Shown here piece after piece: positions 1 to 49,885 of a stretch of 49,885 nt of DNA (the first letter of the stretch is position 1; the number at the start of each line of letters is the position of its first letter). The DNA lies in contig JAKPQU010000268.1 of assembly GCA_029555925.1 (NCBI GenBank), positions 1 to 49,885 on the forward strand. The letters are read 5' to 3'. The stretch comes from Bacillota bacterium. Its GTDB lineage: Bacteria > Eremiobacterota > SpSt-956 > JAKJGF01. Under the pieces are notes generated by a model. That model was not told the DNA's origin. It made no database searches and saw only the letters and a list, made by a program, of their open reading frames with translations. Position numbers and translations under genes: made by a program.

Positions 1-24
1 TTCATAACTATCCATAAATAATGA

Positions 25-137
25 CCTCGTAATGCGTAAAGCGTAATGCGTGATGCGCAGGGATTAAACCCGTCACGCGTCACGCGTTACGCGTCACGAC
101 GACTTAAATTCTAATAAGTTATGAAATACACTATAAT
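25..137 (+). repeat. Composite heptamer repeat element, copy 1
   Basis: Four direct heptamers (GTAATGC, GTAAAGC, GTAATGC, GTGATGC, 29-56) are followed by a 14-base spacer and four heptamer units in the opposite orientation (GCGTCAC type, 71-97). The element therefore folds back on itself as an imperfect hairpin. A non-heptameric tail (about 98-137, beginning gacgacttaaattc) is shared with the copy at 10215-10300. The left flank (about 8-30) and the heptamers are found in inverted orientation at 35727-35810. Confidence 0.85.
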
Positions 138-150
138 AAACGTTTTCTTC

Positions 151-173
151 CCGTCACGCGTTACGCGTCACGA
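151..173. repeat. Short heptamer array (GCGTCAC/GCGTTAC units)
   Basis: About three units of the GTRACGC heptamer on the minus strand. A further degenerate array of the same period (TTCACCA, CTCACTG, TTCACTC type) follows at about 210-236. The rest of 1-361 is AT-rich and holds no gene I can support; the start of the next gene is marked by its ribosome-binding site at 348-352. Confidence 0.75.
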
Positions 174-361
174 AAGCATTATGTATTATTTATGCATCTT
201 CAGTAATTGAATATTCACCACTCACTGTTCACTCCTTTTTCATTGCCATAGATTATGTGAATAAAAATTATCTGTGTGTAAAATTTATCGTTACATAAGA
301 AAATTTTTAATTAAAATATGGTGGTAATAACAAAATTTAGTATTTATGGAGGTTATCGTAT

Positions 362-1357
362 ATGAGAATAACAAAATTAATCTACATCATTACAATATCA
401 ATAGTATTACTTTTATTTACCGGTTCTTTTATTCTTGCAAAGGCCAATATTAATACTAAAACTCTTCTAATTTTTGTTTGTAACAGGGAATATAAAGGGG
501 AACTGTTCTTAAAAGAGGATTTACTTTACTGTGACCTGGATGTGCTGGATAATCTTATGGGTATAAAATATCAGATTGACGGGCAATCCCTGTTCCTTTC
601 TAACGGACTTGAGTATGACTACAAATTGATCATTAAAGGTAAGAAAATATATGTACCTGTGACAAAATTCAGTCAATCCATAGGTTTTATAGTCAGTTAC
701 GATGAAACGAGCAATATTCTGGATATTTCTTACAGTGGTGTTTATAGTAATACAGAGCTGGTTACAACAGAGAGGAAAACGATAAAGGCTGATTTTGAAA
801 AAACTGAGAATCTTTTGATTAAGCCCGGAAAATCTATCGGAGATTTTTCGTTGGGATTGAATTTAAAAGAGTTTGCATCCTGGGGAGAACCGGATCTGGA
901 AGATTATAACGGCAAATATTTTTATCTTTATTACCGGAAATATAACATCGCTTTAATGGGTAACCCTTCTACAAGAAATGTAAGTGCCATGTTTACTGAG
1001 AATAAATCCTATACGGATAAATATAAAATCGGTCTCGGAACTGGTTATAAGAAGGTATTTGAACATTATCCTGACGGGAAATTCGGGGAAATAAGCGTTG
1101 ATACATATTTTCTTTTTAAATATGGTATAGCTTTCGGGTTTGATAATAAAGGATATGTTAATAATATAATGATTTTTGAACCTACTGAAGATCGTTCAAC
1201 TTCTCCTTATATAAATTCCAGTTCATCTTATTCTTCTTCAAATTCCGATCCTTCAGCCACTCAATGTTCAGGAATTACTGAAGATGATCATAGATGTAAA
1301 AGAAAAACAACAAATAGTAATGGTTATTGCTGGCAACATCAGGACCAGGCACGTTAA
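362..1357 (+). CDS. Exported protein with copper-amine-oxidase-N-like region and C-terminal Cys/His motif
   Basis: 331 residues. A hydrophobic segment at residues 5-27 is a signal peptide or N-terminal anchor. Residues about 35-125 resemble the short beta-rich domain often annotated as copper amine oxidase N-terminal-like, common in exported Firmicutes-type proteins. The middle (about 155-275) is an unrecognised domain rich in Tyr and Gly. A serine-rich linker leads to a C-terminal C-x9-C-x10-C-x2-H motif that could bind zinc. The start is supported by GGAGG at 348-352, nine bases before the ATG. It is followed 49 bases later by another envelope protein gene. Function unknown; the domain calls are by eye. 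A zinc motif on a protein that appears to be exported is unusual. Confidence 0.75.
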   Translation: MRITKLIYIITISIVLLLFTGSFILAKANINTKTLLIFVCNREYKGELFLKEDLLYCDLDVLDNLMGIKYQIDGQSLFLSNGLEYDYKLIIKGKKIYVPVTKFSQSIGFIVSYDETSNILDISYSGVYSNTELVTTERKTIKADFEKTENLLIKPGKSIGDFSLGLNLKEFASWGEPDLEDYNGKYFYLYYRKYNIALMGNPSTRNVSAMFTENKSYTDKYKIGLGTGYKKVFEHYPDGKFGEISVDTYFLFKYGIAFGFDNKGYVNNIMIFEPTEDRSTSPYINSSSSYSSSNSDPSATQCSGITEDDHRCKRKTTNSNGYCWQHQDQAR

Positions 1358-1406
1358 CATATAGGATTTTCTATTAAAATTTTATCAAAAAAGGAAGTGT
1401 GTTAGT

Positions 1407-1931
1407 GTGATACAAAGAATCAATTTATTCTGTCTCATAGCAATTATTATATGCAGTCTTTATTTAAACCAGGGCTGTAAGGTTGAAATTTTTAAACCCA
1501 CACCTGCTCCGACATTAATTCCTACAGTTGCTCCGACATTAACGCCTACTCCAACACCTGCTCCGACATTAACGCCCACCCCTTCTATTCCGGAAGCTTA
1601 CCTTACCTCTGCCAGGAAAGCAGTGGAAGCTTTACAGGCAATTCAATCATGTACTACGACAGGCATAAGTTATGTAAATTATAGTGCTAAAAAGGTTGAT
1701 GCTCAAATAGCAGTGGACCAATTTTTGAAGAGTAATTCCGTAGATTATATTCCCGGATTAAAAAATAACGTTGAAATGGCGATGAATAATTATACTCTGG
1801 CAGGGGAACGGTGGTATGATCATATTGAATACGACGCACCTGAAAGTTTACTGCAGGATAAATGGCGTGACGCCGATTACTATGTTAATGAAGCTGTCAG
1901 ATTGTTAAATTATGCTACAAAACCAGAATGA
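1407..1931 (+). CDS. Probable lipoprotein with Pro/Thr-rich stalk
   Basis: 174 residues from a GTG start, with AAGGAAG (1391-1397) as ribosome-binding site. A hydrophobic N-terminus (residues 7-20) ends at Leu-Asn-Gln-Gly-Cys, a weak lipobox because the residue at -3 is not a typical one. Next comes a stalk (about 30-60) made of repeats of Pro-Thr-Pro/Ala-Pro-Thr-Leu, then a helical domain of about 110 residues with no recognised family. The stalk looks like a spacer that lifts the C-terminal domain off a membrane or through the wall. It probably shares transcription with the gene before it. Function unknown. Confidence 0.7.
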   Translation: MIQRINLFCLIAIIICSLYLNQGCKVEIFKPTPAPTLIPTVAPTLTPTPTPAPTLTPTPSIPEAYLTSARKAVEALQAIQSCTTTGISYVNYSAKKVDAQIAVDQFLKSNSVDYIPGLKNNVEMAMNNYTLAGERWYDHIEYDAPESLLQDKWRDADYYVNEAVRLLNYATKPE

Positions 1932-1944
1932 CTCTAAAACTAAG

Positions 1945-2150
1945 TACCGTAACAGGTAAAATGGTATCCGTAAAAAGCTTCTGCCTGGCAGGCTCTGGAG
2001 AAGAAAAATTAGTTTTTTATATAGAATTAAAAATTAAATAAGGGCTAATTTATTGTCTGTAAAACAAATTAAATATGGCAAATTATTTTTCTTCGTAAGA
2101 GCCTGTCAGGCAGAAGCTGATAAATGGTTACTAATTTACCTGTAGCGGTA
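1945..2150. repeat. Imperfect long inverted repeat (MITE-like element or structured leader)
   Basis: Left arm about 1945-2012 and right arm about 2080-2150 are imperfect inverted copies of one another, including the near-identical core agcttctgcctggcaggctct and its partner. They are separated by about 70 AT-rich bases. The outer ends also match (taccgtaacaggtaaa against the complement of tttacctgtagcggta). No transposase reading frame lies inside. It could be a small non-autonomous element or a large hairpin in the leader of the gene at 2167. Confidence 0.7.
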
Positions 2151-2166
2151 ATAAGGAGTTATAACA

Positions 2167-3543
2167 ATGAAAATCGATATGATAAAACAGACAGTAAACA
2201 AAATATTAAAAAGAAATATCCTGAAAAACCTTCTGTTAATATGTGCTTTATTTACATTACTTTTAATAACAGGTATTTCCGTATATAAATATTACAGAGT
2301 ATCTGTTATAAAAAGTTATCTGAAGAAGGTAATAGAGACTGATAGAGCTGACATGGAAGCAGTTCTGAAACTGAAAGGGATATGTGATTACGAAGAAGCA
2401 ATAGAACTCTGTAATAAATCTGTAGAGAAGAGAAATGCTTTAATAAATGAAATAAGAGATTTTCACAGTAAGAACAGTTATGAACTTAATGAAGGAGCGG
2501 CTATTTTTTTGAATTCCGAAAATGAACTGGTAGTGTCTAAAAAAGATATATACAGTAAACAACTGGAGCTTTTCCGTAAAGTAGCGGAATTTCAGCAATA
2601 TACAAAGACTATAACTCCTGAAAAATCTATGGACATGATAGAACAGTTTATGTCTATGGAGAGCGAAATACCTCCTCTTATGTCATCTATAATCAAATCT
2701 ACCGAACGTTTTTCCGATACTTATAAGAAAACTGTCGTTGAGGAACAGGACTTTCTTGGAAAGATGTCTGATGTTCATATTAAAATCAATTCACTTTACA
2801 GGGCTTACGAACAGGCAAATATATTAATCACGGAAGAAACAAAGCAGTATATCGATACTGTAAAGTCAGATATAGTGCTTAAAGAAAACCTTATGGCAGA
2901 TAAAGCCTTTACAGAAACATTACTTGCGATAACAGACCTGGAACTTCTTGAAAATTCTGATACAAAGAAGATCTTTGAATTTTTTGACACATCAAATACA
3001 AACAGAGAACATCTGATAAATAATCTGAAAGATTTCTACCCTTCAGTTAAACCTGAATTAAGAGAAAGACTTTCCTCATACCTGTCGCTCAGAAATGAAC
3101 TGATTGGTGATAAAAAAGAAATGCTCGAAACCTATATCGCACTTGATAAACAGTTAGATTTCTGTTGTACAGGACTTAAAGCTATATCTTCTACCGAATA
3201 TTATGAGTTTTCAGTACAGAAGGCTTATATTACCAGAACTAAACCCATATGTTATGAAATACTCAATACAATTCCTGTTCTAACAGATAGAGCCGATAAA
3301 TACTCGGAGATATATAAAAAACTGCTGTGTGAAGAGAAATCTCTTTCATCTGTATCGAAAGATTTAAAGGCAAGTCTGGACGGAATGCTTATTATGAAAA
3401 AATATGAAGAGAAAAATATGAAACTTGCCCTTATTCTAAAAAAAGGCTATAAAGAACTTCAGTTTAATACGGAAGTCTTACTGGACGCGCTGGATAAGCA
3501 CATTAGATTAATCAATAGCATTCAAAATTATCCTTATTATTAA
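2167..3543 (+). CDS. Membrane-anchored helical protein of unknown function
   Basis: 458 residues. There is one membrane segment at residues about 20-41 after a positively charged N-terminus, then a long, highly charged, almost entirely helical region typical of an extended coiled-coil-type extracytoplasmic domain. The ribosome-binding site GGAG at 2155-2158 supports the ATG. I do not recognise a family. The next gene (NERD helicase) follows closely, but its strong internal start at 3653 makes coupling to this gene loose. Confidence 0.75.
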   Translation: MKIDMIKQTVNKILKRNILKNLLLICALFTLLLITGISVYKYYRVSVIKSYLKKVIETDRADMEAVLKLKGICDYEEAIELCNKSVEKRNALINEIRDFHSKNSYELNEGAAIFLNSENELVVSKKDIYSKQLELFRKVAEFQQYTKTITPEKSMDMIEQFMSMESEIPPLMSSIIKSTERFSDTYKKTVVEEQDFLGKMSDVHIKINSLYRAYEQANILITEETKQYIDTVKSDIVLKENLMADKAFTETLLAITDLELLENSDTKKIFEFFDTSNTNREHLINNLKDFYPSVKPELRERLSSYLSLRNELIGDKKEMLETYIALDKQLDFCCTGLKAISSTEYYEFSVQKAYITRTKPICYEILNTIPVLTDRADKYSEIYKKLLCEEKSLSSVSKDLKASLDGMLIMKKYEEKNMKLALILKKGYKELQFNTEVLLDALDKHIRLINSIQNYPYY

Positions 3544-3652
3544 AATTATAGTGAAAAATGAAATATCCACAGGATTATTTTTATCTACGGTTGAATATTT
3601 AACAGCAGATTTCCTGAACATTCGAATCTTTCACAATACGGAGGCTGAAGAT

Positions 3653-5437
3653 ATGGCAAAAATGATACCGCCCTATATATCAGAAGATGTAAAGAACAGA
3701 GGAGAAAAACAGATATTCGAACTCTTCGAAAAAGACCCGGACACATCGGACTGGATTGTCCTTCACTCACTTGGTATTGCAAAACACACGCAAAGAACGT
3801 GCGGAGAAATTGATTTTGTCGTTATGGCGCCGAAGCTCGGAATATTCTGTCTTGAAGTCAAATCGGGAGAGGTGAAAAGGGAAAACGGAGTATGGCATTT
3901 CACTAACAGATACGGAAAAACAGTAAAGAAAAACAGAAGCCCCTTTGAACAGGCAAGTGACGGCATGTACAGCCTTATAGATTTTCTTAAAAAAGTTCCA
4001 AACCAGGACAGTGACCTGAGTAATCTCCTCTTCGGCTTCGGTGTAATGTTTCCTCATATTGAATATAACGAAACAGGAACGGAGTATGAACAGTGGCAGG
4101 TTTATGACAGGCATTCCAGGAGAGGGCCTGTAAGTTTTTTCATAGAGGAACTTGCCCGTAATACAAAGAAAAAGATGGAAGAAAAAACTCACTTTATTAA
4201 AAAATTACCTTCCCGGAAAGACATAGAAAAAATAGCATCTATTCTGAGAGGCAATTTTGAAATCCTCATTACGCCGAAGCAGAGACTGGGAGACACGGAA
4301 GAACTTATCCTCTCATATACGAAGGAACAGTATAAATTCCTCGACCATCTGGAAGATAATGAAAGATGCCTTTTCCAGGGAGCTGCCGGAACAGGGAAGA
4401 CCATGCTTGCACTGGAATCTGCTAAAAGAAGTATTTATTCGAAAAAAAGGACTCTTCTTGTCTGTTATAATATCCTCCTGGGTAACTGGCTCAAACTCAG
4501 ATTGAAGAATAATACGGGAGAAAATTTTCTTGTAGAAGATTTCCATACCTTTCTTGAAAGGATTGCAAAAATAAATACGCCTATAAAGCCGTCTATTGTT
4601 CAGAGCAATGATTACTATACACGCGCTCTGCCATATCTCGCCGTTGAAGCACTTGACAGAGGCGTAATAGAACCGTTTGATAAAATCATTATAGATGAAG
4701 GCCAGGATCTCATAAGACCTGAATATCTCGACGTTTTTAGCGAACTTCTCAAAGGAGGACTTTCGGGAGGGAACTGGGAGATTTACTGCGACCTGGAACA
4801 GCAGGCCCTATTCTCAAAATATACTGCAGATACAATGCTGAAAATGCTCGGCGGAAGAGCCCATTTTGCCAAGTTCAAGCTGAAGGTGAACTGCCGCAAT
4901 ACCAAACCTATAGGAGAAAATACTGCCCGTATTACAGGATTTGAAAAGCCGCCCTTCCTTCCGAATAATATTGAAGGCCTCCCTGTGAGATATTTCTTTT
5001 ATAAGGATAAAACAGAACAGATTCAGAAACTGGAACATATTTTAAGTGACCTTAAGTCAAAACAGATACCGCTGGAAAATATTTCCATACTGTCCAGATA
5101 TAAACTGCAGAATTCATCTGTGTCTGGGCTTAATATGAAAAAATTTCCTTTTGAAGATATTACCCTGAGAAAAAATGATCCGAAATTATTTACAGACTGC
5201 CGGAATATAAGCTTTTCTACTATTAATGCCTTCAAAGGTCTGGAAAATTCTTATATAATTATTACAGATGTCCATAAATTGAAAGATGATAATAATAAAG
5301 ATAAAGATAATGAATACAGGTCTCAGCTCTATGTTGCCATGTCCAGGGCAAAGGTCTGTCTTTATGTGCTTGCAGATAAATCATGTGAAGAAGATTGCAA
5401 TAGATTGCTGAAAAGAGTAAAAAAAATTGTTAATTAA
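3653..5437 (+). CDS. NERD-domain superfamily 1 DNA helicase
   Basis: 594 residues from the ATG at 3653. The frame is open up to a GTG at 3551, but that GTG has no ribosome-binding site. The ATG at 3653 is preceded by GGAGG at 3640-3644 and gives the usual MAKMIPP-type N-terminus of NERD helicases. The N-terminal NERD domain (residues about 15-110) has the nuclease-fold motif E-I-D (52-54) and E-V-K (68-70). The UvrD/Rep-like helicase part shows Walker A G-A-A-G-T-G-K-T (Lys249), Walker B I-D-E-G-Q-D (Asp348), N-C-R-N, a motif V region I-N-A-F-K-G-L-E, and motif VI V-A-M-S-R-A-K. It probably unwinds and nicks DNA in repair or defence against foreign DNA. The next gene, a DEDDh exonuclease, starts two bases after its stop. 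Confidence 0.9.
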   Translation: MAKMIPPYISEDVKNRGEKQIFELFEKDPDTSDWIVLHSLGIAKHTQRTCGEIDFVVMAPKLGIFCLEVKSGEVKRENGVWHFTNRYGKTVKKNRSPFEQASDGMYSLIDFLKKVPNQDSDLSNLLFGFGVMFPHIEYNETGTEYEQWQVYDRHSRRGPVSFFIEELARNTKKKMEEKTHFIKKLPSRKDIEKIASILRGNFEILITPKQRLGDTEELILSYTKEQYKFLDHLEDNERCLFQGAAGTGKTMLALESAKRSIYSKKRTLLVCYNILLGNWLKLRLKNNTGENFLVEDFHTFLERIAKINTPIKPSIVQSNDYYTRALPYLAVEALDRGVIEPFDKIIIDEGQDLIRPEYLDVFSELLKGGLSGGNWEIYCDLEQQALFSKYTADTMLKMLGGRAHFAKFKLKVNCRNTKPIGENTARITGFEKPPFLPNNIEGLPVRYFFYKDKTEQIQKLEHILSDLKSKQIPLENISILSRYKLQNSSVSGLNMKKFPFEDITLRKNDPKLFTDCRNISFSTINAFKGLENSYIIITDVHKLKDDNNKDKDNEYRSQLYVAMSRAKVCLYVLADKSCEEDCNRLLKRVKKIVN

Positions 5438-5439
5438 TT

Positions 5440-6366
5440 ATGAAAAAAGAAAACCTTTTACCTTACGATATGCCATTTATAATTAATCTTTACGGAGCTA
5501 CTGAAAATTATATAGTAATTGATGTGGAAACTACAGGTTTATCTCCCGTTCACGACCGTATTGTTCAGCTCAGTGCCATAAAAATAAAGGACCGTATACC
5601 TGTAGAATCCTGCAATTATTATCTTGACCCCACACCTGTCCGGATTCCTCCTGTAGTAAGGCATATACTCGGTCTGGACAGATACCCGGAGATTGAACGT
5701 CAGATCTACAGCGGACAGACGGTAGAAGATATTAAATCAAAAGTCCTCGATTTTCTGGAAGATTATACCCTTGTTGCCCATAATGCCAGGTTTGATCAGG
5801 GATTTCTCTATTCTGCACTCGAAAAATTGAAAAATCCCATAATTGATACACTGGAAATAGGATTGCTCCTCCATCCCGAATCTTCAAGCCACCGCCTTGA
5901 AACACTTGTAGAAAAAAGCGGTATAACCATAGAGAAGGCAAAAAAATTCTGGCCTGCCCATGAGATGCGGGAAATGACTACATGGGAAATGCATAATGCA
6001 GTAACAGATATTTCCCTCCTCGGTCTTCTTTATGAAGATATGACGGCACGGTTTTATGACAGAAATAATATGATTCATACTATCGTGTCTGCACTTATGC
6101 CGGAAACATGCGGAAATACATGGACCACGGGAAGCCCTGATATAGCCGGTATGGCAATTAAAGAACTGGCGGAGTATATAAACCACAAGGGCCTTATTAA
6201 TTATATTGCCGGATTAAATGACAGGACTGATTTCAGAGAAAGGTATATATTGAGTTATCTCCTTTCATGGAGGATAAATACAAATAACGATGATCTGAAT
6301 AAAATAAGCTACTGGTGCAAAAGAACTTTTAAACAGACCTGGAATATTATCTGGTCAATCAGGTAA
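5440..6366 (+). CDS. DEDDh 3'-5' exonuclease (DnaQ/RNase T superfamily)
   Basis: 308 residues. The exonuclease motifs are complete: Exo I D28-x-E30 (I-D-V-E-T-T-G), Exo II H-N-A-R-F-D (Asp119) and Exo III H185-N-A-V-T-D190. The enzyme is therefore a two-metal DEDDh exonuclease of the DNA polymerase III epsilon type. The C-terminal 110 residues are extra and unrecognised. The ATG lies two bases after the stop of the helicase gene without a good Shine-Dalgarno, so translation is probably coupled. Helicase plus exonuclease suggests a DNA end-processing pair. It is unlikely to be the replicative proofreading subunit, given the fused C-terminal region. Confidence 0.88.
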   Translation: MKKENLLPYDMPFIINLYGATENYIVIDVETTGLSPVHDRIVQLSAIKIKDRIPVESCNYYLDPTPVRIPPVVRHILGLDRYPEIERQIYSGQTVEDIKSKVLDFLEDYTLVAHNARFDQGFLYSALEKLKNPIIDTLEIGLLLHPESSSHRLETLVEKSGITIEKAKKFWPAHEMREMTTWEMHNAVTDISLLGLLYEDMTARFYDRNNMIHTIVSALMPETCGNTWTTGSPDIAGMAIKELAEYINHKGLINYIAGLNDRTDFRERYILSYLLSWRINTNNDDLNKISYWCKRTFKQTWNIIWSIR

Positions 6367-6555
6367 TTTATCTATATCATCTGAAAATTCAAGTTTATTT
6401 TCTTCAACTTCTATAAGACTTTCCTGATAATTTTTGTAAATCGCTTCTCTTTTTTCTTCAATCAAAAATTTTTCAATCAAAAATTTAATTTCTTCTTTTT
6501 CTGTAAAAGATAGTTTTTTAATAACTTCAACCAGATCCCCGAAAGTTGCATTCAT
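6355..6555 (-). CDS. Small helical protein, possibly antitoxin-like
   Basis: 66 residues starting MNATFG. The longer frame starting upstream lacks a ribosome-binding site, whereas this ATG is preceded by GAGGTGAG with five bases of spacing. The sequence is charged and helical (K-L-S-F-T-E-K-E-E-I-K type), resembling small antitoxin components of addiction modules, but no toxin gene is adjacent. It runs convergently into the exonuclease gene and overlaps its last 12 bases. The function assignment is weak. Confidence 0.6.
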   Translation of the reverse strand: MNATFGDLVEVIKKLSFTEKEEIKFLIEKFLIEEKREAIYKNYQESLIEVEENKLEFSDDIDKLPD

Positions 6556-6710
6556 TTTTCTCACCTCACATATATTATAAAGAATTATACTTGAAAATAC
6601 CAGATATTTATTAATTATCAAATCCGAATCCATCTCCGGTCTTTATAATAAAAATTTGATTTAAAATTTACATTTTGTTAACATTTTTTTTAACCATTCC
6701 TGCCCCTTTC

Positions 6711-6719
6711 TGGTATAAT
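6711..6719 (+). promoter_or_regulatory. Extended -10 promoter of the clostripain-family gene
   Basis: TGGTATAAT is a perfect TGn-extended -10 box at 6711-6719. There is no clear -35 hexamer (TTAACC at 6690-6695 is the nearest, 18 bases away). It lies 46 bases before the ATG; AGGAGG follows at 6754-6759. A small inverted repeat (ttgctt/aagcaa) lies in the leader. Confidence 0.75.
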
Positions 6720-6765
6720 TTCTAATAGAGTATTTTGCTTACAAAGCAAGAACAGGAGGCTTGAT

Positions 6766-8289
6766 ATGGACAAAATGAATTTAGACCCGTCGATGAATTC
6801 CCCCTTTCAGGTAGATTATAAAGCAATTAAAGAATATAGAGATGCAAAGAAAGAAGACGCAAAGAGATTACAGAGACTGCTCAATACAACAGACAGCTTC
6901 CAGAGCACAGGTATAACAAAATCCGCTCTTCCCGATCTGTCGGAACTGGTAAAAGCAAAAGAACAGAAAGAGTGGACTGTTCTTTACTATATGGACGGAT
7001 GTAATGACCTTGAAGCTTATACTGCAAACAGTTTTCTCGATCTGGAATCGGTAGGTTCAGACAAAAATGTGAATGTAGTGGCAGAAATGGGAAGAATTTC
7101 TCAGGAAGAACTTAAAGCAATAAATGAAAAAATGGGAAGACCCTATGAACCTACGAATATAGACGGAGACTGGAGCGGTGTCAGGAAATATTATGTCCAC
7201 AGAGATAAACCCGGTGATGTGGGAGCAGTAGACAGAATTGATTCTCCCGTTCTGGAAGATCTGGGCCAGAAAGACATGAGTTCAGCCGATACCCTTTCGG
7301 AATTTCTCACATGGGGTATAAAAAACTATCCTGCAAAACATTATATGGTAGTCCTTATGGATCACGGCGGAGGATGGACAGGAGCTTTCACAAATGATGC
7401 AGCAGGTAGCAGCGGCCATATTATGTCAAACCCGAAGATTGCTGAAGCCTTTGCAAAAACACAGCAGGAAACAGGCGTAAAACCTGATGTTGTCCATATG
7501 GCGGCATGCCTTATGGCAAGCACGGAATCTGCCTATGAACTTAAAGACGCGACAAATTATCTGGTTGCATCGGAAGAAATGGGCACTACTCTAGGTTTTA
7601 AATACGGGCCCCTTCTCGATAAACTGGAACAGACCCTTGCAGACGGCAAAGAACTGACAGGCGAGTCCATTGCAAAGACCATAGTAGATTATTATGCAGA
7701 TAAACCTGCCGCTTTTGCCACAAAATCTGCCATAGACATGAGCAAAATCGATAATGTAAAAAATGCCCTTGCCGGTTTTGCTCAGAAATTAAGAAAAACC
7801 GACACAGGTAAAGAAGTTCTGGCAGAAGCCATAGGCAAAGCACAGAATTTCAGCCGAAAACACTATATGGAATTTTACTCACATACAAGAGACCTGGCCA
7901 GTGTGGCAGAAGAGATAATTAAATCTGAAAAGATAACAGATAAAGAACTTAAAGAATCTGCGGAACTTATGATAAAAGCCGTAAAAGATGCAGTAATAGC
8001 TAATGTGGCAAATGTCTATGAAAGACAGACTGTTCTGGGTCAGAAGAAATCGGATGACGGTAAAGAAACCATAACTACACTGGAAATTGCAGAAGGTAAA
8101 TTTGAAACATCAGGGCTTTCCGTATATCTTCCTACCAATCCTAAATATGTAGATTATTTTATGAAAGACGGTAAAGGATATAAAGAGCTGAAAACATCAC
8201 AGGAAACTGAATGGGATGAATTTATAAAGGAAAAATTCGGCTCCCCTCCGAAAGCTGAAGAAGATAAACAAACCGAAGAGAAGAGCTGA
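6766..8289 (+). CDS. Clostripain-family cysteine peptidase (C11)
   Basis: 507 residues. The clostripain fold is indicated by W-T-V-L-Y-Y-M-D-G-C-N-D-L-E (about residues 73-86). The catalytic histidine lies in M-D-H-G-G-G (His200) and the catalytic cysteine in M-A-A-C-L-M-A-S-T-E (Cys248), the order and spacing usual in the family. C11/caspase-like peptidases cleave after Arg or Lys and are often matured by self-cleavage. There is no signal peptide, so the enzyme appears cytoplasmic unless exported by another route; many relatives are secreted. The C-terminus is Lys/Glu-rich. It has its own promoter at 6711-6719 and a terminator at 8300-8333, so it is monocistronic. Confidence 0.88.
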   Translation: MDKMNLDPSMNSPFQVDYKAIKEYRDAKKEDAKRLQRLLNTTDSFQSTGITKSALPDLSELVKAKEQKEWTVLYYMDGCNDLEAYTANSFLDLESVGSDKNVNVVAEMGRISQEELKAINEKMGRPYEPTNIDGDWSGVRKYYVHRDKPGDVGAVDRIDSPVLEDLGQKDMSSADTLSEFLTWGIKNYPAKHYMVVLMDHGGGWTGAFTNDAAGSSGHIMSNPKIAEAFAKTQQETGVKPDVVHMAACLMASTESAYELKDATNYLVASEEMGTTLGFKYGPLLDKLEQTLADGKELTGESIAKTIVDYYADKPAAFATKSAIDMSKIDNVKNALAGFAQKLRKTDTGKEVLAEAIGKAQNFSRKHYMEFYSHTRDLASVAEEIIKSEKITDKELKESAELMIKAVKDAVIANVANVYERQTVLGQKKSDDGKETITTLEIAEGKFETSGLSVYLPTNPKYVDYFMKDGKGYKELKTSQETEWDEFIKEKFGSPPKAEEDKQTEEKS

Positions 8290-8299
8290 TGTTTATCTG

Positions 8300-8333
8300 A
8301 AAAACAGGGCAACGTCTGTTGCCCTGTTTTTAT
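8300..8333 (+). terminator. Rho-independent terminator
   Basis: Perfect stem aaaacagggcaac / gttgccctgtttt with a four-base loop (gtct), followed by a U-rich tail. It ends the clostripain-family transcription unit. Confidence 0.92.
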
Positions 8334-8339
8334 TTGAAC

Positions 8340-8369
8340 TTGTCAGATCATGTCAATATGTGGTAAAAT
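8340..8369 (+). promoter_or_regulatory. Promoter of the 8397/8592 operon
   Basis: -35 TTGTCA (8340-8345), 18-base spacer, -10 TAAAAT (8364-8369) with the TGG extension at 8361-8363. It lies 28 bases before the ATG at 8397. Confidence 0.65.
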
Positions 8370-8396
8370 TTCATATAAAAAGAAAGAGAGAAAAAC

Positions 8397-8588
8397 ATGT
8401 ATATCTATGAAAAAAGCAAAAAATCGCTTCTAAAGAATATTATAAAAATCATAAAAGAATGGAACAGTGTATATCACCCTACTGAAGGTGACTACAAAAG
8501 GCTAGCGGAACAGATTCTCAACCATCTTGAAGAAGAGCATATAATTTCTTTCACTCAAAAAAGTACAGAAAAAAATATTGAGAGGTAA
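8397..8588 (+). CDS. Small hypothetical protein
   Basis: 63 residues, basic at the N-terminus (Y-E-K-S-K-K-S-L-L-K-N), helical and without a membrane segment. It has a promoter directly upstream and is followed after three bases by the RING/TPR gene. Its last codons (gagagg) serve as the ribosome-binding site of that gene, so the two are translated together. No family recognised. Confidence 0.6.
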   Translation: MYIYEKSKKSLLKNIIKIIKEWNSVYHPTEGDYKRLAEQILNHLEEEHIISFTQKSTEKNIER

Positions 8589-8591
8589 CAC

Positions 8592-10202
8592 ATGTCATCA
8601 GAACCTGTAGAATTGATACTTACAGATATGTCAGTTTTTCTGAATAAGAAATGCTTTATCTGTAACAGACCTGTTGAAAAACCTGGAGAAACAATAATTC
8701 TATGCAGAGAATGCCATAGAATGAACCATAAAGAATGCTGGGAAAAACATGGAACCTGTCTTCATGAGAAAAGAAAAAACAGGTCAGAGAAAGAAAAAAA
8801 TGAAAATACCGGCATATCTCCCAGAAAAACAGACTTTATTCCTCTGATAATCATTTTGGTATGTTTGCTTGTATCCATTATACTTGTATGGACCAATATA
8901 AGTGCAAAAAAATTAAATAAACACAGAGCAAACGGTATCGGTTATTATCAGAACGGAAAATATGATAAGGCTATAGAAGAACTATCGGAATATCTTAAAT
9001 ACAGGCCCGGTGATGAAAAAACATTGAGCTATCTGTCCATATCATATCTGAAAAAAAATGATAAAGATAAAGCCCTTCTCTATGCAAATAAGGCTTACAG
9101 TCTTAATCCTTCATCACCTGAAGCAAATTTTGCCTCAGGTGCTGTCTGCGCCATGGATAAAAATAAATCTGCAGAAGGGGTCAAATATCTTGAAAAAGCT
9201 CTGGAACTTGATCCGGAATTGCTGGATGTGAATATATATCTGGGAGAATTATTCTATTCTACGGGAGAACTTAACAGGGGAGAAGCCTGTTTTAATAATG
9301 TATTGAATATTGCTCCTTCAAATCTTCAAGCCCTTAACGGTCTGGGACTTATTTTATACGATAAAGGAAATACCGATAAAGCGACGGAATGTTTTTTACA
9401 GGCCATAGAAATAGATCCCAACTACTGTGATAGCTGGAATAATCTCGGTAATATATATTATAAAAAGGGAAATCTGGATAAGGCAAAGGAATATTACAGC
9501 AAAGCCATTGAGTTAAATCAGAGCGAATATAAAGCTCATAATAACCTGGGTCTTATATATTACAGAAAAAAATCATATGATAAAGCCATAAAAGAATATG
9601 AGACAGCAATCAAAATCAATAAAAATTATGGCACAGCTTATAACAATATGGGCATCCTGTATCAAAGTACAGGCAATACGGATAAGGCTATGCAATGCTA
9701 CGAAAAAGCGATAGATATAGAACCGGAAAATTTCCAGGCTCTCACCGGTATGGCCACGATATTAATAAATAAAAAAGACTATGAAAAAGCTCTGCCTTTG
9801 CTGGAAGAAGCCACCAAGGTTTCTCCTTCTTATGTTTATGCCTTTATAAGCCTTGGAGATCTTTATTACAATACAGGTAAACGGGATAAAGCTATTACTT
9901 CTTATGAGAGAGCGATAACGCTGGAACCGGATAATAAAGACAAAACAGGCATTTATAGCAGACTCGGTGAATGTTATTATAAAAATAAAAAACCGGATCA
10001 GGCAATAGAATGTTATAATCTGGTTCTTAAAATTTCACCTAAAAATGCTGTTATAATAAGGCAACTTGGCCTTGTTTACGAAGATAAAGAAGAATTTAAT
10101 AAAGCTATTCAACTATATGAATCTGCACTGAAGATTGACCCTGCATATAAGGAATTAAACAGAGACATAGACAGGGCTTATAGCAGAAAATACAGATATT
10201 AG
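8592..10202 (+). CDS. Membrane-anchored TPR protein with N-terminal RING-like zinc finger
   Basis: 536 residues. The N-terminus carries a treble-clef/RING-like zinc-binding pattern: Cys21, Cys24, Cys38, Cys41, His46, Cys49, Cys56, with His53 in addition, close to the prokaryotic RING families. A transmembrane helix spans about residues 82-103. Residues 115-536 are about a dozen tetratricopeptide repeats, with typical A-x-x-x-Y/F-x-x-A-I-x-L-x-P signatures. If the Lys/Arg-rich 57-80 side stays inside, the zinc finger is cytoplasmic and the TPRs lie outside. The TPR array is a protein-binding scaffold. In bacteria RING-like fingers are not proof of ubiquitin-type chemistry, but one within 12 kb of a Pup-ligase gene is notable. 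A kinase gene follows after a 351-base gap. Confidence 0.85.
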   Translation: MSSEPVELILTDMSVFLNKKCFICNRPVEKPGETIILCRECHRMNHKECWEKHGTCLHEKRKNRSEKEKNENTGISPRKTDFIPLIIILVCLLVSIILVWTNISAKKLNKHRANGIGYYQNGKYDKAIEELSEYLKYRPGDEKTLSYLSISYLKKNDKDKALLYANKAYSLNPSSPEANFASGAVCAMDKNKSAEGVKYLEKALELDPELLDVNIYLGELFYSTGELNRGEACFNNVLNIAPSNLQALNGLGLILYDKGNTDKATECFLQAIEIDPNYCDSWNNLGNIYYKKGNLDKAKEYYSKAIELNQSEYKAHNNLGLIYYRKKSYDKAIKEYETAIKINKNYGTAYNNMGILYQSTGNTDKAMQCYEKAIDIEPENFQALTGMATILINKKDYEKALPLLEEATKVSPSYVYAFISLGDLYYNTGKRDKAITSYERAITLEPDNKDKTGIYSRLGECYYKNKKPDQAIECYNLVLKISPKNAVIIRQLGLVYEDKEEFNKAIQLYESALKIDPAYKELNRDIDRAYSRKYRY

Positions 10203-10214
10203 GTAAGCAGTCAG

Positions 10215-10300
10215 CCTCGTAACGCGTAATGCGTGATGCGCGATTAAACACGTGACGCGTTACGACGACTTAAATTCCAATAAGTTATGAAATAAACTAT
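10215..10300 (+). repeat. Composite heptamer repeat element, copy 2
   Basis: Direct-orientation copy of the element at 25-137, with fewer heptamers (GTAACGC, GTAATGC, GTGATGC then inverted units) but the same non-repetitive tail, gacgacttaaattccaataagttatgaaata. It lies 13 bases after the stop of the TPR gene. The rest of the 351-base gap (10301-10503) is AT-rich with no gene seen. Confidence 0.85.
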
Positions 10301-10480
10301 AAAGTGAAAGTCTTATAAACCATTAAAGAGGAATATTCATAGAGACTGGAGAATATATTCCATTTAGAGGAATAATTCAACAGACAGGATTCAGGAATTT
10401 TCATTTATCCCGGTAATCAAAAACTGGCTGCTGTTAGCTTAAAACTGATAGCTAATAATATTATCTTTATTTCAGGAGGA

Positions 10481-10509
10481 GTTCTTCAGGGAATAAAGAA
10501 CAGTATAAT
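10481..10509 (+). promoter_or_regulatory. Probable promoter with operator-like inverted repeat
   Basis: -10 TATAAT at 10504-10509 lies 44 bases before the kinase ATG. In the -35 position is a six-base inverted repeat, gttctt (10481-10486) and aagaac (10496-10501), instead of a TTGACA-like box. This suggests a site for an activator or repressor. Confidence 0.45.
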
Positions 10510-10553
10510 AAAGGTCAGTATATGGCAAAGCATTAACAGTTGGAGGAATTTTA

Positions 10554-12269
10554 ATGAGAGATGCCGATGGTAATCTGACAACAGATACCATTTTACAGGA
10601 ACGCTACAAAATTATTAATCTTATTCAAAAAGGTCCTGCCAGCCGAATGTATAAAGCCTTTGATACAAAGCGCAACAAGTCTGTTTTTGTTAAAGAATTA
10701 ATTGCTACATATACAGATCCGTCACTTCGTCATCAGGCTATAGAACAGTTCAAAAGTGAAGCCAAAATTCTTTTCAAGCTCAAACAGGAAAACCTGCCAA
10801 AATTTGAAGATTATTTCGATTACGAAGAAAACAGATATCTCATAATTGAATATATAGAAGGAAAAAGGTTGAATAATATAGTTGAAAGCCAGTCAGGTTT
10901 TCTGGATGAACAGCAGGTAATTAAATGGGGAATAGAACTATGTGATTCTCTTGGATATCTCCATAACCTGAAACCAAATCCTGTCATATTCAGAGATTTA
11001 AGCCCTCAGAGTATATTGCTTTCAGAAAATGACGGCAGGTTGAAACTCATAGATTTCGGAATTTCAAAAATCTATGAATCTGACGCAAAAACCATGGGTA
11101 TTGCCAAAACCATGACACAGCATTATTCTCCCATAGAACAGCATGCAGGAACAACAGATAACAGATCGGATATTTATTCTCTGGGAGCAACACTCTATTA
11201 TTTAATATGTAAAGAACCGCCTATGGATTGTGTGGAACGTATTATAGATGACGAACCCATGGAAAAATGCAGTAAAATTAACCCTCATATCTCAAAAGAA
11301 TTAGAAAAAATTATAATGAAAGCCATGGAAGTAGATAAAAAAGATAGATATCAAAAAATAGAAGAGATGAGGGCTGAGCTGGCAAAAGCTTCTTCTACTG
11401 GTGCAGGCGGAAGAAAGCAGGACAGACTGCCTGTTAAACCTGTCTTTCATAGAAAAGAAGAGGAAGAAGAACATCCTCCGGAGGAAGAAGAAGGAGATAG
11501 TGATTACAGGCCTATTTCTTTTCAAATGGAACATCAGGGTGAGTCAGGGGCGCCTCCGGCAAGACAAACACCCGGTATTAAAGGCAGACCTGTTCTGACG
11601 CCGTCTTCTCAGGGACGAGAACAGACTCAGGGAAGAACATCAGGTGGTGCCCAGTCTACCCAGACCAGGCCTTTTGCCATGAGAAAAGATCAGTCAAAAC
11701 CTGCCGGAGCCGTTTCACAGCAGCCGTTTCAGTCAAGACCTGCAGGTGGTATTACTTCCCAGACACAATCACAGGCAAAACCTGCCGGAACCAGTTTCCA
11801 GCAGCCATATCAGACAAAACCTGCCGGGAAACAAGCACCGCTTCAGACAAAACCTTTTACCAGAACGCCTTCTGTTACAGAAGGCAGAGGTGATATACAA
11901 AGTCCGAGAAGACGTATTCTGGAAGACAGAGGAGGTCAGGCGAAAACACCTGCCAAAAGCCCTGCTTTGCCTCCATTAGAGCAAACACCGGTGACAGATG
12001 ACACAGAATATGAAGAAAGGCGCACTTCTGTCAGAGAAGAAGAACCACCTAAAATAACGGCTAAATTAAATCTGACAAAAACCCGGGAAGAAGAAGAGGA
12101 AGATCTATATAATGACGAAGAGGAAATGGCAATGCCGGAAGAAAGTTATGAGAAGAATCTGCAAGATTTAACAAAGCCAAAGAAACATTTTAACGGAGAA
12201 GAAATACCTCAAAAGAAACTGGGTGTCATTCAGAGAATTTTGAAGTTTTTATTCAGAATAAAAGTGTAA
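10554..12269 (+). CDS. Divergent Hanks-type serine/threonine kinase with long disordered tail
   Basis: 571 residues. The kinase domain covers about 15-275: the glycine loop is poor (Q-K-G-P-A-S-R), the ATP-binding lysine is Lys47 (V-K-E-L), and the catalytic loop reads F-R-D-L-S-P-Q-S. Asp148 is kept, but the usual Lys and Asn are Ser150 and Ser153. D-F-G (Asp167) is intact and the P-E sequence of the activation segment is I-E-Q. Activity may be low or the domain may be a pseudokinase. Residues 280-530 are low complexity: an acidic run, then Gln/Pro-rich repeats of K-P-A-G and Q-Q-P-F/Y-Q, then another acidic stretch. There is no membrane helix. The ribosome-binding site GGAGG is at 10542-10546. 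Its 3' end faces the 3' end of the next gene with five bases between. Confidence 0.85.
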   Translation: MRDADGNLTTDTILQERYKIINLIQKGPASRMYKAFDTKRNKSVFVKELIATYTDPSLRHQAIEQFKSEAKILFKLKQENLPKFEDYFDYEENRYLIIEYIEGKRLNNIVESQSGFLDEQQVIKWGIELCDSLGYLHNLKPNPVIFRDLSPQSILLSENDGRLKLIDFGISKIYESDAKTMGIAKTMTQHYSPIEQHAGTTDNRSDIYSLGATLYYLICKEPPMDCVERIIDDEPMEKCSKINPHISKELEKIIMKAMEVDKKDRYQKIEEMRAELAKASSTGAGGRKQDRLPVKPVFHRKEEEEEHPPEEEEGDSDYRPISFQMEHQGESGAPPARQTPGIKGRPVLTPSSQGREQTQGRTSGGAQSTQTRPFAMRKDQSKPAGAVSQQPFQSRPAGGITSQTQSQAKPAGTSFQQPYQTKPAGKQAPLQTKPFTRTPSVTEGRGDIQSPRRRILEDRGGQAKTPAKSPALPPLEQTPVTDDTEYEERRTSVREEEPPKITAKLNLTKTREEEEEDLYNDEEEMAMPEESYEKNLQDLTKPKKHFNGEEIPQKKLGVIQRILKFLFRIKV

Positions 12270-12274
12270 AGCTG

Positions 12275-14119
12275 TTAATATTTCCTTATAAGCCCCGCTA
12301 AGATCATTCTATAGATAGATTTCATTACATCAAAATAGCTTTTATTAATAACCTGAGCAATGTCCATTATATTTTTCCTGCCATCTATAAAATTTAACAG
12401 TTCCATTTCTTCCTGATTGAGAGAAACAATCTGATATTCTTCCGAACTGTTCAGGAAAGGTGTTTCATAAGGAGAGGAAACAGACAGTTTAATTTTTGCC
12501 AGTTCTCTGTTTTTTCTCAGAGCTCTTGTTATAAATTTCTGAGTATCCATATCCATAGTATGTTCGGCAGCCATAACAGAAGGGGTAAAAACTGCTTCTC
12601 CGTCATGCCAGCAGAGGAAACTGTATGATGCTTTTTCCCCCTTCAGGTTTCCCAGTAAAGCATGAACTATAGTACCTTTTTCAAAATATATTTCTCCCTC
12701 TTCATATTCATTTTTAAGAGTTATTTTCCCGTCTGCCATGATGGAAGAGAAGTGAAGCAGCATGTTTATAAAGCCGGTTTGAGAAACCTTCATGACAGAG
12801 CCGGCACTGGAAGCAGATTTTTTAAAAGAATCTTTTGCTACCTTACCTTTTTCCTTTTGTATAATGCTGGAAATTCTCATGTCTATTGCAAGGCCGCCTC
12901 TGTAGGCTTTACGAATGGCTTCAGTTACACTGTTTATGCTCCCTCCTTTTAGCATATATCCTTTTGCACCTGCCATAAAAGCTTTTCTGATAACCTTTGT
13001 TTCAGAAAGAGCTGTCAGCATAATAATACGGGCATTCTGATTCAGTTCCATAATTGCTTTTGTTGCTTCTATTCCGTCTATACCGGGCATATTTATATCC
13101 ATAAGTATTACATCAGGCACAACCGACAGGGTTTGAAATATGTCTATAGCATTTTTGCCGTTCACTGCTTCGGCAATCAATTCCATGTCTGCAGTTCTCT
13201 TTATAATGGATTTAAAGAGGAGACGCATTACCTGATCGTCATCTACAAGGAATATTTTTATTTTCTTCTTTTCCCTTTCTATGGAAAACAACTGTGTGAC
13301 ATGATGGCCATAATATTTCGAATATATTGTAGCAAGATCGTCTCTAAATTCAGAAATAGTCTGATATCTGGCTTTCGGATCTATTTTTAAAGCCCTGGAC
13401 AGAACGAAATCTATTTCTGCAGATACCCATGGATTGAAATTTTTCGGCGGAACAAATTCAAAAGGCACCCTGGGAGCAATTGCCGTAAGAAGATGATAAA
13501 TAGTAATGCCGAGAGAATATATATCACTCCTTGTGTCATGTTCGCCTCTGTATTGTTCCGGCGGGGCATAACCTGCCGTACCGACAGCAGATTTATCTTT
13601 TTCATGTAAAACATGGGCAAGTCCGAAATCTATAAGAAAAATTTTTCCGTCCGAATCACGGAGGACAATATTTGCCGGTTTTAAATCACCATAAACGACC
13701 GGAGGAGAAAGGCCATGAAGATACTCCAGTATCGAACAGATTGACAGAGCCCAGTCAAGAACCTTCTGTTCCGGTATCCCCTGGCCGAATGTTTCTTCTA
13801 TAATGGTTTCCAGGTCATTACCTTCTATATAATCCATAACCATATAAAAACCTTCACCATGCTGGAAATAATCTATTCCTCTCGGTAAATTTGGATGGTC
13901 CAGAATTGAAAGTATATCAAATTCCTTCTTAAAAGCATCAATCATAGAATCACGGTTCTCTGAAGAAGAATGGAAATAAAGCTCTTTAACGGCTACCATA
14001 TTATTTAGAAATATATCTCTCGCCAGATAAATCCCGCCTGTAGCACATGCTTTAATAGGTTCTATAACGGCATATCTGTCTTTTAAAATAACATCTGAAT
14101 CCAGAAAACCATCTATCAT
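12275..14119 (-). CDS. Kinase-receiver-DUF4388 fusion protein
   Basis: 614 residues from the ATG at 14119 (MIDGFL). This ATG overlaps the stop of the upstream gene as ATGA and has GGAGG five bases before it; the longer frame from 14218 has no such support. Residues 15-265 form a Hanks-type kinase with Lys45, catalytic Asp145 in G-D-L-K-P-A-N, and D-F-G at 164. Residues 287-410 form a two-component receiver domain: acidic pocket D293-295, phospho-acceptor Asp341 (L-M-D-I-N-M-P-G), Thr369, Lys391. Residues about 445-540 match the DUF4388 (PATAN) domain. Residues 565-614 look like a winged-helix-type tail. The protein thus joins Ser/Thr phosphorylation and His-Asp phosphotransfer in one chain. 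It is translationally coupled to the 1,526-residue membrane protein, probably its partner. Confidence 0.9.
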   Translation of the reverse strand: MIDGFLDSDVILKDRYAVIEPIKACATGGIYLARDIFLNNMVAVKELYFHSSSENRDSMIDAFKKEFDILSILDHPNLPRGIDYFQHGEGFYMVMDYIEGNDLETIIEETFGQGIPEQKVLDWALSICSILEYLHGLSPPVVYGDLKPANIVLRDSDGKIFLIDFGLAHVLHEKDKSAVGTAGYAPPEQYRGEHDTRSDIYSLGITIYHLLTAIAPRVPFEFVPPKNFNPWVSAEIDFVLSRALKIDPKARYQTISEFRDDLATIYSKYYGHHVTQLFSIEREKKKIKIFLVDDDQVMRLLFKSIIKRTADMELIAEAVNGKNAIDIFQTLSVVPDVILMDINMPGIDGIEATKAIMELNQNARIIMLTALSETKVIRKAFMAGAKGYMLKGGSINSVTEAIRKAYRGGLAIDMRISSIIQKEKGKVAKDSFKKSASSAGSVMKVSQTGFINMLLHFSSIMADGKITLKNEYEEGEIYFEKGTIVHALLGNLKGEKASYSFLCWHDGEAVFTPSVMAAEHTMDMDTQKFITRALRKNRELAKIKLSVSSPYETPFLNSSEEYQIVSLNQEEMELLNFIDGRKNIMDIAQVINKSYFDVMKSIYRMILAGLIRKY

Positions 14120-17100
14120 AGGTTCCTCCATTCTGTGAATATTCTGCTGGAAACAGAAAATCTCTTTACAGGGAACACATGAAGAAATATGCTGAAAAAG
14201 AGTATGATGGAACTCCACGTATAAACAACAGAAGGATAGATAACAGGATTTAAGCCGATTAAACTATGTGACACAATAATTTCTCTCGAAACTGTACCGA
14301 ATAAAAACGGAATAGTTGTGAATTCTTCCGTATTTATAGTATGAGGGAAAAAAGTGGACAATATAATAGAAATAATAAAAGAATAAGTAAGGGTAAGTAA
14401 TAATACCGGAAGAGCACCTGAGATAATATGAAGAGGATGCAATTTTTCCATATGGGCTCTGTTCCTTCTGGCAGACACATCGATTGTTAAATAAAATAAC
14501 GAAAGACCAATAGAAAAAATAAACATAAGGAAGTATAAACTATCATGAATTTTAATCATGAAATTGAAACCTCCCCCTGTTATTACAAGCAGTATAGCAC
14601 AACCTGCTACTTTACCTGCCATAGGAGGAAGTAAAAAGTCTATATCTGAAAAATTAATCTTCCTGAACCCATATAATATATAGTATAAAACCATAAATGC
14701 TAAAGAACCGTACAGAGAAATAGAAAATAAATATGTAAATAATACATTCCCCAGGGACTGTTCATAAAGACCTGTTAACGGTGGCAATAAAAAACAGAGC
14801 AAGAATATTGCCGTGATAACTGACGTAAAGACTGTAGAACCGAATTTGCTTCCTGTAACCTTCTTTTCTCTAAAAGGTGAAGGAGGGCTGCAGGATAATC
14901 CCAGGCTGTCTTTATGAGTCTTATCTATATATCTCAGATGAAAAGCTCTGTCAAAATCATATCTGGCATAATAACTGGCTACTATAAAATCTCTCACTTC
15001 TTTAAAATGGAATATATTTTTTTCTTTTCCGGAAAGAAGTTGTAAATAATTACACAGATCCTTTCTGTAATAAATCTTTTCTTTTAATTCTTCTATGTTA
15101 TCTGTCTTTATGAGATTAAAAACCTCGTTCCATCTATCCAGAAGCTTGACAAGGCTGAATGTATCGTCAGGTTCTATTTCTTCTTCTTTTCCCCTGCATA
15201 ACTTTCCTGCAAACAGATCGACAACTATATGTTTTAATAAAGGATCTAATATGAAATCACCTGTTAATATCCTTATATTTTCAACAGAACGAATAGAATT
15301 TTTAAGGTGAATTATTCTATCCTCTACCTGTGCGAAGGTACAGCCAAGAAAATAATCTACTTCACTTCTCAATTCATCTATATAAGAGATTACCTTTAAA
15401 CACATATGCTCATTTTTCATTCTCTCTTTATCCAGTTCTATATTATACTGAAAAGATCTGGAGCCATATTTACTTTCAACCAGGGAAAAACCATTCGTTT
15501 CAAAAGCACTGTATAAGGCATGGAAGAGTTTTCCTCTTTCCTGTAATTCATGAAGTTTTTCCGAAAGTCTGTTTAAATTATCTGTGCTTCGTGCCAGTTC
15601 TAAAAGTACTATATAGGCTTCAAGACGGGCGAAATTTACAGAATATTTATTTTTCCAGTCCTTCAATTTCTGAGTAAAGGTATATATCTGTTCCGGAGCA
15701 GGTAATTTTTTAAGTACATAAATATAGGAATCTAAAAGGGAAATAAGCATATCAGGAGCTTTCTTTTTAATAAATTCCTCTTTTATAAAAGAAAAAATCT
15801 CACTTCTTCCCCCGTGTTCGATCATTTTTATGACAAGATCCAGTATTGCCTGAAAATCATCCTTTTTATGGAGTTTTATAAAATATTCTGCAAAAACAGA
15901 GGCTAAAACCTTAAGAGATTTTATGTCCTGGAGGAATAATATTCTGCAGAAAAGGTTTATAAAGGCACTTCCTTCAGATGAATCTTCATATAAATCCTTT
16001 AAAAAGTGAACTATCTCATATTTTTCCGGCACTTTTGCCACGGTAAAGATAATTTCTGCAACTTCTTTTTGAAGTACCGACTTTATATTCTTCCATATAT
16101 TACTGTCCAGAAGTTTACTTTCTTTAAGTCTCAGGTATTGATTATATATAAAGAGCAGATCCCGTCTTTCAATTTCTTTTCTTAAATCCTGAAATAATTT
16201 AACGGTTTTTTCAATCATATGAAGCAAATTATGAAAAATTTTCTCAAGAGCCAGAGATATAATCGGATCAAAAACGTAAAGACCTTTTTTCTGAACCAGG
16301 TTTGCCAGATAATCTATTTCTCCCATAAAATTCATGAGATTTTCTTCCTGCATAGTAAGAGAAAAATTCTGATTTGGTAAAAGACAGCTTTTCAGTTTCT
16401 TTTTCATGCTATCCATATGAGCGGACAGATCATGTAAAAACTCTTTTTTATATTCAGAAGATACACCTGCAGTAACTTCGTCAAATTTGAAATTTATCCG
16501 TTCCATTTCCGTATGTAATGTACTTATGGAAAGGCTGCCGGAAAGTGAGAGCAGATCATGGCAGGTACGATAGAAAATATTTTTCTTTACCTTTTCTTCT
16601 TTTACGGCAGTAATAGTTTTAAGGATCTGAAAAATTTTAACATCTGACTTTTTTAAATCTTCCATATCCCTTGAGAATTCGGAAAAACTTTTTACCAGAG
16701 TAAGAAACCATGAAGGCCACGGAAATTTCCTGGAAATAATCTCACTGTACAGTTTCCAGAGAGAACCTTCATAGGACATTACTCGCAGATATTCTATAAT
16801 TTTAGCAGTATTACCGTTATTGATGAGAGAAACAAATATATTATAAAGTCCTTCTCCAAGGCTATGTACTATTACAGGATGGCCGGATTGAAAAGCAGGT
16901 TTAAGAAGAGCAAAATTGTTATCTCCCGATAATATCTGAATTGCTCCGTATTGAAGAACAGGGCATGTAGAATCTTCTATTAAAATTTTAAGATTTTTCT
17001 GCCAGAATCTATCGGTAAGATTTTTTTCTATTCTCTCTATTAACATATTATATCTAGGGTCTAAATAATACTTTATAGTATGAAGCAATTCATTAATCTG

Positions 17101-18696
17101 TGCAGTAAATTTCTTTCTGAAAAGAGATGTTATTATTTTTATTACAGAATAATAATTTCTGTCATAAGGTTTGCCTCCATAAAAAAGTTCATAAAAAATA
17201 TTATCGAATTCTTTTATCAATTTGAATAGGGCTTCAAGAGTTTCAGGAGACCAGGGAGAAGATTGAATAAGTTCGAGCCTATCTTCAAGGAGGAAAAATT
17301 TTTCCATAAGCCCGTATTCAAAGGGAATTTTTTCTTCTATCTCTTTAAAACATTTACAAAATCTATTTTTACAGAGCAGGTTTGTTTCTCTTAAGGAAAA
17401 AATAACTTCTACAGTCAGTTCCTGCGGCAATTCATAATTTAAACATTCCATTATATCTTCATAAGCTTTATGAATACCGGCATGACAGAATTCCTGACAT
17501 ACCTTCAGAAAAACCCTGTATAGTTCAAAATCCTCTTCTTTTCCCGAATATTTTAAAAAAGGAAGACCTGGTACAAGTTCTTTATTTTTAAATTCCACAA
17601 AACTTCTGTAAAATAAGTCAGCCTGTATAAGTCTTTCAGATTTTGGCAGGTGGCTCAAATATAATAAAGAATCGGAAAAACTTCTGACGATATTGCATAT
17701 ATGCCCCGGGCAATCTCTTTCTATTATCGCAAAAGCTGTTTCAGGAGAAAAAACATGAAAAGCTCCGAGAGAAACAACAGAAAAATCGGATCTCTTAATA
17801 CCCAGAGTCTGCCTTATTTTTTCCCGTTCTTTATCTCCCTGTGCTTCATAATAACTTTTCAAAGAATCAATATAAAATTTAAATTCTTCTTTATCTGAAG
17901 ATAAAAACTCGCCTGCTCCTGATATGGCAGATAATTCGGAAGAACTATTGCCGCTGTGTAAAAGCTTCTTCCAGTGATGAAAAAATTTCTCTTCCTTTGT
18001 TGAAAGACAGGCAAGAACTCTGGATGTAAGATTACTTACTTCAGATGACGGGGAATTTCGAAGATATTCTATGAGACTGATTATTTCTTCTATCACTTCT
18101 TCCTCATGTTTCTCCGCAACAGAAGGTTCTGAAGGCGGTGATTCAGTGATGGCAGATTCTGAGACCACAGGCTCAGAGACAATATCTGAAACTAAACCTT
18201 CTGCCGCCATAGGCTCTGAGACAACAGATTCTGATAGTAATGACTCCGATAAAGAAATTTTTGACTCCACAGGTTCGGAAACCGGTGGTTCAGAGGTAAC
18301 AGATGATATAGCTTCCATATCCGTGGAAGCCAGATCATGTTTCAGAGAAATAAATTCTTTATCACCGTACAGATTAATTATTTCTCCTGATGAACATTCT
18401 TCTACTGAAGTTCCGGCATGTTCTTTTATGTGTTTATCTTCAAGAAAATAAAGTATCTTCAGAAAGAAAAGCTTTTTATTCTGATCATTTTTCATCCATT
18501 CTTTAACAGATGGTAAAAGATCGAAAATCAACAAACTGGAACATATTTTTCTGTAAAGATTATATCTTTTTTTCCAGCTTAACGTTTTATGAAGATAAAA
18601 AAGCAAATCAAGCTGTTTCTGAGGTTCAAATATAAGTTTTTCTGTTAGCAAATTCTCTGTTTCAATTAAGGTCATGTTCATAACTTTTACAGGCAT
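14116..18696 (-). CDS. Very large membrane protein with helical repeat region, function unknown
   Basis: 1,526 residues as drawn from the first ATG. The start is uncertain because no good ribosome-binding site is seen; ATGs a few codons in are possible. Residues about 135-195 form a low-complexity linker of S-E-P/V-V-S-E repeats. The bulk (200-1270) is charged and helical, with no recognised family, and looks like a solenoid. The C-terminal quarter (about 1285-1515) holds roughly six to seven hydrophobic segments, so the protein is anchored in the membrane with a large soluble N-terminal part. The last codons contain the ribosome-binding site of the kinase-receiver gene, and the stop overlaps its start. 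The tight coupling suggests that this protein is a membrane sensor or scaffold for that kinase. Confidence 0.8.
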   Translation of the reverse strand: MPVKVMNMTLIETENLLTEKLIFEPQKQLDLLFYLHKTLSWKKRYNLYRKICSSLLIFDLLPSVKEWMKNDQNKKLFFLKILYFLEDKHIKEHAGTSVEECSSGEIINLYGDKEFISLKHDLASTDMEAISSVTSEPPVSEPVESKISLSESLLSESVVSEPMAAEGLVSDIVSEPVVSESAITESPPSEPSVAEKHEEEVIEEIISLIEYLRNSPSSEVSNLTSRVLACLSTKEEKFFHHWKKLLHSGNSSSELSAISGAGEFLSSDKEEFKFYIDSLKSYYEAQGDKEREKIRQTLGIKRSDFSVVSLGAFHVFSPETAFAIIERDCPGHICNIVRSFSDSLLYLSHLPKSERLIQADLFYRSFVEFKNKELVPGLPFLKYSGKEEDFELYRVFLKVCQEFCHAGIHKAYEDIMECLNYELPQELTVEVIFSLRETNLLCKNRFCKCFKEIEEKIPFEYGLMEKFFLLEDRLELIQSSPWSPETLEALFKLIKEFDNIFYELFYGGKPYDRNYYSVIKIITSLFRKKFTAQINELLHTIKYYLDPRYNMLIERIEKNLTDRFWQKNLKILIEDSTCPVLQYGAIQILSGDNNFALLKPAFQSGHPVIVHSLGEGLYNIFVSLINNGNTAKIIEYLRVMSYEGSLWKLYSEIISRKFPWPSWFLTLVKSFSEFSRDMEDLKKSDVKIFQILKTITAVKEEKVKKNIFYRTCHDLLSLSGSLSISTLHTEMERINFKFDEVTAGVSSEYKKEFLHDLSAHMDSMKKKLKSCLLPNQNFSLTMQEENLMNFMGEIDYLANLVQKKGLYVFDPIISLALEKIFHNLLHMIEKTVKLFQDLRKEIERRDLLFIYNQYLRLKESKLLDSNIWKNIKSVLQKEVAEIIFTVAKVPEKYEIVHFLKDLYEDSSEGSAFINLFCRILFLQDIKSLKVLASVFAEYFIKLHKKDDFQAILDLVIKMIEHGGRSEIFSFIKEEFIKKKAPDMLISLLDSYIYVLKKLPAPEQIYTFTQKLKDWKNKYSVNFARLEAYIVLLELARSTDNLNRLSEKLHELQERGKLFHALYSAFETNGFSLVESKYGSRSFQYNIELDKERMKNEHMCLKVISYIDELRSEVDYFLGCTFAQVEDRIIHLKNSIRSVENIRILTGDFILDPLLKHIVVDLFAGKLCRGKEEEIEPDDTFSLVKLLDRWNEVFNLIKTDNIEELKEKIYYRKDLCNYLQLLSGKEKNIFHFKEVRDFIVASYYARYDFDRAFHLRYIDKTHKDSLGLSCSPPSPFREKKVTGSKFGSTVFTSVITAIFLLCFLLPPLTGLYEQSLGNVLFTYLFSISLYGSLAFMVLYYILYGFRKINFSDIDFLLPPMAGKVAGCAILLVITGGGFNFMIKIHDSLYFLMFIFSIGLSLFYLTIDVSARRNRAHMEKLHPLHIISGALPVLLLTLTYSFIISIILSTFFPHTINTEEFTTIPFLFGTVSREIIVSHSLIGLNPVIYPSVVYTWSSIILFFSIFLHVFPVKRFSVSSRIFTEWRNL

Positions 18697-18735
18697 TCAT
18701 GCCAGTAAAATCTGACTTATGACAGATGAATGCCT
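18691..18735. repeat. Inverted repeat at the start of the 1,526-residue gene
   Basis: Ten-base arms aggcattcat (18691-18700) and atgaatgcct (18726-18735) are separated by 25 bases. The left arm includes the assigned start codon of the minus-strand gene, so in its mRNA a hairpin could cover the start region. On the plus strand the right arm is followed by a T-run. Confidence 0.55.
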
Positions 18736-18752
18736 GATTATTTTTTACCGGT

Positions 18753-18792
18753 TTCCTGTTACCGGTTTCCGTGAGAACACCGGTAACAGGAA
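18753..18792. repeat. Perfect 14-bp inverted repeat after tldE
   Basis: Arms ttcctgttaccggt (18753-18766) and accggtaacaggaa (18779-18792) with a 12-base loop. The element begins six bases after the tldE stop. It lacks a U-run on the minus strand, so it is not a standard terminator for tldE; an attenuating hairpin or protein-binding site is possible. Confidence 0.7.
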
Positions 18793-18798
18793 TTCTGT

Positions 18799-20139
18799 TT
18801 ATGCCGAAGGACCGGAAAAATTAAACCTTTCTATTTTCATGGCAGGACATGCCACATTAACTCCCCATTTGCCTGCACTCTTTAAATTACACGACAGTTC
18901 GGACACATGTGAAAATGCATCAAGTATACTGTTATTGTAACGCATATTATTAACTGCTTTTGTTATTCGTCCGTTTTCCACAAGGAATACGCCATCCCTT
19001 GTAAGACCTGTAACAATGGTTTTCTTCGGATCAACTACATTATCATACCAGAATCTTGTAATCAAAATTGCCCTGTCGGTATTTTCGATTATCTCTTTCA
19101 GGTTTTTTTCTCCCGGCATAAGTACAAGGTTAAGAGGGAGAGGGCCCCTTGTACTGGGAGGAGGAAGGGCATGCCCCGTAGACTCTTTTCCATCTTTAGC
19201 GGCTGTCTTCATATCATAAACGACATTTTTTGCCACACCTTTTTCTACAAGGGTTATCTTCTGTCTCGGTACACCTTCGAAATCAAAAGGTAATCCGAGA
19301 ACTTCTCTTGTGGAGAAATCATCTATAATAGTAATATTATCTCCCATAAGTTTTGCCCCTATTTTACCTGCCATAAAGCTTCTACCTTCCTGATAGGACA
19401 GGGCTCCGAAGCCCAGGGAATTAAGAAACATAAGTAAACTTCCTGCAGCTCTTTCTTCCAGAATTACAGTATATTCACCGGGAGGTAATTCTACAGGTTT
19501 TTTATTAAGAAGGGCTTTTTCTATAGCCACATCGGCAAGATCATTCACATCTATTTCACCGATAGATGTTCCGTAATGATCTGACCATCCTGTCCCTCCT
19601 TCCGCATCTATTGCAGTAAGGGTGAAAGCAGCATCGGTCCAGGAATGATAGGTAAAATTCCCCCTGGAATTCATAAGAGTCACCACATTATCTCCGAAAG
19701 AAATTGTTCCTGCGGCAGTGAGATCATCTTTTTTACATTTATTTACTACCTTCTCGACCTCTCTGGCAGTCTCTTCCGGGGTAAAATTAATGGTTCTGTC
19801 ATCATATGCATCCTTAATTTCCGTATACTCTTTACCGGGAAACAGAGGAACTGCGTTCGGATCATCTAACTGATTGCGGAGAACCTCTTCTGCTTTCAAT
19901 ATTACATCTTTTAGATATTCACCGTGAAAAACATTGCATGAAGCGATTCCTACTTTCTTACCCTTTATTACCTTTGCAGTAATACTGTAATCTTTCTGAA
20001 CAACATTCTGATGAATGTAATTATTGGCAAATCTTGTAAGCCAGTGTTTTCCTCCTGTAATAAAAACCTCTACTTCATCACATGAGGAATGGCCGATTGC
20101 TTCCTTAAGTATTTTTTGTGCTCTTTCCTTACCCAGCAT
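18799..20139 (-). CDS. tldE: TldE/PmbA family subunit of the TldD-TldE metallopeptidase
   Basis: 446 residues from the ATG at 20139. That ATG overlaps the end of tldD by 11 bases and has AGGTG six bases before it; a GTG three codons earlier is also open. Length and sequence fit the PmbA/TldE family: an N-terminal substrate-binding part, and a C-terminal part containing G-L-T-R-D-G-V-F near the end. It lacks the HExxxH zinc motif, as TldE proteins do. With TldD it forms a heterodimer that degrades unstructured peptides and is used in microcin B17 maturation and antitoxin CcdA turnover in Escherichia coli. Here it lies downstream of a Pup-like/PafA-like pair, suggesting work on the modifier or on tagged peptides. 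Confidence 0.92.
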   Translation of the reverse strand: MLGKERAQKILKEAIGHSSCDEVEVFITGGKHWLTRFANNYIHQNVVQKDYSITAKVIKGKKVGIASCNVFHGEYLKDVILKAEEVLRNQLDDPNAVPLFPGKEYTEIKDAYDDRTINFTPEETAREVEKVVNKCKKDDLTAAGTISFGDNVVTLMNSRGNFTYHSWTDAAFTLTAIDAEGGTGWSDHYGTSIGEIDVNDLADVAIEKALLNKKPVELPPGEYTVILEERAAGSLLMFLNSLGFGALSYQEGRSFMAGKIGAKLMGDNITIIDDFSTREVLGLPFDFEGVPRQKITLVEKGVAKNVVYDMKTAAKDGKESTGHALPPPSTRGPLPLNLVLMPGEKNLKEIIENTDRAILITRFWYDNVVDPKKTIVTGLTRDGVFLVENGRITKAVNNMRYNNSILDAFSHVSELSCNLKSAGKWGVNVACPAMKIERFNFSGPSA

Positions 20140-21583
20140 AACCGACACCTACCTTTACATTTCTAAATCTGGCATAAGAAACACCATGACCTACTCTTGC
20201 AACCTGTCCCGGCTGTCCTTTGCCGCAATTAGGAGTTCCCCAGACCTGCCAGGAATTTTTATCAGAGATAGCATCACAGGAATTCCAGAACTCGGGAGTA
20301 ATTCCCATATAGGTAGGATTCTTCACTATACCGACAATTTTTCCGCCTTTAATCTCCCATCCTATTTCCGTACCAAACTGGAAATTCAATCGTTTATCAT
20401 CTATGCTCCAGCTTCTGTTATCACAAAGAAGAAGTCCGTCTTCCGTATCTGCCAGGAGATCTTCAAATGATATATCTCCAGGAAGAAGATTGATATTTGT
20501 CATTCTTATAAGAGGAAGATTATTCCATCCGTCTGCTCTCATAGAACCGCTGCTCTCTCTGTTTATTACGGGCGCTGTTTCTCTTGAAGTAAGATAACCT
20601 CTGAGTATACCGTCTTTGATAAGATAATTGCACCCTGCAGGAACACCTTCGTCATCATAGCCAAAAGTCCCCAGTCCTCCCGGACTTGTGGCATCTGCTA
20701 CAATATTGACTATAGATGAACCGTAACGGAAGTTATCAAGTTTTTCCGTAGTAAGAAAACTCATACCTGCATAATTTGCTTCCATTCCCAGAACCCTGTC
20801 CAGTTCCACTGCGTGACCGCATGACTCATGAACCTGGAGAGCAAGCTGACTCTGACCGAGTATGATAGTCTTTAATCCTGAAGGACACTGTTTTGCCGTT
20901 AAAAGAGCAACTGCTTCTTCTGCAATCTGCCGTCCATGTTCTTTTAATTTAAGGTCTTTCACCATTTCATAACCTGCCGTATTAAACTGTCCTCTGAAAG
21001 ACGAAGGATATGATCTGACCTGCATTTCCTGGTCATTTAAAGCAATGGCACTTATACCGGAACCTGTATGGAGTATATCCTGTTCTATAAAAGAGCCTTC
21101 ACTGTTGAGGAACATTTTTTCTTCTCTTTTAAGATCCATATGACCGGTCGTAATTTTTATACCCTTTACTTTCCTCATTTCTTCCTCTGCATCCAGAAGA
21201 AAATTAATCTTTTCATCGAGAGGTACAGAGAAAGGATCTATTATCCTGGGAGAAACCCACTTATCACACACTTTATTCAAAGATGATAAATTCACCTTTG
21301 TATGAGCAAGACTTGCGCTGGCTTTTCCAATCTCTATCGCTCTTCTGGCTGCAATTTCAACCTTGCTGGATTTAAGATCAGGATTTCCCGCAAATCCCCA
21401 GGCACCATCCACCAGAACCCTTATACCCATGCCCACGTCTGCATCTCTCCTGACACCGTTTACAGAACCATTTTTTATATCTATAGACTCTGTTATGGTT
21501 CTTATAACTCTCACATCACAGTAACTGGCTTTTTCACTGAGAGCTACTTCCAGCGCCAGTTCTGCTAATTTTTTTTCATCCAA
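20129..21583 (-). CDS. tldD: TldD zinc metallopeptidase
   Basis: 484 residues from a TTG start at 21583 (AAGGAGGT eight bases upstream). The active-site motif H252-E253-S-C-G-H257 is the HExxxH signature of TldD, followed by E-L-D-R-V-L-G. The glycine-rich C-terminal part also fits the family. It is the catalytic subunit, and it overlaps tldE by 11 bases, so the two are made together. The 137-base gap to the PafA-like gene upstream carries two heptamer arrays and a GC-rich hairpin, but no promoter I can see, so co-transcription is likely but not certain. Confidence 0.94.
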   Translation of the reverse strand: MDEKKLAELALEVALSEKASYCDVRVIRTITESIDIKNGSVNGVRRDADVGMGIRVLVDGAWGFAGNPDLKSSKVEIAARRAIEIGKASASLAHTKVNLSSLNKVCDKWVSPRIIDPFSVPLDEKINFLLDAEEEMRKVKGIKITTGHMDLKREEKMFLNSEGSFIEQDILHTGSGISAIALNDQEMQVRSYPSSFRGQFNTAGYEMVKDLKLKEHGRQIAEEAVALLTAKQCPSGLKTIILGQSQLALQVHESCGHAVELDRVLGMEANYAGMSFLTTEKLDNFRYGSSIVNIVADATSPGGLGTFGYDDEGVPAGCNYLIKDGILRGYLTSRETAPVINRESSGSMRADGWNNLPLIRMTNINLLPGDISFEDLLADTEDGLLLCDNRSWSIDDKRLNFQFGTEIGWEIKGGKIVGIVKNPTYMGITPEFWNSCDAISDKNSWQVWGTPNCGKGQPGQVARVGHGVSYARFRNVKVGVGYAG

Positions 21584-21605
21584 AACTTCAGACCTCCTTA
21601 ATAAT

Positions 21606-21637
21606 CGTGACGCGTAACGCGTGACGAGTGACGGGTG
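21606..21637 (+). repeat. GTRACGC heptamer array before tldD
   Basis: GTGACGC, GTAACGC, GTGACGA, GTGACGG in tandem on the plus strand, beginning 23 bases before the tldD start codon (antisense to tldD). Confidence 0.85.
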
Positions 21638-21666
21638 GTTTCGTGATGTGTATTTTCACCGATACC

Positions 21667-21694
21667 GGGCGACCACAGGGGGGCCGCCCCTACA
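21667..21694. repeat. REP-like GC-rich hairpin
   Basis: gggcg ... cgccccta with inner gaccacaggggggc. On the minus strand it reads tgtaggggcggccccc. It resembles the GTAGGGGCG-type palindromic units scattered between genes in many environmental bacterial genomes, and it stands out from the AT-rich surroundings. Confidence 0.6.
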
Positions 21695-21735
21695 ACTCAC
21701 TATTCACGTCTCACGACTCACTATTCACTCCCATT
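21695..21735 (-). repeat. Degenerate GTRANNN heptamer array at the 3' end of the PafA-like gene
   Basis: On the minus strand the units read GTGAATA, GTGAGTC, GTGAGAC, GTGAATA, GTGAGTT. The first unit overlaps the last codons and stop (gaa tag) of the PafA-like gene, so the array supplies its C-terminal residues. Confidence 0.75.
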
Positions 21736-23700
21736 ACCATGGGAAATATTTTTTTTCAGTGAATCTATATAATTTCTGTCTTTTTCATCAAGTTCCTTCT
21801 GAAAAGGTTCCAGAAAGTAAATGTATCTGCCATGGTCACTTATTAATACATCATCCCACCCTATCATTGCAGACAGAACATTTGCCGAAAGAAATTTTAC
21901 AAGATACCCTCTTATAGCGGCTCTTGTATCAGAGGGAGGATTTAATTTAGCATTCTGTATATCTTCATCACAGGCCACCCTTCTTATAAGGCCTGCTTTT
22001 AATAATTTATAATAATATCCGCTGTCTTTATTCAATTCATGATATTTTAAATCTATTTTCTGCAACTGACAGTAAATTAAAAATTTCTCTATAAATTCCC
22101 TGCAGGTAATAGCTTCAGTTTTTAAAAATGACATAAAACCTCTTCTGTTCCGGAAAGAAAGTTTTTCCTTTACAGCCGCAAGCAGTTCTTCTTCATCCAT
22201 AATATTACATTCTTCTTTAAACTTATCCTGAAAAAATTTAAACCATTTCAACATAGAGGAAGAAAAGGATATGTCTCCCATATCCCTCAGAGCTTCATTC
22301 ATTAAATCTTTTTTTGCTACCCAGTCAAGCTCCTTGTACAACAGGTGGGGATTGATGTCAAGAGAAGTAAGAATATTTTCCCAGAGCTGTAATAATTTCT
22401 TCGTTTCATCCGATAAATCTTCCGAAGGGAGATAAAATTTTTTTGCTTCTTCCAGGTAATATCTCTGAATATCAAGGGAACTCATAGAAGTTCCGTTTCT
22501 GAGAGGTATCTTTTTTTTCATTGTAAGATCCAGAGAAAATTCTCTTAAAGCCCTGATAGTATCTTTCGGAGTCAGATCTTTAAAGGGATGGCCTTCTTCT
22601 ATCATTCTTATGATAAGATCAGTAACACCGGTATTTATATAAGTAACAAATTCATTCATATTAGAATCACAGTACATTAAATGGAGTCTTTTTTCTCTTT
22701 TAAAAACAGAACGAGGGCTCTTTATAAAATTTTTAAGACTGAATACAGGTTTGTAATAATCATCCCAGAATATGGTGCATACAGTTTTTATTGCTTCTGA
22801 TTTTTGAGAAAGTTCAAAAGGTATTCTCATTTTTTCACGGGGCGGAAGTTTATCCAAAAGCCTTCCGCTGCCGGTAAAAATAACCCTTGTAAGTAGATAT
22901 GGCGTAAGATATTTATTAAATTCCGTAAAAACTGTCTGTCTGAGAAAAAATCCGCACGAATAGGCCCAGCATATAGTGGAAAATCTGAAAATTTCTCCGA
23001 ATATGCGTGTAAAAAGGCTGGGCCTCGGACTTACCATAGTTTTAAGTATATCCAGAATAAATTCTCCGAGCTTTTTGATGGTTTTCAGGTTAATTCCGAT
23101 AGCAGAAAGAGGTAAATTGATAAGACAGAGTAAAACAAACAGAAGGGATAGTATGAGCATAAAAACAAGAAGGGGGAGGTTAAAAATAATAATAACTATT
23201 AAAAATATGGAAAAGAAAAAAAATACTGTAAGAAATAAAAATATCTTTTTATATCCAGTGACAGGATCGTCTACAAGGTAATTTTCATGGGTTCCGTAAA
23301 CATTACCTTTACTGTCTCTACTGTTTTTACCAAAAAAAATAGAGCCTCTAAAACCCTTCTCGTAAAACTTTTCTTCCAGCTCATGTCTGATTTCTTCGAG
23401 AATTTCGTCACTGGCTTTGCCATAAATAGAAACATCACGACAGTTGCTGCATTCCGGTGTGGAACACTCTACCACTCCTTCAAGTAAAGCATTCAAGCAG
23501 GCTTCATGATGAAGCCTGCCACCGTTCTGCATAAAAACTCCCGCTTTCACTTCCTTGGAATGTAAAACACTGTAATGAGATGCCACTACATCTTTAAGGA
23601 CATGAAATAATTCATATCTGGACGGAATAAAAGAGCTTTTTACATCGGGCGCAATTATAACTGCATACTCTGTTTCCAGACCAAAGATTCGCTTTTTCAT
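21721..23700 (-). CDS. pafA: PafA/Dop-family Pup ligase with inserted transmembrane hairpin
   Basis: 659 residues, longer than usual PafA or Dop (about 450-500). Family signatures in order: G-L-E-T-E-Y (Glu9, Glu11), N-G-G-R-L, C-S-T-P-E-C, G-T-H-E-N-Y-L (138-142), G-S-G-R-L, L-S-Q-K-S-E, C-D-S-N-M-N-E, D-T-I-R-A-L-R-E, S-L-D-I-Q-R-Y-Y-L, K-E-L-D-W-V-A-K, D-L-K-Y-H and P-S-D-T-R-A. In the known family this fold joins the C-terminal glutamate of Pup to target lysines (PafA) or removes or deamidates it (Dop). Two hydrophobic helices (about 154-173 and 175-202) are inserted just after H-E-N-Y-L, so the enzyme is probably membrane-bound. The position of the catalytic aspartate appears to be Glu66. 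The gene begins 22 bases after the Pup-like gene. Ligase rather than deamidase is inferred, because the modifier already ends in Glu. Confidence 0.88.
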   Translation of the reverse strand: MKKRIFGLETEYAVIIAPDVKSSFIPSRYELFHVLKDVVASHYSVLHSKEVKAGVFMQNGGRLHHEACLNALLEGVVECSTPECSNCRDVSIYGKASDEILEEIRHELEEKFYEKGFRGSIFFGKNSRDSKGNVYGTHENYLVDDPVTGYKKIFLFLTVFFFFSIFLIVIIIFNLPLLVFMLILSLLFVLLCLINLPLSAIGINLKTIKKLGEFILDILKTMVSPRPSLFTRIFGEIFRFSTICWAYSCGFFLRQTVFTEFNKYLTPYLLTRVIFTGSGRLLDKLPPREKMRIPFELSQKSEAIKTVCTIFWDDYYKPVFSLKNFIKSPRSVFKREKRLHLMYCDSNMNEFVTYINTGVTDLIIRMIEEGHPFKDLTPKDTIRALREFSLDLTMKKKIPLRNGTSMSSLDIQRYYLEEAKKFYLPSEDLSDETKKLLQLWENILTSLDINPHLLYKELDWVAKKDLMNEALRDMGDISFSSSMLKWFKFFQDKFKEECNIMDEEELLAAVKEKLSFRNRRGFMSFLKTEAITCREFIEKFLIYCQLQKIDLKYHELNKDSGYYYKLLKAGLIRRVACDEDIQNAKLNPPSDTRAAIRGYLVKFLSANVLSAMIGWDDVLISDHGRYIYFLEPFQKELDEKDRNYIDSLKKNISHGNGSE

Positions 23701-23722
23701 AATCTATTACTGAAATAAAAAA

Positions 23723-23875
23723 CTATTCCCCGCCTCCCGGAGCCTGCCAGTTCTGGATATATTTAAGAGGTTCCTTCTGGCTGTCTTTTATTATTTCAGC
23801 AAAAATAGATACTACCTGACCTTTAGTATCTATTTCATGATCCACTACAATTTTCTCTTCCGTAATTGTACTCAT
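23723..23875 (-). CDS. pup: Pup-like protein modifier ending Gly-Gly-Gly-Glu
   Basis: 50 residues from the ATG at 23875, which has AGGCAGGTGA nine bases upstream; the frame is open for another 13 codons without such a site. The C-terminus is A-P-G-G-G-E. Pup proteins are short (about 60 residues), intrinsically disordered or helical, and end in Gly-Gly-Gln or Gly-Gly-Glu, the last Glu being attached to target lysines. The body here is helical and contains F-A-E-I-I-K and Y-I-Q-N-W, with no close similarity I can claim to actinobacterial Pup beyond the ending. The call rests on size, C-terminus and position directly before a PafA/Dop-family gene. Ending in Glu, it would need no deamidation. 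A promoter is visible upstream at 23996-24024. Confidence 0.72.
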   Translation of the reverse strand: MSTITEEKIVVDHEIDTKGQVVSIFAEIIKDSQKEPLKYIQNWQAPGGGE

Positions 23876-23995
23876 CGTTATATTCACCTGCCTCTCTATC
23901 TCAGGCACAGTCATATATATTTATTTTGAACGTGCCGGATTCTCTGGCTCTGTAATAACTGACATAAGAATAATGGTAAATTTAACTATAAAAAT

Positions 23996-24024
23996 ATTAT
24001 AACAAAAAATTCTGCCAAGTTCAA
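23996..24024 (-). promoter_or_regulatory. Promoter of the pup-like/pafA-like operon
   Basis: On the minus strand: -35 TTGAAC (24019-24024), 17-base spacer, -10 TATAAT (23996-24001) with TGT extension. It is the best sigma70-type promoter in the window, 121 bases before the pup-like ATG, leaving a leader of about 115 bases. Confidence 0.8.
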
Positions 24025-24027
24025 GTA

Positions 24028-24095
24028 TGGTTAGTAAATAACGAATAGTGAATAATGGGTAATTCCTATTCTTTTCACTTTCCACTCTAAATGTA
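24028..24095. repeat. Degenerate heptamer-type repeats in the divergent intergenic region
   Basis: TAGTAAATAACGAATAGTGAATAATGGGTAAT followed by the opposite-strand type TTTTCACTTTCCACTC is the most decayed form of the GTRANNN arrays. It lies directly upstream of the pup promoter. The remainder of 23876-24183 holds the promoter and the ribosome-binding site of the next gene, and no other gene. Confidence 0.45.
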
Positions 24096-24183
24096 AAGAA
24101 AGATAATTTTTCCTCACAAAGGAATCTTTATATAGATTACAGAATTTTACCAGAAATATTTACCCTTCAGGGGAGATGGGCTT

Positions 24184-27100
24184 ATGAAAAAAAACTGTAC
24201 CACCTGTGGATATGAAAATATAATAACAGCTAAATTCTGCAATAACTGTGGAAGTGAACTGAAGAAACGGTTTCATACCGGGAAACCTCTGCCGGAAGGA
24301 ACAATAATTGACAACCGCTATAAAATCATCACTGCCGTAAAATCTTATGAGAGAGGTAATCTTTACAGGGCTTCAGATAATAAACTGGAAAAATTATATT
24401 CAATAAGAGAATTTTTCAGCTCCTGTGAACATATAGAGGTAACAATACTATATGATAAAGAACAGATAAATCTGCTTTCTGTGCTGGAAAAACCTGATAC
24501 GAGAGCGGAATATTTTACTGCCGGTAACTCCTATCATCTTCTCATGCATTTTGCAGAAGGGAAAAAATTAGGATATACAACTGATTTAATGGACAAAGAA
24601 TCTATTAAAAAATTACTCGCTCTGTCAGAAGAAACAGAATTTTTTTTAAGTAAATCAAAATTAATGGCCCCTCTGAGCCATGTCTCTCTGCCTGCCATAA
24701 GAGATTATTTTATCTTTAACGGACGATACTATCTGGTTTTTGATTTTTTAGATGGCGAAGATATGGAAACTATTCTGGCAAGAGACGGAAAAACAGGATT
24801 TCCCGAAGAAAAAGTAATAGAATGGACAAAACAGATTTTAGAAGGACTGACCTATCTTTCCAGAGAACATCCCGGCCTTTCTTATAATAATATCACATGT
24901 GAAGATATTTTTCTGGCCAGACATGAACAGATCCGTTTAATAAATCATATGTCAGATATAAAAGAAGGAAATTTTTCCCGTAATACCGGTACCATCATAT
25001 ACAGACTCCTTACAGGTGCAGACTCTATAACAAATAAACCTCTTAAAACTATTATTCCTTTCATATCAGACGATCTGGAAAGAATAGTAAACAGGGCTTT
25101 AAAGGGAGAATATACAGTCCCTGAAGAAATGCTCCGCGAACTGTCATCAGGCCAACTGCTGAGCTGCAGTAATCAAATAAAATATATATTTGATCTTAAA
25201 TTTGGTTCATGGGGTACAGGTAAAGGCCTGTTCAATCGCCCCGGGGGACTTACTGTAGATGTAACGGGTAATGTCTATGTAGCAGATACCCATAATGATT
25301 GCATACAGAAATTTGACCCTTCAGGAAACTTTCTTACATCATGGGGAAAAAAAGGAACAGGTAAAGGTCAATTCAATCTTCCCTTCGGTGTGACTGCCGA
25401 TAAAGAAGGAAATATTTATGTTGTAGATACTCATAACCATCGTATACAAAAATTTGATCCATGGGGCAATTACATAAGAGAATGGGGAAGTGTCGGACAG
25501 GGAGACGGTCAGTTCAGTGTCCCTTCAAAAATAGCTATCGATCGGAAAGGATATATTTATGTAGCGGACACAAAAAATCATAGAATAGAAAAATTCGACG
25601 GTGCCGGAAATTTTATAACAAAATGGGGCACCTTCGGCCATGATGAAGGACAGTTCAATTATCCCAGGGGCATTGCAGTAGACCGCCTGTGTTATGTCTA
25701 TGTGGCTGACACAAGGAATAATCGCATACAAAAATTTAATGAAACAGGGGATTTTCTGCTGTCATGGGGGGAAACAGGCTCCATGAACGGGCAGTTCAAA
25801 GGACCTGAAGCAATAACAGTAAACAGGGAAGGACAGATTTATGTAGCCGATTTTGATAATCAAAGAATACAGCAGTTCGATAGTAACGGTAATTTTATCA
25901 CTTTATTCGGCTCAAAAGGCACTGAAAAAGGGCAGTTTAAAGGCCCCGGAGATATAGCGGTAAACAGTGCCGGTGATATATATGTGGCAGATACGGAAAG
26001 CCATTCTGTTCAAAAATTTATTCCTGTAGTGGAAGAAAAAAACAAAATAATACCACCTGAAATAATAAGAAAAAGTCCTTCTGTAAAAAATTATAGCAAA
26101 TGTCTCTTCAGGGAAAAATGGGGCATCCATGGCTACGGAGACGGTCAATTCATATGGCCATTTTCTATGGCAATAAATAAAAAAGGACATATTTATATAA
26201 CAGATTGCGGGAAACATAATATTCAAACATTTGATTTATCAGGAAATTTTATAAAAAAATGGGGTATGTGGGGTGAAGGCCCGGGCGAGTTTATATGTCC
26301 TCATGGCATAACTGTGGACAGTAAAGACAATGTTTATATAGCAGATTTTGCAAATCACAGAATAGAAAAATTTGACTGTGAAGGAAATCTTATAACAACA
26401 TGGGGAAACAGAGGTCCTCTCGAAGGGCAATTTAATTACCCTGAAGGTATTGTGTCAGACAGAGACGATAATATCTATGTTTCAGATACGGAAAATCACA
26501 GGATAGAAAAATTTGACTGTGAGGGACATTTTATTGCAGCTTTCGGTAAAGAAGGAGGAGAGGAGGGACAGTTCAGATATCCTTCCGGTATTGCAATAAA
26601 TAATGAAGGGGAAATATATGTTGCAGACAGAGGAAATTATAGAATACAGAAATTCGATTCACAGGGAAATTTTATATTACAGTACGGTATAAAAGGCAGC
26701 GGGAACGGACAGTTCGATCAGCCCTGTTCTGTTACTACAGACCGGGAAGGAAATGTTTATGTTTCAGACTGGAATAATAACAGAATTCAACAATTTGATA
26801 GAGACGGCAATTTCCTTATGACTTTCGGTTCTGCCGGGTTCAATGACGGACACTTTAAAAAGCCTTCCTCAATTTTAATAGATTTTGCAGGGAATCTATA
26901 TGTTGCAGATACATTAAATCATCGCATACAGAAATTTACCATCCTTACACCTTCAGCAGATAGTGAAAAAGAGACTCCTCCTCCTTTAAAATATGTATTT
27001 ACAAATAAATGGGGAGAAGAAGGAACAGACAATTCCTGTTTCGATTATCCTTACGGTATATGTACAGATGCTATCGGTAATATTTATACAGGAGATACCT

Positions 27101-28809
27101 TCAATCACAGAATACAAAAATTCGATTCTTCCGGAGAATTCATAACAGCCTGGGGAACATGCGGTTCTGAAGAAGGAGGGCAGTTTGTCAATCCTTTCGG
27201 AGTATGTGTGGATACGGAAGGAAATATCTATGTGGCAGACAGCGATAATAACTGTATCCAGAAATTTTCGTCATCTTTTAATTTTATTCAAAAATGGGGT
27301 ACCGAAGGCTCTCTGGAAGGTGAATTTAAAATCCCGAGCGGTGTGGCAGCAGATTTTACAGGAAATATTTATGTTACAGACAGTGAAAACCACAGGGTAC
27401 AGAAATTTGATTGTAACGGAAATTTCATAAGAGCGTGGGGAAAAGAAGGAACAGAACAGGGAATGTTTAACGGACCTTTTGGTATTGCCGTTTCTTCGGA
27501 AGGATATATTCATGTGGCAGATACGCTTAACAACAGAATCCAAACCTTTGACAGTAATGGAACCTTTATAAGAGAATTTGGAGTCCAGGGAAAAGAAAAA
27601 GGCGAGTTTGAATCGCCTGAAGGTGTATGTGTGGACAGCCATGGGAATATATATGTAGCAGATACGGAAAATCACCGTATACAGAAATTTGACAGGGAAG
27701 GCAATTTTATAACACTCTGGGGAGAAGAAGGGGATGATGACGGTCAGTTCAAAAATCCTTTCGGTATCGCAGCAGACTCTATGGGAAATATCTATGTGGC
27801 AGATACGGAAAATCAGCGTATACAGAAATTTTCACCTGTCCCGGAAAAAGAAAAAGAAGAGATCTGCGAAGAAATCATACCGGTTGAAATTAAAGCAGCA
27901 GAAGAGATGCTGGTAATGGAAGAGACCATTGAAGAACAGGAAATCATACCGGTAGAAAACTATATATTTCTAAAACAATGGGGTAAAGAGGGAAAGAATG
28001 AAGGTGAATTCGATAATCCCTATGGAATCACTACAGATGATACGGGAAATATATATGTAGCAGACACATTCAATCACTCCATTCAAAAATTTGACAGTAA
28101 CAATAATTTTGTAACAAAATGGGGCACATGCGGTTCAGAAAACGGTCAGTTCAACAACCCGTTCCGCGTAGCAGCAGACAGCAGGGGACATATTTATGTG
28201 GCAGATACTATGAACCATAGAATACAGAAATTTGACTCCCATGGTAATTTCCTGCAAAAATGGGGGAAGCACGGCACAGGAGAAGGAGAATTTAATAATC
28301 CTTTTGGCATTGCTATTGACGGAGAAGGCAATATTTATATATCTGATACATTCAATCACTCAATAGATAAATTTTCTGCTGACGGAGTATTTATTGAAAG
28401 ATGGAAGACTGATTATACAGGCGAAATAGACATTAGATTTCCCAGGGGAATTGCAATAGATAAAAAAGGATTTATTTATGTAGTTGACTGGGATAATAGT
28501 TGCATACAAAAATTTGATCTAAAAAGCAATTTTATTACAAAATGGGGGAAACGTGGTTCACAGGACGGAGAATTCAATAATCCTTTCGGTATTGCCGTAG
28601 ATGAAGAAGGATTCATTTATGTGGCAGACTGGGATAATCATCGCATTCAGAAATTCGACAAAGATGGTAATTTTATCACAAAATGGGGCAATCTTGGCTC
28701 GGAAGAAGGCCGGTTCAACCGCCCCGGAGGAATTGCCGTGGATAACATGGGACATATATATGTGGCAGATACGAGAAATCATCGTATACAGAAATTTATG
28801 AAACAGTGA
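24184..28809 (+). CDS. Zinc ribbon-pseudokinase-NHL protein with four six-bladed propellers
   Basis: 1,541 residues. The zinc ribbon at residues 5-24 is C-x2-C-x13-C-x2-C. Residues about 40-320 follow a kinase layout, but the catalytic loop reads Y-N-N-I-T-C-E-D-I and the D-F-G position reads I-N-H-M, so this is a pseudokinase. Residues 341-1539 contain 24 NHL repeats of about 47 residues (W-G-x-x-G-x-x-x-G-x-F-x-x-P-x-G-I-A-V-D ... N-H-R-I-Q-K-F). Linkers split them into four sets of exactly six (about 341-612, 645-917, 941-1215, 1264-1539), i.e. four predicted six-bladed beta-propellers. NHL propellers bind proteins or RNA. No signal peptide or membrane helix is seen. It is divergent from the pup-like operon. 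The start is supported by GGGGAG about eight bases upstream. Confidence 0.9.
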   Translation: MKKNCTTCGYENIITAKFCNNCGSELKKRFHTGKPLPEGTIIDNRYKIITAVKSYERGNLYRASDNKLEKLYSIREFFSSCEHIEVTILYDKEQINLLSVLEKPDTRAEYFTAGNSYHLLMHFAEGKKLGYTTDLMDKESIKKLLALSEETEFFLSKSKLMAPLSHVSLPAIRDYFIFNGRYYLVFDFLDGEDMETILARDGKTGFPEEKVIEWTKQILEGLTYLSREHPGLSYNNITCEDIFLARHEQIRLINHMSDIKEGNFSRNTGTIIYRLLTGADSITNKPLKTIIPFISDDLERIVNRALKGEYTVPEEMLRELSSGQLLSCSNQIKYIFDLKFGSWGTGKGLFNRPGGLTVDVTGNVYVADTHNDCIQKFDPSGNFLTSWGKKGTGKGQFNLPFGVTADKEGNIYVVDTHNHRIQKFDPWGNYIREWGSVGQGDGQFSVPSKIAIDRKGYIYVADTKNHRIEKFDGAGNFITKWGTFGHDEGQFNYPRGIAVDRLCYVYVADTRNNRIQKFNETGDFLLSWGETGSMNGQFKGPEAITVNREGQIYVADFDNQRIQQFDSNGNFITLFGSKGTEKGQFKGPGDIAVNSAGDIYVADTESHSVQKFIPVVEEKNKIIPPEIIRKSPSVKNYSKCLFREKWGIHGYGDGQFIWPFSMAINKKGHIYITDCGKHNIQTFDLSGNFIKKWGMWGEGPGEFICPHGITVDSKDNVYIADFANHRIEKFDCEGNLITTWGNRGPLEGQFNYPEGIVSDRDDNIYVSDTENHRIEKFDCEGHFIAAFGKEGGEEGQFRYPSGIAINNEGEIYVADRGNYRIQKFDSQGNFILQYGIKGSGNGQFDQPCSVTTDREGNVYVSDWNNNRIQQFDRDGNFLMTFGSAGFNDGHFKKPSSILIDFAGNLYVADTLNHRIQKFTILTPSADSEKETPPPLKYVFTNKWGEEGTDNSCFDYPYGICTDAIGNIYTGDTFNHRIQKFDSSGEFITAWGTCGSEEGGQFVNPFGVCVDTEGNIYVADSDNNCIQKFSSSFNFIQKWGTEGSLEGEFKIPSGVAADFTGNIYVTDSENHRVQKFDCNGNFIRAWGKEGTEQGMFNGPFGIAVSSEGYIHVADTLNNRIQTFDSNGTFIREFGVQGKEKGEFESPEGVCVDSHGNIYVADTENHRIQKFDREGNFITLWGEEGDDDGQFKNPFGIAADSMGNIYVADTENQRIQKFSPVPEKEKEEICEEIIPVEIKAAEEMLVMEETIEEQEIIPVENYIFLKQWGKEGKNEGEFDNPYGITTDDTGNIYVADTFNHSIQKFDSNNNFVTKWGTCGSENGQFNNPFRVAADSRGHIYVADTMNHRIQKFDSHGNFLQKWGKHGTGEGEFNNPFGIAIDGEGNIYISDTFNHSIDKFSADGVFIERWKTDYTGEIDIRFPRGIAIDKKGFIYVVDWDNSCIQKFDLKSNFITKWGKRGSQDGEFNNPFGIAVDEEGFIYVADWDNHRIQKFDKDGNFITKWGNLGSEEGRFNRPGGIAVDNMGHIYVADTRNHRIQKFMKQ

Positions 28810-28857
28810 CAGGTAATTTGTATATATAATACAACTGATAAAAAAAGGAACATATTT

Positions 28858-28905
28858 ATGAAAAAATTTTATATCATTACCATTTCAGCCATATTCACAG
28901 TGTAA
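28858..28905 (+). pseudogene. Truncated start of an exported protein gene
   Basis: A 15-codon frame (Met-Lys-Lys-Phe-Tyr-Ile-Ile then hydrophobic residues) has a ribosome-binding site (aaaaaagga at 28843-28851) and a TATAAT-like box at 28825-28830, but ends in TAA after what looks like half a signal peptide. It could be the stump of a lost secreted-protein gene or an expressed leader peptide. Confidence 0.3.
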
Positions 28906-28942
28906 TGCATGACTCAGTGCTGATAACGGCTGATGAAATTTT

Positions 28943-31843
28943 CTATACATTTAAATTATCTGTGTTCAATTCTTCCATATCCTGTATAAGGTCTAGTTCT
29001 TCCGTAAGTTCTTTTGAAGTAATTTCCTGGGTAATAAGAGGTATCTGTAAATTCCCGGAACAGGGATTAACAAATTCATGCCTGCAGGTCTTGCAAAACT
29101 TCGCAAATACTCTGTTTTTATTTTTACATTCAGGACATTCCCTGTATTCACTTGCAATAGAAGGAAGTTGTTTAAAAAGACCGAGGCCGAGAACCTTTCT
29201 TACATTGCCTCCACAGGTATTACAAAATTTTGCTGTAATTCTGTTTATAGTATTACATGTGAGACAAAAACTTGCCATTTCTATAAAAGTAACACCACAG
29301 GATTTACAGATTTTTGCACGCATGTTATTATGAGTATTACATTTCGGACACTTCAACATACTTACCGATTGTTCGACAATAACACGGGGAAGACTCAATC
29401 TTCTCAATTTTATCAGATCTTCTCCGCAGCATGTACAGAATTTGGCTGAAAATCTGTTTATACTGTTACAGGCATGACACATGTACATATAATGAGTTGT
29501 TCGTGGTCTCTCAGATTTTACAGATTTTTCTGTTAGAAATTCTTCAAAACTTTTATCCGATTTTTCTTCTACTTCAAATTCTACTTTTTCAATTAAATCT
29601 TCTTGTTTCTCTTCGGTTTTACATGCAGCAAATTTATCCGTTTCATCAGATTTTTTCTCCTCCACTGTTGCTGCGTCTTTCTTCTCTTCTTCTCCTGTCA
29701 TGGCTTTTTCAGGAAAAAATGTTGTCTGATTATATATTTTAAACAGCTCAAAATTATTCAGACTTACCACTTCATGTATTTCTTTCAAATCCTTAAAAGA
29801 GCTGATAATAAGCCCCATACATGACATAAGGGCAGTTTCTTTATCAAGAATAAATTGCTGTTTATTTACACTTGTCTTTCTATTTTTAGGAAGACAGAAT
29901 TTATATGAGTTAATCTTAAGTTGAGTATTGATATATTTATGGAGATCCCTGAACTGAATTGCACCGCCGCAGAAGATTATAGAGTCAAATTTATCCAGTC
30001 TGTAATCGGAGCCGAAATATCTCAGAACTTTCGAAATTTCTGTAGCCCAGTCCTTTACATGCAGAATTAAAAGGTGAAAAAAGTTAGTCTTCATGTTAGC
30101 CGTTATATTATCATATTTAATCTTTTTAAGTTCTTCCGCATGTTCATAATCTGCCATTTCAGCCTGCATAATGGCTTCAGTTAATTTATGTCCCCCGTAA
30201 GAGAAAGCAGATGTTTGAGCGAGCTGTCCGTCTTTCATAAGAGTCAATGAAGTACCTTCATCTCCCATATTTATTATAGCCACATTTTTCTTTTTAATCT
30301 CATCCTTTATTATAAGATTGGCAAGAACTGTCATTGCAAAAGGTTCTATAATTATATTATCAGGGTTAAGATCTGCCATGAATAAAGTCTTTCTGAGATT
30401 ATCATAGGCTTTTTTTCTCAGTGCTATTATTCTCACTTTCATGTCCCTGTCATTATCCTGTGAGGACAGTATTTTATAGTCAATATAGCATTCTTCTACC
30501 GGAAGAGGAATGATTTGTTTCAGATTGGACGATAACATAGAAGGGAGTTTTTCAGCAGAAGTGACAGGAACCTTCAGTGTTCTGATAGTGGAGCAATAAG
30601 GAGAAAGAGAAGCAATAATATCAAAATGTTCCTTATCTTTCAACATAGATTTTATTGTTTCACTCACTTTTTCAGGGTTAATTATCATACCGTTAGAAAC
30701 AGTATTATCAGGAGTTTTTTTACAGGAGATTAACTTTGGTCCCATATGACCTTTAGAATCAACACCCATCTGTAAAAGCTTTATCTCATGAGAGCCAATA
30801 TCCAGGCCAATTACTGTAGATAATTGTTGTTTGAAATGATTCAGATTTGATGTTTTTATTTTAAAAATATCGGACAGGAGCGGTTTCTCCGGAACTACAG
30901 GAGAAGTCTTCGATAATGTTTCTTCCTCTTTAGTCTTAGTCTCCGCTACTTTTACACTCAAAAGAGCTTCCTTAAATTCTTTTGCAGAAGAGAATCTGTT
31001 TTCTACTTCCATTTCCGTAGCTTTAGAAATTATCTCCTGAAGCCCTGAAGGGATATCATCACGATATTTATTCAGGGAAGGATATATAAAAAGATTCCCT
31101 TCCGATTCCGAAGGGTCATAACCTGTAAGAAGTCTGTGCAGAGTTGCGCCGAGAGCGAAAATATCGCTCTGAGGATAGGCTTTCCCGAGATACTGTTCAG
31201 GTGAGGCATAACCGGTCGTGCCGACACTTGTTCCCGGATCTCTTTTCTCAAACACATGAGCCACACCGAAATCTACCAGTACGACATGATTGTCTTCATG
31301 TTCCATAAGATTATCAGGTTTTACATCCCTGTGAATAATCATAGGTTTATAGGTATGAAGATAATCTAAAATATCACAGATCTGTATGCCCCAGTTAATT
31401 ACAAGTTCAGGGCTCAGATAATAATCATTCAACAGAGCATCATAGAGGATATCTTCGAGGGATTTGCCTTTCACATAATCCATAACCAGACAGTATCTTA
31501 TGTCTTCTACAAAATGATTCTGCACGACAGGCAGGCCCGGATGTCTTAATTTGGCAAGTATAACGGCTTCATCTTTGAATTTACTGATTGCATATGCTCT
31601 TTCTTCAGGATCTTTAAAATTATCTGTCATAATCTTAATGGTACATAATGTATCAAGATTATGATCCCTGGCAATATAGAGTATAGCCATACCCCCTGTT
31701 TCAAGGGTCTGAATAATTTCATATCTGCCACTGTGAAGTAATACACCGGGTTCCAGTGTGAGGGGAATGTTGTTATATCCGCAGAACTGGCAAAATACAG
31801 ATTCGCTGGTAATTTCTTTACCACAATAAATACAGCTGGACAA
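28943..31843 (-). CDS. Zinc ribbon-Ser/Thr kinase-PilM-like-zinc ribbon fusion protein
   Basis: 966 residues from a TTG start with GGGAGG eight bases upstream. Residues 4-21 are a zinc ribbon (C-x2-C-x10-C-x2-C). Residues 40-310 are a complete Hanks-type kinase (catalytic Asp173 in H-R-D-V-K-P-D-N, then D-F-G and G-T-T-G-Y-A-S-P-E). Residues about 342-680 match the PilM/actin-like ATPase fold (G-L-D-I-G-S at the start, I-I-N-M-G-D-E-G-T-S in the middle, I-I-F-C-G-G-A near the end). A Lys/Glu-rich linker leads to four more zinc ribbons (about 786-928), each a pair of C-x2-C knuckles. PilM normally sits under the membrane in type IV pilus assembly. Fused here to a kinase, it may be a phosphorylation-controlled pilus or secretion component. 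No other pilus gene is in view. Confidence 0.9.
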   Translation of the reverse strand: MSSCIYCGKEITSESVFCQFCGYNNIPLTLEPGVLLHSGRYEIIQTLETGGMAILYIARDHNLDTLCTIKIMTDNFKDPEERAYAISKFKDEAVILAKLRHPGLPVVQNHFVEDIRYCLVMDYVKGKSLEDILYDALLNDYYLSPELVINWGIQICDILDYLHTYKPMIIHRDVKPDNLMEHEDNHVVLVDFGVAHVFEKRDPGTSVGTTGYASPEQYLGKAYPQSDIFALGATLHRLLTGYDPSESEGNLFIYPSLNKYRDDIPSGLQEIISKATEMEVENRFSSAKEFKEALLSVKVAETKTKEEETLSKTSPVVPEKPLLSDIFKIKTSNLNHFKQQLSTVIGLDIGSHEIKLLQMGVDSKGHMGPKLISCKKTPDNTVSNGMIINPEKVSETIKSMLKDKEHFDIIASLSPYCSTIRTLKVPVTSAEKLPSMLSSNLKQIIPLPVEECYIDYKILSSQDNDRDMKVRIIALRKKAYDNLRKTLFMADLNPDNIIIEPFAMTVLANLIIKDEIKKKNVAIINMGDEGTSLTLMKDGQLAQTSAFSYGGHKLTEAIMQAEMADYEHAEELKKIKYDNITANMKTNFFHLLILHVKDWATEISKVLRYFGSDYRLDKFDSIIFCGGAIQFRDLHKYINTQLKINSYKFCLPKNRKTSVNKQQFILDKETALMSCMGLIISSFKDLKEIHEVVSLNNFELFKIYNQTTFFPEKAMTGEEEKKDAATVEEKKSDETDKFAACKTEEKQEDLIEKVEFEVEEKSDKSFEEFLTEKSVKSERPRTTHYMYMCHACNSINRFSAKFCTCCGEDLIKLRRLSLPRVIVEQSVSMLKCPKCNTHNNMRAKICKSCGVTFIEMASFCLTCNTINRITAKFCNTCGGNVRKVLGLGLFKQLPSIASEYRECPECKNKNRVFAKFCKTCRHEFVNPCSGNLQIPLITQEITSKELTEELDLIQDMEELNTDNLNV

Positions 31844-32193
31844 TGTTTTAACCTCCCGTTTCCCTTATACAATTCGCTTCAGTCACCATATTAATTTTTT
31901 AATTAACCACTCCTCTGAAAAAATATAAGATATATCTTCAATGAAACTCCATCATACCAGATGACGGGAAATAGAAATCAACTTCCATATAATGCCTGTT
32001 CAGAATGGGTCTGATATTTTATTGACTTTATAGCGAAATGGTATTCTTTAATGGATTGGCTCAAGCCAGGATAAGATATTTTTCTTGATTACCTGATAAA
32101 CATACAAAGTAAACCTATATATTTAACCTTTATATAAAAAAATCCTTCTAAAAAAATTTTTTTTCTAAATTATTTAGATAAATTGACTGTACT
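31844..32193. other. AT-rich intergenic region with a probable minus-strand promoter
   Basis: Very AT-rich gap with no gene. On the minus strand TGGTATGAT (extended -10, 31951-31959) lies 108 bases before the TTG start of the kinase-PilM gene, with a possible -35 TTGATT at 31976-31981 (spacer 19). No terminator with a GC stem is visible after the gene at 32194. Confidence 0.5.
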
Positions 32194-33672
32194 TTAAATT
32201 TTCCATATAAGATTTTCCGCATACCAGCTTATAAAAATTTCTGAAAGAATAAGATCTCTCAAAAAAGCTCTCTTGAAAAAAATTTTAATAAAATCAAAGG
32301 TATCTTTTATGAGTCTTTCCAGCTCGGAGGAGACTTCATAACCTCTGGATTTCAATCTGCAGATAAATGCCACTCCGCCGGTAAGAGCATCAGGTGACTT
32401 CATTTTTATCCTTTCACCGAGCATCTTCACCAGCAGTGGATCCAGTGATATATGTTCCCATCTGTCAAGCAGTTTAATAGCTTTTTTATTTATTTCCGGG
32501 TCTATTATATCAGAAATAATGCCAGAACTATTTTTACCTGTAGCAAATATTTGATCATTACAGTTAATCCATTTCAAAACAGGTAGATAAAGAGACCTGT
32601 GCCATACCCTTTCAAGTGGCATTCTTGCCTGAATAGCATTGCTCTTCAATATATCTTTCAACCATTTATTTACAGACATAGTATTTCCTGAAGAAGAAGT
32701 TATACAGGGAAATTTATCACCTTTCTTTTTAACAAACATCCATTTTTCTCCGCCATTTATGTCAGACAGAGTAAGTTCTATTTCAGAAGGCATATTATAC
32801 CAGTCAGAGGGGCTATAAGTATAAAAGAACTCTTCCACTCTATTATCAAAACTGGAAGAGATTACTTCCAGGATCATTCTGGTTTCGCCATCGTCTTTTA
32901 CATTCCACTGAGAACCTTTAGAAAAAGGTATAAGATGTATAATTATTTCCCTGCCTATTAAAGATTTGAATTTATCAATTAAATGCCTGTCTTTACTGTT
33001 ATGAAAGAGACAGGTAAAATAAGACCATGGAATTAAAGAGATTTTTTTTTCTTCTTCCAGATTTTCCAGTATTTCAGACAGTTCGACAGGTCTGTCTCTA
33101 TGTATATGCTCCCAGTCAAGCCAGTCGACCCATCTATCAGGTATTCTCATCCAGAATGTTTCTTTCATGGGTTTATCGAAAATTCTGTCATCTCTGACAT
33201 ATAAAGAAGCTGACCATACTCCTCCTGTTGTCGGGGCTTTTATATCCATTACAACAGGCGGTTTTTCAAAATCCTTTACCGGTAAAGTCATAATATGGTC
33301 AGGTTCATCAAGAGGATATAACCTGACGAGCCTGTCAGACATAAAATCCAGAGGATTTTCTTTCCAGTTAATTTTTATCTCTTCTGTTTTATCTTTATTT
33401 TTCAGCGACTCAACCGTAAGGTTTTCAAACTCTGTTATCCTCCTCCATGTAAAGAGGGAAATATTCTTATATTTCATAATAATATCTGCCTGTCTGAAAT
33501 CACCGAAAGATTTTAACTGTGAAATAAAATCATTTAATTCCAGAACCCAGAGGGATTTAAATCTGCCATATTCACATGAGATTAAGGGGAATTTTTCTGA
33601 CATAGAGAAAATTTCCAGAAGAAATTTCACTATACCGTCCTTAAATAAAAGTTCTGCTTCATCAACAGACAC
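32194..33672 (-). CDS. Unrecognised protein, possibly the second half of a split gene
   Basis: 492 residues from a GTG at 33672. This start is doubtful: the frame stays open for 122 more codons upstream (to 34038) and reads like real protein (for example R-S-Y-V-R-W-A-I-E-C-P), but contains no ATG, GTG or TTG. The true N-terminus therefore uses an unusual start, or is reached by a frameshift from the gene at 34004-35635, which it overlaps. The sequence is Trp/Lys-rich and soluble, with no family I recognise. It has no clear ribosome-binding site at 33672. Confidence 0.65.
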   Translation of the reverse strand: MSVDEAELLFKDGIVKFLLEIFSMSEKFPLISCEYGRFKSLWVLELNDFISQLKSFGDFRQADIIMKYKNISLFTWRRITEFENLTVESLKNKDKTEEIKINWKENPLDFMSDRLVRLYPLDEPDHIMTLPVKDFEKPPVVMDIKAPTTGGVWSASLYVRDDRIFDKPMKETFWMRIPDRWVDWLDWEHIHRDRPVELSEILENLEEEKKISLIPWSYFTCLFHNSKDRHLIDKFKSLIGREIIIHLIPFSKGSQWNVKDDGETRMILEVISSSFDNRVEEFFYTYSPSDWYNMPSEIELTLSDINGGEKWMFVKKKGDKFPCITSSSGNTMSVNKWLKDILKSNAIQARMPLERVWHRSLYLPVLKWINCNDQIFATGKNSSGIISDIIDPEINKKAIKLLDRWEHISLDPLLVKMLGERIKMKSPDALTGGVAFICRLKSRGYEVSSELERLIKDTFDFIKIFFKRAFLRDLILSEIFISWYAENLIWKI

Positions 33673-34038
33673 AAGGATTTTACCGTCATGAAAAGTGTCT
33701 ATTTCCTGAGCGGGGAAACATACATTTACTGACTTCCAGTCGTACCAGTGAATCTGATGTGATGGGCATTCTATTGCCCATCTGACATAACTTCTGTCAA
33801 GGAAAAGGGTAACATCTTTCCCTTTACCGGGAAATAATTTTATACCAAGAAAAGTATTTCCTCTGTCTTCTTCAGGAAAAAAATTGACTTTATTTCCGTA
33901 ACATTTAAAAGCAGTATTTTCTAAGGGACTAAATTCCGGTATTCTGGAAAAAACAAGGGAAAAGCTCTTTGCTCTGTAAGGATCTTCCGTAGAAAATTCT
34001 CTTTTACAGTCTTCCAGGGATAGATATAAAAGGAAGGA
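33673..34038 (-). other. Open coding-like extension between two minus-strand genes
   Basis: Uninterrupted frame continuous with the gene at 32194-33672 and overlapping the last 35 bases of the gene at 34004. Its composition looks protein-coding, but no standard start codon occurs. Near the overlap the upstream frame reads cct gga aga ctg taa; a +1 shift there would join the two frames. Confidence 0.6.
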
Positions 34039-35635
34039 TTATATCCTCTCTGCCTGTAGAACCTTTAATACGAATCTCATAAAGACCCGGTAATGGAGAC
34101 TTTAAAGGTACAAAAATACTTTTATCTTCCGGTTCGTAATTAATCTGAAAGAGTGATTGCTGTTCTTCTTCGTTGCCTGTACGGACCACTTCACATGAAG
34201 CATTTCTCCAGAATAACAGCGTATCTACAGTAAAAGACATTTTCAAATTTCTCGGATGGGTAATGACAGGAATATCATCGGAACATCTTATCCATGAAGG
34301 AATTTTGTCTTCTGTTACAAGAAGTGGTTTATTGATAAGATTTTTAGAAGTTTTAAAGAGAAGATCTGTTTTTACTATCTCAGTAAAGGTTATATCGGGG
34401 CCACTGTAATTAACCGGAAGTTCACAATCAAATTTACAGTAAAGAGCTTTCCATCCCTTCCACTTACCGTAAAGAGGCATAGAGACAGTATATCCGGCAG
34501 AACATCGTAAATCGGCTTCTTCGGGATAAATAAGAAATAATTCATCAGGATATTTATTATTTATGAGTTTATAATCTTTACCGCTAAAGATAAAGAGCGG
34601 AATCTTCATACCATCGGCTTCAGGGAAATTACCGTGAATAATATATTTTTTATCACAGATTTTAACATGCCATTCTTCCGAAGGCCCTGCAGCATATGTC
34701 CTGCAATTAATTTTAACATGTTCTTCTTTTTCGTGCTTCAAAATTTTATAGTTTATCTCTCTTTCTTCTTCACCGGCAGTAATAATGAAAGGGGTACATC
34801 CCTTGGAAGGATTAAATAAAATACAGGGCACATCATGTCTATAAATTTTATCCCTCTCTTTAAAAAATTTATGAAATGATTTCACTATATATTCAGGCAA
34901 TCCCCACTGCCAGTAAATCACAGGCTTATCTTTATGCCACCTTTCTGCCATACAGAGGATTCTATCCACAATATTACTGTTAACAGGATTGCCGTACAGG
35001 AGAAAACTCTGAAGACCTTTAGGAATTTTCCTCATTTTTTCATCTTCATTAATCCATTTATTTATAAGATTTTTGCCATTTTCATGTATTTCTCCGGACA
35101 GGTCCGGTTCCATAAATTCCTTCATAAATATATCTATATATGCAGGCGGTATGAGACCATGAAACAATATACGCGTTACATAGCCCTGCCTGTCAGAAAC
35201 ATCTTCAAAGAGTTCCAGTTCGTTCTCTTTGAGGCAATCCATAAACATATGGCCAAAGAGACCGGACATTTTGACATCTTTTATACCAAGACCTTCGAAA
35301 ATATACGGCCAGAAGGGTCTTTCCTTTTCATCTATATAAAAACCTGTACCAGCCCATACAAGGTAAAGGCTTATAACGGCACGGCTTTCCACTGTATTGA
35401 GCTTTTTTAAACACGAAGGGGGATGAAGTGTAAAAAAAGCCTTTAAAATATCCTGGAATGCTTCAAATGTTTCTGTACTAAGGCTGTAAGTCAGTTCTCC
35501 TATTACATTTACAGACAAAAAATTATTTAAAATAAGAGTGCCAAGTTCGGTAAAAAATTTTTCAGGATCCTTCTGCTCCGTAACAGTTGAATTAAATATT
35601 TCTTTCAAAGAATGCTCCGTTATTTTTATATTCAT
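34004..35635 (-). CDS. Unrecognised protein upstream of the split frame
   Basis: 543 residues; ATG preceded by a purine-rich AGGGGGAAAG. The N-terminal 190 residues are helical; the C-terminal part is rich in beta-type, aromatic sequence and ends in an Ig-like stretch (L-P-G-L-Y-E-I-R-I-K-G). No signal peptide or membrane helix. No family recognised. It may form one long product of about 1,150 residues with the following frame by +1 frameshifting, or be the first gene of an operon with it. The parS site lies 18 bases upstream of its start. Confidence 0.7.
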   Translation of the reverse strand: MNIKITEHSLKEIFNSTVTEQKDPEKFFTELGTLILNNFLSVNVIGELTYSLSTETFEAFQDILKAFFTLHPPSCLKKLNTVESRAVISLYLVWAGTGFYIDEKERPFWPYIFEGLGIKDVKMSGLFGHMFMDCLKENELELFEDVSDRQGYVTRILFHGLIPPAYIDIFMKEFMEPDLSGEIHENGKNLINKWINEDEKMRKIPKGLQSFLLYGNPVNSNIVDRILCMAERWHKDKPVIYWQWGLPEYIVKSFHKFFKERDKIYRHDVPCILFNPSKGCTPFIITAGEEEREINYKILKHEKEEHVKINCRTYAAGPSEEWHVKICDKKYIIHGNFPEADGMKIPLFIFSGKDYKLINNKYPDELFLIYPEEADLRCSAGYTVSMPLYGKWKGWKALYCKFDCELPVNYSGPDITFTEIVKTDLLFKTSKNLINKPLLVTEDKIPSWIRCSDDIPVITHPRNLKMSFTVDTLLFWRNASCEVVRTGNEEEQQSLFQINYEPEDKSIFVPLKSPLPGLYEIRIKGSTGREDIILPFISIPGRL

Positions 35636-35652
35636 TTCTTTCCCCCTGTATG

Positions 35653-35668
35653 TGTTTCACGTGAAACA
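35653..35668. promoter_or_regulatory. parS: parS centromere site for ParB
   Basis: TGTTTCACGTGAAACA is the exact 16-bp palindromic consensus of bacterial chromosomal parS. ParB loads here, spreads along the DNA and directs chromosome segregation with ParA and SMC. Such sites cluster near the replication origin in most bacteria. It lies between a minus-strand gene start (35635) and the heptamer element at 35727. No parA or parB gene is in the window. Confidence 0.93.
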
Positions 35669-35726
35669 ATTTTGACGGGATCCGTGATTGATAAGACGTG
35701 GTTTTATACAATCACTGCTCATTATA

Positions 35727-35810
35727 GTCGTGACGCGTGACGCGTGACGCGTTAATCCCTGCGCATCACGCATTACGCTTTACGCATTACGAGGTCATTA
35801 TTTATGGATA
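35727..35810 (-). repeat. Composite heptamer repeat element, copy 3 (inverted)
   Basis: Close reverse-complement match of 8-101: GTGACGC three times, the spacer taatccctgcg, then GCATCAC, GCATTAC, GCTTTAC, GCATTAC and the shared flank gaggtcattatttatggata. Hairpin-forming. Confidence 0.87.
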
Positions 35811-35837
35811 AAACTAACTATAAAATACAAATAAGTT

Positions 35838-35880
35838 TCACCAATCACTGGTCACTGTTCACCGGTCACTGCTCACAGCT
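35838..35880 (-). repeat. Degenerate GTRANNN array at the 3' end of the beta-CASP gene
   Basis: On the minus strand: GTGAGCA, GTGACCG, GTGAACA, GTGACCA, GTGATTG, GTGAAAC in perfect period 7. The first unit contains the TGA stop codon of the beta-CASP nuclease gene. Confidence 0.8.
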
Positions 35881-37456
35881 CTCCGATCCCTCTCATCAAA
35901 AGTCGCGTACCATGCCACTTGAGTTCAATTTCTTTATAATTTGCATAATACTGCTGCCAGAGAGGATCGTCTTCTATAGATTTATCTATTTTTATAACTA
36001 TTTCTTTATCCAGAAATTCCATTTTTCCTTTATATTTTATATCTTTTCCTTTTATGACAAAATTAAGTTTTTCTGTCATCCATTCAGGTTTACCGAGAGG
36101 CATTACAGTTTCACCGGTTTTCGGGTTCCATACAATATATTTATCTGCAAGCTTTGTTCTCAGTGTTTGAACGGAAGAAGGATCTCCGTGAACCAGGATA
36201 ATTGATTTCGGTTTTATATAACTTATCCACTGACACAGTTGCCCCTGATCGGCATGGGCCGAAAGATGATATCTTTCCACTCTGCAACCGAGTAAAAATT
36301 CTTCATCACCAAATTTTACACTTTTCCCTGTTTCCATCTCCAGAAGCCTTCTACCGGGAGATTCTTCATCCTGATATCCTGTTATGAGAATGGCATTTTT
36401 ATGATTATCTATGAGCTGTTTTGCATACCATACGGAAGGCCCTCCCGTCATCATGCCTGAACTGCTTATAATACAACATGGCCTGAGCAATGCTTCAGTC
36501 CTTGTGCCTTTATCTGCTTTTATAATCCTTGCAAGAGACGACTGTCCTTCATTCCAGAAAAGAGGTTGACGTGAATTGCATATATAATTTTTCATTTTTT
36601 CAGGAAGATAATCTAAAAAATCCCTGTAAAGGTCACATATACTTCTTACCATACCATCTACATAAACAGGGAAAGAAGGTATTTTTCTACCGAGTATGTA
36701 ATCACGGAGTATGAGTATTATTTCCTGGGCTCTTCCAAGAGCAAAGGCAGGGATTAAAACAATTCCTCCGTTATCTATTATTTCTCCTACCTTCATGGCG
36801 AGTTTCGTTTCCTCATCCTGCCTTTTCGGATGGAAACCTCCTCCGTAAGTAGATTCTACAATAAGGAGATTTATATCATTAAAGAGATCGCCCGATGGCG
36901 GAGAACATCCTTCTGCAGTTCTCTGATTTGCTATGGAAATATCTCCTGAATAAAGGATTTTTATATCGTTTTTTATATCATGAATTAATATAGACGCAGC
37001 ACCCATAATATGACCTGCAGGGTGAAAATAAATCTTTATGTCTTTTAACGGCTCGAACCATGAGGAAAAAGGAAATGTCTCAAGTTTCCACAGAGACTGC
37101 TCTATTTCTTCTTCTGTAAATAATATTTCACCCTCTTCATCATATGTCATAATCTTATAGGAATCTTTTAATAAAAGAGAGGCAAGTAATTTTGTTGGAG
37201 GAGTGCAGCAGTAAAAAGCTTCAGGATGATTGCGAAAGAGGACGGGAAGTGCACCTGTATGATCCATATGGGCATGGCTGAATATGACAAGATCAAGTTT
37301 TTCGGGAATATCTTCAAGAGCAGGCAACATATCAGAACCTTTTCTGTTAACCCTTATACCTGCATCGAGAAGTATGTTTTTATCATCTATAGTTAACAGG
37401 TAAGAACTTGCACCTACTTCATTTGCCCCTCCGAGAGCTTTGAAATAAAGACTCAT
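35873..37456 (-). CDS. Metallo-beta-lactamase/beta-CASP ribonuclease (RNase J/CPSF73-like)
   Basis: 527 residues. The N-terminal metallo-beta-lactamase motif H61-A-H63-M-D65-H66 is present, as is the second-half motif H-P-A-G-H-I-M-G-A. The beta-CASP part contains E-S-T-Y-G-G, I-S-S-S-G-M-M-T-G-G, S-A-H-A-D-Q and a late H-G-D. These residues bind two zinc ions for RNA hydrolysis. It most resembles the bacterial group annotated as MBL-fold RNA-specificity nucleases, probably with 3'-end or 5' processing activity, rather than RNase J itself. The last 70 residues (after the H-G-D motif) are an extra basic tail. The start has GAGGT seven bases upstream. Confidence 0.92.
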   Translation of the reverse strand: MSLYFKALGGANEVGASSYLLTIDDKNILLDAGIRVNRKGSDMLPALEDIPEKLDLVIFSHAHMDHTGALPVLFRNHPEAFYCCTPPTKLLASLLLKDSYKIMTYDEEGEILFTEEEIEQSLWKLETFPFSSWFEPLKDIKIYFHPAGHIMGAASILIHDIKNDIKILYSGDISIANQRTAEGCSPPSGDLFNDINLLIVESTYGGGFHPKRQDEETKLAMKVGEIIDNGGIVLIPAFALGRAQEIILILRDYILGRKIPSFPVYVDGMVRSICDLYRDFLDYLPEKMKNYICNSRQPLFWNEGQSSLARIIKADKGTRTEALLRPCCIISSSGMMTGGPSVWYAKQLIDNHKNAILITGYQDEESPGRRLLEMETGKSVKFGDEEFLLGCRVERYHLSAHADQGQLCQWISYIKPKSIILVHGDPSSVQTLRTKLADKYIVWNPKTGETVMPLGKPEWMTEKLNFVIKGKDIKYKGKMEFLDKEIVIKIDKSIEDDPLWQQYYANYKEIELKWHGTRLLMRGIGEL

Positions 37457-37485
37457 AAAAGTACCTCATGATGAATTATGAGAAT

Positions 37486-37522
37486 CGTGACACGTGACGC
37501 GTGACGCGTGACGCGTGACGGG
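37486..37522 (+). repeat. GTGACGC heptamer array before the beta-CASP gene
   Basis: GTGACAC, GTGACGC three times, GTGACGG in tandem; the most regular array in the window. It lies 30 bases upstream of the beta-CASP start codon, antisense to that gene. Confidence 0.9.
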
Positions 37523-37616
37523 AGCACGGATTATCATGCCTGTTGTGATATAAAGTGCAAAGTATAACATTTATATAATAATTTAAAACCGGTTAATTTA
37601 CAAGGAGGTAAATGAA

Positions 37617-37796
37617 CTATCTGCCGAGAGCTTTTAAAGCAGCTTTTCGGTTTTTTTCTGCAACTGGATTTTCAGGATCAATCTCCAGAGCTTTATCATA
37701 ACATTTTATAGCTTCTTCATATTTTTCAAGTTTATATAAAGCATTTCCCTTGTTATTCCAGACTTCAGTAAAACGCTCTGAAAAAAGAACTCTCAT
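37617..37796 (-). CDS. Single-TPR small protein
   Basis: 59 residues. Its ATG overlaps the stop of the AbrB-like gene by one base (TAATG), so translation is coupled. It contains one clean tetratricopeptide repeat (N-K-G-N-A-L-Y-K-L-E-K-Y-E-E-A-I, then Y-D-K-A-L-E-I-D-P) and a helical end. It may be a remnant of a longer TPR protein or a small adaptor. An AbrB-type protein followed by a lone TPR is not a standard toxin-antitoxin pair. Confidence 0.65.
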   Translation of the reverse strand: MRVLFSERFTEVWNNKGNALYKLEKYEEAIKCYDKALEIDPENPVAEKNRKAALKALGR

Positions 37797-38041
37797 TAAG
37801 ACTTCTCCTGAAGAGCCTGTAATGCTTCGTATGCTGTATCAAATGGACCGATAACATTCCCTTTTTCGATATCTTTCAGCCCTTCGGCTAATCGCTTATC
37901 AATAAGTTCTTTAGGTGTAATAATTAGCTGATTATTTTTAAGTTCTACTTCCAGATAATTGCCCGGAGAGAGTCCTAATTTGTCATGAAATTTTTTAGGA
38001 ATTACAATTTGTCTGCTTGCTCCAAGTTTCACTACAGCCAT
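37796..38041 (-). CDS. AbrB/SpoVT-domain DNA-binding protein
   Basis: 81 residues starting MAVVKLG, with GGAG ten bases upstream; a longer frame exists but starts inside AT-rich non-coding sequence. Residues 1-45 are a SpoVT/AbrB swapped-hairpin domain (R-Q-I-V-I-P-K, L-G-L-S-P-G, L-I-I-T-P-K). The tail is acidic-helical. Members are transition regulators or antitoxins; this one has no toxin next to it, only the single-TPR protein. Confidence 0.85.
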   Translation of the reverse strand: MAVVKLGASRQIVIPKKFHDKLGLSPGNYLEVELKNNQLIITPKELIDKRLAEGLKDIEKGNVIGPFDTAYEALQALQEKS

Positions 38042-38241
38042 AAAATAACATCTCCATAAAATCATATATTTGTATATTGGTATTATATGATAAAATGTTA
38101 TAAAAATCAATGAGAGAAATCTCTATAAGGTCGGCTATTTTTATAAAAATACTGATTTTATTGAGTTTCTTTATTGTTTATGATAATTAAAATTATTGAA
38201 TTTTATTTTTGATAAAATTATTAATGTATAAATTTTTTTTA

Positions 38242-38271
38242 TTGCCTATTCTGTCAGACTTGTGTTATACT
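38242..38271 (+). promoter_or_regulatory. Promoter of the histidine kinase gene
   Basis: -35 TTGCCT (38242-38247), 18-base spacer, -10 TATACT (38266-38271) with TGT extension, 46 bases before the ATG. Confidence 0.65.
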
Positions 38272-38317
38272 TCAAAATAAAGATTTTATAATATTAAATA
38301 TAAAAAGAGAAAGCCCT

Positions 38318-39052
38318 ATGGATACAGAAATAAAAACAAGAGATGAAGAAATAAAAATAGACGATATAAATTCCCTGGAGATATTTTCAGGCGTTATAGC
38401 CCATGAATTCAACAATCTTATATCGGGCATACAGGCATGGGCCCAGATTGGTGAAAAAGAACAGGATATAAAAAATATAAGAAAAGCTTTCAAGAGTATA
38501 AATGAAGCATGTCAGAAGGGAACAACCCTGGCAAAAAGTCTTCTCAGCTTTTCAAGAACACAGGAACTGGATCTGGAGTATGTGGATATACATGACCTGT
38601 TAGATGAAACTATAAATCTCATAACAATACAGCTTGAAAAGAAACTTATTACAGTAGAAAGAAATTACAGTACATTACCTGATATGCTCATAGACAAAGG
38701 AAAGATTTATCAGGTTTTCTTAAATATCCTTATAAATGCCAGAGATGCCATAAAAAAACAGGGAGGCATTATAAAAATAAACACGTCCATGAGAGAAGAA
38801 AATATAGCGGAAATATCCTTTTCAGATAACGGTAAAGGTATATCAAAAGAAAGCCTGAGAAATATATTTAAACCTTTTTATACAACAAAAATACATAAAA
38901 CCAGGTCCGGTTCCCTTGGCACAGGACTCGGTCTTGCCATAAGCAGAGATATAATAAGACAGCATAAAGGTGAAATCATGGTAGAAAGTATTGAAGGCAA
39001 AGGGACAACTTTTTATATACTTCTGCCTCTGGAAGGATCGAAAAAGATTTAA
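38318..39052 (+). CDS. Orphan soluble histidine kinase
   Basis: 244 residues, only the transmitter core. Dimerisation helix with phospho-acceptor His29 in A-H-E-F-N-N; N box N-I-L-I-N-A-R-D-A; G1 D-N-G-K-G-I; F box; G2 G-T-G-L-G-L-A. There is no sensor domain or membrane helix, so it must receive its signal from a partner. No response regulator is adjacent; the kinase-receiver fusion at 12275 or the receiver-HD-GYP at 48599 could be targets. Confidence 0.93.
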   Translation: MDTEIKTRDEEIKIDDINSLEIFSGVIAHEFNNLISGIQAWAQIGEKEQDIKNIRKAFKSINEACQKGTTLAKSLLSFSRTQELDLEYVDIHDLLDETINLITIQLEKKLITVERNYSTLPDMLIDKGKIYQVFLNILINARDAIKKQGGIIKINTSMREENIAEISFSDNGKGISKESLRNIFKPFYTTKIHKTRSGSLGTGLGLAISRDIIRQHKGEIMVESIEGKGTTFYILLPLEGSKKI

Positions 39053-39072
39053 AAAATCCTTACTAACAGACA

Positions 39073-39142
39073 TGACCGGAGCGGTCAAACCGGATATGAG
39101 AATCAGCATCCAGTGAAGTTACAAACTTCATCATTCTCATAT
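39073..39142 (+). ncRNA. Structured leader candidate before the glycosyltransferase gene
   Basis: A short hairpin (TGACCG/CGGTCA, 39073-39087) is followed by nested stems: outer atatgagaat (39094-39103) with attctcatat (39133-39142), inner tgaagtt (39114-39120) with aacttca (39124-39130) around a three-base loop. There is no U-run, so it is not a plain terminator. The glycosyltransferase ribosome-binding site follows at 39161. Confidence 0.45.
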
Positions 39143-39176
39143 AATTCTGCTGAAATAAATAAGGAGGAATATTTAA

Positions 39177-39881
39177 ATGTCACTCGATATAGTTATGCCT
39201 GTGTACAATGAAGAAGGCTGTATAGAAGATGTAATAAGAACAATCCAGAAAGAAATACTCTCTGAGATACCAAATTCGAGATTACTTGCCATAAATGACG
39301 GAAGCAGGGACAGAACACCTGAAATAATCGACAGACTCGGGAAGGAATTTCCCCAGGTCATACCTGTTCATAAACCTAACGGAGGCCACGGTGACGCACT
39401 GTTACACGGTCTCTTTGAAGCGGATGCGGAATGGATATTCCTCATGGATAGCGATGACCAGTTCGAATTAAAGGATTTCTGGAAACTATGGAATAAAAAA
39501 GAACGATATGACATACTTACAGGAGTCAGAAGGGAACGCCACGATCCTCTCTCGCGGAAAATACTTACCAGAATAGTAAGATTTTCAATTCTCCTTCTCT
39601 TCGGTACCTATATTGAAGATGCAAATATACCGTTCAAATTAATCAGAAGAGAAGTCTGGGAAGAAACGGAAAATTTAATTCCGAGAACATCACTTGCACC
39701 GTCTCTGTTTCTTGCCATAGCGGCCAAAAAACGGCTTTTCAGATATTACACAACTGCCGTTACCCATAAAGAAAGATCTACCGGAGTATGTTCCATAAGA
39801 TATTTCAAACTCTTCAAATTCTGTCTTAAAGGTTTTATGCAACTGCTGGATTTCAGAATCCGCCTGTTTTTGATGAGATAA
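39177..39881 (+). CDS. Family 2 glycosyltransferase
   Basis: 234 residues. GT-A fold: N-terminal I-V-M-P-V-Y-N-E-E-G, N-D-G-S-R-D-R-T, and the metal-binding D-S-D-D at about residue 100. Closest in style to dolichol/undecaprenyl-phosphate sugar synthases, but with no C-terminal membrane helices. It would transfer a sugar from a nucleotide donor to a lipid carrier or glycan in envelope synthesis. The ribosome-binding site AAGGAGGA is clear. The SanA-like gene follows after 32 bases. Confidence 0.9.
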   Translation: MSLDIVMPVYNEEGCIEDVIRTIQKEILSEIPNSRLLAINDGSRDRTPEIIDRLGKEFPQVIPVHKPNGGHGDALLHGLFEADAEWIFLMDSDDQFELKDFWKLWNKKERYDILTGVRRERHDPLSRKILTRIVRFSILLLFGTYIEDANIPFKLIRREVWEETENLIPRTSLAPSLFLAIAAKKRLFRYYTTAVTHKERSTGVCSIRYFKLFKFCLKGFMQLLDFRIRLFLMR

Positions 39882-39913
39882 AAACGGGGCTATAATAGAC
39901 CTTCTTATTAAAT

Positions 39914-40579
39914 ATGGTGCTAAAGAGTAATTATTTAAGAAAGCCTTTCATAACGAGGTGTCTCCTGGTGATTTTATCACTTATTACAATAGCCCTGATA
40001 TTCCTTGCAGTAGCTTACTTTTCCGTTCAGAGAGGATACAGAAGTCTCATTTACGACTCGGTTGAAGCAATACCGGAAAAACCTGTGGCAGTTGTCCTGG
40101 GAGCGGGCGTATGGGGAGAAACTCTTTCACCTGTCCTGGAAGACAGGGTTTTTACAGGGGTGGAATTGTACAAAGAGGGAAAAGTCAAAAAACTCCTCAT
40201 GACAGGCGATAACAGCGAAGCAGATTATGACGAACCTGCTGCCATGAAAAAATACGCTATAAAACAGGGAGTGCCTGAAGAAGATATTGTAGTTGACTGT
40301 GCCGGATTCAATACATATGAAAGTTTTTACAGGGCAAAAGAGATTTTTTCTCTCACTGATATTATCATAGTAACACAGAAATTCCATCTTCCGCGATCCC
40401 TTTATATCAGCAATAAACTGGGCATAAAATCAGTCGGAATAATTTCCGACAGAAGGGAATATGTAGCATCTGACTGGTATAATACAAGGGAATTTTTCTC
40501 AAGTGTAAAAGCTTTTGTCTGGGTGAATATAACAAAACCGAAACCTACTTTCCTCGGGAAAAAAGAAAAAATGTTTTAA
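39914..40579 (+). CDS. SanA/YdcF-like DUF218 envelope protein
   Basis: 221 residues. One membrane helix (about 14-36), then the DUF218 fold: V-V-L-G-A-G, D-R-V-x-x-G-V-E-L-Y, L-M-T-G-D-N, C-A-G-F-N-T-Y-E-S and V-T-Q-K-F-H-L-P-R. SanA-type proteins affect the barrier function of the cell envelope; biochemistry is unsettled. Its place after a glycosyltransferase fits a role in envelope precursors. Confidence 0.88.
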   Translation: MVLKSNYLRKPFITRCLLVILSLITIALIFLAVAYFSVQRGYRSLIYDSVEAIPEKPVAVVLGAGVWGETLSPVLEDRVFTGVELYKEGKVKKLLMTGDNSEADYDEPAAMKKYAIKQGVPEEDIVVDCAGFNTYESFYRAKEIFSLTDIIIVTQKFHLPRSLYISNKLGIKSVGIISDRREYVASDWYNTREFFSSVKAFVWVNITKPKPTFLGKKEKMF

Positions 40580-40622
40580 AGATTGATGAATGGATTGATT
40601 CTAAAATCAGGAGGCAATCAAA

Positions 40623-40859
40623 ATGAATTGTATTTTTTGTGGACGTAAGGTAAAGAAAGAAAAAGTAACATTTGTATAGGAAGAAAAAGAAAAATATATT
40701 TTTATAGAAAATGTACCTGCTGAAGTTTGTCCTAAATGTGGTGAAAAAACATTCAGTCCGGAAGTTACACAGGAAATTTTGAAATTTGCAAAAAATGAAT
40801 TTTCTCCGGTAAAAACTGTCGAAATTCCTGTATTTAATTTTGAATGTACTGTTACATAA
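40623..40859 (+). pseudogene. YgiT-type zinc-finger protein with internal stop
   Basis: Seventy-eight codons from an ATG with AGGAGG eight bases upstream, broken by an in-frame TAG at codon 19 (40677-40679) where relatives usually have Tyr. The rest reads on: N-C-I-F-C-G at the start, then V-P-A-E-V-C-P-K-C-G-E and a C-terminal P-V-K-T-V-E-I-P-V-F-N-F. This is the layout of YgiT/MqsA-N-type zinc-finger antitoxins. No toxin gene is adjacent. Either a nonsense-mutated pseudogene or a sequencing error. Confidence 0.75.
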
Positions 40860-40883
40860 TAAGACTGGTTAATCTCTATGATA

Positions 40884-40921
40884 TATAAAAAGTGGCCTCA
40901 GACAAAAGGCCACTTTTTATA
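40884..40921. terminator. Bidirectional rho-independent terminator
   Basis: Fifteen-base perfect stem tataaaaagtggcct / aggccactttttata with an eight-base loop; T-runs on both strands. It serves the YgiT remnant from the left and aconitase from the right. Confidence 0.9.
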
Positions 40922-40933
40922 TTAGTACAGGAA

Positions 40934-43585
40934 TTATAATAGCTGTCTCAACACATAATGTAAAATTCCGCCGTGAGTATAATAATTTATCTCTTCCGGC
41001 GTATCAATCCTTGCTATAACAGTAAAGGTTTTTTCTGTGTCACCTTTTACCGTAACGGTAATCTCTTTTTTCGGTGTAAGCCCTTCTTTTATGCCTGTAA
41101 TGGAAAAGACTTCAAAACCTGTGAGTCCGAGGCTTTTGGCGCTATCGCCATCTTTAAACTGAAGAGGAAGAATACCCATGCCAATGAGATTACTTCTGTG
41201 TATTCTCTCGAAACTTTCTGCAATTACAGCCTTTATACCGAGCAGTGCCGGCCCTTTTGCAGCCCAGTCTCTCGATGAGCCGGAGCCATATTCTTTTCCT
41301 GCAAGCACTATAGAAGGCACTCCTTCTTTCTGATATTCCATGGCTGCTTCATAGATAGAAGTGAGCTTTTTATCGGGAAGATGACACGTCCAGTTACCTT
41401 CATGTCCCGGTGTGAGTAAATTCTTCAGCCTTATATTACCGAAAGTTCCTCTCATCATCACTTCATGGTTTCCTCTTCTTGCACCGAAAGAATTGAAATC
41501 TTTCGGGCTTACGCCATGGTCAATGAGATATTTCGCTGCAGGACTGTCAGGAGGTATCGAACCGGCAGGGGATATGTGATCTGTTGTAACAGAATCACCT
41601 GTAAATACAAGTACTCTGGCATGTTCAATATCTCCCGGTTTATCGGGTTTTACAGACATATTTTCGAAATAGGGGGGATGTTTTATATAAGTAGATTTCG
41701 GATCCCATTCATAGAGTTCACCTTCGGAAGATTCTATGGCTTTCCATTTTTCATCGCCATCAAACACTTTACCGTATTCTGTTTTAAACATGTCGGTTTT
41801 TATATATTCATTGACTGCATGATGAATTTCTTCAGATGACGGCCATATATCTTTCAGATAAACAGGCTTTTTGTCCCTGTCGTAACCGACAGGTTCTTCC
41901 GTAAGATTAATATCCATTGTGCCTGCTATGGCATAGGCAACAACGAGAGGAGGTGAAGCAAGATAATTGGCTCTTGCAAGGGGATGAACCCTTCCTTCGA
42001 AATTACGGTTTCCGCTTAATACAGATACGAGAAGAAGTTTTTCCTCTTTAACCGCTCTGGTGAAAGGTTCGGGTAAGGGGCCGCTGTTTCCAATACATGT
42101 GCCGCAGCCGTAACCTGCTACATGAAAACCGAGTTTTTCAAGATACGGTAAAAATCCGCTCTCTTCGAGATATGCAGTAACAACTCGGGAGCCGGGAGAA
42201 AGGCTTGTTTTTACCCATGGTTTTACCTTCAGGCCTTTTTCTACCGCTTTTTTTGCAAGAATTCCTGCACCTAACATTACGGAAGGATTCGATGTATTGG
42301 TACAGCTTGTTATGGCAGCTATGACTACAGAACCGTCTTTAAGCTCATAATCTCCTGCATTGAAGGACTTCTTTTCTCCTTTTAATTCACTTATATAGTT
42401 GTTAAAAGCATCTTTTGATGATTTAAGAGCAATATTTTCCTGAGGTTTTTTAGGGCCTGCAATGCATGGTTCTATATCTGACAGATCAAGTTCCAGTCTG
42501 TCATTATACAGAGGTTCGGGACTGTCTTTGGTTCTGAAGAGTCCCTGTTCCTTTGTATAGGCTTCCACAAGTTCTACCAGTTCTCCATCTCTTGCAGTAA
42601 AACGCAAATAATTAAGAGTTTCTTCATCTACAGGGAAAAATCCCATTGTTGCGCCATATTCGGGTGACATATTTGCAATGATTGCTCTGTCGGCAAGACT
42701 GAGATGGGCCAGGCCGGGGCCGTAGAATTCTACAAATTTTCCTACCACGCCGGCTTTACGAAGTATTTTTGTAATGGTCAGAACGAGATCAGTTGCAGTA
42801 ACACCTTCATGTAAAGAGCCATGTAATTTGAATCCTACTACCTGCGGGATAAGCATTGACACAGGCTGACCTAACATAGCAGCTTCTGCCTCTATACCAC
42901 CGACACCCCATCCGAGTACACCCAGACCGTTAATCATGGTTGTATGAGAGTCTGTTCCTACGACTGTATCGGGATAGGCAAGAACTGTTCCGTTTTCAGA
43001 AGATGTAAAAACAACTTTTCCTATATATTCAAGATTGACCTGATGGATTATACCTGCTCCGGGGGGAACTACGCTGAAATTCTGAAAAGACTTCTGTCCC
43101 CATTTCAAGAAGGTATATCTTTCCGTATTTCTTTCATATTCTCTTTCTACATTCAATTCGAGAGCTTTTTCGGAACCGGCATAATCTACCTGAACAGAAT
43201 GATCTATAATAAGATCAGACTGCTGGAGAGGATTAATTTTATTCGGATCTCCCCCCAGTTTCTTTATGGCATCTCTCATGGCGGCAAGATCTACTACAGC
43301 AGGAACTCCGGTAAAATCCTGCATGAGAACCCTTGCAGGCATAAAGGATATTTCTTTTTCTGTCTTTTTAGAAGGATCCCACGTGGCAAGAGCTTCTATA
43401 TCTTCTTTTTTAACAAAACCTCCATCTTCCTGACGGAGTAAATTTTCCAGTAAAATCCTCAGGGAAAAAGGAAGTTTATCTATCTGAAATCCTGCGTTTT
43501 TCAGTGCTCCAAGATGAAAAATATCATAGGATTTTCCTCCCGCTTCGAGTTTTTTTCTGCTTTTGAAACTATCAAGCCTTTTCAT
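40934..43585 (-). CDS. acnA: Aconitate hydratase (AcnA type)
   Basis: 883 residues, the normal length for AcnA/IRP1-type aconitase. Iron-sulphur cluster cysteines lie in T-S-C-T-N-T-S and G-C-G-T-C-I-G; the C-terminal swivel domain has G-S-G-S-S-R-D-W-A. It interconverts citrate and isocitrate. The start follows ggagttg at a normal distance, with a heptamer array 25 bases upstream. It has its own terminator. Confidence 0.97.
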
Positions 43586-43609
43586 TGTTAATACAACTCC
43601 TTTTTGAAT

Positions 43610-43639
43610 CGTGACGCGTGACGCGTGACGGGTAATCAG
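43610..43639 (+). repeat. GTGACGC heptamer array before acnA
   Basis: GTGACGC, GTGACGC, GTGACGG, then GTAATCA, antisense to acnA, starting 25 bases before its start codon. Confidence 0.85.
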
Positions 43640-43703
43640 TATTACACATAAAACATAAATAGGGCGAAAATAAGACGTGAAAGTACTTCGACTGTGTCAT
43701 ACA

Positions 43704-43738
43704 TTTTGTGTAAACTTACAATACACGTTTACACAAAA
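43704..43738. repeat. Perfect 12-bp inverted repeat between the M16 peptidase and acnA
   Basis: ttttgtgtaaac (43704-43715) and gtttacacaaaa (43727-43738) with an 11-base loop. It is too AT-rich to be a strong terminator, and the U-rich side is the wrong one. It could be a regulator site controlling acnA. Degenerate heptamers (GTAAGAC, GTGAGAG on the minus strand) lie between it and the M16 stop. Confidence 0.7.
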
Positions 43739-43799
43739 CACCTTACACTCTCGACAATCTCTCACGTCTTACGTTTAAAGATTCAATAGCTATTTATTT

Positions 43800-46637
43800 C
43801 TACTCTTTTTGCTTATCTCCTTCCGAAGAAGTTTTTTCTTCCGGTAAAGCTATTATAATCACATTATTCTTCTCATCAAGATATTTTATAGCTGCTGCTT
43901 TAACCTCTTCGGCTTTTATCGTAGAAATTAAATCCTTATTTTTAAGAGCTTTTTCATGATCATAATTAAAAAGATAACTCCCCTGCATTTCACCGAGCCA
44001 GAAAGAATTTCTCTCAAGTTTTTCATTATAATCTTTTAAAAGAATCTTCTTTGCAGAATTCAGTTCTTCCTCTGAAGGGCCATTTTGTTTTATATCCCTG
44101 ATTTCTGCCATCATACATTCCGTAACTTCATCTACCTTATCAGGATTGCATCCTGCTCCGAGTTGAACTCTTCCGTGACCTTTAATTGTAAGAGGGGAAA
44201 TATTTCCTGCCCATACGGCATAGACAAGGCTTTTCTCCACTCTTATCTTATCCCAGTAACGCATATCCAGTATCTTGGCAAGTACCCTGAGGGGCACCAT
44301 ATCGGGTTCATATTTCATACACCCGGGGAAGAGAACTGTCAGCATACATCTATTTTCCATACCTCTGTAAACTATACGCTTTGTATTGCCTTCAGGGAAA
44401 TCTGCCCTGAGATATGTCCAGGGCACAGAAGGTTTCTCACCTGCAGGAAGAGAGCCGAAATATTTACATAAAACAGGTATAGCCTCATCAGGGTTAAAAG
44501 CTCCTGTAATTACCAGTTCACTGTTTGAAGGCACACAGGATAAGGTCTGAAACTGTTTCAGTTGTTCCCTGTCTCTATATTTCGCTACTTCCTCTTCAGT
44601 AGCGGTAACAGACAGAGGATTGTTCGGAAGAAGAATTTTATTTTCTGCTTCAGTCATAGCTCCTTCCTGGTACTGTGACATATATCTTATATCATCCTGT
44701 ACAAGTTTTATACCATAGGCTATACCTTCTTCTCTGTAACCGGGACGAACCATATACTGATACATCCACTGGCAGAGTTTTTCAAGTTCGCTCTTTGCAG
44801 AATTTCCATAGATTCCATATAAGGTACTTCCGCCTGTAGAAAAACGAATATTCGTACCTTTAAGCAATCTTTCTACTTCAAACTGGGTAAGATCTTCAGT
44901 ACCACCTTTTCCCCAGGCTATCTGTGCTACATCACACATACATGGAGTATCTGCCTGTTCCAGAAGTTTACCTCCTGTAGATGTATAGCTTACATAGACA
45001 GTATCTTTATCGAATTCCGTCGGTTTAAGTAAAACTGTAAGACCATTTGAAAGTTTTAACTCTGTAATACCGGGATCTTTATATTCTTTTTTAGATAGTA
45101 CCTCACCTGGCTTTAAATTGCTGTAATCATAGGAATAATTTATTTTCTCCAGTTTATAAGGAGTACCGCCGTTTTTTATTACAGTATTTACAGATGATAA
45201 TACCTGTTCTTCTTTTATCTGTTTCATATCATCTGGAGGCCCCTGTATTACGACAGACATATTTACCGGCTCGAAGAGATATTTTATACGTGAGTTAATT
45301 TCTTCATCTGTTATTAAAGGAAGAAGCTTCTGAGCAAGTTCATAATCCTGTTCATATGAGGTATATATACTGTCATGCATGAGATCGCTCATAATAGAAT
45401 TTATATAAACCCTGGATTCTCTTGTTTCTTTTTCTTCTTTTGCCTTTCTCAGGTTCTGGAGCATCTGTGATTGTGCTTCAGCTCTTTCCACATCAGTAAA
45501 TCCATGAGTGCGAAATCCTTCTATATATTCCATCATAACATCAAGTGCCTTCATGGCTTTGCCCGGATTAACTTCTGCACTAAAGCCCGCTTCTGTAAGG
45601 GATCTGAGCCATCCTGATTTATATCCCGATGCATTGATAAGAGGTGTATCGAGTTTATATTTTTCCAGTGCAAATCTCATATTTATCATTGTAAGTAAGA
45701 GTCTGTCGGAGAGATCTCTTTTATAATCTTCCATGGTTACTGTTTTTTCAGCTTCTCTCAGATAACTTATACTGATAGATGTAGGCTTCAATTCAGGATC
45801 TGTTATAACTCCCGTATAGATCTCTTTGTGCGGTTTAAAAGGTACGAATAAATCAGGTTTATCGCCTTTTGCCTGAGGCATAGAGGAAAACATTGTCTTT
45901 ATTTTCTTTTCTACTTCTGCAGCTTTACAGTCTCCGACTACTACAATACTCATCAGGTCAGGTCTGTACCAGGTAGAATAAAAATTTTTCACATCTTCCT
46001 GAGAAAAATTTTCAATAGTTTCTTTTATGCCTATCGGTAATCTACTGGGATAACGAGAATCTTTAAAAACAAGATTAATCCATTTTTCCCATACTCTTTT
46101 ATCCACATCGGAGCCGAGTCTGAGTTCTTCGAGTATGACAGGTTTTTCTCTATCTACCTGTTCTTTCAGCAAAAGCATGGTAGATGCATAATCGGAAAGG
46201 GCTGTAATGGCTTTATCCAGATATTCTTCTTTCTCATCGGTAACTTCAATCATATAGACAGTCCTGTCAAAAGACGTATAGGCATTTATATCGGGTCCCA
46301 TATCAGTGCCTATACTTTCAAAATATCTGACCAGTTCCCCTGGAGGGAAGTTTTTAGTACCGTCAAAACCCATATGTTCCAGATAATGGGCTATACCTCT
46401 TTCTTTATCTGTTTCCTGCAAAGAACCTGCTCTTACCGCGATCCAGGCAAGTATACGGTTTTTCGGTTTTTTATGTTCCATTATATAATAATCAATACCA
46501 TTATCCATTTTCCCTTTGAGAATATACTCGGGCCATGTAAGGGATTGTTTTAAATCGATCTTTTCCTGAGCAAATCCATAGCTCATTACTATAACGAGAA
46601 ATGTAATAAGAGCTATAATTTTTAGAGATTGCTTCAT
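43800..46637 (-). CDS. Exported M16 (pitrilysin/insulinase) zinc peptidase
   Basis: 945 residues. Signal peptide of about 23 residues (hydrophobic 7-20, probable cleavage after G-F-A). The inverted zinc motif H84-Y-L-E87-H88 and a downstream V-I-L-E-E-L-R glutamate fit active M16 enzymes. The C-terminal half repeats the fold without the motif, as in full-length family members. It degrades peptides in the periplasm or outside the cell, which suggests a diderm cell but does not prove it. A heptamer array lies 27 bases before the start. Confidence 0.93.
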   Translation of the reverse strand: MKQSLKIIALITFLVIVMSYGFAQEKIDLKQSLTWPEYILKGKMDNGIDYYIMEHKKPKNRILAWIAVRAGSLQETDKERGIAHYLEHMGFDGTKNFPPGELVRYFESIGTDMGPDINAYTSFDRTVYMIEVTDEKEEYLDKAITALSDYASTMLLLKEQVDREKPVILEELRLGSDVDKRVWEKWINLVFKDSRYPSRLPIGIKETIENFSQEDVKNFYSTWYRPDLMSIVVVGDCKAAEVEKKIKTMFSSMPQAKGDKPDLFVPFKPHKEIYTGVITDPELKPTSISISYLREAEKTVTMEDYKRDLSDRLLLTMINMRFALEKYKLDTPLINASGYKSGWLRSLTEAGFSAEVNPGKAMKALDVMMEYIEGFRTHGFTDVERAEAQSQMLQNLRKAKEEKETRESRVYINSIMSDLMHDSIYTSYEQDYELAQKLLPLITDEEINSRIKYLFEPVNMSVVIQGPPDDMKQIKEEQVLSSVNTVIKNGGTPYKLEKINYSYDYSNLKPGEVLSKKEYKDPGITELKLSNGLTVLLKPTEFDKDTVYVSYTSTGGKLLEQADTPCMCDVAQIAWGKGGTEDLTQFEVERLLKGTNIRFSTGGSTLYGIYGNSAKSELEKLCQWMYQYMVRPGYREEGIAYGIKLVQDDIRYMSQYQEGAMTEAENKILLPNNPLSVTATEEEVAKYRDREQLKQFQTLSCVPSNSELVITGAFNPDEAIPVLCKYFGSLPAGEKPSVPWTYLRADFPEGNTKRIVYRGMENRCMLTVLFPGCMKYEPDMVPLRVLAKILDMRYWDKIRVEKSLVYAVWAGNISPLTIKGHGRVQLGAGCNPDKVDEVTECMMAEIRDIKQNGPSEEELNSAKKILLKDYNEKLERNSFWLGEMQGSYLFNYDHEKALKNKDLISTIKAEEVKAAAIKYLDEKNNVIIIALPEEKTSSEGDKQKE

Positions 46638-46663
46638 AATATCATTCCTTTCTTTTTTATTTT

Positions 46664-46693
46664 CGTGACGCGTACCGCGTAACGCGTAACGGA
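46664..46693 (+). repeat. GTRACGC heptamer array before the M16 gene
   Basis: GTGACGC, GTACCGC, GTAACGC, GTAACGG, antisense to the M16 gene, 27 bases before its start codon. Confidence 0.8.
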
Positions 46694-46788
46694 AGGATAA
46701 TCATAAAGAGTCACGAAATAATTTGTATATAAAATAATAACATAAAGAAAGAAAAAAAAATAGCTGTTATCGTCAGTTTAATAATATC

Positions 46789-46802
46789 GTAATGCGTGAT
46801 AT
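46789..46802 (+). repeat. Two heptamer units before korA
   Basis: GTAATGC and GTGATAT. They supply an ATG (46792) that extends the korA frame artificially. They sit about 31 bases before the better-supported start at 46834. Confidence 0.6.
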
Positions 46803-46833
46803 GCAAAAATATACTATTGAAAAGGTGAAGCAA

Positions 46834-48543
46834 ATGATAGAGCAGAATGAAAATCCTGATAATCCCGTAAATCCCTGTCTGTCAATAGTCATATGCGGAC
46901 AGGCAGGACAGGGTATACAGACGATAGAAGACATACTGAGCAGAGTAATAAAAAATTCCGGTTACAATGTTTTTGCCACGAAAGAATATATGTCTCGTAT
47001 CAGAGGAGGTTTTAATTCCACAGAAATAAGAATCTCCGAAAAACCTGTAAAGGCTTATACTGACATAATAGATATATTAATACCTATAGGTAATGATAAT
47101 CTGGATCACCTTGAGAAAAAAGTAACAGATAAAACACTCATAATAGGTGAAAAAATCTCTACAAAACATAAATTTATTGAAGTACCTTTTGTAAAAATAG
47201 CAAAAGAGCTGGGAAATAAAATATATTCCAATGTGATCGCCGCAGGTATGGTGGCCGGTATACTGAATATAGAAGAAGAGCTGATGTTTAATTATATAAA
47301 GAAACATTTTTCAAAATATGGGGAAGAAATAATCGAAAAAAATATAGAAGCAGCAAGAAAAGGTTATGAAATAGGTTCCACCGTAAATATAAAAATTTCT
47401 ATAAAAAAAGAGGAAGCAATAAAAGATCATATTATTATGACCGGAACAGAAGCAGTAGCTCTCGGTTCTATTGGAGGGGGATGTAATTTCATAAGCTCCT
47501 ATCCCATGTCACCCGGCACAGGAGTCCTTACTTTCCTCGCCAAACACTGTAAAGATTTCGGTATAATAGTTGAACAGGCAGAAGATGAGATAGGAGCAAT
47601 AAATATGTCTGCAGGGGCATGGTGTGCCGGAGGGCGGGCCATGGTAACCACATCCGGGGGAGGATTTGCCCTTATGAGTGAAGGAGTGAGTCTTACAGGA
47701 ATCATGGAAATCCCCATGGTTATTCATATTGCCCAGAGGCCGGGGCCTGCTACGGGAGTCGCAACAAGAACTCTTCAGGGAGATTTAGAATTAGCCCTTT
47801 ATTCAGGTCACGGCGATTTCCCCAGGATTATCTTTGCTCCAACAGGCATAGAGGATGCCTTTTACCTGAGTGCCAGAGCCTTCAATATGGCAGATAAATA
47901 TCAGGTTCCGGTTTTCATACTCACAGACCAGTTTCTGGTAGATTCTTATTATAATATAAATATGGATAAATTGAGATTTTCCTCTGTGAATATAGAAAAT
48001 TATTTTATAGAAACAGACACTGATTATAAAAGATATAAGCTTACAGAAGACGGCATATCACCGAGAGGAATCTTCGGATACGGTTCAGGCCTCGTATCAT
48101 ATGACAGCCATGAACATGATGAAGAAGGACATATTACGGAAGAATTCGACATGACAGTTAACATGCAGAATAAAAGGATGAAAAAACTGGAAGCTATAGA
48201 AAAAGAAGTGATAGAGCCGGAGTTAACAGGTTCTGAACATTACGACATACTTCTGATAGGCTGGGGCTCTACATGCGGAGCAATCAAGGAAGCTTCTGCC
48301 AGTCTGAAAAGAGATGATATGGCTTTTCTCTGCTTTAATCAGGTCTATCCTTTGCATAAAAAAACAGATTACTATATTAAAAAGGCAAAAAAGCTTATAA
48401 TAATTGAAAATAACCTTACAGGACAGTTAGCTAAACTGATAAGACTCGATACAGGAATTGAAATAAAAAATAAAATTTTAAAATATAACGGTCTTCCATT
48501 TTCTGTTGAAGAAATTGTAGAACAAATAAAAGGGATTATATGA
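46834..48543 (+). CDS. korA: 2-oxoacid:ferredoxin oxidoreductase, fused gamma/alpha subunit (KorA-like)
   Basis: 569 residues from the ATG at 46834, which has AAAGGTG seven bases upstream. The frame extends to an ATG at 46792 that lies inside a repeat and has no ribosome-binding site. Residues about 12-180 are the gamma domain (G-Q-A-G-Q-G-I-Q at the start, S-R-I-R-G-G). Residues 200 onwards are the alpha, pyrimidine-binding part (S-S-Y-P-M-S-P-G-T, Q-A-E-D-E-I-G-A-I-N, T-S-G-G-G-F). It would oxidise 2-oxoglutarate or a related oxoacid to acyl-CoA with reduction of ferredoxin, together with a TPP-binding beta subunit. The usual korB gene is not next to it. Confidence 0.92.
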   Translation: MIEQNENPDNPVNPCLSIVICGQAGQGIQTIEDILSRVIKNSGYNVFATKEYMSRIRGGFNSTEIRISEKPVKAYTDIIDILIPIGNDNLDHLEKKVTDKTLIIGEKISTKHKFIEVPFVKIAKELGNKIYSNVIAAGMVAGILNIEEELMFNYIKKHFSKYGEEIIEKNIEAARKGYEIGSTVNIKISIKKEEAIKDHIIMTGTEAVALGSIGGGCNFISSYPMSPGTGVLTFLAKHCKDFGIIVEQAEDEIGAINMSAGAWCAGGRAMVTTSGGGFALMSEGVSLTGIMEIPMVIHIAQRPGPATGVATRTLQGDLELALYSGHGDFPRIIFAPTGIEDAFYLSARAFNMADKYQVPVFILTDQFLVDSYYNINMDKLRFSSVNIENYFIETDTDYKRYKLTEDGISPRGIFGYGSGLVSYDSHEHDEEGHITEEFDMTVNMQNKRMKKLEAIEKEVIEPELTGSEHYDILLIGWGSTCGAIKEASASLKRDDMAFLCFNQVYPLHKKTDYYIKKAKKLIIIENNLTGQLAKLIRLDTGIEIKNKILKYNGLPFSVEEIVEQIKGII

Positions 48544-48588
48544 GAAGGGTGAAGAGTGAAGGGTGAAGAGTAAAGAGTGAAAAGTAAG
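48541..48588 (+). repeat. Degenerate GTRANNN array at the 3' end of korA
   Basis: GTGAAGA, GTGAAGG, GTGAAGA, GTAAAGA, GTGAAAA, GTAAGTG in period 7. The korA stop TGA is at the head of the array. Confidence 0.85.
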
Positions 48589-48598
48589 TGCTAAAAAA

Positions 48599-49666
48599 TT
48601 ACTCAAAAGACTTTATATCTGTACCTTTGATTTTAAGTAACTGCGGTAAAATCTGTTTAAATGCTTTTACAACCTTCGGGTCAAACTGTTTTTCACTCTG
48701 TGACTCTATTTCAGCAAGAGCTTCTTCAACAGACCAGGCCTTTTTGTAAGGTCTGTCATGGGTAAGAGCATCAAATACATCTGCCACAGAAACAATTCTT
48801 CCTTCAATAGGTATTTCTTCTCCTTTTAAACCATAGGGATAACCCCGGCCGCACCATTGTTCATGATGGGAAAGGGCAATAAGCTCCGCTATCTGCAAAA
48901 GTCTCGTCTTACCTCTTGACAGCAGCTCCGCTCCGGCTGTGGTATGGGTTTTTATAATATCAAATTCTTCCTTTGTAAGCCTGTCAGGTTTCAAGAGAAT
49001 AGAATCAGGAATGGCAATCTTACCTACATCATGAAGCCTTGCAGCATGGAAAATAAGTTCAATCTGCTCTTTTGGCAGACCGAGTTCCTTCGCAAGAAGA
49101 GCCGAACTCTGAGCCACGCGCCACGTATGTTCCCCTGTAGCATCATCACGATATTCTGCAGCCATAGCAAGACGGCCGAGAATCTCCAGGTGAGCTTCTT
49201 CCAGTTCATGTGTTCTTGTAAGAACTTTTTGCTCCAGATAAACATTTTGATTCTTCAATTTTAACTGGAGAAAACGATTTTCAAGGAGATTTCTTATACG
49301 GAGAAGAACCTCGGTAGTATCGAAAGGTTTTGTGAGAAAATCTTTTGCACCGGTCCAGAGAGCTTTAAGCCTTGTTTCACTGGTTGCATCGGCAGTCAAT
49401 ACAAGTATGGGGAGATATTCATTATGAGGAATTACGGTTTTCAGGTCTTCCATAAGTTGATAGCCGTCTATATGGGGCATAATAATATCAAGGAGTATAA
49501 GATCCGGTTCAAATTCTTTACAAAATTCACAGACAGTTCTCGGATCACTGATCATAAGTAACCTGGTATAACCTGCCTTTTTAAGGAGTCTCCTTAACAT
49601 ACTCAGGTTACCCTCTTCATCATCTATGATCATTATTTTTGCATCAGGGTATTCTACTTCCCACAT
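48599..49666 (-). CDS. Receiver-HD-GYP cyclic-di-GMP phosphodiesterase
   Basis: 355 residues from the ATG at 49666 (AGGTG five bases upstream); the frame extends 18 codons further without support. Receiver domain 10-130 with acidic pair D15-D16, phospho-acceptor Asp60 (L-L-D-I-I-M-P), Thr91 and Lys113. A coiled-coil linker leads to the HD-GYP domain: His180, H212-D213, His241, H267-H268, Asp296, and R-G-Y-P near 274-277. It should hydrolyse cyclic di-GMP in response to phosphorylation. No cognate kinase is next to it; the orphan kinase at 38318 is a candidate. Confidence 0.95.
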   Translation of the reverse strand: MWEVEYPDAKIMIIDDEEGNLSMLRRLLKKAGYTRLLMISDPRTVCEFCKEFEPDLILLDIIMPHIDGYQLMEDLKTVIPHNEYLPILVLTADATSETRLKALWTGAKDFLTKPFDTTEVLLRIRNLLENRFLQLKLKNQNVYLEQKVLTRTHELEEAHLEILGRLAMAAEYRDDATGEHTWRVAQSSALLAKELGLPKEQIELIFHAARLHDVGKIAIPDSILLKPDRLTKEEFDIIKTHTTAGAELLSRGKTRLLQIAELIALSHHEQWCGRGYPYGLKGEEIPIEGRIVSVADVFDALTHDRPYKKAWSVEEALAEIESQSEKQFDPKVVKAFKQILPQLLKIKGTDIKSFE

Positions 49667-49694
49667 ATTCTTCACCTGTAAATATCGATAACAT

Positions 49695-49724
49695 AGTATA
49701 ACAGATATATGAGAAAACAATCAA
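49695..49724 (-). promoter_or_regulatory. Promoter of the receiver-HD-GYP gene
   Basis: On the minus strand: -35 TTGATT (49719-49724), 18-base spacer, -10 TATACT (49695-49700) with TGT extension. The end of the window beyond it (49725-49885) shows no supported gene. Confidence 0.7.
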
Positions 49725-49885
49725 GTATTTTATATTACATGTAAAAAAAATAAATGGAAAATCATATTTTATACTATTTAGCTTTAGACATAGTAGTCTG
49801 CCTGCCTGGTGTTCCGGAGAAAAAAATATCACGGCAGCACAGGTATATTTTATTGAATTATAATGTAAAGTAGCATGATATAAGC

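Follow-up and report, generated by a model that had tools for sequence, protein, structure and literature searches.

Does a short frame ending in Gly-Gly-Gly-Glu, lying directly ahead of a divergent Pup-ligase-family gene, form with it a pupylation system that works at the membrane? The question is raised by a window of 49,885 nt (the whole stretch of DNA that was analysed), in which the initial annotation had read a 50-residue modifier followed by a PafA/Dop-family enzyme with two inserted membrane helices. Both genes were found where they had been placed, on the same strand and 22 bases apart. The modifier ATG is preceded by AGGTG and 9 bases, and the enzyme matches the Pfam family Pup_ligase (PF03136) with an E-value of 3.2e-86 and 290 bits, against a curated cut-off of 25 (Table 1).

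Table 1. Positions of the modifier-enzyme pair, its putative signals and the downstream genes in the window.
Feature	Coordinates	Strand	Basis
Pup-like modifier, 50 aa (50 codons + stop), ends PGGGE	23723..23875	-	frame and leave-one-out Pup profile
Membrane-inserted Pup_ligase-family enzyme, 659 aa	21721..23700	-	Pfam
Membrane insert, about residues 146-254	22939..23265	-	helices 150-200, 206-223, 229-254; two strong hydrophobic segments
Codon of Glu66, position of catalytic Asp (PafA D64, Dop D94)	23503..23505	-	alignment
Promoter-like site TTGAAC-17-TATAAT, TG preceding second hexamer	23996..24024	-	consensus match only
Terminator-like stem inside modifier gene 3' end, then T-rich stretch	23728..23742	-	consensus match only
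TldD-like metalloprotease, HESCGH at residue 252	20129..21583	-	Pfam PmbA_TldD domains, motif; L001 orthologue 79% identical
TldE-like partner, without HExxxH	18799..20148	-	Pfam domains; L001 orthologue 71% identical
Short repeat, multi-copy, in the ligase/TldD-like gap	21605..21636	.	repeat comparison

The profile comparison bore out the PafA/Dop relationship at the level of the family, but both equivalog cut-offs were missed by far, with 238.5 bits against 551.3 for PafA (TIGR03686) and 205.9 against 492.3 for Dop (TIGR03688). In PDB sequence and fold matches Dop was slightly ahead of PafA. The closest named protein, P0002 from Candidatus Eremiobacterota, is 89% identical to the enzyme; identity is 66% for the one at locus L001 (labelled Bacillota), 34-36% for members of the Xenobia and 29% for those of the Wallbacteria. 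The two proposed membrane helices were recovered as two strongly hydrophobic segments of 19 residues, averaging 3.2 and 3.1 in hydropathy, inside a stretch of 130 residues, to which 21-23 residues correspond in 18 soluble relatives. The structure model shows three helices in the insert, two of the segments being strongly hydrophobic. The insert immediately follows the [HQ]x[NH] strand, as HEN occupies residues 138-140 and the insert helices start at 150. The insert, about 110 residues long in the window enzyme, was present in 50/50 membrane-type enzymes and in 0/18 soluble relatives.

Alignment of the family revealed a further mark of the membrane type, which the initial annotation had not picked up. 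In the window enzyme Glu66 stands where PafA of C. glutamicum has its catalytic Asp (D64), and this column holds Glu in 49/49 membrane-type enzymes as compared to Asp in 18/18 PafA and Dop rows (10/10 of the PafA-labelled ones), the labels having been assigned by length and place and not by family models. It is the sole column in which PafA and Dop rows share one residue and the membrane type another (at least 80% each). A further set gave Glu in 18 new membrane-type enzymes, and among 11 more soluble relatives 10 had Asp and one (L089) had Glu, bringing the totals to Glu in 67/67 membrane-type enzymes and Asp in 28/29 soluble relatives. Thus, in the aligned sequences the Glu is constant in the membrane type and is not confined to it. 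L029 was left out of the residue counts and the tree because the N-terminus is missing from its frame, and the counts include near-duplicates (P0006 with L001, P0013 with L002, P0125 with the window). A role for the catalytic Asp as the base activating water or lysine has been put forward (PMC3511204), and PafA D64N was the variant used for the PafA-Pup crystal (PMC8599861).

Other active-site positions differ as well. Counted along the PDB-match alignment and Table 1 of PMC7947786, Lys323 replaces PafA R193/Dop R227 (K in 29, G in 11 and R in 9 of 49 membrane enzymes) and Asp313-Asp314 replace the two threonines of the alpha-loop. PafA R193A had no activity and the alpha-loop Thr mutants were slower (PMC7947786), and these replacements at residues known to matter count against a membrane pupylation unit, as do the slightly better Dop matches and the PafA score of 238 out of 551 bits. 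Altered active-site residues would also be expected if the pair were the decayed remnant of a pupylation system, and the sporadic spread of the family (3/148 and 38/392 genomes) fits such decay. Both frames are intact, though, eleven residues (G7, E9, E11, R272, D345, W440, D459, W460, K463, R597 and W615) are kept in 49/49 enzymes compared, and the main change is common to the whole group, which makes decay scarcely probable at all.

The same residues bear on whether the enzyme is a depupylase or a bifunctional ligase/hydrolase and not a plain ligase. Its best PDB sequence and fold matches being Dop agrees with this, and the single-copy Planctomycetes homologues, taken as outgroup in PMC7947786, partly align with the Dop-loop. 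Dop is distinguished by the catalytic Asp together with a Dop-loop of about 40 residues; the window enzyme has Glu66, and 47 residues separate its GxExE and NG motifs. The median in the membrane type is likewise 47, most PafA have 38 and the eight Dop rows 67-104, so a Dop-loop of the usual length is not present. Moreover, Dop R227 and H241, which hold the phosphate, and T217, which holds the Pup end (PMC8599861), correspond to Lys323, His340 and Asp313. A pure hydrolase would also have no conjugate to act on, since the enzyme is the only family member seen in 13/15 related genomes. We consider a depupylase or bifunctional enzyme unlikely.

In a tree of 67 enzymes with the insert removed, 49 membrane-type enzymes were separated from all others by a branch supported at 100/100, and neither the PafA-labelled nor the Dop-labelled rows formed a single group. 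One row labelled PafA (L067) grouped with Dop-like rows and has a Dop-like GxExE-NG spacing. Judged from alignment and tree, the membrane-type enzymes are one group apart from PafA and Dop.

We then turn to the small frame. A leave-one-out Pup profile scored the window modifier at 33.3 bits (E-value 5e-9), the runner-up in the whole window reaching 6.2 bits. The AF2 model (mean pLDDT 76.6) gives a helix at residues 3-33 and another at 36-41, followed by the tail. All 24 modifiers of the alignment end in Glu; the initial tail scan had admitted Gln too, and the modifier profile was trained on Glu-ending sequences. Because the aligned modifiers already terminate in Glu, no deamidase would be required. 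Searched as a single sequence, with a query 3 bases short and without the start Met, the modifier gave 7 matches, all close; the query in the Pfam and NCBIfam scans of the window was shortened in the same way. The viral contigs searched yielded nothing.

The modifier had been described as unlike actinobacterial Pup except at its end, and this holds: Pfam Pup (PF05639) matched 0/24 modifiers as compared to 15/15 actinobacterial Pups serving as positive control. The NCBIfam Pup models matched 0/24 in a scan run without a positive control, and no other model of the two libraries, which may or may not include one for UBact, matched the modifiers. Comparison of the modifier profile with the Pup profile gave an E-value of 7e-4 and a probability of 27% over 32 columns ahead of the tail, which is suggestive of common descent with actinobacterial Pup and not proof of it. 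One expectation has to be revised: proteomics had been advised to look for G-G-G-E remnants on lysines, but the last Lys/Arg of the modifier is K38, so trypsin would leave the 12 residues YIQNWQAPGGGE instead.

Recurrence of the pair was followed in other genomes. A scan of genome contigs gave at least 80 loci, among which L001-L021 and L029 are of the membrane type and the other 58 were taken as soluble by frame length, 10 of these having been checked for the insert. Together with L081, L083, L084 and the window this makes 26 membrane-type loci, and in 24 of them the best match of a leave-one-out modifier profile immediately preceded the enzyme gene in the same orientation. Twenty-three of these scored at least 15 bits and L006 was weak at 5.6 bits; runner-ups reached at most 8.1 bits. 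L008 showed no upstream modifier by profile and L011 starts at a contig end. A simple tail scan had missed L005 and L012 (L081 was outside the scanned set), and the profile found all three. In a control test on L001-L021, with a tail pattern chosen after examples had been seen, a Glu-tailed frame (same strand, 25-319 codons from stop to stop, ending at most 400 nt upstream) preceded 19/21 membrane-type enzymes as compared to 1/212 other ORFs of at least 200 aa.

An independent set came from 392 genomes in the phylum of G010 (whose locus L010 is from Planctomycetota), where the family was present in 38 and loci were obtained for 30: five soluble tandem types, seven membrane-type loci from genomes already used and 18 new ones. 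The profile matched upstream in 12 of the 18 (at least 10.7 bits), and a GGGE frame was seen by eye in three more (L115, L119 and L123), although in L119 and L123 it may encode a small membrane protein of another kind; L113 and L120 showed no upstream modifier and L122 is cut. The TPGGGE frames of L119 and L123 carry a hydrophobic stretch of about 17 residues, and could represent a membrane-anchored modifier or another protein. Genome G032 has two membrane-type enzyme/modifier pairs (L083 and L084), both with modifiers ending in PAEGE, and its second enzyme has an additional hydrophobic segment outside the usual insert. Five further genomes (L094-L098) have two insert-less family frames each, with the Asp kept in the 9 aligned; there the membrane-type modifier profile gave nothing above 2.6 bits.

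A search for such frames beside membrane-insert homologues, as the initial annotation had proposed, thus located them at 24/26 loci and at 15 of the 18 new ones. Its expectation that the ligase genes would not occur elsewhere without the small frame was borne out for most homologues but not for L008, L113 and L120, which speak against the scheme. Since the arrangement recurs in related loci, the pair is not a product of chance. A GCS2-like role, in which the enzyme would form the amide of a small molecule or a peptide and the small frame would encode a regulatory peptide or one unrelated to it, is very improbable. The genes, their pairing, the insert and the Glu signature all come directly from comparison, and so do the unrecognised partners in related genomes, to which we now come.

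Thirteen of 15 related genomes have a single family enzyme, counted by place, and G002 and G007 show more; completeness is not given for these genomes, and the genome of the window is outside the set. The proteasome family PF00227 gave 9 matches, in eight of the 15 genomes. Eight of the nine coincide with HslV matches over the HslV cut-off and were rejected as 20S proteasome; the ninth (G015:C94) is weak at 28.8 bits. Mpa/ARC was over the cut-off in 0/15 related genomes and in one control genome, and matches below the cut-off occurred in all 15, as in the control genomes. Two of these sub-cut-off matches are nearly full-length (G014:C48 and G002:C217), and together with G015:C94 they count against a scheme without proteasome partners. 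None of the 26 distinct window proteins scanned with Pfam, a set made up of the larger ORFs, belongs to a proteasome family. Five open frames (G002:C294, G003:C44, G007:C640, G008:C225 and G009:C347), 667-898 aa long and each matching AAA twice, have the top scores with the Mpa/ARC model, yet below the cut-off, and resemble Cdc48-like proteins with a double AAA. On contig G002:C217, in a genome that has a membrane-type enzyme on another contig, L089 (1845-6630) holds a divergent soluble system in which an Mpa/ARC-like AAA protein of 548 aa and an enzyme resembling Dop/PafA are accompanied by a small frame that ends in QDSGE and a PafA-like enzyme that has Glu at the catalytic place and is without the membrane insert.

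The attachment of Atg8 to lipid is a precedent for a modifier that is joined to something other than protein, and the modifier could in the same manner be attached, at the membrane, to an amine that is not part of a protein, such as that of an amine-bearing lipid or an envelope precursor. The insert in the catalytic domain of 50/50 enzymes, the change of the acceptor-activating Asp to Glu, the different alpha-loop residues and the lack of a clearly recognised proteasome or Mpa/ARC in 15 genomes are all compatible with this. Characterised members of the Pup-ligase family act on lysine side chains, however, and the residue changes may merely tune geometry. We therefore regard a non-protein acceptor as highly unlikely, and give an equally small chance to its widest form, a third Pup-ligase branch with a Glu base, a rebuilt acceptor pocket and neither Dop nor proteasome, which would place the modifier on a membrane amine as a Pup-based counterpart of Atg8 lipidation.

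The surroundings of the pair offer some indications on its expression and function. The initial annotation had put both genes behind one strong promoter. A TTGAAC-17-TATAAT-like site with 10/12 matching hexamer positions is present, but the region has 8 promoter-like sites against a mean of 9.7 in shuffles, so that one strong promoter serving modifier and enzyme is plausible at most. Downstream follow the TldD-like and TldE-like genes, a pair on which the initial annotation had not remarked. TldD carries HExxxH and TldE lacks it, and accordingly one of the window proteins has HESCGH and its partner has none. The TldD-like gene is probably a later gene of the modifier-enzyme operon, with a gap after the ligase gene of 137 bases in the window and 20 bases in L001. 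Further copies of the short repeat in this gap lie between long ORFs near 68-99, 152-173, 35728-35749, 37483-37522 and 43607-43633.

Among the 22 loci compared (L081, L083, L084 and the 18 later loci being outside this set), only the window and L001 showed TldD/TldE beside the ligase, and G001 carries several further TldD/E genes, so the link of the ligase to TldD/TldE looks lineage-specific. No widely shared operon partner appeared among the ORFs of 22 loci and the downstream genes of 21 loci, and in the latter the gene after the enzyme is often on the opposite strand. The window also encodes a protein of 1541 residues, divergent from the modifier gene (24184-28809), in which 24 NHL repeats are combined with a zinc ribbon and a weak kinase-like stretch, a 966-residue fusion of a Ser/Thr kinase, a PilM-like domain and several zinc ribbons (28943-31843), and a 1526-residue protein without a Pfam match at E 0.001 (14119-18696).

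Taken together, our results suggest that the pair is probably a self-contained, one-enzyme membrane pupylation system; ligation itself, lysine acceptors, membrane substrates and the fate of the tag are what we infer. The insert, following the HENY strand, would keep the active site at the inner membrane, on its cytoplasmic face. There the enzyme would use ATP to phosphorylate the side-chain carboxylate of the C-terminal Glu of the modifier, as PafA does, and the modifier would be transferred onto a lysine of membrane or membrane-near proteins. A Dop-type deamidase or depupylase would not participate, because Glu is already the last residue of the modifier and a single family member was seen in most of the genomes tested. 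As no 20S proteasome or Mpa/ARC was recognised in related genomes, the tag may be a regulatory mark, or may deliver proteins to another protease (FtsH, perhaps TldD/TldE in this lineage), and the neighbouring TldD/TldE could shorten or remove the small unfolded tag. If this is true, bacteria of several phyla carry out ubiquitin-like tagging at the membrane by means of a single enzyme, without a proteasome. Pup function without a proteasome would then become testable, as would the action of an enzyme in which Glu replaces the Asp that is held to be catalytic in PafA and Dop.

With the actinobacterial Pup/PafA/Dop/Mpa-proteasome pathway the system shares a ligase family of the GS fold and a small helical modifier whose last residue is Glu or Gln. 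It differs in the membrane insert, in Glu for the catalytic Asp, in Lys for R193 and in a modifier outside Pfam Pup, and the related genomes are without a second family enzyme (13/15), an Mpa/ARC over the cut-off and a clear 20S proteasome. Outside the Actinobacteria, UBact of Gram-negative bacteria (mentioned in passing in PMC11354881) is the nearest comparison. It is a Pup-like modifier ending in GGE/GGQ that occurs in linkage with proteasome genes and with a soluble PafA. The type of tail is similar; the proteasome linkage and the soluble ligase are different.

The closest likeness is to a class predicted in 2008; the initial annotation had mentioned a prediction of this kind by comparative genomics. 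For Plesiocystis and Rhodopirellula, Iyer et al. described Pup together with Pup ligases in which strand 4 is followed by a TM insert, reported no link to the proteasome and suggested that the system regulates membrane-associated proteins (PMC2588565). In the open literature and the few subscription papers covered, no experiments on this class appeared in titles or abstract starts among the matches listed, and nothing on the Glu swap or an adjoining TldD/TldE pair was seen among the matches listed from the open literature. The open literature searched held no joint mention of pupylation and TldD, and the sole joint mention of pupylation and Eremiobacterota is a ribosomal tree paper. The main-text parts of Iyer et al. 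on the class, which exclude the alignments and the additional file, do not mention the Glu swap (PMC2588565). Because membrane-insert Pup ligases with an adjacent Pup were described there, the window is, by its sequence features, a member of the predicted class. The adjacent Pup with a G[EQ] end (here GGGE, 22 bases upstream), the TM insert right after core strand 4 and the missing proteasome linkage are the same; the 2008 paper describes four TM segments and a linked membrane-protein gene (PMC2588565), and the window has two strong hydrophobic segments within a three-helix insert, with TldD/TldE downstream. What is added here to that class is its occurrence in an Eremiobacterota-type lineage, the recurrent pairing with the modifier together with a control, the Glu-for-Asp signature, tails that end only in Glu in combination with, for the most part, a single family enzyme in a genome, and the adjoining TldD/TldE pair.
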